Shown one piece after another: positions 1 to 64,000 of a stretch of DNA of 64,000 bases. The translations under genes were made by a program, and so were the position numbers. The notes beneath the pieces are model-generated. The model made no database searches. It saw only the letters and a program-made list of their open reading frames with translations, and was not told the DNA's origin. Numbering within the stretch: position 1 is the first letter of the stretch; every line of letters begins with the position of its first letter. The stretch covers positions 1-64,000 of the forward strand of contig NBIV01000205.1 of the NCBI GenBank assembly GCA_003194525.1. The letters are read 5' to 3'. This stretch comes from Gracilariopsis chorda (Eukaryota > Rhodophyta > Florideophyceae > Gracilariales > Gracilariaceae).

Positions 1-411
1 TTTGATCGATGCAGAAATGTCAGTGTACATTTCTCATACCGGAGCTTGTAGATTGAACAAGTGATGTCAAGCAATACTATTTGCCTTGTCAACGGAGCTC
101 TGCGACAAGAGCTTGACATATGATGTTAAGGAGCTGTCTAAGTCGCAGGAAGCGAGTGCGATACGAAAAGTGGGAGGTTGGAAGGTCACTACGGTTGCTT
201 GGCGAGGGAAGCATGGGGCTTGAGAACAGTGGGGTGGCCGGAACAGCCCGAGAAGTGGAGGTTAGAGGACGAAGGCATGCGGCAACAAAGGTAGAAGCTT
301 TTCGGTCGCGATGGAACGCGACGCCAAGAACACAGGGTTATAGCAGAACGGAGGTAAATCATGGAGTTACATGTTGTTGCGATTCTGTCTCTTGCGTACA
401 AAACCTAGTCT
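1..411. other. Unassigned sequence left of the Harbinger transposase tail
   Basis: No convincing gene is seen here. The open frames present are short and low-complexity. The stretch could be the 3' flank of the PIF/Harbinger transposase gene whose last codons end at 412, but no terminal inverted repeat was identified. Confidence 0.4.
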
Positions 412-564
412 TCAAAGTTGTTCAGCGAGAGAATCTCTAATCACACTGGTGTCTCTCCTCCAATGTCGTGATCTTCTGTTATCTCTTTCAGTGTGTAGCA
501 TATCTTGAATGTGGACTATTGGGGAGCCTCTTACACTGTTCAGTTCATGAGTTGGTACCATATC

Positions 565-1387
565 TGTGGTGCAATGCCCCAAAGGGGAAAAACACCGAAA
601 GACGTTCGGGATCTTCCTCTCACGAGGTGAACCCAGTTGGGTAGAGCCCTCCCAGAGGTGTCACGGCGAAGCCGGTTTGTAAGACCAGGGACACCTGTCG
701 CGACTCGCGCAGGGAGGTGAAGGCGAAGAATCGGTATCCGCGTGAGCGGGGTGTGATCCTCAGTAGAGGTATGTTTCCACGTAAGTGGGGGTGTGTGAGC
801 GGATGCGCACACGAGGGCCGCGGATAGCGGGAGGTGCTACCCTAAAAAGGGGAAAAAGCAAGGGCGAAGAGGAGGAAGAGAGGGCGAAGTGAGTCGCGAG
901 AGCGACGGGGACGAACGGCGATGCCGGTAACAATATCCCTATACAGGGCGAAACACCAATGCAATTGGAACAATTATACTCCCAGTGATGGGTCCCTTTA
1001 GATGTGCAAGGGGGTTAGATGTCCCGTGGTTCACGGCGTTTCCCTCCAAGATAAGTAGAGCACGCGCGCAAGCGGCAACAACTAGAGCCAATTCCCCAGG
1101 TTGGGGTCCCTTGTTGGGGAAGGTTTACTGGTGCGACGGCAGTGCGCCGTCGCACTAAGTACTAGCTTTCCCAGAAATGGGTGTGAAAATAATAAATAAT
1201 ATTAACTAAAATACTCCACATTTCGTGGCAACACCCACTACTGTGGCCAACCGCCAATTGACCCAAAACCGTGTCCCACGTGTCCATACCCACCATTGTG
1301 GGGCGTAGTTCATATACACTACACAACCGATAATATCGGGAAAACGATCAAGTACCAAGAATCCCTCCCTGAGGGCGTTGCACTTCA
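565..1387 (-). repeat. 3' LTR of element 1
   Basis: This 823-bp LTR has TG...CA ends with imperfect terminal inverted repeats (TGTGGTGCAA and TTGCACTTCA). It is nearly identical to 11293-12117 and related to the solo LTRs at 60516-61342 and 62890-63717. At least 27 perfect hairpins with stems of 4 or more bp and loops of 5 nt or fewer can be listed in it. The longest is a 10-bp stem at 1131-1140/1146-1155. Confidence 0.95.
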
Positions 1388-1398
1388 TATCCCCCCCC
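1388..1398 (-). other. Polypurine tract of element 1
   Basis: On the minus strand a run of eight G followed by ATA lies directly against the 3' LTR. This is the expected position and composition for the plus-strand primer of an LTR retrotransposon. Confidence 0.8.
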
Positions 1399-1443
1399 TA
1401 AGACGGGAAAACGACCGTGGACGCGGAGGATTCCCAGACGAAA

Positions 1444-3045
1444 ATGGGTGATAAAAGCGCGTGCTCTGTCTCCGGTTCTCCGGTAAATCCCTCTGCACCA
1501 GAGTCATCGAGCGCACAAACAACAACAACAACCACCCTCGAAAAGGAAGAAATGAACAACGACAACAACATCAACAACCACAGCCAACCTCCGAGACTTC
1601 TCGGGCGATACACCACCGGTTTCCGGTCAGTTCCCCTGCCTCAGGGCGATCGACATCCGGTACAACCGGGGAATATGGCTGCTGCAGCCGACAATCCCTT
1701 CGCAGTACCACCTTCGGTGGTGTCCTCCGGAACCACTCCGGTGTCCAACTGGCCAACCTACAACACCCTGGGGCTCAACCCGATGAATCGGAATCACGCG
1801 TCGCGCCTGCGCCTTGCCCCGTGGTTCCACCCGGTCGCTGTCCTCAATGAGGGATTGGTCACCGCTTATGCGGATGGCTCAGACACCCTTCCGGGGGATC
1901 TGCCCAGAGCAGTCACCACATCGTGGGATTGGCGTCACCGGATTGCGATTCCGCGTTACCACCTCCGAAAGAAATTCGGGCGAGACCGTCGCTGCGGCAC
2001 AGACCGCGTTGACGCGCATGGCGTATCAACGGCAGAGCCAGGCTCCATTCGATGTGCCGGTCCCACCGGAGTTTGGCTTCGACGTTAGCTACTTCCGCAC
2101 TCGCGGGGAGATTGGGTACGGCGAGAATTTGTTCCGCCTCGAGACCCTCGCTTGGAGGAATTTCCCCGCAGCGCGGCAAGAAGCCCTTTGCTGGGAGCGA
2201 CCGATTATTCGGGCGGAGTTCAGGTACCTTCCCCGGCAATACCGGTCCAACTTTCTCCAAAATTCATACGCTACGAGCGGCGTTGGCGATCCCGATTCGG
2301 GTATTTTATGCCGTATCAGAACGTGGAGATAGAGCGGATTGCGCCGCCTCACTGACTAGGTCGGTATGTAGCACTCCCCGAGTGGTGGCGCTTCCATGAA
2401 GCCTGCCGGGGGTGCTACATAGAACTCCCGTCGGTACTTACGTACCTCGGTTCGCTGCTCATGCAGGATCCCCGGTCGGGGTTGTGGTCCGTAGTGGTTA
2501 CGGAGTGGGCGGCCCGCAGTGCGGCTTATATCCTCAACGAGGCGTACGACCAGTATCTTCTCTGGTTCCTTCAACCGCGTGTGCGGGCAGCGATCCGAAA
2601 CCTGGATCTTCGCATTCCCCTTGGGGGCCAGGCCAAAAATGAAGAGGTCCTCCAATTACTTGGGTACATCGACAGCGTTAGCTGGAGTGAGGTCCCGCTG
2701 GAGCAAAGTGGTCGTCTGGATGGCGGCAGCGGTAACACCGGTGGTCCGGGACTCGGTAGAAACACCGCCCTTGTGGGGAATTTTATCTACTTCGACCCCT
2801 GGGAGTTCCGGGAAATTTCCTCCGAGGAGGCGCGCGAGCTTCGCGATACGCCCCGGCATGTGCCGGAAGACCACCCGGTGGGGTACGTCGATTCTGACGA
2901 CTACTACCGCGCATACGGCGGGGATGACCCAATGGTCGATAACGAACCGGAAGAACCCGGGGAGATGGACGTAGAGGAAACCGGCGCTAGCGCGGAAAGC
3001 TTTCCCAGAGGGGTATCTCCGGCCGAGCCGGCTGCTGACCCTTAG
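1444..3045 (+). pseudogene. Antisense ORF carried by element 1, unknown function
   Basis: A plus-strand coding region lies between the 3' LTR and the end of Pol, convergent with Pol. The first in-frame ATG is at 1444. The frame is open to 2088, shifts to another frame (open to 2332) somewhere around 1920-1980, then returns to the first frame, where a TGA at 2353-2355 interrupts it. It stays open to 3045. Together it would encode about 530 residues: a Ser/Thr/Asn-rich N-terminus, a middle rich in Trp, Tyr and Arg, and an acidic C-terminus. I recognise no domain. Long protein-like sequence in one orientation suggests a real gene that has decayed. It could be an accessory gene or a captured host gene. 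Confidence 0.5.
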
Positions 3046-3395
3046 GCGGCAAGTGCCGGACCTTCTATCCCCAGCGGGGGTGACGGCGAATGAAAACGAG
3101 ATCATCGCACGTTTTCTCCGGGGTGCCGGTCCTAGCGCTGCCGAGGTATCGGGGGATTTCACCACCATGGCAGACGCGTTGGCCTACCGCCTTGCTGGGG
3201 GTTTACGCCCCGGACGATGGGGGTGAGTGAAACCTCTAGTCCAGTTTCCTGGTTCTTCTTTCCCTGGCTATGCCAGTTAGTGTAGTGTAGTATTGTGGGG
3301 AGCTAGCTGCTCCCTTGAATAAACTTTCCCGTTTTAGAACGGTGCTTCTCGTTTGAGTTCCCCGTCTTCGACGGACCTTGCCTTGTTATCCTTTC
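3046..3395. other. Non-coding spacer between antisense ORF and Pol of element 1
   Basis: This 350-bp stretch separates the convergent antisense ORF and the Pol frame. No ORF is supported. Both units probably terminate here, but no termination signal was identified. Confidence 0.4.
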
Positions 3396-6300
3396 CTATC
3401 GCTCTTCCGCTCGCGCGGCAACGTTACCCAACTTGGGCATTAACCAGCGTGGCTGGGGCTGCAGTTCCCGTTTGACGGTGGTATTGCAGGACCTGCGACC
3501 GTGGAGGTGTTCAATTGGCTCCCACGTATCCCCACTGGGGTCATACCCGTACCAGCGGACGCGGTATTGTAGAATACCATCCTGATCCCAGGTGTGTCCG
3601 ACAAGTCGGTCTACTACGAACTCTCGTTCGTAGACCTGCCAGCCGTGCCGGGTGGTGGTTGTACTTCCTTGCGGGGGCTGCCCGCTGTGCGGTATAATGT
3701 CCCTTAGCAGGGTGTTCGGCGATAACTCCGGCGTTGCCGTGCGATGTGATAGCGGCCGCTGCTCATGCGGGAAGATATCCCTCAAAAGGGTGTGTGGTGC
3801 CACGGTTTTCACCGGCAAGTCATTCCCATTGGGGTAGGTTCATTTCCGCTTTCGCCGTAATGCGGGCGGACCGCCATTCGGCGGGGGACTTGGGCTCCGC
3901 CTTCGCGGTTGAGCTCACGAACCGCGAGTTTGCGGGAAGATGACCGCTCCTGCGGGGTCGGCATTTCCACAATCCCCTGGGGGTCCCGTGCGACACGGTG
4001 ATTGGGTGGCAAACCGCCTTCCTGCCAGGCGCAAGAGCGCTCTGCACCATACGATGCCGTGGTGTCCCCGGCTACTGACGGGTTTCCTGGGGCTAACTCC
4101 GGTACGACCGGTTTTGAGCGTTCGATAGCGCGCGTTATTTCCCGAGTTCCTCGGTTCTTCGCCGCAGCGTTGCGGGGGTTGGCGCAAATTATTCCCCGTA
4201 GCGGGGGCTTCGATTTCCGTCAACGACGGGGGGCGTTTCCGGTGCTGGCGAGCCAGGGCTTAAAGCTTCGACTGCGGCTTGGCTGCCTTTTTCCCCAAGA
4301 GGGGTGTGGGTATTTCCCTGTGAGGCCGGCCTATCTGGGCGCCCCTTCTACGCAAGGCGCGGGTCTGATCGACCTGATTGAACCGCTTCTGCGGGGACTT
4401 CTGCCAACGGCGGCTTCGAGGCATCGCCCTGCTCAGGGGATTGGGGGCAATCGTCACCATACTCCCTTATCGGGGATCCTTCCCTGACAGGGGTGTGCGG
4501 TAGTTGCGCTTCAACTTCCCGTGTAGCACGGTATGTTTTCCGCGTTTGTGGCGATGCCTTCGGGGATGGATCGGGCGATTGCCTTTCCGCTGCTGCGGTA
4601 TTGGAGGGAGGCTTCTCGTTTTCCCGTGACAAACGGTGTATTTGCCGCTTTTGCGGGGCCTGCGCGTCTGGTTCCTGTTGCACAGCACTGCCGGGAACGG
4701 GGGATTAGTGTCGCGTGACATACTCCGTGCTCCACGGTCAGTGTTCCGTATGTTACGGTGTGTTTCCCGTTGCGACGGCGATATCGTTCCTCGAAAACGA
4801 GTGTTCTCCTCCTCCTTAGACGGAGCGGCGGGATAAGGGATAACATTCCCCGCCTGGCGGGTATAGATGCGCGCCAGTGGGGCAGACGTGGTAGGGGCGG
4901 GCGCTGAGGGGCCCGAATTACCCGGCTGAGCCGGTGGGTCCGACAGAGTCGGTAGGTCTGAGAGTCCCCGGCTGGGGTTTGGTAGTACCGTAGGTCTAGT
5001 ACTCCCGGATGGTTCCGGTGTTGCAGAGTCCATAGAAACGGGGTTGCCTGGATCCAGGACTACCTCTGACGAGGGAGAAGGGGCAAGGACAACACGATCA
5101 GGGGAAATCCGTTCGTGCGTGTCGCCCATCTCTACCACGACAGTGTCGGTGTTAACAGAGATGACCTTGAATGGTCCATCCGCCACAGGCGAAAGTTTAT
5201 GGCGCTTCTCCCGTTCCGGGTTGTAGTACTCCTTCCTTATGAAGATGTAGTTATTCGCCCGAATCGGGGACGGTTTCCCTCGCAAGCGAGCATCAAAATC
5301 CCGCTTGTAAGCGGCTTGGGCCCGTGCCATAGACTTCCGCGCAGCGGGGACCAGCTTGGAAAGCCATTGCTTCCATTGCTGCCGGTAGATACCCACAGAT
5401 GGGAAATTGTCCAAGGTAGCTTGGGGTTCCAGCGCCACAGGCGGGGGTGTTCTAGATAGAACCAACTCGAATGGCGAAACTCCGGTAGTCCGGTGTACCT
5501 GCGTATTGTACGCGTAGGTTACCGCATCAGCGTAGAGATCCCAATTCGTTGGGTGGTCAGCAACGTAGGAACGTAACGCCGCGAGTAACGTCCGGTTAAA
5601 CCGTTCAACTTGCCCATTACACTGGGGGTGGTAGGTAGTCGTGAACACGTTCTTGACATCCAGAATGCGACAAACATCCTGGAAGAACTTGCTCACGAAC
5701 TGCTTCCCGTTATCGGAGAGCACCTCCACAGGGGGACCGTAGACAAAAATCCAGTGCGTCACCAGAGCCTGGGCCACCGTGAGAGCGGTTATCCTCCGAA
5801 GAGGGACAGTCCGTACCAGCTTAGAAAAGCGGTCGATGATGACAAGTAGAAACTTGTTTCCACGTTTTGTGGTGAGTAGTGGTCCGAGAAGATCAATTGC
5901 GATAAACTCGAGTGGCGCCCTTGCGTGGAATAGTTTCATCTTCTTCGCATTTTTGCGGAGCTTGACGCGATTCTTCGCGCATTCGCTACAAAACCGCACA
6001 GTTGCGTAGCAATCCACCGCCATTGCGGGCCAATAGAAATCCCTTCGCAGGGTTAGGTAGAGTTTCCTCCCACCTGGGTGACCTCCAATGGGGGCGTAGT
6101 GTGATAGATGTAACACCCGCGATTGCAGGGAATGTGGTACCACAATCTGTGGGCGGGCTTCGACCTTCCTTACGAGGTAGCCTTTGTCGTTTACCCCGAA
6201 AGGGAGATCTTCACCACCGTTGATACGGGCACGAATTCTCGTACAGAATGGGTCGCCGAATTGTTCTCGGATCATTTCTTCCGGTGATACCGGTACAAAG

Positions 6301-8996
6301 TTTCCCGGTAACGGGTTCTCAGATTTATCTCGCGATGCGAGTAGTTCGTCAAAATCAGCATCCTCGTCCCAGGTTTCTGGCCTCGCTTCGACGGCATATT
6401 CCGGATCATCCGGGTCTATAGCCATGAAACATGGGACTTCATCATCCTCCGTTGGGAGTGCTTCCCCACTTGTGGGCAACCGTGACAAAGCGTCGGCCTG
6501 GGTGTTCTGCGCGCCCTTTTTTTAAATGACTTGAAAGTCATATTCCGTGAGGCGGAGTCTCCAGCGCATGAGGCGTCCCGACGGGTCGGAGATATTCATC
6601 AACCACCTCAATGAGGAATGATCCGTGTACACGGTGAAGTGAATTCCCATAAGGTAGGGGCGCAGAGTGGTCATCGCCCATACGACGGCGAGGCACTCTT
6701 TCTCCTATACGGAGTAGTTCCGCTCATGAACATTGAGCGAGCGCGACCAATAACCAATTGGATGTCGTTCCCCCTGGGGGGTGGTTTGAAAAAGAGCACA
6801 CCCGACTTGGTAGTCGCTCGAGTCTGTATCTACAGAGTATGGCAACCCAAGTTTTGGGAGATGTAGGATTGGTGCTGATGTGACAGCCTCCTTCAAGGAG
6901 TTAAAAGCTTCCGATTGCTCGGGCATAAATGTTCCCAGTTTTGGGGGGTTCCCCTTTCGCAACAACGCGTTCAGGGGCGCCGCAGTATCCGAAAAGTTCG
7001 GGATAAACCGTCGATAGACGTTGACCAGCCCCAGAAAGGAGCGCAGTTCCGTTTGAGTACGGGGTTCTTTCGCCTCAACGAGGGATTTGACTCGAGCTTT
7101 CTCGATCGCTAACCGTCCAGGACGGATAATGTGACCCAGATACTTCACAGTATCTGTGAAAAACTCGCATTTCCTCAACTTGAGGGTGATTCCCGCATCA
7201 CGGAGTACGGTCAGCACGTCTCGGACGTGAGTGAGATGGTCGTCCAACGAGTTGGAGAAGATGATAATATCATCAAGGTAGACCAGACAACTCCGCCACT
7301 TAAAGCGGTTGAGTAGAATATCTACTGCACGCTGAAAGGTGGCGGGGGCGTTGGTTAACCCAAATGGCATCCGCTTGAAGCGGTACGTTACTGCATGGCA
7401 GGTGAATGCGGTTTTGTCGCGATCCTCCTGTCTGACAGGTACTTGCCAATATCCCCAATTGGCATCAAGGGCCGTGAACACGGTGGCGTCTCCAAGGGAG
7501 TCAATGCACTCGTCCATACGAGGGATAGGGTACGTGTCCCTAACAGTCACGGCATTGAGCCGGCGGTAGTCGACACAGAACCTCCAGGTTCCGTCGGCCT
7601 TTAAAGCCAGTACAACTGGGGATGCCCAGGGTGATTGAGCGGGCTCAATCACACCTGCGCGGAGCATCTTGTCCACTTGGGACTGCTCCTCTTCCCGAGC
7701 TTTCGGACCTGCCCTGTAAGGGGGTTGTGCAACCGGTCGCGCACCGGGGATTAAATCGATCCGGTGTTCCGTTGCATTAATCTCGCCAAGCGAGCCATCC
7801 CACATTGTGGTGAATTCCCGTAACATAGTACGGAGTTTGTCGCGGTGCGACTCTGGCACATGGCTGAAGTCCAGCGCTTCAAGTGCTTTTTCCGGATCAA
7901 TCCGGTCGTTGCTCGATGGAGCATTGTCCTGTGGAACAGGTGTGGTTCGCAATTCCGAGTTACTCGGTATGTTCGACGCTGAAGTAGCGGTTTCCTCCCC
8001 CTCCTTAGACTTGACGTCTTCGGACGGCGGGGCGAACTCCTCAGAAGAGGTGGTAACTCCGAGTACATCGGCGGCTGTCATCTTCGTTGGCAGCATTCCC
8101 ATAGGATTGGGGGTTACACTCCCAATTACTTGGTGTTTTACCAGATACTGGGGGTGTTTGCCAAGGTTGGCAACCAATATCCGGAAAGGAACATCCGGGG
8201 AAATGGAGACAATTCCATTAGCCAGCGGCAGCTGGGATTTCTCGTACAACGAGACGAGGGGTTGTATAACCCGAAGACCGTGTTGACGGGAATTTACCTG
8301 CACCCAGACTTGGGACTCAGGTGGTATAGAAACCGAGGCAGCGACGCGGAGCTTGGTGGACTCGCGGGACGCGGGCGGTGGTTCCTGCGCAGCAGGGAGC
8401 GGAACTTGTTTCCGAGAGGACCGCTTTAGCGGGCGGCGAACAATCAGAACCGACGATCCGTCGTCAAGTTCTACACGCCTGAGGCGGGGCCTGATTGCGT
8501 CGACAAATCTGTCGCAGTAATCACATCCCAGTATGACTGGTGCGGCCAATGAACGGCAAACGATGAAGTCCAACTTCACCACAGAGGTACCAAGTCTCAC
8601 GACGAGGTCCACTGTGCCCACCGTTTGTAACGGATTGTTGTTCGCATCCGAAATGTCGGGGACCGCGTCAGAGCGGATACGAGACCGCACAAGCGGGGGT
8701 AACAATGATTCCACAACAAAGTTGGGGCCTGCACCTGTATCCAGGACGGTGAGAAACCTCACCATAAACTGGTGGTCAAGGCCAAGGTCGGCATAGACCT
8801 TATAGTTGCGCTTGGCCAAGACCAAGACTCTACCGGGAATCCGGGGATTTTTACTCCGTATCCACGGGCGACGCAACACACCGAGGTGCGCAGAGTCCGC
8901 GTCAGCGGTGTCTTTCCTCGAGAGGACTTTCACCGGGGAGCGAGGCGAGGACGCCTCGGGCGCCAACAGCCTCGTTCTTGAGGACGCCTCTCCCAA
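3396..8996 (-). pseudogene. pol: Element 1 Pol: protease-RT-RNase H-integrase-chromodomain, with in-frame stops
   Basis: One minus-strand frame runs from the ATG at 8996 to a TAG at 3396-3398 without frameshift, interrupted by stops at 6705-6707 (TAG), 6522-6524 (TAA), 4467-4469, 4260-4262 and 3915-3917, with a further break just upstream of 3818. Domains in order are: aspartic protease (DTG at residues 86-88, ILGCDY later); reverse transcriptase with the YLDD catalytic box near residue 570; RNase H (VDTDSSD, then TDHSSLR after the first stop); integrase with an HHCC zinc finger, the D-D-E triad (AIDLLG, SDNGKQF, GQVERF) and a GPY/F-type module (DGPFKV); a long repeat-rich linker; and a chromodomain at 3500-3640. 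Chromodomain plus GPY/F places it among chromoviruses of the Ty3 group. The stops make this copy defective unless suppressed. Confidence 0.93.
3497..3635 (-). other. Chromodomain at the C-terminus of element 1 Pol
   Basis: The segment begins YEREFVVDRLVGH and continues with QYRVRWYGYDPSGDTWEP. These are the conserved strands and aromatic-cage residues of a chromodomain. In chromoviruses this module follows the integrase and steers integration to particular chromatin. Upstream of it the motif TLLRDI-F/I-PH occurs twice about 30 residues apart. Confidence 0.85.
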
Positions 8997-9013
8997 AGGG
9001 GAGACTCCCTCAG

Positions 9014-11187
9014 TTAGTTTTCCGCCTTCGGCGGTGGGTTGGTTTCCTCGACAACGAGTGCTTCATCCCGTTGACGGGGGTTTCTATCCACATAAGCGGG
9101 GGTTGCAACGGATGGTTGCGTGATCTCCCGAATCGGGGTGTATGAAGCTTGCCGCGCACGCGGGATCTGTGGTAGGGCATGGGAAAAGTCCGTTTTAGCA
9201 CGGAGGTAGGAAGCCGTCGGGACGGAACGTCTCTCCTCTGGAGTGAGGGCCTCATAATTTGCCACCACCTTGGCCATATCCTTCAGTGAACAAATACACT
9301 GAGGTGAGGTATGGCCATGGGCATAACACAGGTGGCAAATGAGAGCCAATACCGCGACACGCGGATTATTATTCCGAGTATCGGAGAAGCGAACCGCAGG
9401 GCGGGTGTCAGTCCATCCAGGCCGTTGATAACGGGATTGACGGTTTGAAAACGGGAGTCGTTGGGGTTGAACCCGACTGTTACCACCGTACAAAACGGGG
9501 TCTTCCGTTCCCGTATCACGGGTCATCTCCGTCGTTGACGGTAAATCACTGGTGGGTATCGACACACCATCCTCCTGCACCAAATGCACGGTATCAACTC
9601 CCTGTCCAGGGTTCCCATCCGCGGTGAGCGGGAGTGAGGAAGCTTCGCTTTCCAGCAACAACGCCTTGGCGGATTTAGACCGATTGTTCGGAGTTCTTGC
9701 ACGAAGTGCATCCCCTTCCGCTCGGGCGTGTTGGACCAGCTCGAGGTAGGTGATCCTCCGCTTGTCCTCCCGATAACGGGTAACTAAACTCCGGATTGCC
9801 GGGTCAAGACCATCAATGAACATGGTACTGCGCTCCCCAGCGGGGTATACGTTACCACATCTGTGGAAAGCCTTGTTAAGGCGCACCGAGTAATCGGTCT
9901 CGGTCTCTCCAGCACGCTGGCGTGTATCTCGCAAAGCGAGGATAGCCTGCTGAATAGCGGTGTTGGTGGCGTAGGAGCGCAGAAGATACTGCACAGCCTC
10001 CGGCCAGCAAGTAACTCCTCCCTCGGAGGCACGAGAAGATCCTCTGACAGAGTTGTATTGGTCCTCCGCCATTCCCCGTAAGAAATACGGTAAAGCCAAA
10101 TAGGCTTGTCCCTCATTCATACCGAGGATATCGGCCTCCGCTACAAAGCGGGATAGGAAATCCAGTACTAGGACTGGGTCCTCTCTAGTGAAATACTGGT
10201 TGCGGAGCGAGAGCTGCATTCGCTTAATGCATTCTCGCACCTTTCCCGTACCACGGGGCGTACGTCCAAGTGACGAATCTTCGAGCCGGTGCTACCGGTA
10301 TGATAAAAGCTTCCGGTAATCTGGGTTTGTCGGTTTCAATTCCCGGAGACCGGGGTGTCTTCTCCCCTTCTGGCGGGTTCGGACCACACCTTCAGTGGCC
10401 GATGACCGCTTCGAGCGGGAGGAGTAGCCTCGCTTCTCGTCCTCCGAGTCGGAGTCCGAGGAGCTCGAGCTAACCGAATGGTTTCGGGATGAGTCCGACG
10501 ATGTCGAAGAATCGGAGTCCGAATATTTTCGGTGGTGTTTCCGTCGATGACGGCGTTTCTTCTTCCCAGCAAGCTGGTCGTTGTGCGATGCCTCGTTTAC
10601 CGGATCATCCGGGGATGGTTTGTCCATGAGGACGAACTGCTCCAGCGTCTCCAGGCGGGCACCAATCCAATCAAATCGGGCTTCAACTCCTTCGATGAAG
10701 GTGGCGGGTTGTCCCAAACTCTCCAACACGGAGTTGACGTCAGACCGCATAATACGGAGTTCCTCGGCGACCTGCTTTACGGGGGTTGCCAAGACCACCT
10801 CTTGGAGGGATTTTAGTTCCCCTACAAGGGTGTCATGGGCAGTCCACAGAGCGCAGACCTGGGATTCCAGGGAAGTCCCCTGGGGTTGTTATCGCCCGTT
10901 CCACGGGGGCTTGAAGCCGCGACAGCGAGAGCAGGCCGGGGTGTCTGGGGCACTGCGGCAACAGCCGGAGTCGATGCTGCATTCCCCTGCGGGGGTGATA
11001 ACGAGGGCAAAAGGAGGTTCCGGGGTTCCCGGTCGGGGGTATCATTCCGCGATGAGGCGGCGCCAGTACGGCTGGAACTTGTCCGTATAGGGATACGGGG
11101 TACGAACCGAACTTCAGAAGTGTCCGCGTTGTCGCGGGAGCGACTACGCGTAACCACTGGCTCCGCATCGGAGGGATTTCTCGACAT
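9014..11187 (-). pseudogene. gag: Element 1 Gag, frameshifted and with one stop
   Basis: The first ATG after the primer binding site is at 11187 and opens a Ser/Arg/Pro-rich N-terminus. A frameshift near 10830-10880 moves to the frame that continues to 9014, broken once by a TAG at 10292-10294. After a Ser/Asp- and Lys/Arg-rich linker there is a retrotransposon capsid-like region (GMAEDQYNSVRG ... YSVRLNKAF ... FIDGLDPAIRS). A single CCHC zinc knuckle (CHLCYAHGHTSPQC) lies near the C-terminus. Pol starts 17 bp downstream in another frame. The TAG lies in the loop of a perfect 5-bp hairpin. Confidence 0.85.
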
Positions 11188-11271
11188 GAGAAAATACCGT
11201 TACGACGGGAAACGATCACGGAACTTCCGGTAAATAAAAACAAACCTCGTAAGAGGGAAAACAAAAACCGA

Positions 11272-11289
11272 TTCTAGGTCGGGAGACCA
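11272..11289 (-). other. Putative tRNA primer binding site of element 1
   Basis: Three bases inside the 5' LTR the minus strand reads TGGTCTCCCGACCTAGAA. This would pair with a tRNA whose 3' end is ...TCGGGAGACCA and whose T-loop side resembles TTCTAG. The TGG start and the position fit a primer binding site. The tRNA identity is not established. Confidence 0.7.
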
Positions 11290-11292
11290 CTT

Positions 11293-12117
11293 TGTGGTGC
11301 AATGCCCCAAAGGGGAAAAACACCGAAAGACGTTCGGGATCTTCCTCTAACGAGGTGAACCCAGTTGGGTAGAGCCCTCCCAGAGGTGTCACGGCGAAGC
11401 CGGTTTGTAAGACCAGGGACACCTGTCGCGACTCGCGCAGGGAGGTGAAGGCGAAGAATCGGTATCCGCGTGAGCGGGGTGTGATCCTCAGTAGAGGTAT
11501 GTTTCCACGTAAGTGGGGGTGTGTGAGCGGATGCGTACACGAGGGCCGCGGATAGCGGGAGGTGCTACCCTAAAAAGGGGAAAAAGCAAGGGCGAAGAGG
11601 AGGAAGAGAGGGCGAAGTGAGTCGCGAGAGCGACGGGGACGAACGGCGATGCCGGTAGCAATATCCCTATACAGGGCGAAACACCAATGCAATTGGAACA
11701 ATTATACTCCCAGTGATGGGTCCCTTTAGATGTGCAAGGGGGTTAGATGTCCCGTGGTTCACGGCGTTTCCCTCCAAAGATAAGTAGAGCACGCGCGCAA
11801 GCGGCAACAACTAGAGCCAATTCCCCAGGTTGGGGTCCCTTGTTGGGGAAGGGTTACTGGTGCGACGGCAGTGCGCCGTCGCACTAAGTATTAGCTTCCC
11901 AGAAATGGGTGTGAAAATAATAAATAATATTAACTAAAATACTCCACATTTCGTGGCAACACCCACTACTGTGGCCAACCGCCAATTGACCCAAAACCGT
12001 GTCCCACGTGTCCATACCCACCATTGTGGGGCATAGTTCATACACACACTACACAACCGATAATATCGGGAAAGCGTTCAAGTGCCCAGAATCCCTCCCT
12101 GAGGGCGTTGCACTTCA
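11293..12117 (-). repeat. 5' LTR of element 1
   Basis: This 825-bp direct repeat of 565-1387 has the same TG...CA ends. The target duplication ATATC follows directly at 12118-12122. Confidence 0.95.
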
Positions 12118-13592
12118 ATATCAAACAGTGACCCGTCGGCATTGTCGATTATGAAATTGTGCAGCTTTACTGCCACCAAAATTATAAGTGTAGACTTTGC
12201 AATGGGATACCGTAGTGCCGACCAAAATATTCCAAAGCGAGAAACTAACATGCCGAATGCTTGCTCGGCACAAATCCAACAAGAAGAATGATAATAATTG
12301 AATGCATCTTGCTTTCCAGTTAGTCCTTTACCAGAGTATAGCGTTAGAAGTCTTCCATCATTAGAGTACGCATCTTCTGCGACCACGGTGGCCCAGAGCG
12401 GAAGAAAATCATCTTTCAACAAGTCGTAAAGTCTTATTGCAGCCAAATAAGTCGAATCGTGCTTACCCTCGCGTGCAGAGTGGATATAAATGAAAACTTG
12501 TAGTTTTCTTCTACTGCTGCTTGCACAACGATGGCAAAGAATCCCTTTCTGTTATAGTACTTTTTTGGATATGCAGCATCCGAGATTGCAAGCAGATATA
12601 TCTCGATCGCAATACCATCCAGAGCTGCTACTATACCATCAAACGGAAATTTTCGTAGTTGTTGAAACTGCTTTGTGCTTACAAAACATTCTCTTTCGGT
12701 AGATGGAAAGTGCAAACCTGGAAGTACTCTATTCAAAGCACACAAAGTTTCCTCAAATACACGATAAACAGTAGAAACGGCAATCCTGTACGGAAAATAC
12801 AGATCCAGATAACTAGCTCCGGCTAGTAGTCGTAGTGTCACGAACAGCATCACAGCCGGTGAAACGGCACTTGCAACAGCTGAATCTGATCTTTGAATGC
12901 GTTTGAGTGTTTGGTACAAAGCAGAGTGTAGAAGAAAAAATTGCGCCTTCGTCAGTCGATACATGCGAGCAAAGAGTGCATTAGATATGTTACTTATCTG
13001 TCTTTGGTAATCAAACGTAGGTGGTGGCAGAATAGATTTTGTGTTACGCAGCATTTTGTTGGAGAGTGCAATCGCAAGAACGATGTTTAAAATGTGGAGA
13101 GCTACTCGATGAAGCCATTGTTGGCGATTCCTTTGTAACGGCGATTTGCGTAAGCAGGACACCTGCAAAGCTTTGACAGCGTCTTGGACTCGGCGGTCAA
13201 ACATAGGGTCTACAAAGCATGGACTCGAACGAGGCATATCCAGGGTTGACGGCACCCTTGCTTTCCAGACTGAGAGAACGCTTTTATTCTTGGAAACTTT
13301 GAAAAAAAGTTGCCAAAATTTTCTTTCCATCATCAGCGTTAACTCGTACAACGCCCGTAACTGCGCTCGTTACTGAGTTGAAGAAGCGCAGTGTGCTACC
13401 CTGCCACCCTTCCTTTCACGTATTGTCACAGGAAGGAAGAGGCCGGTGGCTTTATTCAGCTTTCGCGGAGTGTACCAAGGCTATGGAGCATCTGTAGCGA
13501 CTGGAGCTCTGCTTTCGGATCTGTTGTATTCCACTAAATACAGTTGGAGTGCTGGAACTGGAACGGGATTCTCTTGCCATATCATTTGCAGT

Positions 13593-15698
13593 ATGAAGTA
13601 CGTGAATGTTCAATACAACTCTATAACTGCACGTGTGTACGACCCATCTGCGGACCCATCAGGTTCGGCAGAAAGGAAATATGCTTTAGTTTTCCATGGG
13701 TGGATGGGGCACCGAGAAGATCTGCGATTCCTTGCTGAGCCGTTCGCAGATCTGGGATACACCATAATAGTTCCAGACTTACCATACCATGGTGATTCAA
13801 TGAACGCGAAGGTGTCCTCCTGTTTTGATGCAGCAAAGCTGTTGTCAGACTCGTTGCCTGGCCTGCTTGGGGAATATAGACAATCCTTGTATCGCGTACT
13901 GATAGTGGGGTACTCAATGGGTGGTCGCATAGCTTTCGAACTGGCAGTTGCGGCCGAGAAAGGTGATATTACATCCTTGCAAGTGGATGCATTGGTTCTT
14001 ATTAGTTCGGCCGGACCCCCTTCCAGCGAGAATGAGAGGGGTAACTGTCGCCAAACTTCACAGCTGCGGTCTCAAAAGCTACTTGACAAATGCTTCACGA
14101 GCTCTGAGTATGAGGAATGGCTTAGGTGTTCTTGGTATTCTGCCGCGTTGTGGGGTAAGATTCGCGAAAAACCATTCTTCGACCAGCTAGTACATGACAG
14201 AGTGAGAAGTTTCAATGAGCAGTCACGTTATGGTTGGGCAAGAGCCGCCGTTCATATGTGTCGTTCTACTATGACTTGTCCACCAGAGCCCATCGAGAGT
14301 CCCGTGCTCTACTTTTTCGGAACAGAAGACCGAAAGTACCAGCAGATGGCTTCAGAACTACAGCAGCACTGTTTAGAGCTTCAGTGTGTTCCAGTTGAGG
14401 GCGCTGGTCACAACATACATCTCGAGTTTTCCCACGCGCTGATATCTCAAATCAAAGGTTTTGTGAAAGATATATGTAAGCCATCACTGAAGAATCCTTG
14501 CTTCATTTCTGATGTAAGATATACCACTTATTCGCTTCCTCTAAAGCGAAGCATGACTGTTGGAGGGCAATATATTTCAAAAAGAGAAGGGATAATAGTC
14601 GCTCTCCACTCAAACAACGGCAAGTTCGGCATCGGAGACATATGTCCACTTCCTGGCCTACATAGGGAAACATTGGACGTATGTATAAATGACATTTGCA
14701 AACTAAAGTCCCAAATACTTGATAGAAATCAGCTCTTGCAAACTGGTTCACTTCAAGACGCGTTCATCTTCATGGACTATATCGAGCAGTTTAGTCCGGT
14801 ATCGAGAAATGGACTCGAAGCGGCTTACATTCATTTGTTAAGTCATTTACGAGACCAGGCAATTTCATCCTGCCTGTGTTCTCTTGCGACGAAATATCTC
14901 GCCAAAGAAGAACTTTTCCCATTAAAAGCAGTAAGTATGAATGGAGTACTGCCAAGATCAGCCCCAGTCGAGAACCCGCAAAGCAGTACTGCCTCAGAAA
15001 ACCAATACCGTGAATCGGTGACAAACTCTTCGTTCAAGGTCATGAAACTTAAAGTTGGGGCCTGTGATGACGTCATTGTCGATGCCGAGCATGTTCGCCA
15101 TGCTGCTTTCGCAGCCAAAAAGCTACATAAACGCATTAGACTTGATGCTAACAGGGCATGGACAAAAACACAGTACGAACAATTCCAAAACGCTTTGGTC
15201 GATTATGTAGACCATATCGAGTTCATCGAAGAGCCATTGAAGACATCTGAGTTCTTGAGTGAGTACCTTTCATCAAACAAGAGAGCGCCGGGGAAAATGT
15301 GCATAGCACTGGATGAGGCAATCCATGACAGTACCTTTGAAAGGATTGCTGAACTCGCCTCGAGTACATTGTGTTGCGCTTTTGTCCTCAAACCATCTGT
15401 TATTGGTTCATTACGTTGTCTCTTACTATTATGGTCTATCGCTCAGAAGAATGGATGTGAAGTCGTGCTCAGTACCGTGTTTGATAGCGGTGTGGGAACA
15501 GCATGGACTGCAATACTAGCCGGTGTCTTGGGAAGCAGAGAGCAGCACCACGGCTTAGGAACCTTCAGTCATTTCTTGAGCGACGTCTTCACCCCTTCAT
15601 TCGGTGAGTGCTGCGCCGAGCATGGGGATCAGGTCTCGGTATTTGCATGCGAGAAATACCTTCTCTCGGTGTCCAACAAATTGTTCGATAGTCGATAG
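13593..15698 (+). CDS. MenH-MenC fusion: SHCHC synthase + o-succinylbenzoate synthase
   Basis: This bifunctional enzyme covers two steps of phylloquinone/menaquinone synthesis. The N-terminal half is an alpha/beta hydrolase of the MenH type (HGWMGHREDL, nucleophile Ser108 in GYSMGG, Asp in GTEDRK, His273 in GAGHN). The C-terminal half is an enolase-superfamily MenC with KLK near 485-487, LDANRAW, EEPL, ALDEAI and the second catalytic Lys in VLKPS near 600. All expected catalytic residues are present. The first ATG is at 13593; the frame is open for 49 more codons upstream without an ATG, so a targeting peptide from an upstream exon is possible. In plant PHYLLO the order is MenF-MenD-MenC-MenH; here MenH precedes MenC and no MenF or MenD lies upstream. 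The domain assignment is firm; the localisation is inferred. Confidence 0.9.
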   Translation: MKYVNVQYNSITARVYDPSADPSGSAERKYALVFHGWMGHREDLRFLAEPFADLGYTIIVPDLPYHGDSMNAKVSSCFDAAKLLSDSLPGLLGEYRQSLYRVLIVGYSMGGRIAFELAVAAEKGDITSLQVDALVLISSAGPPSSENERGNCRQTSQLRSQKLLDKCFTSSEYEEWLRCSWYSAALWGKIREKPFFDQLVHDRVRSFNEQSRYGWARAAVHMCRSTMTCPPEPIESPVLYFFGTEDRKYQQMASELQQHCLELQCVPVEGAGHNIHLEFSHALISQIKGFVKDICKPSLKNPCFISDVRYTTYSLPLKRSMTVGGQYISKREGIIVALHSNNGKFGIGDICPLPGLHRETLDVCINDICKLKSQILDRNQLLQTGSLQDAFIFMDYIEQFSPVSRNGLEAAYIHLLSHLRDQAISSCLCSLATKYLAKEELFPLKAVSMNGVLPRSAPVENPQSSTASENQYRESVTNSSFKVMKLKVGACDDVIVDAEHVRHAAFAAKKLHKRIRLDANRAWTKTQYEQFQNALVDYVDHIEFIEEPLKTSEFLSEYLSSNKRAPGKMCIALDEAIHDSTFERIAELASSTLCCAFVLKPSVIGSLRCLLLLWSIAQKNGCEVVLSTVFDSGVGTAWTAILAGVLGSREQHHGLGTFSHFLSDVFTPSFGECCAEHGDQVSVFACEKYLLSVSNKLFDSR

Positions 15699-16856
15699 TA
15701 AGTAGAGAAATGTTTCCCATTGCTTAAACGGCAACATGTTTCTGCCCGCTCAGATGTGGGCTCAGCATACAAAGTAGTCTAGACTATTTCAGTCTTAGAT
15801 GCAGGCGGAGAGTGGCGTCCTGACGTAGAGAACTTCCATATTTCCGAGAGAGGCACAGTTTTGACGTCGAATCAATAGTAAGAACATGGTCAGAAGAATT
15901 ACTGGCTTATCTAGAGAGAGAGGGGTTCTTTTCACTTTAACCCCTACCGTAGTCCTGGAATAAGGGACACGAGCTTATATAAACACACATACACACACAC
16001 ACCAATAGCAGCGACGAAAGAATAAAACGGGTTGTGTGTATACGGAGCTGTACGTTTCTGTTAACTAATTCCATCCCGAGCTTTTTTTCTATCGGAAATT
16101 CCCATGGCGAAGGAGGACAGTTTACAAGTTCCCCGCAATATCTGTGAGACTATGTCATGAGTTCGATAAGTTTGGTGGTTCTGCCAAATTCGCACCAATC
16201 CTGGATGTGCACCATACAAATGGGTTCCCCAAGTTATTCATCCACAGTACCTCGTTCTCTTTAGAGCTTACATCTGCGTCTGATTTGCAATGGAATGAAT
16301 TCTGGCTCTTGAGGGCTCGAAATGCTGGGCGGGATTCTCTCTCTTTCTCTCTTTATAGGTGGCTATGTATGATTCCTACATAGCGCAGGTCGTTTCCGTT
16401 CAAAGAAACGTTCTCTCACGGGGGGATTCAAACACGTACCAAGGGTAAACCTGTTTGGCGGGAGTCAAACAAGCTGCATGAAGCGTTCGGACTGCAAACG
16501 TTTCGAGAACGCTGTATCTATTGGCAAACATTGAATGAAAAGGGATTTCCCTCGTTTGTCGAAGCGCATCATCACAGATGCCTCGTGTCGTGGTATTGGC
16601 AGGTCTTTACGAATCATTCACTGCAATCATTCAAGGTCACTCTTGGATATGACTTGTTCAAGAGCTCGCCCGGTTTGCTTTCCGAGCACAAGTATCGTTA
16701 AAGAGGACTTAAGTCGTTAGAACCAGAGCTAATCCATTGTGCTTTTAAAACATATAAGAAAGAATAGCGCTTTAGTACAAATATTACGTTCCCTAGCGAA
16801 ACCAGCATGACAATACAATGTGTGATACAGCCAAGCTGTTACAGGAGAGTTAGGCT
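15699..16856. other. Intergenic region, with CA microsatellite and LINE tail
   Basis: No gene is seen between the MenH-MenC gene and the convergent DEP/DUF547 gene. It contains an AC-rich microsatellite near 15982-16003 and a short LINE 3' fragment near 16330-16420 that is described separately. Confidence 0.5.
16330..16420 (-). repeat. LINE 3'-end relic
   Basis: On the minus strand this encodes RERFFERKRPALCRN followed by a pyrimidine-rich stretch on the plus strand. The same ending (RERFFHMKRSTLCRN, then stop) closes the LINE RNase H fragment at 44109-45026. The two also share the CTATGTAGGAAT block and the TCTCTCTTTCTC-like tract. It is therefore a short 3' remnant of the same non-LTR family. 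Confidence 0.6.
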
Positions 16857-18749
16857 TTAAGCGGAAGATGTGGCGGCTGCAGGTTTTGCATTTGATCCAT
16901 TTTCGGCGGATACAGGTTGGGTCTCTTGCTGATTTCTGATGTTGACCACGTTTGATGTCATTCGTTTCGAAGTGTCTTCCTGGGAGATAGCACCCGCACT
17001 TCCGGCAAGGTTTGTGAGGTCTGGAGTTTGAGGAGGGTCGTTTTGTCCTCGAGATATATACGAAATTGGGTCAGAGGCAATATTGCCGATAGGCATGCCT
17101 TGGTTAACTGTAGGAGTTGCTGGAAAAATGGAAGCCATTTCCTCAACTTGCATCTGAAGACTGAGACCAATGGTATCTTGTTGAACAACATCAAGGTCTC
17201 TCTCCCTTTCAAGTCGTCGTCGCTTTCTGCGTACAACAGATGCATTGAATCTCGCCTCTGGATTTGACCAGTCAAAATCCGCATATAATAAAGTAGGCAA
17301 AGGTTTCTCATCGTGGACCATTCCAACAAGCTGTTGCGACTCCTCAACGGAGAGGTAAGACGCAACCCACAGCAACAAGCTCTTTTCCGGATGTGGAAAA
17401 TCATCAAGGTACCAATAAAAGATGCGTGGTAGCGTAACGGAACGTTTTTCGATATCCACTTTGACGGAAAAACTAAGAAACTCTTCCGCAGCATCATCCA
17501 GTTCTTCTTGCACATTATCGCCGTCGAGAATGCGAATGGGTGGATCTGATTTAGTGCCAGCTGAAATGACAAAGTGAATGCGCCCGTCCCTTTTGGTGAG
17601 CACGTGTTGGCACTTGGGGTCGTATGGTCTCAGCTGTTGAATGAACTTGAGCATTGGAGGTTTCTTGTTGCCTCTGAGAATGCCATGTTCTATGTCATCC
17701 AGGGTCATATCCAGACCGGCAATGCGATACGACAGAAGGCGAAAGAAGACGTATCGTCGGAATACGCTGTTGGGATGACCGTGAACGACGTGTGCATGTA
17801 GGCAAAGTGCGTTATAGACATTGACGAAAAACGCAATTCGTTCATCTTGGTTAAGGGCGACAAGTTGAACGCGCTGAAGCTCGGCAGCTGCCAAAGTATA
17901 CTTTCGAAAGTGCTCACTCTTCGCAAGCGAGGAATAATCAACATCATTATCCTTATGACTGGAAGGTCGAGTTTGCGACAGACGTCTTTTCAAAGCGGGC
18001 GAAACCAACATGGGGGAGCGTGCAGCCGGGATGGAAGGCATGATAGGGGTGGAAATGGAACGAAAGGCACGCGGTGAAGATGCTTGGTCGTTTAAGTTAG
18101 AACGCTTTGTAGGGTCTAATAGCGGTGTAACTGGTTGGGAGTTGAGGATGTAATGTGCGGATTGTGAGGGTTGCAAGTTGTTGGAGTTTGGATGAGCTTG
18201 CAGTATTCGCTTTCGATGCTCCTCACAAATGCAGGCTAGACGGGTGAGCAGGTCTTTTGCGACGACGACGGCGTGGCGAGTGGGAATGTTAGAATCCCAC
18301 ACGCGTTTCATGTTGAGGACGTTGCCGTCATCGTCCTCCTGAAAGCGATAGAAAAAGTAGTCATCGGAGAAGGGCTCAGAGTGGGTAACATGGTGCATTA
18401 TACCGGCATCCATAAGCTTCTGACCGGTTTCAACGGCTGCCTTTCTGTCCAAAGAAAGGTTATCGACCATCCATTGCACGGCTTCCTTGCCGACAAAGCA
18501 TTTGGAGTAGGTGCTGAGCCTCCAACGGCGGTCGGAGAGTGGTACGCCGTTTTCGGGATCTCGCATGAGGCTGTAGACTCTTTTAAAGTTGGGAATTGGG
18601 TAATGCTCGTTGTCAAAGGGGTCAACGGAGCGGGAGGGGTTTGCATAGGAGGCTTGAGAGAACAAGGCGAATTGGGTGCCAGGCTCGAAGAGGACGCCCG
18701 GAACGACCTGCTCGGAAGCCTTTCGCTTCCGGCCGGGTGCGGAGTACAT
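16857..18749 (-). CDS. DEP domain and DUF547 protein
   Basis: The 630-residue protein starts at the ATG at 18749. After a short basic N-terminus a DEP domain spans roughly residues 50-145 (RWRLSTYSKCFVGKEAVQWM, then the YFFYRF end). DEP domains bind membranes or signalling partners. A long low-complexity linker follows, then a DUF547 domain at about residues 285-470 (FFVNVYNALCLHAHVVHG, FVISAGTKSDPPI, PRIFYWYLDDF). DUF547 proteins, some with DEP or glutaredoxin modules, are widespread in plants and algae and are poorly characterised. The C-terminus is Gln/Ser/Asn-rich. The gene is divergent from eIF3e. Confidence 0.85.
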   Translation of the reverse strand: MYSAPGRKRKASEQVVPGVLFEPGTQFALFSQASYANPSRSVDPFDNEHYPIPNFKRVYSLMRDPENGVPLSDRRWRLSTYSKCFVGKEAVQWMVDNLSLDRKAAVETGQKLMDAGIMHHVTHSEPFSDDYFFYRFQEDDDGNVLNMKRVWDSNIPTRHAVVVAKDLLTRLACICEEHRKRILQAHPNSNNLQPSQSAHYILNSQPVTPLLDPTKRSNLNDQASSPRAFRSISTPIMPSIPAARSPMLVSPALKRRLSQTRPSSHKDNDVDYSSLAKSEHFRKYTLAAAELQRVQLVALNQDERIAFFVNVYNALCLHAHVVHGHPNSVFRRYVFFRLLSYRIAGLDMTLDDIEHGILRGNKKPPMLKFIQQLRPYDPKCQHVLTKRDGRIHFVISAGTKSDPPIRILDGDNVQEELDDAAEEFLSFSVKVDIEKRSVTLPRIFYWYLDDFPHPEKSLLLWVASYLSVEESQQLVGMVHDEKPLPTLLYADFDWSNPEARFNASVVRRKRRRLERERDLDVVQQDTIGLSLQMQVEEMASIFPATPTVNQGMPIGNIASDPISYISRGQNDPPQTPDLTNLAGSAGAISQEDTSKRMTSNVVNIRNQQETQPVSAENGSNAKPAAATSSA

Positions 18750-19197
18750 GGCGGCAGGGCACAGACGGCGTCAGGAAGCGCGTTGGAGAGCGAAATGGGG
18801 CGCGCGGGGCAGTTGTGCAACGAATGGCATCCAAGCGAAAGTGCGGTTCGGTTGGTGTTATATGCTCCGAAGCGCAAAGGTAAGCCGCTATCTCTCAGCC
18901 GCCCGTGCAGAGGGTCTAATACCGCGAGTCTCGTCGCAGTTGAAGTGACGCCTGCTGCCGCAGGCACCGGCGCCACCTGCATAGACGCCCAGAACCGTTT
19001 TATCGATCTCTCCAATGATCTATTTCGCAATAAACTCAATTTGAAATTACAAATAGTAATTAATGCATCCAGCGCTCTCTCATCGTACATGCAGTCGCCG
19101 TCGACCGATGATATCGCGTTGTTGGGGGACCTTGCCAGTTCTCAAGGTGTGGCGTCGTCTAGGAAGATCCGCTTCCGGTCAGTCGCCGCAACTCAAC
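18750..19197. promoter_or_regulatory. Shared divergent promoter region, DEP/DUF547 gene and eIF3e
   Basis: This 448-bp interval separates two divergent start codons, so it should hold both promoters. It is GC-rich with no clear TATA box. An AT-rich patch lies at 19025-19065. No specific site was identified. Confidence 0.4.
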
Positions 19198-20559
19198 ATG
19201 GACTTCGATCTCACAAGCACCATCTCAGAGTTCCTGGACCGTCACCTCGTCATCCCGCTGCTGGATTTCATTAGCCAGCATCCCAACATGGCGGGCTGTT
19301 ACGACCAGGAAGACGTAATGCGCGCAAAGCTCGACTTGCTATCCAACACCGGCATGGTCGACTATGCAATCGAGGTCCACCAAGACCTCTACGGAACTGA
19401 TCCGCCCGAGGAATTGGTTACCCGTCGTGACAGAGTGCTGCTCGCCCTTCAGAGTCTGAGCGAAGAGGCAGGCCCACTACTCAAAGTCATCAGCGATGAG
19501 CAGCTCTTCACACAGCTTCGCGACAGCAATTCCTTCAACCTTGAGAATCTTTCCGAGACGCATGGCGTCACGCCCGACGTAATCGAGGCCGCCTACGAAT
19601 TCGGCAAGTTTCAATTCGACTGTGGAAGCTATCAAGACACCGCCACACTCATGCACGTCTATCGCATGTTAATGAACGGCTCCAATCCAGAGCGCGAGTT
19701 CTTTGCCTTGTGGGGCAAGTTCGCTGCCGATATTCTTAGCTTTAACTGGGATGAGGCCTTGGAGGATATGAATATGCTTCGCGAAATTATTGATGCCACC
19801 GGCCGAAATGTACTGCTTAACCCTTTGCAACAGCTGCAGCACCGTACTTGGCTCATCCATTGGAGCCTTTTTGTGTTCTTTAACCATCGCGAGGGTCGAA
19901 ATGGAATCATTGATCTTCTGTTCAGTGATAAATATCTCAACACCATTCAAACCAATTGTCCTCATGTGTTGAGGTATCTCACCACCGCCGTCATCACAAA
20001 CAAGAAGAGAAGAGGTGTACTCAAGGATCTCGTCAAAGTCATCCAACAAGAAGCATACGCTTATTCCGATCCCATTACAGAGTTTGTCGAATACTTATAC
20101 GTCAACTTCGATTTCGAAGGAGCGCAGGATATGTTGCAAAACTGCGAGAATACCCTCAAGCGCGACTTCTTCCTGTACAGTACTCTCGACGACTTTCTTG
20201 AAGATGCGCGCCGAACAATTTTTGAAACGTATTGCCGTATCCATCAAGTCATTGACATTGGCATGTTGGCGAACAAGCTCAACATGGAACAGGATGAAGC
20301 GGAGAAATGGGTCGTCAATCTTATCAGGAACGCCCGCTTGGACGCAAAGATTGATTCTCAAGCTAATCAGGTGATTATGGGCGTCAGCGTGCCGAGCGTT
20401 TATGAACAGGTGGTGGACACTACTAAGAATTTGTTGATCAGAGGTACAGTTTTGACGCAGAACAGCGATCGCCCGCATAGCTACAACAGTGCTGGATTTA
20501 GAGCAGACGATGATAGGAGAAGAAAAGGAAGCCGAAGAGATACAAGAGTAGCCGCCTAG
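19198..20559 (+). CDS. eIF3e: Translation initiation factor eIF3 subunit e (INT6)
   Basis: The 453-residue protein is close to the 445 residues of animal eIF3e. It begins MDFDLTSTISEFLDRHLVIP, matching the conserved N-terminus, which decides the start at 19198 over the longer open frame upstream. The N-terminal half is helical. A PCI domain covers about residues 210-400, with the winged-helix part near YCRIHQVIDIGMLANKLNM. The protein is a structural subunit of the eIF3 scaffold that recruits the 43S complex to mRNA. The C-terminal tail is basic. Confidence 0.93.
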   Translation: MDFDLTSTISEFLDRHLVIPLLDFISQHPNMAGCYDQEDVMRAKLDLLSNTGMVDYAIEVHQDLYGTDPPEELVTRRDRVLLALQSLSEEAGPLLKVISDEQLFTQLRDSNSFNLENLSETHGVTPDVIEAAYEFGKFQFDCGSYQDTATLMHVYRMLMNGSNPEREFFALWGKFAADILSFNWDEALEDMNMLREIIDATGRNVLLNPLQQLQHRTWLIHWSLFVFFNHREGRNGIIDLLFSDKYLNTIQTNCPHVLRYLTTAVITNKKRRGVLKDLVKVIQQEAYAYSDPITEFVEYLYVNFDFEGAQDMLQNCENTLKRDFFLYSTLDDFLEDARRTIFETYCRIHQVIDIGMLANKLNMEQDEAEKWVVNLIRNARLDAKIDSQANQVIMGVSVPSVYEQVVDTTKNLLIRGTVLTQNSDRPHSYNSAGFRADDDRRRKGSRRDTRVAA

Positions 20560-21290
20560 TACTGCAACACACAAATAAATGGTTTGTGAAAGTACACATA
20601 ACGCTTTTCATCATCCTTTCGTTTCACCCATTAGAAGAAAAAACCGCACATACCCCAGGGTAGTGTGGTTTAGCGCAGCATCTGGCACCACTGCGATCGA
20701 CTGGAGCGTATACGAATGGTTATGGCCTTCAGGTTTAACGAAGAGGAACAATCTGAATGAGAACCACACATCAAATATCAAGTCGTGTGGCGGAAGGGCG
20801 TAAGACATCATGGCAGTTTATTTGTTGAACCCACAAATATGCACTCCACGCTTCGTGCATTTTGTGTGTGATGAGTTGATCACAATGTCTTGGTGTAGAA
20901 AGCGCTTCAAATGTCGACGAGACGTTCTACTCTCTCTTAAGGGAACGCCAGAGGCTCGGGTGACAGAAATAGTGAAAAGTGGGCGGCTTGTCTGTTGGAG
21001 CACTTGAAGAGAGAAGAGTTCTTATGGTAAGAGCCTCTACCACGCTTTCGGTATCAGTAGCCTGCGCCCATAAACACAATAACAATGCATCATTCATTTA
21101 GCATTAGGAATGATTGTATTTTTGTAGGTCACATGTTTAGTGCTGATATGTACTCCCAAAAACAAACAAATGCTTGGACGGCGGAGTATCGTTAAACTCA
21201 CGGCTAGCTCTGCAATTCAAGGTCTGTATGGCGTGAATGGATCTTGGCATTGTCCGTGAGCATGGGATGAGATTATCTCGAGAGGGAGGC
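20560..21290. other. Convergent intergenic region, eIF3e and RRP42
   Basis: About 730 bp separate the 3' ends of the two genes. Only short, unsupported frames are present. Both transcripts should terminate here. Confidence 0.5.
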
Positions 21291-22181
21291 CTACGAGAAG
21301 AACCCGATTGGCACAATAGGTGCGCCTGACATGCGATTATCTATGTCAGTCTTCAAAAACCTATCAGTCGCATCTAGAATCTCTAAGCCGAGTTGTGCCG
21401 CATCTTTCAACATGCTTGACAATGTATCAAGATCGATTCCACCCGTGCCGGCGGAAACGGCTCCACACGACTTGCCGAGAGGGCTCACACCCATCGTTAT
21501 TGATGCTGTAGCACATGATTCTTCTTCAGAGGTACAGTCAGCCATATAAATACCCCGATCTCCTTGTGAAGCAAGCGTTACAGCAATGGGTGCATCCCGC
21601 GAACGCTCCAACATCTTGAACTCTTCTTCATCAACCTCAATCTCGTCGTCGTCGTCCGCCTCACCAGGAATGACAATCACTCTTGGAAGAATGACCACCC
21701 TCAGCGCAGCTCGCACAGCGAGAGAAAGAGCGCCAAACAAGTTACCACCACTATCCAACACAAGCGCATCAATATGAAGGATCCAGCATTTCTTTCCCTT
21801 AATGATTGACAAAGACCTTCTCAGTTCTCGAGTGACCGGTGAAGTGTAGAGTCGTGTGAGTAGCTGGCCCAGTTCAGCGCTGAGATCCGCTCCGCCGCGA
21901 CCAACAAAGTCCGGGGAAGCCAAACTACTGCATTCGACAGTGAAGGATATTATACCCTCATCTGGAAAATCCTGACTTGGCTCAGCCACCTCCGGTTTGA
22001 TGCCAACGAGAATGTCGGTAACCTTTCCAATGCGGACTCTGGCGGATCCCGATGCTGTGGGCAGCACGGTAGTTTCTAACGTAACAGGACGAATGTCTAG
22101 CATGGCGCGACCATCGCTTCGAATCCCATCCTTCGCACCGTTCCGTATGTATTCACATTCCGCATCCGATAGAAATTGCAT
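21291..22181 (-). CDS. RRP42: Exosome complex subunit RRP42 (EXOSC7)
   Basis: The 296-residue protein is an RNase PH-like ring subunit of the RNA exosome. The start at 22181 gives MQFLSDAECEYIRNG and matches the usual N-terminus; the open frame extends 56 codons further but looks unlike the family. Conserved stretches include DGRAMLDIRPV, SGSARVRIGKVTDILVG, GRGGADLSAELGQLL, CWILHIDALVLDSGGNLF and an acidic insert (residues about 180-200). In eukaryotes the ring subunits are catalytically inactive and form the RNA channel. Confidence 0.9.
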   Translation of the reverse strand: MQFLSDAECEYIRNGAKDGIRSDGRAMLDIRPVTLETTVLPTASGSARVRIGKVTDILVGIKPEVAEPSQDFPDEGIISFTVECSSLASPDFVGRGGADLSAELGQLLTRLYTSPVTRELRRSLSIIKGKKCWILHIDALVLDSGGNLFGALSLAVRAALRVVILPRVIVIPGEADDDDEIEVDEEEFKMLERSRDAPIAVTLASQGDRGIYMADCTSEEESCATASITMGVSPLGKSCGAVSAGTGGIDLDTLSSMLKDAAQLGLEILDATDRFLKTDIDNRMSGAPIVPIGFFS

Positions 22182-23538
22182 GGCTGCATGATCCGCGAGT
22201 ATATGTGGTGCACTCCGCCAAAGAGCACAAGAATATCCCCAGTTAGTGGCAAGTTTGTAAGAAAGCGGGCTAGTATAGAAACTGTGAGCAGCCCGGGTGA
22301 GACTGCTTGTTCGGACCGGGCAAATGATCGGGTGAGGTGGGGTTTCCACGAAACTACACCGGTAAGGATTAGATTGTTAACCGTGGCATTCAACTTTGCG
22401 CTTACAATACAGTTGAATCAATTCAACATTTTTCTGCATAACCCTTACCCATTTAAAGCAGTTACTGCATTTGCATAGTTGAAAATAGACGACTTTGAAA
22501 ATGGTGACTGAGTTTGTCACGACTAAAACGACCAGGTCACATGTCCAGTTAAACGTTATACTGTGGTACAAGGGTACAAGGATAGTGACCTCCCATTCCT
22601 CATGGCCCGAGAATGTATTGAATGCACATGAATTGCCCCTCAATGCTGAGCGCTTAAAACGGACTGGAATACCGCATGTGACGGCGGTGACCACATAAGA
22701 CCCATGGTCTTGGCGAGAACATGAGAGACGGACACAAGGAGCCAGTAAGAAGCAATCTATTTACGTGAAGAGACAGATCTCGTACCACAGGTCCCGTCTC
22801 AAGAATGACAGCTGCTCTGTCTTGTGTCCAAACTACGGTGTTAGTCCTCGAGAGAGGACAAAAACTGTGCTTATTTGAGGACACTTAAAACGTTGAGAAC
22901 CGTCGTTTGGACACTAGCGTGGATGCACATCCTGGTCCTAACCTAACGTAACCATTCTGACAAGAGGAATACGAATTAGATGACCCTTGCCCCTCAGTGG
23001 CAACGCTGAGTCGTACCGATCTATGGTCTTTAATTCACTGCGCGGGCCTTTAGCGCCTGTCAGCGAACGGTAGAATACACTATCTGCGTAGGTTGCAGTT
23101 CGAATACAAGGGTAGCAATCCTACTTCGTGCGTAGGTAGCAGTGGGCTTACACAGAGCCACAGACTGTGGTTACTATGTGTTCGTTATCGCCCGAATGTG
23201 AGGGCTCATATACTGCCCTAGAGCAGCTATCAAGTCCCGAGCGAAACCTCCCTGGTTCAGCCAGGGGCTCCCGGGAAGGCCGTATCAATATGTCGTCGAA
23301 ATGTGTGTAATCGGAATTACCAAGCGTATCTGAAAGATTTGTGTCTGCAGATTCAAACCAGCATCGCGCAGCCTTATATACTCGTTTATCGACAGGGAAA
23401 AGACGCTTTAACCGTTCCAGCTTGCCGCAAAAAGGATTGGCTCTCTATTTCTGTCATTCTTCGTGCAACTTCCTTGTTTTCTGGTCTCTGTCACAACTAC
23501 TGTCGCATAAGCGAGGGTATGAAAGGACCAAGCCGAAA
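22182..23538. other. Repeat-like region without a supported gene
   Basis: No gene is supported in 1.36 kb. The part from about 22690 on is rich in dyads: a 6-bp stem at 22698-22712, the 9-bp closing stem at 22730-22829, GTCCTC-GAGA-GAGGAC near 22844-22859, and CCACAG-A-CTGTGG near 23160. This resembles repeat or mobile DNA rather than a host intergenic region. Confidence 0.4.
22730..22829. other. 100-nt dyad with 9-bp closing stem
   Basis: GGACACAAG at 22730-22738 pairs perfectly with CTTGTGTCC at 22821-22829. Inside lie GAGAC/GTCTC and a GACAG-CTGCT-CTGTC hairpin (22807-22821) that overlaps the closing stem by one base. It could be a small structured RNA or a foldback repeat. No known RNA family was recognised. 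Confidence 0.3.
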
Positions 23539-25098
23539 ATGAGCGAGAAGGTAGTACACTCACGTTCAAAGACCGCTACCCGGAGAAAACCCTCGTCACC
23601 GCCGGCTTTGCGTAATGAAGAGAATTGTTCAAAGTCAAGTATCGCCAGGAGTCATAAGCGAGACTCCTCCCGACAACAGCCACCGACGTCCAAAATGGCG
23701 CAGCAGAAGACTAGATCGTCAAAGACTTCTAACCTACGCAAGTCCCAGTCCCCGCCGAAGACTACACAGTCACCCAAATTAAGTCCATCAGCTTCCCCCA
23801 ATACCAATAAGACTTCCAAACACGTCGACACTAAACCCAACAGCCACACCAGTAGCCGCACTTTGAAGAGAGCATTTACATGGAAAGACCCATGTAATAG
23901 GTCTAAGACATCTCCAGCGCCATCAAAGCTTGAGATTGCTGTCAGCGAGCAGATAGTAAAATGGATCGGTGAAAGTCTTGAAAAACTCATCGAAGTCGTT
24001 CAAGAAAAGGCATTTATTGGAGATATTCATGTGCAGAGGAGCAGGCCCCGGTTTGATGGCCTTGATCGCTTTGGAAAGCACATCGACCTCGGCAGGAAAG
24101 TCGTCAGGCATCCACAAGTAACCCGCTTTCCCTGTTTCTTCAACGTGCTGCAGACCGTCTTCGGCTGTCTTCGAACAGAACTAGACGGACTGTGTGACGG
24201 CTACCACAGCAAGCGAATCCAGAGCCTGCGACTCGCCGCCGGACACTCTCGGGTTGTCATTTTCCCGCGACCAAGTTTTGGGAAGAAGAAGGGAGTCTGC
24301 GGACACGGCCCAGGATGTCGTGACGTACACAATGTGAACGTATCGACTGGAGACAAACCCGTCGCCGACCCGACCGTATACGCAGAGCTCAGCAGGCTCC
24401 GTGCCGATCTGCCAAACCCGACCACTTACTGGACTATCATCCGTGAGGCCAGTAAGTTCGATCTTCACCCAGAGATAATCGGGAAGTATATCGTGCGAAC
24501 TGTGTTACAGCATCGCCAGAAAGGTCTTCTCAAGCGTGAACGGGTGCTTGGCTTTGCCAATATCATGGCCCCTGTTCGTGAAGAGCTCCAAGGTCTTGGT
24601 GAGGCTGCGGCACGAAAACGCGATTTCATTGACGAAATGCAAAACAAGTTCCGGATTAGTCCAGATAGTGCAAACCCACGTCTCATGGCGCTTACAAGTT
24701 TGTCGCATCAACTTGCGAAGAAGTTTGTCATCGAGGACTGCAGTACGACGGTGGATGGTGCGCCTGTCTGCAATAGGGTTGTCAACGACAGATGCCATAG
24801 CTTCTGGAACTCTCGGTACCTATTTGCTGGAGTGAAGATTAGCCGATCCGAGATGAAAGGCGTCGCACTTGACACTATCACAGCAATAGTGGAGAACGCA
24901 GACATGACTTATGAACATAACTTGTGCCCTAGAGGAGGGTGGATTTGTAAACTCTCACACGTCACAAATGACCGGTGGAAGCGATTCGTAGTGGCTGGTG
25001 ATTACTCTTTATCCAAGTTCTATTATGAGCCGGAGAATGTTCGGATCATGAAGACATGGTCGCCGAAGGGTGAGAGTATCTTGTTCTCACCGCTGTAG
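23539..25098 (+). CDS. Unrecognised 519-residue protein
   Basis: The ATG at 23539 gives a protein whose first 130 residues are Ser/Pro/Lys/Arg-rich and low-complexity, as in a nucleic-acid-binding or disordered tail. The remainder looks folded, with cysteine pairs (CGHGPGCRD) and conserved-looking blocks such as TYWTIIREASKFDLHPEIIGK and HNLCPRGGWICKLSHV. I recognise no family. The frame is open for 66 codons further upstream. It ends 43 bp from the convergent end of a retroelement reverse-transcriptase tail, so it may be a mobile-element ORF rather than a host gene. Confidence 0.5.
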   Translation: MSEKVVHSRSKTATRRKPSSPPALRNEENCSKSSIARSHKRDSSRQQPPTSKMAQQKTRSSKTSNLRKSQSPPKTTQSPKLSPSASPNTNKTSKHVDTKPNSHTSSRTLKRAFTWKDPCNRSKTSPAPSKLEIAVSEQIVKWIGESLEKLIEVVQEKAFIGDIHVQRSRPRFDGLDRFGKHIDLGRKVVRHPQVTRFPCFFNVLQTVFGCLRTELDGLCDGYHSKRIQSLRLAAGHSRVVIFPRPSFGKKKGVCGHGPGCRDVHNVNVSTGDKPVADPTVYAELSRLRADLPNPTTYWTIIREASKFDLHPEIIGKYIVRTVLQHRQKGLLKRERVLGFANIMAPVREELQGLGEAAARKRDFIDEMQNKFRISPDSANPRLMALTSLSHQLAKKFVIEDCSTTVDGAPVCNRVVNDRCHSFWNSRYLFAGVKISRSEMKGVALDTITAIVENADMTYEHNLCPRGGWICKLSHVTNDRWKRFVVAGDYSLSKFYYEPENVRIMKTWSPKGESILFSPL

Positions 25099-25236
25099 TA
25101 TGACGAACGAAAGCATTTATTTATGATTTTGGGCTGGCCCCTACACGGGGTGAGCAGGGGCTCCGGTGACCCCCTGGGGGGAGCTAAGGCGGCGTCGGTT
25201 CACTGCGGCTGCTGTCAGCTGCAGGACCGTCCTTTC

Positions 25237-26299
25237 TGTCGGTCGCTAATGTTGCGGAATGTGCCAGACATTGCTGGAACACACGTGTAGAATGTTCCAG
25301 TAGTGTCTAGCACATTGCACGCTTTGTTGGCCCAGCAAAGACTACAGTATTTTAGTGATGCTGGCGCAAATTGTCGCTTTATTATTGGTTAGTGTGCAGC
25401 TCCAGAGGTCTCTAGAAGCCAATGGAGTAACCTAGACGCACACATGAGTAACCAGCAAGTAGAAATGCGTATTTAGCTCGTTTGTAGTGCCTCTAAACAC
25501 TATAAAAAGAGGTTCTGAGCTTCGGACTTCGGTCTGAACTCACCTCAACAATCAACCAACATCTAAGCCCCACCCCCTATCAACCTTCAGCCACTTCAAC
25601 TATCATCAACAACCAGTGAGGCGTTCGCCACTGGATAAAGGGCTTCTAGTGAGGCGTATGCCGCTAGTTGTCCAATAGGGTGGGGAAGTACCGTCGCTAA
25701 GACCGGTTGAAGCGCCTTAGGCGTGGACGGGAGACGGGTAGTGTGTACTAAAGGTGTTTCTGTCGTCTGTGAGCCCCACCGGAGCTTTGCTCGGATAACG
25801 GTGTCGGTCGAAAGACCTGGTGATTTCCGGACGGAAGTACTTGACGGGAAGCTATCCGCAGGCGACGTGCCGTGCAACCTTTCCTGCAAAGGGCCAGCTT
25901 GGGTATAGAGTGAAAGCATATCCCGCTGTTAGTAGCTCTCCTCGGAAAGCCCTGTAAGGATTGTATGCGCCTGCTTCTGGTTAGTGCAGAGGTAGGTAGG
26001 CTGCAGAATCCACTTCACATCCGGAGTGTCTGACCGGAAGCCGAGGGTCTGACCCTTAGTGATCCTTGACATAATTCTTGGGTTGCGCGCCGTTTCAACA
26101 AAGAAGTTAAGAAGTTTTATTTAGGGATTGAGCCTCTTGCTCTCCCTAGTGTTGTTTTATTTCATCGAGTGGGTTTAGTTCTTTTGATCCCACTGTTTTC
26201 AACTTGTTTTGGGGCTTTTAGCTACGAAGAGCACCCTTTTGGCTTTTATTATTACAACGTTTTGGCCCCCTGCGTCACCGTCTCGTGATGGCGCCCACA
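25237..26299 (+). repeat. 5' LTR of element 2
   Basis: TG...CA ends. A TATA-like motif (TATAAAAAGA, about 25501) should set the transcript start some 25-30 bp downstream. The region 25610-25720 contains nested hairpins such as CCAGTG...CACTGG and GGCG-TT-CGCC. The Gag-Pol ATG at 26288 lies inside the last 12 bp of the LTR. Confidence 0.95.
25501..25510 (+). promoter_or_regulatory. TATA-like box in LTR of element 2
   Basis: The sequence TATAAAAAGA is in the middle of the LTR, where the U3/R border is expected. The identical motif occurs in the 3' LTR near 31180. Confidence 0.6.
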
Positions 26300-29200
26300 T
26301 TGTACTCTCGAGGAGGGAGCTCTTCTGACTCTAACGCTGCATTTACTTCTTATGAAGGTTCTTCTATTGACGTCGTAAAGTTCTTCTTTTACTTTGAGAA
26401 TGTTGCAATGAGAGGAAAGACTGACGAGGACATGGCACTTGAGTTGCTTGGCTTCCTTGAGAACAAAGCATTTGAGTTCTACTATGATTCTTATGCTGTT
26501 AATGGTTCACTTTCGGAAGAAGCAAAGGACTACCGCTCCGTTAAGCAAGCTTTCATCGATCGTTTTGGAAAAGCCGAGGAGCCTGAGGAAGATATACGCC
26601 TTGCAATTTCTGCTAAATTGGATTATGCAGACTTGTTTGGTTCCTTGACATATATGGACAACCTCTTCTTAAAGGCAGGATTCAACGCTAAGGCTAAGTT
26701 TGGTCTTTTGAAGAAAGCTGTAATGGAATACGCTGATCTAGCCCAGTTCGTTGTTTTCCGTGGCACTGATGATTATGATGAGTTGAAGGTTCAAGTGAAA
26801 GCCTTCGATGCTGCCCGGAAAGCAATGGGGAACTACGTTTCATTAAGTACCCCACCTAAGCGTATTGTCCAAAACCACAGGTCTTCTGAAGAAACTATGT
26901 CTCATGCTTTGGAGTCTAAGGTCGACAAACTCTCTGAGCAGTTTGCTCAGCTGTCATTAATGGTTAAGAAGACACAGACGGAGCGTCGAGACTACGAAAA
27001 GTTTTGTTCATACTGCAAGAAGCCCGGACATTATGCCTCACAATGTGACTCTAATCCGCACCGAGATACGCGATGCCCGCGTTGTGGGAAAATTGGACAC
27101 TCAGAGATCACTTGTTGGCGAAGAATCCGACCCGAAGAGACCCGCAAAGTATGGGATGCCAATGAGGAATCTAAAGAGTCAGCATCTAATCTTCAGAAAG
27201 GATCCGACCCCGTATCAATTGTCACCGAAAACGCCGGGAATGCTGATGTAGTCGCCACAACCAAGAGAAGTGCTGACGGTGAAGCGTTGCCCAAACAGCG
27301 CCGTTCAGACGGTGGTGCACCCATCCCGCTTTTGCTCAATCCAACAAGATACGAAGAGAGAGTTCGGAGATCTAAGGTTCATGAACAGAAAGTCAAGAAG
27401 CCGAAACAGAGGAAATCGAAGAAACAGAGTCTTCAAAACCATGCAAGCAAATATAACGTTCTCACTGAGCTCGCGAATGCCTCTTCCGGACTAACCTTTG
27501 GACAACTTATCAGAGGAGACGCAGATGATGCGAAGAAAGAGATTCGTAAGCTCATCGGTCGCAAAAGCAATGTTCGACGCCCTTTTGTTGGGCCAGTCGG
27601 TAAGCACCCTAGACGTCTTAAGGCGGTCCCCGTTATGATATATGGGACTGAGACTGAAGCTTTGCTCGACTCTGGAGCTGTTCCAAACCTTATTTCAACC
27701 AAGCTGTGTGACAGGCTAGCACTGGAACCCAAGCATACGACGAAGAAGATAACTGTTGCCAATGGACAGAGCGCCGTGTGCAGAGGAATACTATACGATA
27801 TCCCTATATCCTTCAGGGGCGTCTCCGTTCCATTAGACTTTCTTGTTATTGATGGTCCGCAATTCGACATCATTGTGGGTTGTCCAACACTTGAATCGTT
27901 ACAAGCCTGCCTTGACCTCGGAAATCAGCACGTGAAGATGAATATTGATGGAAAGAGAGTAACACTTGGCTTTGACTATGCTCGCGTCGAGATTTCAGAC
28001 GAAGAGGGTTTCCAGACGGATAGCGACGACTTCACTTCAGATTCTGACGCCGCTATTGACTCTGATACTGCTTCTGAAAATGACGAACAACTCGTGGTTG
28101 CTCTAACAGAAAAGAACCATGGCGAGACTCCCGAAATGATCCCGCAATTGGACATCACTACCGATGAGCAGCACGAGGAGTTACTCTTTTCAAAACTCTC
28201 GCATATTTCAGAGAATGAAAGAGACGACTTGGTTTCTTGTCTGAAGGACTCGAATGTAATCGCTTGGTCATTGAAAGACTTACGCCCAGCCGATGTGCCT
28301 GTTTCTCACTCTTTCGAGTTGACAGTTGACAAACCAATCTACTTCAGAGCCAGGAGGATGTCGCCGAAGCACAACGAGTTCGTACGCAAGGAGATTGATC
28401 TTCTTCTCGAAGCTGGTATCATTACCCCTTCAGCCTCTGCTTGGTCGTTTCCAATTGTCATTGCTTCGAAGAAAGATGGAAGCGCAAGGTTTTGTGTCGA
28501 TTACAGAGAGCTGAACAGAGTCATGAAAGCTGACCGCTGGCCTTTGCCACGCATGGAAGAGATCTTTGACGAACTTGGAGGTTGCTGTGTCTTCACTACG
28601 CTCGACCTGTTCTCTGGATACTGGCAAGTCAAGATGTCTGAGGATTGCAAAGAGATGACGACCTTTGTGTGCAGATACGGAACTTTCATGTTCGAAGTCA
28701 TGCCATTTGGTCTCATGAATGCGCCTTCCACCTTTCAACAGATGATGGATCATGTGCTAAGAGGACTTCCATTCGTTCGGGTTTACATTGATGACGTTGT
28801 CATATTCTCAAGAAGCCTCAGAGAGCACGTGATTCACTTGAAGGCTGTGATTGGTCGGATTGCGAAGCATGGATTGAAGCTCAAACTGTCCAAATGTTTC
28901 TTTGCACTATCGGAGGTATCTCTTCTAGGCCATTTCATCAACGGAGATGGAGTGCACGTGGACCAGGAGAAGATTGCTAAGATCCAGGATGCCCCAATTC
29001 CTGCCACCACTACGGAACTACGATCTTTTCTGGGACTAGCCGGATACTATCGAAGGTTCATCAGAAACTTTGCTGAGACCTCCGCCGTGCTTCACAGTGC
29101 TACCTCGGGGAATAAGAAGCTGCGTTGGACCAGAGAGATGCTAGAAGCTTTCCACGGTCTGAAGAAAAAGATGACTGAGCCTCCGGTACTTTCATTTCCA

Positions 29201-30751
29201 AACTTCGAGCAGCCTTTCATTGTGGAAACGGACGCCTCTAGTGTTTCACTCGGCGCAGTTCTCTCTCAGAAAAAGGAAGATGGGAAGATACATCCTCTGC
29301 AGTTTGCCAGTCGTACTATGACCGCTGCGGAAAAGAAGTACTCGGCATGTGAAAGAGAAGCATTGGCAGTTATCTTTGCTCTCAAGAAGTTCAGATTGTA
29401 TCTACTCTCGTCTGTTCCATTCAAGGTAATCACGGACCATATGGCTTTACGATATGCATTTCAGAAGCGCGATATACATGGACGCTTAGCTCGCTGGCTA
29501 GACTTTCTGGCCGAGTATGACTTTGAAATAGTGTATCGCGCAGGCAAGGAGAATGGCGCAGCAGATTATCTGTCAAGGATAGTTCACGGAGACGAGGTCG
29601 AGCCGTTAGAAGATGAAGGCGACCTTGCTTGTATGGCTGTTGAGCCTGACGAATTCTCCGGTCTTGAACCATACTACGCAAACATTGCGCGCTTCTTGTG
29701 TGGTCTGCCTACAGATGAGACTGATGCACGTCTCCGCCAAGCAATCCGACGAAATGCGAAGAAATTCCTGGTCTGGGAAGGAAAATTGTTCAGAAGGATG
29801 CCAAACGCACTGCGAGTTGTTCCTGTTATTGGTCGGCGACAGATCATTATCAAGTCATTTCATGATGAGATTGGACACTGGGATTTGAAGACTACAAGGA
29901 AGTTCATCACTGAGAGATACTGGTGGCCCACTATGCATGAAGATATCGGCAACTACGTCAAGAGTTGTGACGAATGCCAGAGACTCGCACCACTACCAAG
30001 GTATTACAGCAACCTTCGGACTCCCATTTCCTCTCTCTTTGACGTCTTCTCGATTGATTTTGCAGGTCCTCTTCCGACTACCGAATCCGGAAACCGTTTC
30101 ATTCTGGTTTGTGTTGAGCATTTGACTGGTTGGCCACTTGCCGTAGCGACAAAATGGTCTACGTCACAGGAGGTCATAGACTTCGTGAGAAAAGAGATCA
30201 TTGCCGTGTTTGGTTTCCCTCGTATCGTGGTGTCGGACAATGCTACATGCTTCACTTCTAAGTCGCTCGTCTCATTCATGGAGGACCATGGTATCAAATG
30301 GAAAACGGTCTTGGCGTACGCCTTCATGTCCAATGGCCGAGCTGAAAGGATGGTTGGTACTCTGAAAAGAGCAATAGGAAAGAAAGCTCTGGATAATCGT
30401 TCAAGTTGGGACGAACACCTGCCTTCGGTTCTGTACGGATACCGGCGCAGACATCTTGCCAGTGGGATCTCTCCGTTCGAGTTGCTTTACGGCGTGAAAC
30501 CACGTATGACCTCCGATGAAGGTGGTGTCGTGGCACGAGTTGGGGACTCCTCCGACCGGTTCCGCTCAGTGGAGCTGCTCGCATCAAGGAATCATAGAGC
30601 TAAACGTTCTGCTCTGAGGCCTTTGAAGGAAGTCGATGCAGTCTCCATTACGAAGTTTGAAGTCGGTGATCTGGTCCTTGTGGCTCGTGGAAAGGCCCTG
30701 AACACTACCGTGAAATGGCCTGCTTTTTCCTCTAAGTACTTTGGCCCATGA
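26288..30751 (+). CDS. gag-pol: Gag-Pol polyprotein of element 2
   Basis: A single frame of 1487 residues encodes Gag and Pol fused. Two CCHC zinc knuckles lie near residues 240 and 265 (CSYCKKPGHYASQC, CPRCGKIGHSEITC). Then come an aspartic protease (LLDSGAVPN, about 460), reverse transcriptase with YIDD near 832, RNase H (VETDAS, about 979) and integrase with an HHCC finger (about 1191-1225) and D-D-E residues in SIDFAG, VSDNAT and GRAERM. The ATG is inside the 5' LTR. The frame stops at a TGA (30749-30751), but the same frame is open for 39 more codons to a TAG at 30869-30871. That extension looks like a genuine C-terminus rich in Arg, His and Tyr, so the TGA is probably a recent nonsense change. 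Confidence 0.95.
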   Translation: MAPTLYSRGGSSSDSNAAFTSYEGSSIDVVKFFFYFENVAMRGKTDEDMALELLGFLENKAFEFYYDSYAVNGSLSEEAKDYRSVKQAFIDRFGKAEEPEEDIRLAISAKLDYADLFGSLTYMDNLFLKAGFNAKAKFGLLKKAVMEYADLAQFVVFRGTDDYDELKVQVKAFDAARKAMGNYVSLSTPPKRIVQNHRSSEETMSHALESKVDKLSEQFAQLSLMVKKTQTERRDYEKFCSYCKKPGHYASQCDSNPHRDTRCPRCGKIGHSEITCWRRIRPEETRKVWDANEESKESASNLQKGSDPVSIVTENAGNADVVATTKRSADGEALPKQRRSDGGAPIPLLLNPTRYEERVRRSKVHEQKVKKPKQRKSKKQSLQNHASKYNVLTELANASSGLTFGQLIRGDADDAKKEIRKLIGRKSNVRRPFVGPVGKHPRRLKAVPVMIYGTETEALLDSGAVPNLISTKLCDRLALEPKHTTKKITVANGQSAVCRGILYDIPISFRGVSVPLDFLVIDGPQFDIIVGCPTLESLQACLDLGNQHVKMNIDGKRVTLGFDYARVEISDEEGFQTDSDDFTSDSDAAIDSDTASENDEQLVVALTEKNHGETPEMIPQLDITTDEQHEELLFSKLSHISENERDDLVSCLKDSNVIAWSLKDLRPADVPVSHSFELTVDKPIYFRARRMSPKHNEFVRKEIDLLLEAGIITPSASAWSFPIVIASKKDGSARFCVDYRELNRVMKADRWPLPRMEEIFDELGGCCVFTTLDLFSGYWQVKMSEDCKEMTTFVCRYGTFMFEVMPFGLMNAPSTFQQMMDHVLRGLPFVRVYIDDVVIFSRSLREHVIHLKAVIGRIAKHGLKLKLSKCFFALSEVSLLGHFINGDGVHVDQEKIAKIQDAPIPATTTELRSFLGLAGYYRRFIRNFAETSAVLHSATSGNKKLRWTREMLEAFHGLKKKMTEPPVLSFPNFEQPFIVETDASSVSLGAVLSQKKEDGKIHPLQFASRTMTAAEKKYSACEREALAVIFALKKFRLYLLSSVPFKVITDHMALRYAFQKRDIHGRLARWLDFLAEYDFEIVYRAGKENGAADYLSRIVHGDEVEPLEDEGDLACMAVEPDEFSGLEPYYANIARFLCGLPTDETDARLRQAIRRNAKKFLVWEGKLFRRMPNALRVVPVIGRRQIIIKSFHDEIGHWDLKTTRKFITERYWWPTMHEDIGNYVKSCDECQRLAPLPRYYSNLRTPISSLFDVFSIDFAGPLPTTESGNRFILVCVEHLTGWPLAVATKWSTSQEVIDFVRKEIIAVFGFPRIVVSDNATCFTSKSLVSFMEDHGIKWKTVLAYAFMSNGRAERMVGTLKRAIGKKALDNRSSWDEHLPSVLYGYRRRHLASGISPFELLYGVKPRMTSDEGGVVARVGDSSDRFRSVELLASRNHRAKRSALRPLKEVDAVSITKFEVGDLVLVARGKALNTTVKWPAFSSKYFGP

Positions 30752-30915
30752 CGTGTGGTGAGGGCTCACCATCCAAGGTACACGTTGGTTTCTCCACACA
30801 ACCGGTACACTCGCCATGGAATACACGCCCGTCGTTTGAAGAAGTATATTGCGCGCCCGATGGAAGGTTAGGTTTTCAGGTTGCCGCGGCGTGGCAACCC
30901 TTGAGGTTGGGGTTG

Positions 30916-31978
30916 TGTCGGTCGCTAATGTTGCGGAATGTGCCAGACATTGCTGGAACACACGTGTAGAATGTTCCAGTAGTGTCTAGCACATTGCACG
31001 CTTTGTTGGCCCAGCAAAGACTACAGTATTTTAGTGATGCTGGCGCAAATTGTCGCTTTATTATTGGTTAGTGTGCAGCTCCAGAGGTCTCTAGAAGCCA
31101 ATGGAGTAACCTAGACGCACACATGAGTAACTAGCAAGTAGAAATGCGTATTTAGCTCGTTTGTAGTGCCTCTAAACACTATAAAAAGAGGTTCTGAGCT
31201 TCGGACTTCGGTCTGAACTCACCTCAACAATCAACCAACATCTAAGCCCCACCCCCTATCAACCTTCAGCCACTTCAACTATCATCAACAACCAGTGAGG
31301 CGTTCGCCACTGGATAAAGGGCTTCTAGTGAGGCGTATGCCGCTAGTTGTCCAATAGGGTGGGGAAGTACCGTCGCTAAGACCGGTTGAAGCGCCTTAGG
31401 CGTGGACGGGAGACGGGTAGTGTGTACCAAAGGTGTTTCTGTCGTCTGTGAGCCCCACCGGAGCTTTGCTCGGATAACGGTGTCGGTCGAAAGACCTGGT
31501 GATTTCCGGACGGAAGTACTTGACGGGAAGCTATCCGCAGGCGACGTGCCGTGCAACCTTTCCTGCAAAGGGCCAGCTTGGGTATAGAGTGAAAGCATAT
31601 CCCGCTGTTAGTAGCTCTCCTCGGGAGGCCCTGTAAGGATTGTATGCGCCTGCTTCTGGTTAGTGCAGAGGTAGGTAGGCTGCAGAATCCACTTCACATC
31701 CGGAGTGTCTGACCGGAAGCCAAGGGTCTGACCCTTAGTGATCCTTGACATAATTCTTGGGTTGCGCGCCGTTTCAACAAAGAAGTTAAGAAGTTTTATT
31801 TAGGGATTGAGCCTCTTGCTCTCCCTAGTGTTGTTTTATTTCATCGAGTGGGTTTAGTTCTTTTGATCCCACTGTTTTCAACTTGTTTTGGGGCTTTTAG
31901 CTACGAAGAGCACCCTTTTGGCTTTTATTGTTACAACGTTTTGGCCCCCTGCGTCACCGTCTCGTGATGGCGCCCACA
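30916..31978 (+). repeat. 3' LTR of element 2
   Basis: This is a 1063-bp direct repeat of 25237-26299. It ends ...GCGCCCACA, directly followed by the target duplication CTTTC. The sequence just upstream (GAGGTTGGGGT) is only a weak polypurine tract. Confidence 0.95.
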
Positions 31979-32322
31979 CTTTCCACGCGCAGGAGGAAGG
32001 TGTGGTACTCCGTTTCTGGATTTGACCCGCGTACGCTGCTCGCGTACTCCGCAAGCCGCCGGAAAAAGAGTTTAGCAGCAGGACCGGCGCCTCCGTGTAC
32101 GTCGAAACCAATAGGAGTGAAGCTAATTCCGTTTGTCGCGCACAAAGCGTCGTATTTCGTCCGTTTCTGGGCTTCCGCTCGTCTCGCGGCCCCTGCGGCT
32201 TCTTTTGACGCATACGTCAAGAAGGAGTATGACGTGCCATCAGAAAAACCGCCCAAAACATGGCCTTGCTCGTTCGAATCAGTCAGCGCAAGCATTTTGT
32301 GGCACAACTTGTGCTGTGCCAA

Positions 32323-32921
32323 ATCTTCTGTCTACCGGGTAGACTCTACCCTGCACATACGTGTAGACAGAAGATCTGGTGAACATGGCCAAGTACGTGT
32401 AGAAACCTGAAACTGACTTCTGTAACTGACATTACAACTGACGTGTGATGCTTATAAGAACTTTCAAAACCGACATAGAATTCAGTTTACGTGGAGTTGT
32501 CTGTTGCATAAGGGTTCCAGAAACCGAGAGCGTGACACCAAGCGATGCATTCGTAACGCCTCCTGTTGACCACTTTTTAAAGATGATGAGGCCAGATCTC
32601 CCATATCTATCATTTTGCATATCTCTTCGTGTGGCTGCGTTTTCCTCCAGCAAAAGAGTTGTTAGGTATCAAGGGTACCGTTGGTATTACCAACTTGCTA
32701 GTAATCCTAACCCTGGGTTGGGCAATTGTTGATCTTGAGCTTGTTCAATCGTTCCAATTACGTCCGTTGTTGAGAGCTGCCTCTGGTCGTCCGGAACGTG
32801 CACGGCGTAGATCGAACTGCGATAGCTGAACGTTGAAAGCAGGCTCTGAGAATCGTAGATACACTTATCTTTGTACTCCTTTCCTTTAGGCTAACGCAGC
32901 ACGAAATTGCTTTACTCTACG
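32323..32921. promoter_or_regulatory. Upstream region of the FAM210-like gene with TACC-N3-GGTA dyad
   Basis: No gene is seen. TACCGTTGGTA at 32676-32686 is followed by an overlapping TTGGTA-T-TACCAA palindrome, 236 bp upstream of the ATG at 32922. A separate GTCTACC-G-GGTAGAC palindrome lies near 32331-32345. The dyad recurs upstream of other host genes in the window. Confidence 0.4.
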
Positions 32922-33485
32922 ATGGGCACTGGACATGGTGTAAACGAGAAGGCTACAACGGTGGCTTTCATAACAAGCGGAGCGATAGCGCTCAAGAGCT
33001 CTAGCGGCATTTCTTCATTCACAACTGGGAGTTATGGTAGGCTGACTCGAGCCCGCGTGCCGAAGCCAAAGCGTGTGCGCGTATCGCTGGACTCTTGCAA
33101 GCCGTCCCACACACCCACCCGTATGGCTAACAGCAACTCCAAGCAACCAGATGCAAAGGAACTGGCAAAACTGTTTGGTTTTTCTTATCTTGGAACCTCA
33201 ATCGCCATGTCTATCGTTTCATATGCAGTGTTGTACGTAATGGTTGCTGTTGGTGTAGATGTACGTGCGCTGATGAACTCTCTCGGCAACTTTTTGGCGT
33301 CAACTCCACTCGGGAGACCATCTATCATTGACAACATCTCCGACACGGCGAGTACGGCTGCTTTGGCGTATATCGCACACAAGGCTATGAGCCCAATAAG
33401 ATTTCCGCTAACCGCAGCGGCAACTCCTGTAGTGGCCAGTTTCTTCTCCAAGAAGGGCTCCGATTCAGAAGAGAAGACTTCTTAA
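32922..33485 (+). CDS. FAM210/DUF1279 membrane protein, organelle-targeted
   Basis: The first true ATG is at 32922 and gives 187 residues. The N-terminal 65 residues are Ser/Thr/Arg/Lys-rich and look like a transit peptide. The DUF1279 domain follows (DAKELAKLFGFSYLGTSIAM, a hydrophobic segment about residues 95-118, then the GRPSIIDNISDTASTAALAYIAHK block). FAM210 proteins sit in mitochondrial or plastid membranes; their molecular role is poorly known. The C-terminus ends in a short Lys/Ser/Glu tail. Confidence 0.75.
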   Translation: MGTGHGVNEKATTVAFITSGAIALKSSSGISSFTTGSYGRLTRARVPKPKRVRVSLDSCKPSHTPTRMANSNSKQPDAKELAKLFGFSYLGTSIAMSIVSYAVLYVMVAVGVDVRALMNSLGNFLASTPLGRPSIIDNISDTASTAALAYIAHKAMSPIRFPLTAAATPVVASFFSKKGSDSEEKTS

Positions 33486-33651
33486 TCAACTGAATACCTT
33501 TCATTCTGCTTTAGTCTCAACATCACATAGAACTGTAAACGCATGCAACTCGAATCAATGAGGCCTAGTATATTTACGGTATTTCTTCATGAGCTAGTGA
33601 TACGCAGACTACACGTTCACAATCCGTTACAACTGTGGAAGAGCTTCTCGC

Positions 33652-34545
33652 TTACACGGGCTGTTCCACTTCTCCCGCCTCCTCAGCAAAACCTTCACTC
33701 TGGTCATCACTTGCGTCACTCGCACTCTCTCCTTCCGGTCCGGGTCCGGAAGAGACAGCTACGACCGCTGGGCGGATGAGCACGTCACCCAAGCAGTATC
33801 CTCTCTGGAACTGCTGACACACGACATCCTCGTTGAATTCCTCCGATTCTACCTTCTGGATTGCTTCATGTAATGACGGATCGAACGTCTCACCCACTGC
33901 ATCCATCGGTTCCACTTTAAGTTTCGTCAACGCATCCAGGAGCTGACGATTAATAGCTTGGTAGCTCGAAGAAATGGATTTTTCTCTTTCCGTTTCTGGT
34001 TGCACGGCCGCTATCGCTCGCTCAAAATTGTCCAGAACTTGTAAGATTTCCTTGCATACCTTTGCAGTAGACTTTGCACCCTGTTTTCTCAAATCTTCCA
34101 TGCTTCGCCTTCTGTAGTTTTCGAAGTCCGCAGCGAGGCGAACGTATTTCCCCTTCTCCTCTTTGACAGCGTCCTCGCCTTCTTCAATCGCAGCCTTCGC
34201 TTCATTAAGCTCTTTCTGTACGATTTCCAGCTTCTTCTTTAAGAAGGAAGGAGAGTTGAGTATGTCATCTGCTGTCACTTCTTGTAGAGAATCGGGTTCA
34301 GAATCAGAAGCGGTGTCTGGGGTTTGAGACTCAACCTCCAACTCAGGGGCTTCTTCAGGTTCGTTTGAAGGCGGGGGTGGTGCGCTTGGCCCAAGGGCGA
34401 CAATGCGAGCTCTGTTGCACCTCCTTCCAGACCTAACTGTACCTGATGGACGAAAAGCCGTCACAGCTATGCAAAACGCTGATGTGGATGATGACAATGT
34501 GCCCGCAGATGCTGCGAAGGCCAGTTTCGATGGAGTGCGCTCCAT
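33652..34545 (-). CDS. GRPE: GrpE nucleotide exchange factor, organellar
   Basis: The 297-residue protein has a transit-peptide-like N-terminus (first 50 residues, Ser/Ala/Arg-rich), an acidic linker, a long coiled coil (about residues 105-165) and the GrpE head (AADFENYRRRS, KVCKEILQVLDNFERAI, PSLHEAI, QQFQRGYCLGDVLIRPAVV). GrpE releases ADP from organellar Hsp70 (DnaK type). The C-terminal acidic extension is longer than usual. The targeting signal suggests plastid or mitochondrion; which one is not decidable here. Confidence 0.93.
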   Translation of the reverse strand: MERTPSKLAFAASAGTLSSSTSAFCIAVTAFRPSGTVRSGRRCNRARIVALGPSAPPPPSNEPEEAPELEVESQTPDTASDSEPDSLQEVTADDILNSPSFLKKKLEIVQKELNEAKAAIEEGEDAVKEEKGKYVRLAADFENYRRRSMEDLRKQGAKSTAKVCKEILQVLDNFERAIAAVQPETEREKSISSSYQAINRQLLDALTKLKVEPMDAVGETFDPSLHEAIQKVESEEFNEDVVCQQFQRGYCLGDVLIRPAVVAVSSGPGPEGESASDASDDQSEGFAEEAGEVEQPV

Positions 34546-35158
34546 TTTGATGAACGACTTATGACTTGCTCCGGTAAATGCGGCTAAGTTTTAAACCACC
34601 GCGGCCAACCACAAGTGTCAACTCTTTTCAGTCTAGTCACTATGACTTCGCCGCTCCGAAATGCACGATCGATCCGTCGCAGTGGAGATACACAGCAAAG
34701 AGATAAGAAATATTCTGAGGATAAGGCGAGACCGGCGGGAGAAAGAATCACGGCTCTACTTCACGCCAAACTGTATATAGACGGGGTGCGACGTCGTCGG
34801 GAGATTGCCGGTGCAAAGCAGTGGATCAATTTTGTCCCCTGGTGAGAATGACAAGTCTGAGATCGAAAAAGCGATTTCAAAATAAATCAATTAGAATGTC
34901 CCAGAATTTTCTAGACGGCGGAATAGCGGGGCTTTTTAGAGAATACGTGAATAGATACAACTTGTATCATACAAGGGCGCCTCTACCCAGTACATCTGCT
35001 TTTAAACTTTCAAAAGCCTCCTTTTCCCTGAAGAACGTCTTCCGAGTTTGCCGCAGCTACGCTTCCCGAGGGCATTGCAGCCGTTCCTCCTTGAACTCTT
35101 TCCCGTGTAAACTATATAAGACTGTGCAATAAGCACCCTGTAATTTTCCGTATCGAAA
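34546..35158. promoter_or_regulatory. Divergent promoter region, GrpE and APC13
   Basis: This 613-bp interval lies between divergent start codons. Only short unsupported frames are present. CTATATAAG at about 35108-35116 is a TATA-like motif about 45 bp upstream of the APC13 ATG. Confidence 0.4.
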
Positions 35159-35452
35159 ATGGATATGAACTTCTCAGCACCGATACATCAAGACCCACTT
35201 CTCATCATCCACATTGTCAGTGAGGAATGGGCGACTGAAACTCTACCCACTGATGACGTGGACGTACACCCTTCCGTGTTTCCAGGCGTTGATGAAGATG
35301 AACACGGACCAACAGATGAGCAAGAAAACGAAGAAGACAAATGGAACGATTTGGGCTTAGATAGTTTGGCGAAGCTTGCTGCCGAAACTGGACGTGCAAA
35401 TGGTTCTTCTAGTGCTCCTCCCCCATCAACACCGAGTCCTGCGCATCGATAA
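35159..35452 (+). CDS. APC13: Anaphase-promoting complex subunit 13 (APC13/SWM1-like)
   Basis: This is a 97-residue acidic protein. The segment LLIIHIVSEEWATETLPTDD, followed by a spacer rich in Asp/Glu and KWNDLGLDSLA, matches the pattern of animal and plant APC13 (a hydrophobic ILDLID-type stretch, LPxEDV, then KWTDLAL). APC13 is a small stabilising subunit of the cell-cycle ubiquitin ligase. The C-terminus is Ser/Pro-rich. The match rests on short motifs, so some doubt remains. Confidence 0.7.
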   Translation: MDMNFSAPIHQDPLLIIHIVSEEWATETLPTDDVDVHPSVFPGVDEDEHGPTDEQENEEDKWNDLGLDSLAKLAAETGRANGSSSAPPPSTPSPAHR

Positions 35453-36093
35453 AACCATCCAACTCCAGTCCGGAAACGGTGACATCAAGAGGTCTGTTTG
35501 AGTTCCGCACTGTTTCTTGTGCATTTCTTTCTTTTCCTGTTTCTGGCTCGGCGTTGTTGTAGATCTTTAGTCATTGAGATAGCTCTTTCTCTTCAGAGAG
35601 GCCGGGAACCTATAGAATATTATCATATGTTACCAATGACCCGTGCACCTCCTCTTTCTCCCGCAGTTAGCAGATCTTCTCGTGGGACATGTTTGTGGTC
35701 GGACATCGCGAAAAGCAGAGAACTACGGCTTCTCACACCTTCATACAATAGCTGCATAACAAATGTTTCTGCTCTACCTCTTCATAGTGGCAGACACGAA
35801 GTAAACAAACGTCTCTCTCTCGCGCTCTCGCTCTAAATATGACGCCACATGATGCAGTTAAGAAATAGCACCGAGAGAAGAAATTTCGGCGCACCTTCTG
35901 CTTTTGTCACATCACTCACTGGTACTAGAGTACGCCAGCGTTGATAGAAACAATACTAGGCATTGTGACACGGGACCAATGGAAGCGTCTTTGTTTTTAA
36001 GCTCACATCCTAGTGAACCGTAGGGATTTCGATCAGTGAGCAGATATCATGTCTACGTCGAGTTATCCTATTCTTCTACTGCACTACGTTATA
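35453..36093. other. Convergent intergenic region, APC13 and CAP-D2
   Basis: No gene is supported. A CTCTCTCTCGCGCTCTCGCTC tract near 35811-35834 is simple sequence. Confidence 0.4.
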
Positions 36094-39000
36094 TTATTGA
36101 TTTGCTATTGATGAACGCCGCCGGGAACTTCGATGTCTACTACTTGAGCCTCTGGGGTGGTATTCCTGTTCGTCATGTAAGTCTTCAACCCCATCTGAAT
36201 CAGAACCATCTGTGTCAGAGTCCTCAGTATGTACGTCAGAGGCTGCCTCGGATTCGGAATCTGAGCAAGAGATGATTATTTTCTTTCGCTGTGCTCTTGG
36301 TTTTCGGCTTGGTTTGTTGCACGTTTTTGATGAGTCTGCGGGTTTCGACGATGTGCTTTGCAACGATTGTCGGCGACCTTCAGAATCATTTTCTGGTGCC
36401 CGTGCACGCTCAATCTTCTGCTGCAGTTCTTCAATTGTTTGTATCCACGTTGACGAAATGCCTTGTTTGTTGCACTTCGAAACGGCTGTGGATATGTGCT
36501 CATAAACGTCGTCGTTGCCTAGCTTGGTGCTATAGCTCTTAAAGTTCTCACTCAGTTTCTTGAGACCTCGTTCTGATATGTTGAGAATCGAGATGCAATA
36601 AGCAAGTTCCTGGGTTTCTCGATCACTCTCACTTGTTCTGAAACGATGGCACAGCTTCTCAACCATACCATCTCCGTGTTTTTCTTTGTCCATTAAACCG
36701 ACAAGGAAAGAAACAACCGTTTTGAAACCACTCTTGCTCAGATCGTCCATCTTGCTCATACAACTAATTGTATCCGGCAATATATTGTATATGGCATTCG
36801 AAGCCTTACGAGCAAGCTCATTGAAGAAGAGACGAGCAAGCTCAGCAATTCTCTCGTCGTCATCGAGGATACAGATAGCCAGGCCGACAATCTGACCCTT
36901 AACCTTGATCATATCATTCAAGATGAGATGCGTAAGAGTCATAAGAGTGTTCTTTCTCACTTTTTCGTCACTATCTCGAAGAGAAGAATAGATGTGGGAA
37001 GACCATGGCTCAACAAGATTTGGAAACCTGAATGCAAGATCTCCGAGAGCTGTCACAGCGTTTGATCGAACTAGCGGTTCTGTGGCACTTGCAAGAATTG
37101 AAAACAACAGTCTCAAGTTCGCCTCGCAAAACTTTTCCTGTACGCACATCAGCTTTGCCAAGCAAAGCACAGCAGATGCCTGTAGAATGGCTTTCGCTGA
37201 GTTGTCACTTGCGAGTTTCCTTGCCAACAGTCCGTACCTTCCGAGTAACGATGAAGGATTAACTAGTTCTTTCTCAGCCAGTTCAAGGGCCCTATCTGCC
37301 TCTGCATTTGCTTGCTCTTCATCGTCGTGGTTGCCACCTGATTTTGCCTGTTCAGCTATGCCTTTTCGCACCTTAGATATCAACACTTCAATCCTTACAA
37401 GTTCTTTGACTGCAACATGCCCAACAAACACCAGGAAGCGAGACAAATCAATAGCATTGATTGCGGTTGGTTTGGAATGAAGCGACTTTGCCAAATCGCG
37501 AAGAAGAGCACCCACAATTTTCTCTGGTTCGGGAGAAACACGAAAAATAGCGTTGACCGCTTGCTCTATCGTGGACATAGAGTTTGATGTTTTGATAACT
37601 TCCGACAATTGCGTCGAAAGATGGCCGTCTTTATCCACGCCTTCTTGAAGCTTGCATACAGCAGTACATGACCAGCGAGCAAGTTCTGGATCACATATTC
37701 CCACTGACTCCAACACATGAATCTTTTGCTGCAATGTCTGGGGACGTTCCGCTGCGATCATTCCGACAAGAATACATGCAGTCCTGCGCTGCGCTACATT
37801 TGCCCCAGGAATTCTGCCTTCAAACAGGTCCCACAAAACTGCGATAACTGCTGCTGAGATGATATTCCCTTCGCCCTCGCGGAACAATGCTGAAATCAAC
37901 GACTCAATACAAGCCAGTTCACCGGTTGTAGCTCCAATTCCGAGGGCTACGAGACTCTTTGCTATTGCTAATGCTGCATCTTTTTCATCCGCCAGTTCCA
38001 GGCCCCCTGGACAAAGGAGATTAGCATATGCCTTCACTGCAATTTGTCTAATGTTCGCCTCGCGAGCCAAGATTAAGGGCAGCATTATGCGAACAGCAAT
38101 TCCAGACACAGCTTCAAGCTGAAATTGAACTGCAATGATGAGAAATGATACTGCTTCAGCAACATCAGTCACACTCTTGGAGCGAAGCATATCATACAAT
38201 GTTTGCAGACCTTTCTCGACGGTCTTGATGAATAACAGGGAGGACATGTAGTACTTCCGCTTAAGGACTATTTCGGGGTCTTCTTCTTCTGGATTTGTTT
38301 GCTCTTCATGTTGAGATCCAAGTTCCTCATCAATACTAACGGCACTTCCATCATCGTCATTGGCATTTTCGGCTTCTTCATCAATACGATAAATTTTTTC
38401 ATGAAGGGGTTTCTCTTCCACAAGTTCTGATGTAGAATCATCATCTCCCTGTTCCAGTTCAACCTCCACTGTTGTTTCCGGCTCCGATTCATTCCCATCC
38501 CCTGCTTCACTTTCATTTTCATTCGGAGGCTGATCTTCTTCAGCATGTTCAATATCATTATTAGGAGCAATCTCGTTCCACTTGGCTTCAAAGTGAGAAC
38601 GCCTCAAAGAGGGTCCAAATGGATTGTTCTTCAGCAAGGCCGTTAGCAGCTGTGACGCGTACTTTCGGACGGCTACTGCCTTATCTTCCAATCTAGACGT
38701 CCCCATCTCTGCAAGAGATGGGTACAAAGATATAGGCACTACTTTGGCATTGACGATGGAAATCCATGTCTGCATGGCTTTGCTCCTAGTGAATGCATGA
38801 ATATCGCGATGTGCCCTGTCCAACAGGACTTGTAGGAGAGGATCTTCCGGGTCCGGCTTTCCGATGATAAGCTTACCGATCATGTGAACCAATCCGTTTC
38901 TAACAATGTAGCTCTCTCCGTCTAGGTGAGAGAGAAGAAGAGCAAGATTGGCACGGCACATGTCAGGAAGCCTCTCAGAAAGCTCAGAAATGAAGGTTGC

Positions 39001-39777
39001 AATGCTCTTTGCCGCCGATGAATCCCTGGCCAAATGCTCCGACGGAAGACGGGCAATCTCGCGAATGAATTCAGATACAAAACTGGCTTGTGAAGCGTTG
39101 AGTTCTGCGAGCCGGTGTAGGATGATGGCAAGGGGGGTGGCTATATGTTCATGTCGGTTAAGAGCGTGTAGGAGGGCGGTGTTTGCCGGCAAGACTTGCC
39201 TCTGATCAAATGACAACACCCATGACAAAACTTGAGATAGAATTGCTCGGGTTGATTTGTCTTTCGCAGCAGATGGATATTCCAAGACTTGTAACATGGT
39301 GCGTACTAACAAGGAGGCAATTTGGTCTTTGGCTGACTCATTGGATGAACTCGGGATAGGAATAGACGACAAGAGCTGATATATAGTTTGAAGAAGAAGA
39401 ACACGACCTGTTTTATCCCAAAATTTGCATGAAGGTGTGACGGATGAAGCGGTAACTGCTAAGCCGGATGCAAAGTATAGAGCAACCTTGATTGAGGTAG
39501 AATCCGTTAGCGTGATAGCTTGAGAAACCTTTTCTATAATGTTAAGAACATGTCCCTTCTCGGATGTCTTGAGCGATTTGTATCTGGTTATAAGGGCGTA
39601 GAGCGCATTGAAATGATGTTCGTGTGATGATTCGGAAAAAATTGGAGTGACGTCTTCATCGAAGAGTGAAAGAAGGGATTCGACGGAACTGCGGCGAAGC
39701 TGGGAAGGCGTGACCTGCCATTGCGTATTGTTAGGCCTGGTGAGGTCTTCGAAGTTGAGCGGGATTTGAAACGACAT
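36094..39777 (-). CDS. CAPD2: Condensin complex subunit 1 (CAP-D2)
   Basis: The 1227-residue HEAT-repeat protein is the regulatory subunit of condensin I. The start at 39777 is the first ATG and gives MSFQIPLNFEDL, like the family N-terminus. The N-terminal CND1 region includes EIARLPSEHLARDSSAAKS and LLLSHLDGESYIVRNGLVHM. A very acidic linker covers roughly residues 400-480. The C-terminal Cnd1 domain contains RSNAVTALGDLAFRFPNLVE and KVRKNTLMTLTHLILNDMIK. The tail is Ser/Arg/Lys-rich with acidic-serine clusters, likely a phosphorylation region. The length is near that of animal CAP-D2 (about 1400), with a shorter N-terminal linker. Confidence 0.93.
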   Translation of the reverse strand: MSFQIPLNFEDLTRPNNTQWQVTPSQLRRSSVESLLSLFDEDVTPIFSESSHEHHFNALYALITRYKSLKTSEKGHVLNIIEKVSQAITLTDSTSIKVALYFASGLAVTASSVTPSCKFWDKTGRVLLLQTIYQLLSSIPIPSSSNESAKDQIASLLVRTMLQVLEYPSAAKDKSTRAILSQVLSWVLSFDQRQVLPANTALLHALNRHEHIATPLAIILHRLAELNASQASFVSEFIREIARLPSEHLARDSSAAKSIATFISELSERLPDMCRANLALLLSHLDGESYIVRNGLVHMIGKLIIGKPDPEDPLLQVLLDRAHRDIHAFTRSKAMQTWISIVNAKVVPISLYPSLAEMGTSRLEDKAVAVRKYASQLLTALLKNNPFGPSLRRSHFEAKWNEIAPNNDIEHAEEDQPPNENESEAGDGNESEPETTVEVELEQGDDDSTSELVEEKPLHEKIYRIDEEAENANDDDGSAVSIDEELGSQHEEQTNPEEEDPEIVLKRKYYMSSLLFIKTVEKGLQTLYDMLRSKSVTDVAEAVSFLIIAVQFQLEAVSGIAVRIMLPLILAREANIRQIAVKAYANLLCPGGLELADEKDAALAIAKSLVALGIGATTGELACIESLISALFREGEGNIISAAVIAVLWDLFEGRIPGANVAQRRTACILVGMIAAERPQTLQQKIHVLESVGICDPELARWSCTAVCKLQEGVDKDGHLSTQLSEVIKTSNSMSTIEQAVNAIFRVSPEPEKIVGALLRDLAKSLHSKPTAINAIDLSRFLVFVGHVAVKELVRIEVLISKVRKGIAEQAKSGGNHDDEEQANAEADRALELAEKELVNPSSLLGRYGLLARKLASDNSAKAILQASAVLCLAKLMCVQEKFCEANLRLLFSILASATEPLVRSNAVTALGDLAFRFPNLVEPWSSHIYSSLRDSDEKVRKNTLMTLTHLILNDMIKVKGQIVGLAICILDDDERIAELARLFFNELARKASNAIYNILPDTISCMSKMDDLSKSGFKTVVSFLVGLMDKEKHGDGMVEKLCHRFRTSESDRETQELAYCISILNISERGLKKLSENFKSYSTKLGNDDVYEHISTAVSKCNKQGISSTWIQTIEELQQKIERARAPENDSEGRRQSLQSTSSKPADSSKTCNKPSRKPRAQRKKIIISCSDSESEAASDVHTEDSDTDGSDSDGVEDLHDEQEYHPRGSSSRHRSSRRRSSIANQ

Positions 39778-40381
39778 GGGTAGCGCGAGTGACAATTCCC
39801 AGGCAGTTTGAGTATTCGTAGGACGGTCCCACTTGTTCAAGAGTAGTATGAACTACGAAGCTCTGAGAAAGTGACGGTGGAATGCTGTGGCATGAAGTGG
39901 CGATGACGCGTTGAGCTTGGACAAGAAAGAGTGTATCGGGGGTGGGTGCTCAACGCTGCCATCAATTCCGCTGTTTGAGTTTGAAAATTCGAAGCAACTG
40001 CGGTTCAAACGCGGTGAGAGGCTACTGGGGCTACCTGCGCATCCTCCCAGTGACTTGCTGCAGCTCCCAAACAAGGAGAAATGAACGGTGATGAGCACAG
40101 CACCCAAAGTAGTGAGATCGGCGCAGGTGCCGCAAGACGGCCGTGGGATCACTGCGCAATGCAGCAGCTCCCAACCACAAGTTGCACGTGCGCAGCTCAA
40201 CTGCAATAGCGTCGAGCGTTGGCAGCCGTTTGACTCATTTGTCCACATTCCCCGTCTATTGCATTGCGATCCTCCTCTTCTTAACTCACACTACCCCCAT
40301 CGCCCACGCTGTACATCTCTTTCTGAACCTGCCCAGCTTTTGTGACCATTGCCCGTTGCCGTCGCCCCAAACCCTACCACC
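39778..40381. promoter_or_regulatory. Divergent promoter region, CAP-D2 and FNR
   Basis: The 604-bp gap holds both upstream regions. A pyrimidine-rich stretch precedes the FNR ATG. No TATA box or dyad of the TACC type was seen. Confidence 0.4.
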
Positions 40382-41404
40382 ATGTACGGCTTTGTCTCTG
40401 CTGCCCCCCTGCTTTCCGCGAAGCGCACCAATCCAGTTCTCGCTGAGCGCTCCTCCTTCGTGGGTGGTGCCTCCTTCGCCCCTGCCCAAAATGTCCGCGC
40501 CGCCACCATTCGCATGGCCTCAAGGGACAGGAGCAAGATCCCCATCAACTTGTTCCGTCCCAAGAACCCCTACGTCGCCACAGTCGTTTACAACGAACGT
40601 ATCGTCGGTGAGGACGCCCCCGGAGAAACCAAGCATATGATCTTCAATCACGACGGAAACGTCCCGTACCTCGAGGGCCAATCAATTGGTGTCATTGCCC
40701 CAGGCCTTGATGGCAAGGGAAAGCCACACAAAGTTCGCCTTTACTCCATTGCTTCTACGCGTCATGGTGACTTTGGTGATGGAAAGACAGTCTCTCTGTC
40801 CGTCAAGCGTTTGGTGTACACTGACGATGATGGCAATGAGGTCAAGGGTGTGTGCTCCAACCACCTTTGCGACTTGAAGGCTGGAGATAAGGTTCAGATT
40901 TCCGGTCCGGTCGGAACCGCTATGCTCATGCCCGAAGACCCGAATGCCACCATTATCATGCTTGCCACTGGAACCGGCGTCGCTCCATTCCGCACATTCA
41001 TGCGCCGAGCATTCGCTGAGAATAACTCTGACTTCAAGTTCACCGGAACCATGTGGCTGTTCCTCGGTGTGCCAACCTCCTCAACTCTTCTCTACCAGGA
41101 AGAGTTTGAGGAGATGAAGGCCAACTATCCCGGACAGGTGCGCCTCGATTATGCCATTTCTCGTGAACAACAAGATGCCGATGGCAAGAAGATGTACTTG
41201 CAAAACAGAATGAAGGAATATGAAGAGGAGCTTTATGAACTGTTCCAAAAGGAGAACACCTACGTATACATGTGTGGTTTGGCTGGTATGGAAGGTGGTA
41301 TTGATGAATTCATGTCCGCGAGGTTTGAGAAGGACGGCCGGGACTGGAATGAATACCGCAGGTCTATGAAGAAAGCTGGACGCTGGGAGGTTGAAACTTA
41401 CTAA
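40382..41404 (+). CDS. petH: Ferredoxin-NADP+ reductase, plastid
   Basis: The 340-residue protein starts at the ATG at 40382. The first 50 or so residues (Ala/Ser/Arg-rich, ending near ATIRMASRD) are a plastid transit peptide. The FAD-binding domain carries RLYSIAS near residue 119; the NADP-binding domain carries [13 protein letters not shown] near 198 and [13 protein letters not shown]; the C-terminal aromatic residue is Tyr, as expected. FNR passes electrons from photosystem I ferredoxin to NADP+. There is no CpcD-type phycobilisome-binding domain of the kind found in many cyanobacterial FNRs. Confidence 0.96.
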
Positions 41405-42657
41405 GGATGCTGATAATGATATCTTGCGTTTTGCGCACATCAGCCGTGCAAGAAGACTTTGCACATTAGGTTCGGGTATTAATGCCCCATGCTTAGTGGC
41501 ACGAACGCGACTTTAACGGTGTCTTGATCTCACCTTTTTGCAGCTATGAGTAAACAGTTCGCTCTTCGACCATTGCAGGCATCACTCACGATGCGATGAA
41601 CGTCAACGTCGTCGTCGTTTTGACTAGATGCGTTTTGTTTGCTGCGAAGGAATGCTTGTCGGTTTTGATTAATGGTAACCGCAACATTGCCGACGTAGCA
41701 CTTGCTGCTTCAAGCTTCTGAGACTTTGTATGAACTACCTTCCTTCTTGTGAGCCGTTGCTGAAAAGACACTACCGTGCAAAGAGAGACTGAAACGCCTG
41801 CTGCGCAGGCACTGTTAGCCTTCGACTCTTGTATGATCCTGACTTCTTATCTGCGGAAACTGAAGGAAAAGAAATGGACAGATAGGGTCTCTGATCGAGT
41901 CCACAACTTCGAACCCCATGTCAAGGCAGAAGCGCTTTTTGGTCTGCAAACGCAAAGCCTTCTTGCACTCCGTCAACTTGTGGCGAACACATCAGGAACA
42001 TGATATACGAAGCATGCAGGGCCCGTTGTATGGGCTCGTCAGCGAGGCCTACGACAGTCAATACTTCTTTGTTGAAGAGGATGAATGCTGCTGTTCTTAC
42101 CCTTCGTATGAGTCTATTCGATAGCCGGGGTCTTATGAGGCCCCGAATCCTGTCTCGCAAGTCCCGTGACGCGTGTACGAACCAGAATGCTCCAATGCAC
42201 GTAGAGAATGCACACGTGTGAAACGGTTGACGAAAATATCTCGATACCGTTGTACCTCAGCAACGATCGAACAGGTGTCCACTCAAGACCAGACCCTTTT
42301 TAATAGCTCTCGCTGCGTTCCGTCAGCCCAACCCACGGAGAGCGATGTCTATGCAGTTGTTCCCATTGAGATGAACTCTTGATAACTCTAGGCTTGACAA
42401 CCTCTTTCTTGCAAGCGGCTTCCACTTTCGGCTTGTGTGGCGGCAGAGAGTTTGTGTGTTTCTGCGCGACCTGGGCGCTTTCGATAATACGGATATCTGC
42501 CCGTTCCACCAGGCGGCAGATTCTTTTTGCAGTACTTCCACGCGCCGTGAGTTAGAGGGAAAGAGAGCTTCACCTTTCCGATTGCAGCTAATCGTCGTCG
42601 TGCTATATCAACATCACTATAGGGAATCGACGGCATGCGATACTTCCAACATAAGCC
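41405..42657. other. Intergenic region without a supported gene
   Basis: About 1.25 kb holds only short frames of poor quality. It contains a GGGGTCT-TATG-AGGCCCC hairpin near 42127-42144 and a TACCGTTGTACC variant of the promoter dyad at 42245-42256. Confidence 0.4.
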
Positions 42658-43188
42658 ATGTCGAGTATGCTATTCAAGCCCAAAGTCCAAGCGTTCGTAG
42701 CGGGTTCGATCCCTCAACGATGTATTGCAAGCAGCAGTTACTTCACGGGAAGCAAACACTTTCGTAAGAACACGTCGCTGCTTTTTTCTCCCCTTCAGAG
42801 TCGAAAGCCGCATTCTGTTGTTCCATCCGTCCAGCTATCAAGTGCTGATGGATTACAAGACGGTTTTGAAGATAAACCGCAGCCGGAGATGCATGTGTAC
42901 AAAAAGAGGGGGCAGCGTCGTGAAGCTTCACAAGGGGACTTGTTACCTTTTGATGTATCTGTGGGTACGCCTCCACCGGAGTACTTGGGTCGATTCAAAC
43001 TGGATCCAAGGACCCATTGCGGTGACATTGTTGAACACGCTGGTCGGCATTTTGTTGTAAAGTCGGTTCGAATGCGTTACAAGTATTTACAAGGGCAGTA
43101 TAAGATGATTGGGAAGGCAATTGAAGTGAAGAGCCTGGCGAGAAAAGCTATTGAGTCCTACTTGGAAAAGGCGTTTCTAGATAGTTAG
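42658..43188 (+). CDS. Conserved hypothetical protein, probably plastid-targeted
   Basis: The 176-residue protein has a Ser/Arg/Lys-rich N-terminus of about 60 residues like a plastid transit peptide. The mature part includes TPPPEYLGRFKLDPRTHCGD and VVKSVRMRYKYLQGQYKMIG, and ends with a helical stretch of Lys/Glu. It resembles a small conserved protein family of plants, algae and cyanobacteria known to me only as uncharacterised. No function is claimed. Confidence 0.65.
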   Translation: MSSMLFKPKVQAFVAGSIPQRCIASSSYFTGSKHFRKNTSLLFSPLQSRKPHSVVPSVQLSSADGLQDGFEDKPQPEMHVYKKRGQRREASQGDLLPFDVSVGTPPPEYLGRFKLDPRTHCGDIVEHAGRHFVVKSVRMRYKYLQGQYKMIGKAIEVKSLARKAIESYLEKAFLDS

Positions 43189-43744
43189 AGCAAGCACCAC
43201 TTGTGACGTATGCTCTGTACCAATTAAAATGTTGAGTAGGACACGGTTATGCACCGCCGGTGCTGCTATATCCCGCGATGCTGACGAGCTGTACGCTATG
43301 AAGTGAAAGAGATACTCACCGAGACAGGCGAGACTCCTGTACAAACCGGCTGCCTTTCTTTCTTGTTTAAATCTCTTGGAAGGGTTCGCAGTTGAGCCTC
43401 TTGCGGAGGATTGCAAAATGTTGGGCTGGCTCTTCTTATGGAGGCATTCTTGAAGAAAAAGACGTGGTCCATGCTTGACTTGGACATTTGCGTTCTCTTA
43501 GTGAAGATGAGGAACAGACTCACCGAAGAGCTGCGTGAAGAAGTCTCTGGCGCAGACGGTTTAGTACTCACGAAAAGTGATATATCTCGGGCATTTTCGA
43601 TCAAATCTTGTACAATAAAGGACCAAGAACACCGTCAAAGTGTAGTGCACCAGTATTCATACCTGTCTGTGGCAGATTGTAACGTTGCACGAAGCCATTT
43701 CGTTCCTACAAAGAAGAGAAGAAACGCACAACAGCACCTAGCGA
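43189..43744. other. Intergenic region, no supported gene
   Basis: This region separates the plastid-type hypothetical gene from the LINE 3' fragment. The one longer plus-strand frame (43411-43752) has no recognisable features. Confidence 0.35.
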
Positions 43745-45026
43745 ACACGTAACCCGGGAGGTCGTTAAACTCGTCTAGGCGATCGGCGGACTGATCGCCT
43801 CCACGGACCCGGGATGTCCGTAAAATCGCCCCGGCAGTCGGCGCACCGACAGCCCGAAGACCTGGGCGGTAGCGTCGGAAAAAGACCCCCGCTTATCTGT
43901 GCGAAACAGAAGGGACGAGGCACGTGCAACCCTGCGGATCTTACCAACCTTTCCCTAACTTTTCCCAGAAGGACCATGGAGGTTCCCACGGAAACTCTGG
44001 CGGGACCGCAGTGGGTCTCCAACGGAGACCAGGGATTTTAGGAAGCGGCAACACCGCCTGTACAAGGATCTGAATGGTTTTCTCTCTCTCTTTTACGGGT
44101 ACACTAGTCTAATTCCTACATAGTGTAGATCGCTTCATGTGAAAAAAGCGTTCTCTCGCTAGGAAGACCAGCATACATTCCGGCCACTTTTTGATGATTT
44201 CTCCAACATCCATCCCGTGTCTTTCTCGCATACTTGGCAGGCAGGTTCGGCGAGACCTTGTTCGCAAAGGACACCTTAGAACAAAGTGGTCCACATCATT
44301 CAGTACTCCCGGTCGGCAAGTACACACGATTCTTCGCTTGTACAAGTGCGTTCCGAGCGGGTGCAAAAGAGGTGTATGGCCTACTGCAAACTGCGACAAT
44401 GTAACTTCCGCTTCTCTTTGTGATACCACTTGTGTGAGCTCCTGAGGTATAGACTGAATAATTTTCCTACATCGTGTTCGAGACTTCACTCTTCGTTTCA
44501 CTTCTGCGTAGTCCACTGGCACGTTTATCTGCAAATGCTGAGGTAGTTCCAATGCTTCTTTGGCCAAACTGTCTACAAGGTCGTTGCGGTGCAAACCGCA
44601 ATGGCTCGGTATCCAGACCATATCCATAGTGCATGTTTTGCCGATCTCGTACAATGTACGTGATACTTGTTGCACAGAATACGGCTGATCTCTTACAGCT
44701 CCTCGAATACTCTCAACCACGCTCTGAGAATCCGTTATCAGCCTTATGTGTCCAGTCCACCCAGATCCTATTCTTACCTTAACAACTTGAAGTGAGTGAT
44801 ATATTGCCCATGTTTCCGCATAAAACGACGTTGTCCCTATCCCTGCGGGCTCCATGCCAGTTTGGGGGGTAATTGATGCATTCCACCAGATCGCAAAAGC
44901 ACTTCCCCCAACCTCGGAAATGTTAAGTACACGCCATTTAAGCTTATGTCCATCGGCATCGAGTAACTCTTGATGTTCAGCGTCTATTTCGTATCCCATT
45001 ACAAATCCATCGTCATATCGTATCAC
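43745..45026 (-). mobile_element. LINE-type retrotransposon 3' fragment with RNase H and structured 3' region
   Basis: On the minus strand 44109-45026 encodes an RNase H domain of a non-LTR retrotransposon: AETWAIYHSL, LITDSQSVVESI, MVWIPSHCGLHRNDLVDSLA, then a Cys/His zinc-like region (CTCRPGVLNDVDHFVLRCP) and the end LARERFFHMKRSTLCRN. No ATG opens the frame, so the element is 5'-truncated. The likely 3' untranslated region, 43745-44108, is rich in perfect hairpins: an 8-bp stem at 43777-43784/43793-43800, a 7-bp stem with 3-nt loop at 44014-44030, and GTCGG-CGCA-CCGAC. Hairpins there are common in LINEs as reverse-transcriptase recognition sites. A similar 3' end occurs at 16330-16420. Confidence 0.75.
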
Positions 45027-46590
45027 TATACTCGGTGTCCGATTATGTTTGTTTTGAAATGAATGGTTTTACAGGGGTTTTCAGGGCTTACGCTGAGATC
45101 TACAGCACACACGGGCCCCAACCCGATCTTACCGCCCTTTATCGCCAAGGATAACGAGAAAAGGGAGGATAAGATGTCACCAGATCTTCTGGGTGGCGCG
45201 ACCGTGGTACATGGAATCCGCCTTGTCGTGGTGTAGCCCTTACCTGGCGTTCTCTCGAGTTGAGGAAGGATTAGCAGAGCAGAGTCTGGAAGAGGCGAAA
45301 CGCGCCAGAACGAAATGGATTATACATTCGGGTCTCCCCGTAGAAGTTTTGCACAATTCTACTACGTCTTGGAATACCAGTTGGTGAGCGTAACATGGCT
45401 GCTGCAGGGTGGGAGCACGCAACAGCTATCAACAATATTTTGAGTCGGAAGTTAAGAATGTTGTAACGGGGTAGAGAGAACTTGTCATTCACGAGGAGTA
45501 GCTAGCGGTTAACCTTAGTTGTTGAGAGATTGAGAAGGAATTATGATAAGTTGTACCACAGCGTCGCAATTAGACAATGTGCGCCCATAAAGAACAACAA
45601 CAATAACAACGTAAAGCAGCGAGGCATGATCATATCCTAACGAAAAACGGGGCTTGACCACACAAACCACTTGCTTTCAAGTGGTATGTCTGTCGAAAGA
45701 GAGAAAGCTTTTACTGAAAGCTTTCCTCCAGCTCAGTAATAGAAAGCTGTTGACCACAACAAAGAAGAAGAAGCGTATCCAAGAACTTTCGGCTGAGCAA
45801 AAAGAGTTTGGGCGGACTTGACGACGCGGACAGAATGAAGCAAGGAGTAACGTTGCGGTGTATTATAGCACTAAAACGGAAACCAAACTGTTTGTAGATA
45901 TCGTTTATGCTTCATGTGTGCACGTTCTTCCGGCAGCATTGCACTGCAGAAACATAGGCTTCGTAACGAAGAGATCTGCTCTCCCAGCCATTCCGGTGTC
46001 TCGGAACTGACGGGGGGCGGGGGGGACACTCGAACAACAACAGAAGCAATAATTGAGCGTAGTGCAGGTGCGACGGTAAGGCGTGGGTGATGGATATGAG
46101 TATGCAGGCAGAGAAATGTTTAGATGACAAAAAAAGCGTGTTGGATTGCTACATGGAGAGAATGTACTATGTTACAATACGACACAAGCTTCAGTCGAAG
46201 GGAAGTGCGGGTTGCAGACATGGTAAAAAGGCAAGAAGGGCAGCGCCGTTACCGCTGGTAATACGAATGAATTCAAAGAATTAGCGAGTACTAGAGAATA
46301 AGCTGTGGACTTAGCTGAGGCAACTTGTACGTTACTTGCTCTGTTGCGATAGCGCACATACAACACACACGAGTGCATACACGAAACAAGGAGGTGAAAG
46401 AATGATAAGACAAACTGTTCAAGTTTATGTTCCACAAAGGCTCGCGAAACGAGCGTTCTAAAGTGAAACGCGAAAGTGTGCGACGGCCAAGGCGAGCTTC
46501 AACGCAGCAAAAGGACAAGCAGCCGATGTGACAAGACAGCATATTGCTGACGCAGCAATGGGTGCACGAGCGCAAATCGGGAGGCCAAAT
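45027..46590. other. Intergenic region with hairpin cluster, no supported gene
   Basis: No gene is supported in 1.56 kb. Two perfect hairpins stand close together: ACCACTTG-CTTT-CAAGTGGT at 45667-45686 (8-bp stem) and GAAAGCTTT-TACTG-AAAGCTTTC at 45703-45725 (9-bp stem). The rest is mixed sequence with short frames. Confidence 0.4.
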
Positions 46591-47424
46591 CTAATAGCCA
46601 TAGGTCTTTGCACGGAAGGCAGCTCCAATAGCGGGGAACTTACTAACAAGCGATTCCTCATAGTTGCAGCCATGGCACTGAACGTATCCGTACTTCTTCT
46701 GCTCGTACTTCTCCTGCAAGATCTGGGCGAGGGGCTTTTGAGCGTTTCTGTAGGCGACGTTGAGGGCGGCGATGCGCAGATGCTCGGATTGTCCCTTGGC
46801 TGCTCCCTCGTTGCACGAGGAGTTGTACACGCCTGAGGGGTTGGCAGCATTGTTCTGTTGAATGTCCATGTAACGCAACATGGCAGCTTCCTCAACACTC
46901 TCCGGGGTGGCGTAGCGACTGCAAGCACCATTTGCCTCGTTGCGCGCAACGTTGTACGTGGCGGCCACGCTCGGGTAGCGCGAGAAGAGCGTCTCCTCAT
47001 ACTGACAGATATGATCGGCGGCAATGGCGTTCTTGCGGTTTTCATAGAGGTCGAAGTACTTCTTGAACGGGCCAACTTGCCTGGCTCTGAATGCAGTGCT
47101 AAGCGCGCGAACGCGGGCAGCTTCTGCGGCTCCCTTGACGGAACCCTCCGTGCACTGGACGCCGTACTCGCCGGTGGGGTTGGCAATGTTGTAGTACTGG
47201 TAGAGAACGGAATTGGCCATGTAGTCGGCGGCCTTGGCGAGAATGTCGGAGGCTCGGGCGGCTGCTACTGATCGGACGGAACGTACGCTGGAGGGGGAGC
47301 GGAGGGCCATGGATGTGGTGGCATTGCGGTTTGGGCGGTGGGGGGTGAGGGAAGTGGTGAACGAAGTGGAAGGCAAGGTGGTGCGGGCAGCAGTGACGGA
47401 CACGGATGGGGCGAAAGCGAACAT
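46591..47424 (-). CDS. Phycoerythrin gamma-type linker with two bilin-repeat units
   Basis: The 277-residue protein begins at the ATG at 47424 with a Ser/Thr/Arg/Ala-rich plastid transit peptide of about 50 residues. The mature part is two related halves. The first has ANSVLYQYYNIANPTGEYG, an EGSVKGAAEAARVRAL block and CQYEETLFSRYP. The second has NNAANPSGVYNSSCNEGAAKGQ and CNYEESLVSKFPAIGAAF. Conserved Cys residues in both repeats are the likely bilin attachment sites. The gamma subunit links phycoerythrin hexamers in red algal phycobilisomes. This gene is the best evidence that the host is a red alga. Confidence 0.92.
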   Translation of the reverse strand: MFAFAPSVSVTAARTTLPSTSFTTSLTPHRPNRNATTSMALRSPSSVRSVRSVAAARASDILAKAADYMANSVLYQYYNIANPTGEYGVQCTEGSVKGAAEAARVRALSTAFRARQVGPFKKYFDLYENRKNAIAADHICQYEETLFSRYPSVAATYNVARNEANGACSRYATPESVEEAAMLRYMDIQQNNAANPSGVYNSSCNEGAAKGQSEHLRIAALNVAYRNAQKPLAQILQEKYEQKKYGYVQCHGCNYEESLVSKFPAIGAAFRAKTYGY

Positions 47425-48604
47425 GGTTGAAGAGGGAGGAGGGGTGGGCGGGGATGGGCGACGAAGCGAAAAGGAAAACGGCAGGAGGTGCCTTATTTTT
47501 AAGTTGGGCTACCGTCGGTAGGTTGAATTACGAAACCCTACTTTGCGCAACTGCTCCCGCTGAGCTCGCGACTGTTTTGATGTACGAAGGGTATGTAGTG
47601 TACCGTTGGTAACCGTAATTTGTGTTTCGGTCCCAATCTGGATTGCCACGTCAAATCTCGGCGCGTGTGGCGTTCTGAAGTTGAGACGATTTCATGAAGT
47701 TTACGCATTTCTTCTTTTTGCATGATTTTTTCCATGATGTAACTGCCAAGCGCCGCTTGTACCACATTTGACACGTGGCCGACTTGTACGACCTGTGCCC
47801 GCTGGCGGCCTCCCGGGAGGTCGTGCCTTCCAGCACATTGGCAATGCCAATTTGGCACCACTAGCTCAACCCTATCCTTGAGCTAGTTCAATCAAACTTG
47901 ATCCAAATCAGACAATCCGATCGTGATTATCACGTATGGATCGGGAATATGCTTCAGATCAAAGATCCGGGTTTATTACAGTAGCTGACAGTGTCTGGGT
48001 CGCATATCGAAGGGCAAATCGCCGATTTGTTCATGAATCATCATTATTGCGGTCATTTTTGGAGAAAATGCATGAAAAATCACACATTAATGAAATCATA
48101 CGTGTATTTAGGGGTATGTTTTGTGGGTGGTTGATATACACAGTTGATACACGCCATTGCGAGCGTGTATCAATTTTCGGTATGTGTATGGTATACTGTA
48201 CAGTAATATAGTGCTTGACAAATATCATCACATCGCAGTCTAACCTTACCTTGGTAGTTGTGGTGTATATGTGCGTTGTCATAGCGGTCACTGCCATGCT
48301 TCACACCGGACTTGTGTGGCCTCTAGTGGTTTTTGTTATCATAGTAGTGTGCGAGCAGTGAACGTCAAGCCCGTAGCTTTCTTTATCGGTGCTTAGACAG
48401 TGTGCTTGTCCGCCGTCGCTCGTTCTACGTGGCTATGCTGTCTGTCGTGTCACAACAGCTAGCCACACAAGTGCGTGCAACACATGCAAAGTTTTGCACT
48501 TAGATAACGGTGCTGCCCAACGGTACCAACGGTACCGAGCGCAACCAAAACGTACATCGCAGTCGAGATCCGCCAGATCCGCCAGATCCGCCCGTTCAAA
48601 CACA
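47425..48604. promoter_or_regulatory. Divergent upstream region with TACC dyads and hairpin-dense core
   Basis: It lies between the gamma linker (minus) and the mutarotase (plus). TACC-N3-GGTA dyads occur at 47509-47521 and 47601-47611 (85 and 177 bp upstream of the linker ATG) and as GGTACC-AAC-GGTACC at 48522-48536 (69 bp upstream of the mutarotase ATG). Between them 47747-48205 is unusually rich in long perfect hairpins. No ORF is supported. Confidence 0.5.
47747..48205. repeat. Hairpin-dense non-coding segment
   Basis: At least nine perfect inverted repeats with stems of 6-11 bp lie in about 460 bp: 47747-47759, 47809-47820, 47838-47850, 47860-47887 (10-bp stem), 47922-47934, 48015-48029, 48054-48070, 48144-48173 (11-bp stem) and 48194-48205. 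It is not similar to the element 1 LTR. It may be a non-autonomous or decayed mobile element of another family. Confidence 0.5.
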
Positions 48605-48964
48605 ATGAGTTCCTCCGACGCACACTCAAACGCGCACACAAAGCGCATCGCAATGACGCTAAACATAAAACCGGGCCAAATCCAGCAGTACATCGACCTC
48701 CACGCGCACAGCCGTCCCCAAGTTCGCAACGCGCTTCACAGCGTAGGAATCCGCAACCTCAGTCTCTGGAACTGGGGAGACCGACTGTTCTACTACGCCG
48801 AGTACATCGGTGACGAGCCGTTCGACCAAGCCATGGATCGCTACTCCAAAATGGACGGCGTCTCCGACTGGGAGCAACTCATGCACAAGTATCAACAAAA
48901 GCTGCCCGGAAGTGAGGGCCATGTCTGGTGGCAACCCTGTCAACTTGTTTACTATCAAGCGTAA
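48605..48964 (+). CDS. L-rhamnose mutarotase-like protein
   Basis: The ATG at 48605 gives 119 residues of the RhaM-type dimeric ferredoxin-like fold (RIAMTLNIKPGQIQQYIDLH, IRNLSLWNWGDRLFYYAEY, MDGVSDWEQLMHKYQQKLPG, ending VWWQPCQLVYYQA). The family interconverts alpha and beta anomers of L-rhamnose or related sugars. The substrate in this alga is unknown; red algae contain rhamnose- and galactose-rich polysaccharides. The gene ends 51 bp from the convergent LON-domain gene. Confidence 0.8.
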   Translation: MSSSDAHSNAHTKRIAMTLNIKPGQIQQYIDLHAHSRPQVRNALHSVGIRNLSLWNWGDRLFYYAEYIGDEPFDQAMDRYSKMDGVSDWEQLMHKYQQKLPGSEGHVWWQPCQLVYYQA

Positions 48965-48966
48965 AA

Positions 48967-48988
48967 AAAACACACACACACACACACA
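48967..48988. repeat. CA microsatellite
   Basis: An A run followed by (CA)n lies in the 51-bp gap between the convergent mutarotase and LON-domain genes. Confidence 0.8.
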
Positions 48989-49015
48989 AAAACAAAAAAG
49001 GAAAACAACCCCTCC

Positions 49016-49960
49016 TCAAAGTTGCCCCAGTCCGGCCTCCTTGATCGTCACCTGTGCGGCTAGATACTTTCGTGCCGTGTCCAGCATCTTTTCCTGCCGC
49101 CGCAGTCGCGCCGCGGTGTCGTCAATCTGTAAAAGAATCTGTTGCTCCTTCAAAGGCATATCGAGCACCTGACACACGGAGAACGAAAACTCCTGCACCA
49201 TCGATGGCGAAGGCCATCCACTATCGTCCGTCTGCGGTATTTGCCCGTTGGGCGCAAGTCGCTTAATGTCCGGACTCAGGTCCAACACCTTGTCGTAAAG
49301 CTTATTGCTCAGTCGTAACACGTCCTGCAGCGCGAGCGACACCTCCTTCACCAGCGATGACAAGTCGCCACCGGGCGCCTTATCGTCGAAGAAGCGTACA
49401 AGAGCGCGCGTATACGGCTTTTCGTCGATGATTTTCACGATTTCAAAACGTCGTCGCCCGACGTTATCAGTCATGATACGTCCGTCTGGCAGCGGCTCAA
49501 AGCGCGTCAACTCGGCGCTACACCCGACCTGCGCCAACGAACTGGTATTCGCGTCGTACAGCACAATTCCAAACCGCGCGTCTCCATCTCTCAACCGGTT
49601 GAACAGCAGACGATAGCGCAATTCGAAGATATGCAACGGCAGATTCATAGCCGGCATCAACACCAATTGCAAAGGAAACAACGGCAGTTCCACCAGCGCC
49701 GATTCATCAACGCTATCGGGTTGCTTCGAAGCGTTGAAGAATTGCACGGCTTGCGGCTCGTCGTCTGGAAAGGAAGGCATTGTGCCGCCATCAACGCTGT
49801 CGCCCATGCGGGGCGCCACGCGCGCGCGAAGGCGCTTCCGCGCGGGCGGCGCGCGATGCGTGATGGCAGCATTGCGTGGCAGCGGGAAAGAGCGGCGCGC
49901 GGGCAGTGCCGGAGGGAGGGGGGAAGTGAAACAGGGACGACTCTCGTTACGGTTGGACAT
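49016..49960 (-). CDS. LON substrate-binding domain protein, plastid type
   Basis: The start at 49960 gives 314 residues. The N-terminus (about 60 residues, Pro/Arg/Ala-rich) looks like a transit peptide. The LON N-terminal-like domain follows (LPLFPLQLVLMPAMNLPLHI, ELRYRLLFNRL, FGIVLYD, NVGRRRFEIVKI). There is no ATPase or protease domain, so this is a stand-alone LON-domain protein of the type found in cyanobacteria and plastids. Its role is not known. The 254-bp gap to RMD5 should be a bidirectional promoter. Confidence 0.85.
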   Translation of the reverse strand: MSNRNESRPCFTSPLPPALPARRSFPLPRNAAITHRAPPARKRLRARVAPRMGDSVDGGTMPSFPDDEPQAVQFFNASKQPDSVDESALVELPLFPLQLVLMPAMNLPLHIFELRYRLLFNRLRDGDARFGIVLYDANTSSLAQVGCSAELTRFEPLPDGRIMTDNVGRRRFEIVKIIDEKPYTRALVRFFDDKAPGGDLSSLVKEVSLALQDVLRLSNKLYDKVLDLSPDIKRLAPNGQIPQTDDSGWPSPSMVQEFSFSVCQVLDMPLKEQQILLQIDDTAARLRRQEKMLDTARKYLAAQVTIKEAGLGQL

Positions 49961-50214
49961 GGTTGCACAACTGCGCGCAGCTCCGAAACGTTCGCGGAGA
50001 TGACCGTGCGTTCTTACCGGCAGCACGAGCGCGCTGCCGCTGCTCCACGCGCAGCTCACGGGGCACGCGCGCACCGCCACGTGGACACGTATCAAACAGC
50101 CGCCATCGTAAGCGCGGTACAACTTCGCACAATGCGATAGACGCATCCACCGCTGCACGTTCCACCTCACCCCGTCCGTCTTCAGCTCACACAAACGCCC
50201 CCCCCGCCTCAAAC
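49961..50214. promoter_or_regulatory. Bidirectional promoter, LON-domain protein and RMD5
   Basis: A GC-rich 254-bp gap lies between divergent start codons. No TATA box is evident. Confidence 0.5.
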
Positions 50215-51486
50215 ATGGAGTCCATTCTAAATGAGTATGCCGTCATGCTTAAGCGCCGTCAAAAGGCTACCCGTTCCGCGGAAACCGCTTTGGATTCAAT
50301 GCTCTCCACTATTCGCTCCATGCGAGATGCCTTGCAACAGCCGAACGGCAACTCGCACCCCACTCACATCCACCCCGTCAAGGAAGAACCCGAGCTACAA
50401 GAAAGCCCTTCCGATCCACATGCAATGCAAATTGAGCCATCCGCCGCCAACACCAACATCACTACAACAACATCAGAGTCCGACACACCTTCTATCGTTA
50501 TGCATCGTCTTCAACAACTCCACTGTGCCACAAAGTCACTGCAGGCCTCCCTACTAACCGACCACAAGTCCGTCGGCGCCGCCATTAACAAGTTTGGTCG
50601 CACAATAGACGCCGCCACCTCAACAACTCTAGCCGATTTATGTGCGCCCTCCGTCCGTCTCAACACCTGCAAGATAAACGAAGCAATAGCAACTCATCTC
50701 TTCCGTGAAGGTCTATTTGACGTCGGTCGAAACTTTCTTCTGGAAGCCTCCGTGCTTCTAGATGACAGCCACATTCAACCTTTCGAACAACTCTACCATA
50801 TTTTAACAGCCTTTCGAAACCACAATCTCACCCCGGCAATACAATGGGCACAATCTAACCATCAGCTTTTGAAACAATCCAATTCACACCTAGAGTTTCG
50901 GCTACACCGCCTCGCCTATCTCAATCTGCTCCAACAAAATCGCCGATCCGAAGCGTTGAAGTACGCCCAACGCCACTTCCGAAACTTTCAAAACCACATC
51001 AATAGCGTGCAAAAACTCATGACATGCCTGTTATACGCCCCAAATCTATCTAAATCGCCCTACAAAAACCTCGTGTCCCCCTCTCACAAGGAGCATATCG
51101 AGCGTTCACTCTCCCGTGAATACTGTCGTGCACAGGGTTTGCCGAGGGATTCACTGCTTGTCACCGTGGTACACTGCGGCACAAAGGCCATTCCTATGCT
51201 TCTCAAAGCGGCTAAATTGGCGCCCAATCTGCGCGAACTGGGTATGGATGATGCCTTGCCTGTCGAAGTCGATGTTGGAAGACATTGTCAGTTTCATTCT
51301 ATTTTTACTTGCCCGGTTTCCAAGGAAGAGGCTTATGAAGGAAATAATGCACCCATGATTCTGCCTTGTGGACATGTGTTGTCGAAGCAGTCTATCACTC
51401 GTTTGCCGCGGGGGAGTCCGAGGTTTAAATGCCCGTACTGTCCCATGGAACAAAATGCAAAAGAATGTCATGAGCTACGCTTCTAA
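50215..51486 (+). CDS. RMD5: GID/CTLH E3 ligase subunit RMD5 (RMND5/GID2)
   Basis: The 423-residue protein matches RMND5. It has a LisH/CTLH region (INEAIATHLFREGLFDVGRNF, then ALKYAQRHFRNF) and a C-terminal RING-like domain: FTCPVSKEEAYEG, ILPCGHVLSKQSI, FKCPYCPMEQ. The family RING is degenerate, missing some zinc ligands, and works with its partner MAEA/GID9. The complex degrades gluconeogenic enzymes in yeast and other targets elsewhere. The start at 50215 is the first ATG that fits the family N-terminus; the frame is open further up. Convergent with RibD (112-bp gap). Confidence 0.92.
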   Translation: MESILNEYAVMLKRRQKATRSAETALDSMLSTIRSMRDALQQPNGNSHPTHIHPVKEEPELQESPSDPHAMQIEPSAANTNITTTTSESDTPSIVMHRLQQLHCATKSLQASLLTDHKSVGAAINKFGRTIDAATSTTLADLCAPSVRLNTCKINEAIATHLFREGLFDVGRNFLLEASVLLDDSHIQPFEQLYHILTAFRNHNLTPAIQWAQSNHQLLKQSNSHLEFRLHRLAYLNLLQQNRRSEALKYAQRHFRNFQNHINSVQKLMTCLLYAPNLSKSPYKNLVSPSHKEHIERSLSREYCRAQGLPRDSLLVTVVHCGTKAIPMLLKAAKLAPNLRELGMDDALPVEVDVGRHCQFHSIFTCPVSKEEAYEGNNAPMILPCGHVLSKQSITRLPRGSPRFKCPYCPMEQNAKECHELRF

Positions 51487-51598
51487 CTTTTCAACTGGAG
51501 CAGTTGCGCAAAATATCAAATGGTGCCTTGCAAGAATCACTGCATCTGTGCTGCAATGGCGGATAAGCTTATACGAGTGCAAGTGCTGCTTTGGTGAT

Positions 51599-52852
51599 CT
51601 ATTCCGTATCCTTGACGTAGGCGGATATGAGAACGTCACCGTTTTCAAAAACTTGACATGAATGATTGTGTAGCAACACGGCACCGCTCATGCCGTGAGC
51701 AACAGGTGGATCCGCTAAGGGCGTCGGTGCATGCAATCCACCCACCAGCTTGGGTGCAATAAATGCGCAGAGCTTTTGCACAGCGCCAGAGCGCACGGCC
51801 TGACTGGCGAGATTGCCACCGCACTCCCAAAGCACATTGATACAATCCTTGTGGTACAAATAGTCCATGACATCGTCTGGAGAGAGACCTGGAACTTGTT
51901 CTACTGTGACACCCCTCGCAATGAGCTCGTTTGCTACGGCTGGATTGCCGTGTGACGCATCTGCTAGAACGATTGTGGGTGTATGCTCAAGGTGGTTCCA
52001 TAAGCGAGCTTCGGTGGGAAGGCGAAATGTTTTGGTCATGACGACGCGAAGTGGGGAGAGTAAGGGACGACCATCAGCATCGAGTTGACGGCCGTCTCGT
52101 ACAGTGAGTCTAGGATCATCTTTTCTAAGCGTCTGTCCACCTACGATAATTGCATCGACGGATCGTCTGATGTGTTGAACACACTGTCTAGAAGCGGGCC
52201 CGGTTACCCACTTGGAGGTTCCGTCCGTAGCGGCAATCTTACCATCCAATGTCATGGCGTATTTTAGAATGCCAAACGGTCGTTTGTGACGCACTCTGTG
52301 TACAAAACCCTCGTTCAACTGCGTGCATAGCGAAGATTGAACGCCGACATGAACCGATACGCCAGCTTGACGAAGCGTTTTCACACCGTTGCCTGCCGTT
52401 CTTGGATCGGGATCAATCATTCCGACCACAACGCGCTTGACACCTGCCTCAAGCAGCGCGGCGGAACACGGTGGCGTTCGTCCGTAGTGATTACAAGGCT
52501 CTAGAGATACGTAGGCAGTGCTACCTGCAAGTTGCTCGTGGCGATTTTTGGCGTCTTGTAAAGCGTTCACCTCTGCGTGATTGAAACCTGCACGTAGATG
52601 ATAGCCCTCGCCTATGACTCGTCCTTCGGGGGTGGTTAGTACGCAGCCTACTGGCGGATTGGGACGCGTTTGACCGACGGCTTTCTTGGCGAGCTCGACG
52701 GCTCGCTGCATATGCTTTGCATCGGTTTGGGCGCAGGCGGTGACGAGAGGGCGACGACGGGGACGGGGACGGAGTGGATGGGTGGCTGATGCTGTTTTGG
52801 AGGCGGTTGGCGGCGGGATGGCGCGTACAAACGCGGCGATTGAGGATGTCAT
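51599..52852 (-). CDS. ribD: Bifunctional riboflavin deaminase-reductase RibD, plastid-targeted
   Basis: The 417-residue protein starts at the ATG at 52852. The first 45 residues are a transit peptide. The deaminase domain has intact zinc-site motifs: HAEVNAL (about 92) and PCNHYGRTPPC (Cys at about 120 and 129). The reductase domain has KYAMTLDGKIAATDGTSKWV, DAIIVGGQTLRKDDPRL and VLWECGGNLASQAV. In land plants these activities are on two proteins, PyrD and PyrR, each with one inactive half; here both look intact, as in bacterial RibD. The enzyme performs the second and third steps of riboflavin synthesis. Confidence 0.93.
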   Translation of the reverse strand: MTSSIAAFVRAIPPPTASKTASATHPLRPRPRRRPLVTACAQTDAKHMQRAVELAKKAVGQTRPNPPVGCVLTTPEGRVIGEGYHLRAGFNHAEVNALQDAKNRHEQLAGSTAYVSLEPCNHYGRTPPCSAALLEAGVKRVVVGMIDPDPRTAGNGVKTLRQAGVSVHVGVQSSLCTQLNEGFVHRVRHKRPFGILKYAMTLDGKIAATDGTSKWVTGPASRQCVQHIRRSVDAIIVGGQTLRKDDPRLTVRDGRQLDADGRPLLSPLRVVMTKTFRLPTEARLWNHLEHTPTIVLADASHGNPAVANELIARGVTVEQVPGLSPDDVMDYLYHKDCINVLWECGGNLASQAVRSGAVQKLCAFIAPKLVGGLHAPTPLADPPVAHGMSGAVLLHNHSCQVFENGDVLISAYVKDTE

Positions 52853-53270
52853 CACGACGAGGGCAGGTTGTTGTACGCTTGCGAGCTGTTCTCGTTGGGT
52901 GGTCGTTCTCGGGGAGTAGAAGGTACACCTACAACGGTACTACGTACCAACGGTGTCTACCAAAGGTATCATAAAGGGTACAGTCTACCCGGTGTACTAC
53001 GTGTAGCTAGACACCGAATCTGACGCCAACCGCAACAGCTGCAGCAGAACAGTAAGCCACTGTAAGCGCGGTGCGACGAGATCAAGCGCGTGCACTCTAC
53101 AACATGAGCAGCCAAAAGCGCCTCGGCGTCACTTTCGGAGGCGCAAGAAGCGTTGTGTGTGTTTGTGTTGCGCATTTAAGTGGAGACACAAATTGGGGAA
53201 GGCGGCTTCGCTTTCGGTGCCGCACTGCGACTGCTCGCTGGAGCGATTTGAAACGCGTGCCGTCGGAGAC
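52853..53270. promoter_or_regulatory. Divergent promoter region, RibD and thylakoid-type protein
   Basis: The 418-bp gap contains a dyad GGTAC-TAC-GTACC at 52936-52948, next to AACGGT repeats, 84 bp upstream of the RibD ATG. This matches the TACC-type sites found near other genes. Confidence 0.5.
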
Positions 53271-53927
53271 ATGAATAGCGATTGTGCCGCCTTCGTGCAC
53301 TCGCCGTTTCGCCCCGCGCAGACGCGCCGCTCGTCGGTGGCGTTGTCGCCCGTGTGCAGCGCGCGCGGACCGGCGCGCTCTGCAAAGCGCTCGCTTTCAG
53401 CGCTGGCCGCCGCCGTGGTGTCGGCGCTGGCGTTGAGCCCGTTCGGCCGCGTCGGAGTTCACGTTCCGTGCGCGCTGGCGAAGGAGCTGCGATATGACGG
53501 CAGACAGGAGCTGGATTCCAAGGAACGCGCGTTTTCACTGGCGTTGACGGGCGGCACGTTTGCGGCGCTCGGCGTGTGGGCGTGGAAGCAGAACCGAAGG
53601 GACGACCAGTTGGAGGAGGTTCGGATAAAGGATGAGGTTGAGCGGCTTGAAAAGCTGAGGCAGGAGTTTCTGGGCGTTGAAGAGGATGAGGATAGTTTGA
53701 ATGATGAGGACTTCATGGCCAGTTTGAGGGAGCGATTAGGAGAGGAGGAACGACGCGCTGATGATGACTCTTCGGAGCCTGGCGCGCAGCCCGGTGATGC
53801 TGGTACCGCTGTCAAGGACAAGGACACGCAGGATGGTGCTGGTTCCGATTCGCTTGATATGTTGAAGAGAATGTGGGATGCTACTGACGATGATGCCAAA
53901 CCACCCAAGCAAGATAACGAGTCTTGA
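53271..53927 (+). CDS. Hypothetical plastid membrane protein
   Basis: The ATG at 53271 gives 218 residues. The N-terminus (Ser/Arg/Pro-rich) is followed by a hydrophobic Ala/Leu/Val stretch ending near VPCALA, a bipartite targeting pattern suggesting the thylakoid or an inner membrane. A second hydrophobic segment (FSLALTGGTFAALGVWAW) is followed by a charged coiled coil (QLEEVRIKDEVERLEKLRQE) and an acidic C-terminus. I do not recognise a named family. Confidence 0.65.
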   Translation: MNSDCAAFVHSPFRPAQTRRSSVALSPVCSARGPARSAKRSLSALAAAVVSALALSPFGRVGVHVPCALAKELRYDGRQELDSKERAFSLALTGGTFAALGVWAWKQNRRDDQLEEVRIKDEVERLEKLRQEFLGVEEDEDSLNDEDFMASLRERLGEEERRADDDSSEPGAQPGDAGTAVKDKDTQDGAGSDSLDMLKRMWDATDDDAKPPKQDNES

Positions 53928-53937
53928 CACTTTGCTT

Positions 53938-53982
53938 TTAAACAAACAAACAAACAAACAAACAAACAAACAAACAAACAAA
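53938..53982. repeat. CAAA microsatellite
   Basis: About eleven CAAA units follow the stop codon of the preceding gene. Confidence 0.9.
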
Positions 53983-54021
53983 AAAAAGAACAAAAACTCT
54001 TGTCTTGTGCACCCAGCTGTA

Positions 54022-55281
54022 TCAATATATGAACGGCAACATGCGATACGGAACCTGTCTACAGTAATCGTCCCATATCGATTTGTACTTGAGCGAGCAT
54101 CGTTCATCGTCCCGTTTTTCTCGGTGCACCGTCAAAAGCAGCAGGTATATAAAGTAAAAGTACGCCACAGAACTGCGTGATCCGCACGGCAAACAGAATG
54201 AAAGCGCCAGGAGAAGATCGCCGCTGTAGTTCATGTGTCTGGCCATGCCCCAGAAACCGGACGCGAGCAGTCGCCCGCCGACCGTAATGGGCGTCTTGCC
54301 CCAGATGAGCGCTTTTGGGTTTGTTTTGAATTGGTGCTTCTGCGAGTTGGCCCCGCGGAAGATCGCAAAGCCTACACAGAACGAGCCCACAATGAGCGCC
54401 ACACTCACGTACGACAAGGGACGCGTATCACTGAGAAGGAACAAATTCTGTACGCTGCGCGCAGTTGTTAGAAACGTGTGAAATAGCGGTTAGCATGAGT
54501 GAGCGATAAACAAAAGCAAAACGAGCCAGCGCTGAATTAGAACGCACCTGAAGCCAAACACAATGAACACGTAGTCGCCCCACACAAGCATGAGTCCAAA
54601 GTGCTCCGCAATAATATCCCAGGTGGAAACCATCTTGGTTTCATGAACGAAATAATCCCAGATGTACCACGCAGTAGTGATTTGATACAGCATCATTCTG
54701 CCAGTAATAAAGCGCAGTGTGTCATACTGCTTGACTAGAAAGGACAGATTGACGATCAACCAGCCGCACATGGACGGTCGGTACGAGAAGAACTTTACGT
54801 CGACGCCGAGAATGAACGGGTTGAGTTCGCAACCCATGACAAAGTCGTGGAGCATGGAGCGCTGTTTGAGCCAGTTTGGCGGCGTGCACAGGCGGCCCTT
54901 GACAAACAGGTACGCGCTTAGCACGAATGCGAACACATTGGTGGCGATGAACAGATGGGCGTGGTTATCGGCTACCCAAGTGGCGTCGATGTAGCCGTAA
55001 TACGCCGATATGGCGAGCGTGGTAATGACCACGCCCGTAACAACAAGTCCATTGCACTTGTATTTGAGACGAGTACCGTCTGCAAGTAATGTGCCTTGCT
55101 GCTGCTTTCCGGGGAGGAAGGCGCCCAATATGGCGAGCGAGACGATGTACGAAAGCAATGCAAGGTAGATGTGGAGCGGTGGCCATGAAAAGGAGGCGTA
55201 TGGGAGCAGCGGGATGAGGTGCTTTGCGAGAAGCGATGCGCAGAGCAAGCACAAAAGCAAATATCCGTGAGACCAGCGCAT
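54022..55281 (-). CDS. C-14 sterol reductase (ERG24/DHCR7 family), two exons
   Basis: Exon 1 is 55281-54548, exon 2 is 54454-54022, and the intron 54547-54455 is 93 bp (GTGCGT ... GCGCAG). The joined protein has 388 residues with several membrane helices. Family motifs are DGTRLKYKCNG, CELNPFILGVDVKFFSYRP, FRGANSQKHQF, GFWGMARHMNYSGDL, LPCG and HREKRDDERC, ending VPYRMLPFIY. FRGANSQK and HREKRD favour C-14 reductase over DHCR7, although IWGKTP and GFWG also fit DHCR7. The enzyme reduces a sterol double bond at the ER with NADPH. Confidence 0.85.
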
Positions 55282-55473
55282 GATTGTGCACGCCTGTGCG
55301 AGATGCTACGACCAAGCGCTACGCGTTTGCGAAGCGTGCCGCCACCAAGTGGCAGCAGCTGTTGAGCGGTTGAAGGGTAGTAGCGATGTGAGGTGTGAGG
55401 ATACCACGGCTACTAAACGAAGCATGCAATAAAAACTGCAGCCACACTCGCCAGCAGAGACGGGAGCAAACGG

Positions 55474-56334
55474 TTAGGCAGAGGTTCCAGGCGGCACCAA
55501 CCCACCAGTGCGACCAATCTGCTCGTCAATATCGTTCAGATACAACTTCCACACCTTCGGGAAAGCCAGCAAGTTGGAAGCGCCCTCTTCAATCCACCGC
55601 GCATGCAAGATCTCAAACATGTCGCAGAAAAGCTGATGCACCAGCTCAATGCCCTCCTCAACGCCCTTTCCGTACAACATGCGATCAATCCGTCTGGCCT
55701 CAACAATCTTCACAGCTTCAACAGTAATGTTGATACCGACGCAAGCCCAGGGATACCGTCTCCCTTCATCGGCGGGCTGTGAAATCATGCGTCTCGCCAC
55801 GTGTTGTCGCGTCCTCGCCATGTACCTCAACTGGTGCAACGCCAAAATGCCCGCGCCTCTGAAATCGCTAGCAGGGTCTGATTGTTGAAACCCAATCTTC
55901 CCCCAGTCCTTTGAATATCGACCGCCCACCCGCTTCACACTCGGCAACAACTCGTCCCACAACTCCTCCAGCATGGCCTCATGGCGCGCGTCAGCGGCGT
56001 CAAAAGGCGCGCCAACAAGTCGCTTCACCTCGCGCACAATCTCACTCACGCCTTTGAAATGCAGCACGCACATTTTCAGGTTGGCCGCCGCGCCCGAGTG
56101 CGGCGCGATTCGTTTCTCAGCACACAGCCGTGCCACGACGTGGTGCACGTCAAAATTGGCGTCGCGCAGCGACAGAAACAGCGAGTGCAGCGCCTTTGAC
56201 GATCTCCATTCCGCCCACAACGCGCTGGACATATCCGGCGTGTGCGGTATCAAGCCGTGTGCCGAAGAGCGCGCTCCGCATATTCTGGCGATTTGCGAAT
56301 GTCCAGTAAGCAGTCTTCTCGCGCGCTTGACCAT
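55474..56334 (-). CDS. ELMO domain protein
   Basis: The ATG at 56334 gives 286 residues. Basic N-terminus (KRARRLLTGHSQIARICG), then the ELMO/CED-12 domain with MLEELWDELLPSV, the signature KDWGKIGFQQSDPASDFRGAG and ILALHQLRYMA. Single-domain ELMOD proteins act as GAPs for Arf-like GTPases in animals, using an Arg in the RDFRG motif; here the sequence is SDFRGAG, so the Arg is still at this place. The open frame extends 19 codons further without an ATG, and the true start might lie in an upstream exon. Confidence 0.8.
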   Translation of the reverse strand: MVKRARRLLTGHSQIARICGARSSAHGLIPHTPDMSSALWAEWRSSKALHSLFLSLRDANFDVHHVVARLCAEKRIAPHSGAAANLKMCVLHFKGVSEIVREVKRLVGAPFDAADARHEAMLEELWDELLPSVKRVGGRYSKDWGKIGFQQSDPASDFRGAGILALHQLRYMARTRQHVARRMISQPADEGRRYPWACVGINITVEAVKIVEARRIDRMLYGKGVEEGIELVHQLFCDMFEILHARWIEEGASNLLAFPKVWKLYLNDIDEQIGRTGGLVPPGTSA

Positions 56335-56786
56335 TCTGTACACCAACAGGCGCAGCGCGTGTATCTGTGGCGAGGGGAGGCGGCGTTTCAAGTTAGCAGC
56401 GCCGTGTGATCAAGGTGGCGGCGTGTGTGGTGCACGACGTGGCGACTGAAATGGGCGCTTGGGCTTACCAGATTACGAAGCGCGAAGAGCGGAAATACCA
56501 TGTGAGGCGAGCGGGCACTGCAAACGGGGAGACAGGGAGTAGTGTGCTTTTCTGTTTATGGGGGGGGGGTGGGTTGGGCGGGTGTGAGACGGGGTCAAGC
56601 ACTGAAAAGTTGATAGGCGTGCCTAACGCGAACGCGACGGCAGCACCACGACAAGTGACGTTGCTGTGGTGACGACAAGCGCGCAATGGCGGCGCCAAGG
56701 CGCATGATTGATTGAGAGAGAAGAACGGGTTGTGATAACACAACTAAAATGGGTCCAAAAAAATTGACAAAAAAAGGTTAATTACA
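56335..56786. other. Intergenic region, ELMO and PCNA
   Basis: No gene is seen between the tandem minus-strand ELMO and PCNA genes. The ELMO promoter should lie here. A G9 run lies near 56560-56570. Confidence 0.4.
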
Positions 56787-57721
56787 CTAATCTTCTTGTT
56801 CATCATTGTCCTCGTCTGCTGCGCCTTCACCCTCTTCTTCGTCCTCCTCGCCAAGCTCCTGGTCTATCTTGGGGGCCAGGAAGTAGCGCACGAAGCCAGC
56901 CTCGTCCGGGAGAGAAAACTCAATTGCCAACGGATTTCCATCAGTCAAACAGAGCGTAACAAACTCCGAAATCGGAACGGCCTTGGTGAAGGTGTTCAAG
57001 TACTTTCCCGGAAAGGTCATCTTCACCGGTTCCTTCACATTGATGGTTACAGGGTTCTTTTCATCGGCAGAATCGGTCTGTGCCAGATTCAAGCTGCCGT
57101 TTCCAATGTCGCCTTCCACGGAGAAACAGGCGGTGTTCTTGTTGATTTCAATGGTGATGGTGTCGCCAATGATGGAGAGGTCGGAGAAGATGCGGCGGTA
57201 CTCGGCGGAGGGCATGCTGATGATGGCTTGGTAGTCGGAGTCCTCCGGGATGGACAGGTGCTCCGAGTCAATGTCCATGAGTTTCAACTCAAAGTGAGCG
57301 ATACGATCTGCGGATTCGTTTTCGAAGATGAACTCGGCGCAGTCGGCGCCTTCGTCATCGGCGACGATCTTGACCGAGTCCTTCGACGCGGCGCACTTGA
57401 GGATCTTGGAGATGGAGGACAGATTGATGCCCATGGAAAGCGGTCGATCACATCTGTACACCTCAAACGCCTGCGAGCGCAGCGTCATGGTGGTGAGACA
57501 CACATGCGGCGTATCCATAGCCTGCGCAACACACGAATGCACAAGGTGAGTAGGCGGCGACGCGGAGCGCAAGCGCAGAGCGAGCGGAACGGGCTGGAGG
57601 CGCGTACCTGAAGACTGAGCCCATCTGCGGAGCAGTCGAAGTTGGCCTGCTGAATAAGGTCCTTGATTGCGTCCAAGACGCGCTTGATAGTGGTACTCTC
57701 CGTAAGCTTGGCCTCGAACAT
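56787..57721 (-). CDS. PCNA: PCNA, two exons
   Basis: Exon 1 is 57721-57608 (MFEAKLTESTTIKRVLDAIK ...), exon 2 is 57521-56787, with an 86-bp intron 57607-57522 (GTACGCG ... TTGCGCAG). The joined protein has 282 residues, somewhat longer than the usual 260 because of a C-terminal acidic extension. Conserved parts include AMDTPHVCLTTMTLRSQAF, RCDRPLSMGINLSSISKIL, the interdomain connector and YFLAPKID. PCNA is the sliding clamp of DNA replication and repair. The junction restores the conserved frame, which supports the intron. Confidence 0.95.
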
Positions 57722-58382
57722 GTCGCAATACGAGCTATCAACGACGCCTCGACAGTGGGATGCGGAGGAGAAGAGGGGGATGGACGGGGGGGAGGGGAGG
57801 GGGAGGGGGGAGTGGCCACCGAGAAGGGAGCGACGTTTAGTAGGAGCGTGCGCCCAAAATTCTCCCGCCGTTTTGCAAGCTGTGAACAAGTGCGCACAAA
57901 GCGCGCGAAACGCAAGCACAGCCGCGCGCGCGCGCACTTTGGCGCCAAGCGCAAGCAAAGCGCAAGTGCATCCGCGACGCGCGGAGCGCGGTGTCAAACA
58001 GCATTACAGCACCGATTAGATATATATTTTACTCACACGCGGAGCACGGTGTCAAACAGCATTACAGCACCGATTAGAGATATAGTGTAAGGAAGTAGCA
58101 CCTTTTACTCACACGCGGAGCGCAAAAGCGCCCCGCCCACCACGCGGCCACGCGTGCACGCGTCGTTTGTGTAAGACCACTGCCCTAAAAAAGTGTGCGG
58201 CCAGACACTGATGCGAGCTTGTGCAGCGATACTTGCACAGTCCGTGAAAATGCGATTTTCATTCTACAAGTGGGGCAGTATGATAAATTTTGAAGTTGTC
58301 CGCCTTTCTGTTTCCCTCCAAAACCCCTTCGTCACTGTACCCGTAGGTCAGCTTTTCCCGCTCTCATCGTCGTTGCGACATC
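57722..58382. promoter_or_regulatory. PCNA upstream region with G-rich tract and tandem repeats
   Basis: 57770-57812 is a plus-strand G-rich tract with several runs of four or more G, within 100 bp of the PCNA ATG; it could form a G-quadruplex. Further on, a block containing GTGTCAAACAGCATTACAGC occurs at about 57981 and again at about 58039 (58-bp period), with a third partial copy near 58115. Confidence 0.5.
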
Positions 58383-60515
58383 ATGTCGGCATCAACTCGA
58401 CCTCAAGATCGCGACAAGTCCCCCACCGTGCCTATTCCACCCGATGCCGTATTAACCGACCCTCTGACCCCCTCCACGTCCTCCTCAACACTAATGGAAT
58501 CTTGGAGAAGGATTTCAGCAGACCCCTTTTCGACCGGTAGCCTATATGATTCCTCTTGTTTTGCTTGTTGCTTGTCCCATCCTCGTCGCCCGAGCCTCAA
58601 GGTCACTTTTACACCAACCCAGATCAGCAATCGTTCTTTAGTTGTCACAGGAGATGTTTCGAACCCTTTTCTCCGTCTTGATTGTACACAAAATCGGACA
58701 GTATTTTGTGTGCTTTTTGCCGTGACAACCAACTTGGCTGGCAAATGGTGTGCAATCCACGAAAGTATGGTAAAAACAAGTCCGACAGTGCCCTCAAAAG
58801 CTAAAGTACAAGGTTTAAAGGTACGAAAATGTCGAGATCCCAACGAAAATGCCCAATATGTTCAAGGTTTTTGCGCAAGATGGATTCTTTCGCGCTTTCA
58901 GCGTCACAACGTAACCCGAGTAGAGACCTGACATTTTTGAACCTGCTTTCGACGGATGATTCATCTGTAAAGGATTGTTTCATCTCGGAGTTTTCAAGGG
59001 TCTCAGGTTGCGATCAGGAATATGCACGATACTTGCTGAAAGATCCCTCTGAAGTATTTCTGTGCTATCTGCACCTTAATCACAGTAGATATGCACAGAA
59101 GACAGCTATGAGAAAGTTAAATGAGTCAAATGGCGTATTCGATGCGTGTGCATTTCGAAAACGAGAAGGTTTGAGCCCAAACTACATCTCCGAATCACGA
59201 TTGTGGAAAAATCCGTTTGTTGACGTGCAGAGTCCCCGTACCTTAGAAATGTTCTCCGAACTCGACGATGCGGTCTCCTATCACTCTCATGGAAGATTAC
59301 ATGCTGCGGATGTAATGGGTAAATTTTGCTGCAAAAGTTGTCACTACATTTTAATGGAAGGGAAACAAGAGGTGCGCCCCGCCATTTCACTTCAAACTCT
59401 GTCGTCACACACCGATGTTTTTTGTTTTGAGGTGTATGCTTTTTTCACTTGCCAATCCAGCACAGGCGAACAGGTCCCCCCTGCTAAATGGAACGCTACC
59501 TGCAGCTCTGTCAGGTGTTGCCGTAAGGATGAGGGATAGTTGCACTCGGTCGCGACTAGGAGGTGTGGATGGCGTGCGTATGCTTCGTTTTCAAGATGTT
59601 TTCCGTAGCAGAAAAGTAGTTATTTCGCAGAGTCGTGAAACGACCGATGTCCAGCAGAATATTGATGGCCGCACGTTCGAAAAGAGAATTGAGCCGTTTC
59701 TTGCAGAGCAAGGTATAATTCTGAAAAAGCTAAGCTACCGCTTAAGATGCTACGTGCGTGTCGATCACGTGGATGAGATGCTATCTCAGATGGCAGCACC
59801 GAGGCCATCCTTATTATGTGCAAGTCGTCGACCAAGTCTGAACGACATGCGGGCAAGTCTCGACATAGTGAGGGCTCATTTTGTTGCAGAAAAGGACGCC
59901 TATTGGAAGGGAAAGTGGTCTCTAACTGATAGAGTTGCTTCTGTACCAAAATCGCTTTGGATTGATGCCATATTGCAGATGGCATCGCAGAGGAGGCTTC
60001 TTGCTTGGAATGCTGCAGCTAGGATCCAAGGCAAGCAATTGGAGCATATTTTTCCAGTCTGCTATTCTATTGATGACTTGCCGAAACCAACAATAGGGAA
60101 GAGTTGTGCAACTGCACTTCGTACTCGCTAGCGGACCTGCTTCTTTGCGTCAGAGCTTTGAAGGTTGTAGAGCAGCTCGTTCTCGCGAGAACAAATGGGA
60201 TTGCCGGTCTTTTGACGGTATGTGTTTCAGTTAGCAGTATATGTGAAGTCACTCCATCGTTCGTGAGCGTATTCAATTCGATGGGTTTGTTCCTTTCCTA
60301 CACGGTCACTGAAAGATACCGGCAAAAACTCATAGCTGAAAGAGAGAGTCAGGGACCCTGGGATTTCAATCTCCTGGACGAAGTTGCTATTCCAGTTTTA
60401 CAGTTTGATAACTGGGATATCAAGCCACTGCATTCCGTCAAAGTGGACGGAGAGGCATTACCAAAGGTAAATGGATCACTACTTCAAGGACAACTACGAG
60501 GAAAAAAGCGCAATT

Positions 60516-61342
60516 TGTAGTGCAACGCCCTCAGGGAGGGATTCTTGGTACTTGAACGCTTTCCCGATATTATCGGTTGTGTAGTGTGTATATGAACTAC
60601 GCCCCACAATGGTGGGTATGGTCACGTGGGACACGGTTTTGGGTCAATTGGCGGTTGGACACAGTAGTGGATGTTGCCACGAAATGTGGAGTATTTTAGT
60701 TAATATTATTTATTATTTTCACACCCATTTCTGGGAAGCTAGTACTTAGTGCGACGGCGCACTGCTGTCGCACCAGTAAACCTTCCCCAACAAGGGACCC
60801 CAACCTGGGGAATTGGCTCTAGTTGTTGCCGCTTGCGCGCGTACTCTACTCCTCCTTGGAGGGAAACGCCGTAAACCACGGGACATCTAACCCCCTTGCA
60901 CATCTAAAGGGACCCATCACTGGGAGTATAATTGTTCCAATCATATTGGTGTTTCGCCCTATATAGGGAGTCCTGTCCACCGGCATTGCCATATCTGTTC
61001 GTCGCTCTCGCGACTCGCTTCGCCCTCTTTTTCTCCTCTTCGCCCTTCCTTTTACCCCTTTTTAGGGTAGCACCTCCCGCTATCCGCGGCCCTCGTGTGC
61101 GCATCCGCTCACACACCCCCACTTACGTGGAAAGATACCTCTAGTGAGGACCACACCCCGCTCACGCGGATACCGATTCTTCGCCTTCACCTCCCTGCGC
61201 GAGTCGCGACAGGTGTCCCTGGTCTTACAAACCGGCTTCGCCGTGACACCTCTGGGAGGGCTCTACCCAACTGGGTTCACCTCGTGAGAGGAAGATCCCG
61301 AACGTCTTTCGGTATTTTTCCCCTTTGGGGCATTGCACCACA
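60516..61342 (-). repeat. Solo LTR of element 1 family, reverse orientation
   Basis: An 827-bp copy of the element 1 LTR in the opposite orientation to the copy at 62890. The flanks are CAATT (60511-60515) and CACCT (61343-61347), which differ at two of five bases, but the host frame continues exactly if they are treated as a decayed target duplication. Confidence 0.9.
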
Positions 61343-62354
61343 CACCTTTTTTGATGAAGAATCACCGCCGTCCAAAAGACGAAGAAATGGTTCTTGGAAA
61401 GATCCCGCTTGTCCGGGAAATCGCGACAAATTCATCGACACGCTCACAGACGTTAATAACACCACTACACTGCAACAGTATAACAACGTCGTCTTCCGTC
61501 TTGCTTCTTTATTCCGAGGGCGTTTGGTTGGCGGGAAGAATTCCGATGCTAGCGAATACAATTTCGGGAGCACAAGTGAATTCAATTTTGGACTGGAAGA
61601 CACGCCAGTGAACTTCCGAACGTTGCTGCTATCCTCATTTAAGCCGCACGGGGGTAGGCCGCTGACTGATGAATCTCTGTACGATCCAAATGTCGTGTAT
61701 GTAGAGATTAGTAGGGATAGCGCCGCGGACATTCTGACCGTACGCAGGTTCCTCAACTTGGTACAGGAGCAATTGCGACCAGGGCAATCTGGTTGCCCGC
61801 GGTATGTTGTTCTAAGTGGCGATCAGCCGAGCCATAAGATGTTTGTCAAGCCATGGCTGGAGTCGTGGCGTGGACATCTGGCCCACTGTAGAAGGACGCG
61901 TGAAAATGATGACAACGTGCACGGGGAAGGCTTGCAGTTGCACGATTGGTTGGTTCCTTTCCCTGGCTTTTTCCATGCTGAGAAGCAGGCGATGTATGGT
62001 TTGTGCAAGGAGATGTTGGATGGGCTAGGCTTGGATGAGCTCGCCAAATGCGCAGGATTGTCTAGCAGCATCGTTGCAAACTTTATGAAACACTCTCATG
62101 CCCGAAACAACCGCGCGGTTTTGTTCAATCTCGCCTGCGCGTTCATTATTCATTTAATTGACCTTGCAGTCCAAGACGATGCACATCTTTCGGCGAAAGT
62201 CTCAGAGCTTCACAAGACCCACACTGCAAAACGGGTCTCTGCAGATTGTCCTACTCAATCCACAGCAAACGAATGCCATCACGATCAGCCGGAAAAGCCG
62301 TCTGTTTCCCTCTACGGCGCCACATTCGATATTGTTACACCTGATGTAATTCGG

Positions 62355-62399
62355 GTAGGTGAGTCTCTGAGGGAGAGGATACAGTCGCGATTCGTGTAG
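62355..62399 (+). other. Possible 45-nt intron or nonsense site in the large broken gene
   Basis: A TAG at 62397-62399 ends one open frame, and the same frame continues directly after it. Removing 62355-62399 (GTAGGTGAGT ... GTGTAG) keeps the frame and removes the stop. Either a very short intron or a simple nonsense change explains it. Confidence 0.3.
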
Positions 62400-62889
62400 G
62401 GGACAAATGGAGTACATTTTGTGGAAACAGTGCTGTTCTCGTGTCTACTGCCCACTGTAGGGTTCCACGTTCTCTCGAGAACTGGACACACAGACTTTGT
62501 ACATGCTTTTTGGTATAAACACAATGCCATCCTGCATTCGTCCACGCACCTCAAGTATCAAGAGCTTTCACTATTTTTCGCGTTCTTTAAAGGAATTCTG
62601 CCGCCTGCAGTCACCGAAGAGCTATTCACAAAAAAACCAGGCCGCATGGTCATGAAGCTGCTCAGCTTCACAGGGAGGAAAAGATTCGGTGTCGGTAGGT
62701 GGGGCTTTGGATACACTCACATTGACGAGGCTCTAGAAATGTTGATAGTAAGGCATGTGAAGAGCCTAAGCGTCAACTTCTTGGGGCATCTAGAGAATTC
62801 GGCAGCATGGCTGATGCAGGTTTCAATGTTCAGAGCTTTAACAAGGTTCATGACAGGGGCGTGTAGGTCGTACGGTCACACGAGAGATG

Positions 62890-63717
62890 TGTGGTGCAAT
62901 GCCCCAAAGGGGGAAAAACACCGAAAGACGTTCGGGATCTTCCTCTCACGAGGTGAACCCAGTTGGGTAGAGCCCTCCCAGAGGTGTCACGGCGAAGCCG
63001 GTTTGTAAGACCAGGGACACCTGTCGCGACTCGCGCAGGGAGGTGAAGGCGAAGAATCGGTATCCGCGTGAGCGGGGTGTGGTCCTCACTAGAGGTATCT
63101 TTCCACGTAAGTGGGGGTGTGTGAGCGGATGCGCACACGAGGGCCGCGGATAGCGGGAGGTGCTACCCTAAAAAGGGGTAAAAGGAAGGGCGAAGAGGAG
63201 AAAAAGAGGGCGAAGCGAGTCGCGAGAGCGACGAACAGATACGGCAATGCCGGTGGACAGGACTCCCTATATAGGGCGAAACACCAATATGATTGGAACA
63301 ATTATACTCCCAAGGATGGGCTTCTTTAGATGTGCAAGGGGGTTAGATGTCCCATGGTTTACGGCGTTTCCCTCCAAGGAGGAGTAGAGCACGCGCGCAA
63401 GCGGCAAAAACTAGAGCCAATTCCCCAGGTTGGGGTCCCTTGTTGGGGAAGGTTTACTGGTGCGACGGCAGTGCGCCGTCGCACTAAGTACTAGCTTCCC
63501 AGAAATGGGTGTGAAAATAATAAATAATATTAACTAAAATACTCCACATTTCGTGGCAGCATCCACTACTGTGTCCAACCGCCAATTGACCCAAAACCGT
63601 TTCCCACGTGTCCATATCCACCATAGTGGGGCGTAGTTCATATACACACTACACAACCGATAATATCGGGAAAGCGTTCAAGTACACAGAATCCCTCCCT
63701 GAGGGCGTTGCACTACA
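62890..63717 (+). repeat. Solo LTR of element 1 family, forward orientation
   Basis: An 828-bp LTR with TGTGGTGCAA ... CACTACA ends and a perfect 5-bp target duplication AGATG (62885-62889 and 63718-63722). Its hairpins match those of the element 1 LTRs with changes mostly in loops. Confidence 0.95.
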
Positions 63718-64000
63718 AGATGAAGGTGATGGTTGGGAACCGCTAGGGCCACTTGTGCAATATGACAGGAACGCATGTCAATGGAAGACAGTCGCGAGGA
63801 TGATACATGTCATGAGAGAAGCTGGATTTTTGAGCGCGTCGCATCGTGGAGAAGAGTGGCTCACAAACGTATTTTGTGCACCTCCGAAGCGCATGGCCAT
63901 CAGACGAGACCAAGACAATATCCTCAGTATAACAGAAAAAGGAAAACTCACCGCAAAGCTCCATGCATCGGTCCTATTCCCTGACTTGTTCGGGGCATTG

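Follow-up and report, generated by a model that had tools for sequence, protein, structure and literature searches.

A Ty3/gypsy chromovirus of Gracilariopsis chorda tiled with short capped hairpins that are probably maintained by selection

The locus described here raises a simple question: why is a retrotransposon filled from end to end, LTRs and genes alike, with short perfect hairpins? We analysed a window of 64,000 nucleotides from the red alga Gracilariopsis chorda, that is, the whole stretch of DNA under study. An earlier sequence-only reading of this window had noticed the hairpins and had offered two explanations: RNA structure selected along the entire genomic RNA, or template switching by a reverse transcriptase that keeps perfecting near-palindromes. 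The features of the element are listed below in window coordinates; the element's sense strand is the minus strand.

565..12117, genes on minus strand: Ty3/gypsy chromovirus, 11.5 kb, G. chorda contig NBIV01000205.1
565..1387, minus: 3' LTR, hairpin-tiled
1391..1398, minus: eight consecutive G (sense strand), adjoining the 3' LTR, read from the sequence
1402..3045, plus: antisense ORFs in several frames, hairpin-tiled
3396..3839, minus: chromodomain ORF, 3' of the integrase (PF00385, E 7.1e-11)
4467..6521, minus: pol, integrase (H2C2 and rve)
6705..9062, minus: pol, RT and RNase H (RVT_1, RNase H)
9014..10291, minus: main part of gag; zinc-knuckle-like motif C-x2-C-x4-H-x4-C recognised by eye
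10292..10888, minus: N-terminal part of gag; by eye, a basic, Ser/Arg-rich stretch
11293..12117, minus: 5' LTR, hairpin-tiled, 98% identical to the LTR at 565..1387
62891..63647, minus: another LTR copy from this family, with 94-96% identity in three matched blocks

The two flanking LTRs, the order of RT-RNase H before integrase, and the chromodomain after the integrase place the element among the chromoviruses; together with gag, these are the features that it shares with Ty3/gypsy chromoviruses. We take the run of eight G to be a candidate polypurine tract. In the window copy an in-frame stop lies between the two gag parts. For the main part of gag, PF03732 was present in some relatives, and a comparison of gag with 15 relatives revealed no special feature. 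No Pfam family reached its cut-off in the plus-strand ORFs at 1402..3045, and their region was found in only two other loci among eight LTR loci. Scans of viral contig and genome contig collections found no relatives.

The hairpins form an array over the whole element, of which two units serve as examples.

565..12117, unstranded: mini-hairpin array, 327 non-overlapping short perfect hairpins; 202 CC...GG-capped units of 11-14 nt
1615..1627, unstranded: example hairpin, stem 5, loop 3
4099..4111, unstranded: example CC-capped 13-mer, stem 5, loop 3

The 327 predicted hairpins cover 36% of the element's bases, compared with 95 hairpins and 10% in shuffles. The typical unit is 11-14 nt long and has a 5'-CC...GG-3' cap, a stem of 4-5 bp and a loop of 3-4 nt of free sequence. 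CC...GG units occur at 10-21 per kb across the LTRs and genes of the element, at 0-3 per kb between 12 and 60 kb (a second gypsy element included), and at 3-13 per kb in the bins from 60001 onward. Perfect CC frames numbered 221 (15.2 expected), and the length of CC...GG frames peaked at 12-13 nt (196 vs about 87). Watson-Crick pairs immediately outside the stem were avoided (34/322 vs 129/531 control frames, p = 4e-7). Over 565-12117, stems of at least 5 bp with a loop of 3 were found 89 times (12.3 expected, z = 26), whereas the counts were 50 vs 34.8 for loops of 6-8 (z = 2.4) and 65 vs 74.3 for loops of 9-15. On a stricter loop count the excess for stems of at least 5 bp lay in loops 1-5 and was absent from loop 6 up; for stems of at least 4 bp a 1.4-fold excess remained at loops 6 and 8. 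No clear recognition motif was seen in the loops, and only the CC/GG base was common to the units.

Such hairpins might in principle arise by chance or reflect the base composition, the codon usage or the make-up of the proteins, and the element is indeed GC-richer than most of the 64-kb window. Dinucleotide and synonymous-codon shuffles nevertheless missed the observed counts by large factors. With 300 synonymous-codon shuffles each, counting stems of at least 5 bp with loop 3, we found 17 hairpins in RT (6705..9062) vs 2.5 in the shuffles, 9 vs 2.3 in INT (4467..6521) and 12 vs 1.2 in gag. The signal was absent from the Pol of the second gypsy element (3 vs 4.0) and from eIF3e (2 vs 1.15), as the sequence-only reading had remarked, and two further host genes showed no such excess (2 vs 1.6 and 2 vs 2.1); the fourth host gene tested, a condensin subunit gene at 36094-39852, had a mild one (9 vs 2.9). 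Hairpin density in the element was thus far above both kinds of shuffle, with the second element and three of the four host genes at control level, and the LTRs carried the same pattern as the genes. We concluded that the shuffles rule out chance and codon effects as the cause, an origin to which we give next to no credence. Synonymous-codon shuffles do not reproduce the hairpins, and the data also support the earlier suggestion that the stems are built through codon choice rather than insertion.

The individual repeats on which that reading was based are real: all 24 that it cited lie where it had placed them, each with a stem of 5 bp or longer. Their loops are not uniformly 3: the repeats at 1327-1339, 1677-1689, 6401-6413, 7371-7383 and 7427-7439 have a 6-bp stem and a loop of 1, and the loops of others measure 2, 4, 5 or 7. 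Its figure of at least 27 repeats in the LTR was borne out, with 39 stems of at least 4 bp and loops of 0-5 against 15.0 ± 3.9 in shuffles. For 1615-2069 the excess over chance held, but we counted five stems of at least 5 bp with loop 3 instead of six (0.5 in dinucleotide shuffles), and this stretch, which had been taken as coding DNA, lies outside gag-pol; its ORFs run in several frames on the plus strand while gag-pol is on the minus strand.

Six related families formed a gradient of 2.8-17.5 units per kb. Alignments held 28 of 30 loci for family A (without L028 and L035), 19 of 23 for C (without the short L054, L055, L059 and L066) and 7 of 7 for B; D, E and F were represented by one copy each. 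In between-family alignments A1 was copy L010, A2 was L011, B was L043 and C was L044, while in the composition, flank and pitch analyses A1 was the window copy. Hairpins gapped in the partner were omitted from the broken-hairpin and stem-versus-flank comparisons. Stems of CC hairpins diverged less than their flanks in 10 of 10 comparisons (p < 0.05 in seven) and less than their loops in 10 of 10 (p < 0.05 in only four). When all hairpins were taken, stems were again below flanks in 10 of 10 (p < 0.05 in only four), and the stem-versus-loop difference was slightly reversed in one comparison (C to A1). For the CC hairpins of family F against A1, differing sites amounted to 17/208 in stems, 89/379 in flanks and 23/60 in loops; 17 of these 22 hairpins were perfect in A1, compared with about 10% under a simple neutral estimate, (1 - divergence)^9, that leaves protein constraint out of account. 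Hairpin centres in common exceeded expectation between A1 and B (19 vs 5.0) and between A1 and C (17 vs 5.4), some of them with compensated arms. Near-fixed differences between A1 and A2 avoided stems and private substitutions did not (p = 0.003 with A2 as reference, p = 0.089 with A1); the pooled p of 0.0004 draws on the same differences from two references, is not independent and was not relied on. Turnover was nonetheless considerable, only 10 of 96 A1 hairpins being perfect in C, and synonymous sites in stems were only weakly slower than those outside (A1 vs A2 p = 0.028, F 0.12, D 0.33, B 0.11, C 0.026). The conservation of stems relative to flanks, the compensated arms and the retention above the neutral estimate support selection for hairpins, and we regard a selected array, whatever its role, as probable.

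The array could instead have a mutational origin, in which template switching or arm-templated correction during reverse transcription perfects near-palindromes that have no function. Excerpts of PMC8604942 and PMC8794818 document such template-switch hairpins and the homogenisation of inverted-repeat arms in yeast genes and RNA genes, and the likeness to the present units lies in perfect short inverted repeats within coding DNA. Strict Watson-Crick pairing and the nearly equal behaviour of the two strands, described below, would suit this origin, as would one loop inverted between A1 and A2/C with its arms kept. Private gains of CC units, 10 in all where 4.2 were expected, were also above chance in B (4 vs 0.6) and in C (4 vs 1.1) but not in A1 (0 vs 1.7), with 2 vs 0.9 in A2; private gains of any hairpin were at chance (39 vs 39.4). 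Hairpins broken in a relative differed in both arms at the chance rate: differences confined to one arm were found in 88 of 554, compared with 91.5 expected. This total over all 14 comparisons comprises 69/419 (65.4 expected) from nine of the 12 family comparisons, 14/109 (21.2) from the other three and 5/26 (4.9) from A1/A2, and reciprocal pairs share data. Unlike known template-switch hairpins, then, the array has no one-arm excess, and spacer inversions are rare. Among 796 differing loops, counted over ordered pairs of families that are not independent, only 7 were inverted; these came from three positions, one of them with arms kept, and a general scan gave 25 inverted segments vs 27 complement-only and 16 reverse-only controls. 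Unbiased correction should not, we infer, produce stems slower than flanks, and it does not predict the length limit, the CC caps or the pitch. With arm differences at the chance level and few inverted loops, selection is a better fit than template switching, which matches the data poorly; on these counts and the chance-level private hairpin gains we rejected it as the main cause, and a purely mutational origin seems unlikely to us. Clusters of A1/A2 differences resembled templated blocks, but all 25 sit in a segment with high divergence throughout (24.4% from column 4340 onward) and so do not point to multi-base events. A few of the private multi-base changes in single copies lay within hairpins, with no pattern by eye.

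Granting selection, on which molecule would it act? G-U pairs (44 vs 25.9 expected) were no better tolerated than A-C pairs (54 vs 29.6; p = 0.76), which is unlike ordinary selected RNA structure. G-U versions of the units would still fold as RNA, yet they gain no tolerance over A-C. The folding gain over shuffles was 3.65 and 3.61 on the two strands of A1; in A2, B, C and D the sense strand had a slight advantage of 0.4-0.8 kcal/mol per 120 nt, about 1-2 SD. Thus, the part of the earlier proposal that concerned selection is supported, but the RNA level is not established, given that G-U has no advantage over A-C and that the two strands hardly differ in folding gain.

One way to account for both observations is that both strands need hairpins, for example to slow sense/antisense or RNA/cDNA annealing, since only Watson-Crick pairs serve both; the existence of an antisense ORF region would agree with this. 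Some marks are nevertheless specific to the sense strand. In A1, an A follows GG in 101 of 221 units and a T precedes CC in 25, compared with 107 and 69 of 345 control frames (p = 0.0004), and spacers of 4-14 nt are A-rich on that strand (32% A, 24% T, 19% G). The matching test, in which A preceding CC was compared with T following GG, was not significant in A1 (p = 0.15), and the A mark after the unit was not seen in B and C. The antisense ORFs, moreover, lie in several frames in the window copy, and their region recurs in few loci. A need for hairpins on both strands appears improbable. Alternatively, single-stranded cDNA could be the selected molecule, its hairpins aiding strand transfer, protecting the cDNA or guiding its folding. 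Strict pairing with no benefit from G-U suits DNA better than RNA, but DNA-stable loop motifs were not enriched by eye among the loops, and the present data do not directly separate cDNA from RNA; we consider this account a shade more doubtful still.

The spacing of the units provided a further clue. A pitch near 20.5 nt was found in three families: A1 (z = 3.9 for hairpins, 4.3 for CC units), F (hairpins, 4.1) and D (CC units, 3.0). It was picked from a scan of 64 periods, and F, which has hairpins in common with A, is thus not a fully independent repeat; the pitch was absent in B and C. Its closeness to small-RNA length might suggest that hairpins shield the element by blocking small-RNA target sites. 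Long hairpin-free gaps, however, were roughly as common as in random placement (all hairpins; 60-99 nt 17 vs 19.5, at least 100 nt 2 vs 3.8), and gap lengths therefore lend an RNAi shield no support, leaving it very improbable.

Known systems resemble the array only in part. To our knowledge, no known Ty3/gypsy chromovirus family has its whole sequence tiled by capped mini-hairpins. Genome-scale ordered RNA structure of viruses offers a comparison, with folding energy beyond dinucleotide shuffles in both cases; the array differs in its uniform short unit, in showing no surplus of stems of 5 bp or longer once the loop reaches 6, in its nearly equal strands and in drawing no benefit from G-U. 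Ty3 RNA, in an excerpt of PMC11381356, is described as belonging to a mosaic pattern of structured and dynamic regions, with about 36% A, compared with 22% A on the sense strand of the present element. Dispersed packaging signals of RNA viruses, as presented in an excerpt of PMC6281560, are many stem-loops across genome and genes thought to contact coat protein, with MS2, parechovirus and hepatitis B as further cases in the excerpted material. The likeness lies in multiple stem-loops across the genome, 327 being predicted here. Dispersed signals, as far as those excerpts go, share a recognition motif (in the loop in hepatitis B), whereas in the array loops and inner stems are free, the CC/GG base is common, and hundreds of units follow a preferred pitch. 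Among the matches listed in the openly licensed PMC literature we found no paper on such a hairpin array, nor any on Gracilaria gypsy LTR retrotransposons or genome assembly.

Our preferred explanation is that selection keeps the whole chromovirus sequence as a dense array of tiny hairpins, which would act while the element is single-stranded, as genomic RNA, cDNA or both. As a best guess, the array may package or condense the single-stranded element: the units would most likely offer Gag a long series of repeated weak sites for binding or condensation within the particle, and the pitch may be the footprint of one Gag unit. Judged from sequence comparisons, we put the chance that the array of this lineage is selected and serves in packaging or condensation at about even. 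We suggest more tentatively, leaning slightly against it, that this is a distinct kind of genome architecture, in which mini-hairpins with strict Watson-Crick pairing form a lattice through LTRs and genes at a pitch of about 20.5 nt, built by stepwise selection as a scaffold for the particle or for replication of both strands.

Whatever the role, codon choice in gag-pol is visibly ruled by something besides protein. If the strict pairing reflects a need for folding on both strands, this would be a new constraint on the evolution of coding sequence. If the packaging or condensation lattice is true, the element would hold an unusually clear sequence record of Gag wrapping a retroelement genome, with unit and pitch readable from the DNA, and the related families at their different densities would show the trait under construction.

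We identified the element at 565-12117 as a Ty3/gypsy chromovirus with its genes on the minus strand. Its features were as follows.

565-1387 and 11293-12117: LTRs, 98% identical to each other
10888-9014, minus strand: gag
9062-6705, minus strand: RT-RNase H
6521-4467, minus strand: integrase
3839-3396, minus strand: chromodomain ORF

The window copy is broken, and some other genomic copies retain open frames of 1875-1885 aa across RT. The best named relatives of its RT and gag were from Agarophyton chilense, which points to a red algal host. An alignment of 16 gag sequences showed an exact zinc-knuckle-like motif in 14 (relatives P0128 and P0155 were short of two residues and had one extra, respectively); a basic Ser-rich stretch was also seen by eye in gag of relatives, and no feature was seen in this alignment that set apart the family densest in hairpins. 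The interval from the end of the chromodomain to the 3' LTR contains, antisense to gag-pol, plus-strand ORFs in differing frames (1402-3045; 228, 181 and 229 aa); a Pfam scan assigned them no family at its cut-off, and they are possibly a broken antisense gene. Farther along the window, 60001-64000 carries an ORF (61071-62399) with LTR sequence of the element's family around it, both direct and reversed, at a density of 3-13 hairpin units per kb; the direct LTR copy is at 62891-63647, and the reverse-oriented copy is suggested by a common translation.

A sequence-only reading had described the element as tiled with short perfect hairpins, and all 24 inverted repeats that it cited were present. 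The element contained 89 repeats with stems of at least 5 bp and 3-nt loops, versus 12.3 in dinucleotide shuffles. This excess for stems of at least 5 bp was confined to loops of 1-5 nt and absent from 6 nt upward; for stems of at least 4 bp, a 1.4-fold excess persisted at loops of 6 and 8 nt. The 327 non-overlapping hairpins occupied 36% of bases (shuffles: 95 and 10%). The coding-region signal held under the check which that reading had named, as synonymous shuffles did not match RT, integrase or gag, and the LTRs were likewise tiled though they do not code for gag-pol.

The commonest units were 11-14 nt long with loops of 3-4 nt: those of 11 or 12 nt had 4-bp stems, and those of 13 or 14 nt had 5-bp stems. 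Most began with CC (57/68 13-mers, 83/98 12-mers) and ended with GG (53/68 and 75/98); the inner positions were paired but free in sequence. Among lengths of 7-25 nt, CC...GG frames were over-represented at 9-15 nt, with the maximum at 12-13 nt (196 vs ~87). Pairs directly outside the stem were avoided across five families (34/322 vs 129/531 control frames, p = 4e-7), suggesting that long stems are unwanted. Below, perfect hairpins of 11-14 nt with CC...GG caps are called CC units.

CC units in A1, the subfamily of the window element, also had preferred spacings. Gaps of 0-3 nt were never seen (about 15 expected; minimum separation 4 nt), gaps of 7-8 nt were favoured (18 vs 7.5), and long hairpin-free gaps were about as frequent as under random placement. 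The local spectrum of the window element peaked at 20.5 nt both in hairpins (z = 3.9) and in CC units (z = 4.3). Related family F gave z = 4.1 at 20.5 nt for hairpins and 2.8 at 20.0 nt for CC units, and family D peaked near 21 nt (CC units, z = 3.0; hairpins, 2.3 at 21.5 nt). Families B and C had no local peak near 20.5 nt; C peaked instead at 29 nt (z = 3.3).

CC-unit densities per kb were 17.5 in A1, 16.1 in sister subfamily A2, 12.4 in F, 10.6 in B, 7.2 in D, 5.5 in C and 2.8 in E, where D, E and F are each represented by the RT region of a single copy. DNA identity between families was 58-78%, the A1/A2 pair excepted. Two host blocks had 0.7 and 0.4 per kb. The second gypsy element of the window, in whose Pol the sequence-only reading had seen no such tiling, had 0.2. 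These graded densities indicate that the trait belongs to this lineage and varies within it.

In host parts 32118-40117, 44118-48117 and 56118-60117, perfect inverted repeats with loops of 1 or 3 nt were mildly in excess. Many had stems of 6-9 bp and only 5/64 began with CC; their form seems closer to ordinary template-switch palindromes than to the element's units. These parts include the Cnd1 condensin subunit gene (36094-39852, minus strand), with 9 repeats of stem at least 5 bp and 3-nt loop versus 2.9 in codon shuffles (maximum 7, n = 300). Elsewhere in the window, alpha/beta hydrolase and MenC-like enolase domains are fused in a single long ORF (13377-15698, plus strand), an arrangement known from fused menaquinone/phylloquinone genes.

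One of two origins proposed in the sequence-only reading was template switching that keeps perfecting near-palindromes. This process (PMC8604942, PMC8794818) predicts arm homogenisation and spacer inversions. Neither exceeded chance here. Where a hairpin was broken in another family, one-arm changes numbered 88/554 versus 91.5 expected, so both arms differed as by chance (all 14 comparisons). Of 796 loops with at least two differing sites, counted over ordered pairs, 7 were inverted; these came from three positions, one with its arms kept, and a general scan found 25 inverted segments versus 27 and 16 in two controls. The 564 private substitutions created hairpins at the random rate (39 vs 39.4), but gained CC units more often than expected (10 vs 4.2), with the excess in B (4 vs 0.6) and C (4 vs 1.1); these gains favour a mutational source and count against selection.

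Most tests supported selection for hairpins. Using 14 copies each of A1 and A2, near-fixed differences avoided stems (stem/outside sites 62/194 with A1 as reference, 45/223 with A2), whereas private substitutions did not (62/134 and 34/75; contrast p = 0.089 and 0.003). In CC hairpins, stems diverged less than flanks in 10/10 comparisons (p < 0.05 in seven) and less than loops in 10/10 (p < 0.05 in four). The clearest case was F to A1, with changed sites at 17/208 in stems, 89/379 in flanks and 23/60 in loops. Perfect retention was 26/68 from A1 to F, 31/60 from F to A1 and 17/22 for F CC hairpins; a simple neutral estimate is about 10%. Hairpin centres coincided in A1-B (19 vs 5.0) and A1-C (17 vs 5.4), and one pair position was C-G in A, T-A in B and G-C in C. 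Over the 5.4 kb aligned for the A loci (L009-L038), A1/A2 differences were concentrated in the final ~1.1 kb, which is 24.4% diverged and holds all 25 clusters, a pattern that suggests recombination between element lineages.

Other results counted against selection. Taking all stem pairs together, compensated double changes showed only a small excess (A1 to F, 13 vs 7.6; A1 to D, 11 vs 11.1), and synonymous divergence was only weakly lower in stems than outside (p = 0.028 for A2, 0.12 for F, 0.33 for D, 0.11 for B, 0.026 for C). Between distant families, turnover affected most hairpins: from A1 to C, 10/96 were retained. Private substitutions broke somewhat fewer hairpins than random placement (all, 129 vs 148.5; CC units, 60 vs 73.2; mainly in A1); thus, stems are perhaps not fully neutral even in recent copies.

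Selection on RNA structure, the other earlier proposal, fared well as to selection; RNA is only one candidate for the molecule, given strict pairing and nearly equal strands. Units with one mismatch showed no G-U advantage (G-U 44 vs 25.9, A-C 54 vs 29.6, p = 0.76). At 37 C, units with one G-U pair still had a favourable computed RNA energy (mean -4.0 vs -5.3 kcal/mol). Stability therefore does not account for the strict pairing, which points to DNA, or both strands, as the acting molecule. Per 120 nt, the two strands of A1 had folding gains over shuffles of 3.65 and 3.61 kcal/mol; in A2, B, C and D the gain was slightly larger on the sense strand. On the A1 sense strand, A followed GG in 101/221 units and T preceded CC in 25 (controls: 107 and 69 of 345; p = 0.0004), while the mirror counts (A before CC 77, T after GG 51; controls 77 and 73) were not significant (p = 0.15). 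This A mark, which was absent in B and C, and the A1 spacers of 4-14 nt, rich in A and poor in G on the sense strand, point to that strand as the acting molecule.

Our search among openly licensed PMC papers, within the matches listed, found no report of such an array. Probing of Ty3 RNA is reported to show a mosaic structure (PMC11381356). Dispersed packaging signals act alike but share a recognition motif (PMC6281560). The array, its pitch, its conservation and its gradient within the lineage were observed here, and the explanation that we favour is a model of repeated sites in which each hairpin with its spacer would form one weak Gag site. The single-strand stage, Gag as partner and the benefit are parts that we infer. 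Under such a model, Gag on many weak sites would condense or package the single-stranded element, and the pitch would be the spacing of Gag units.
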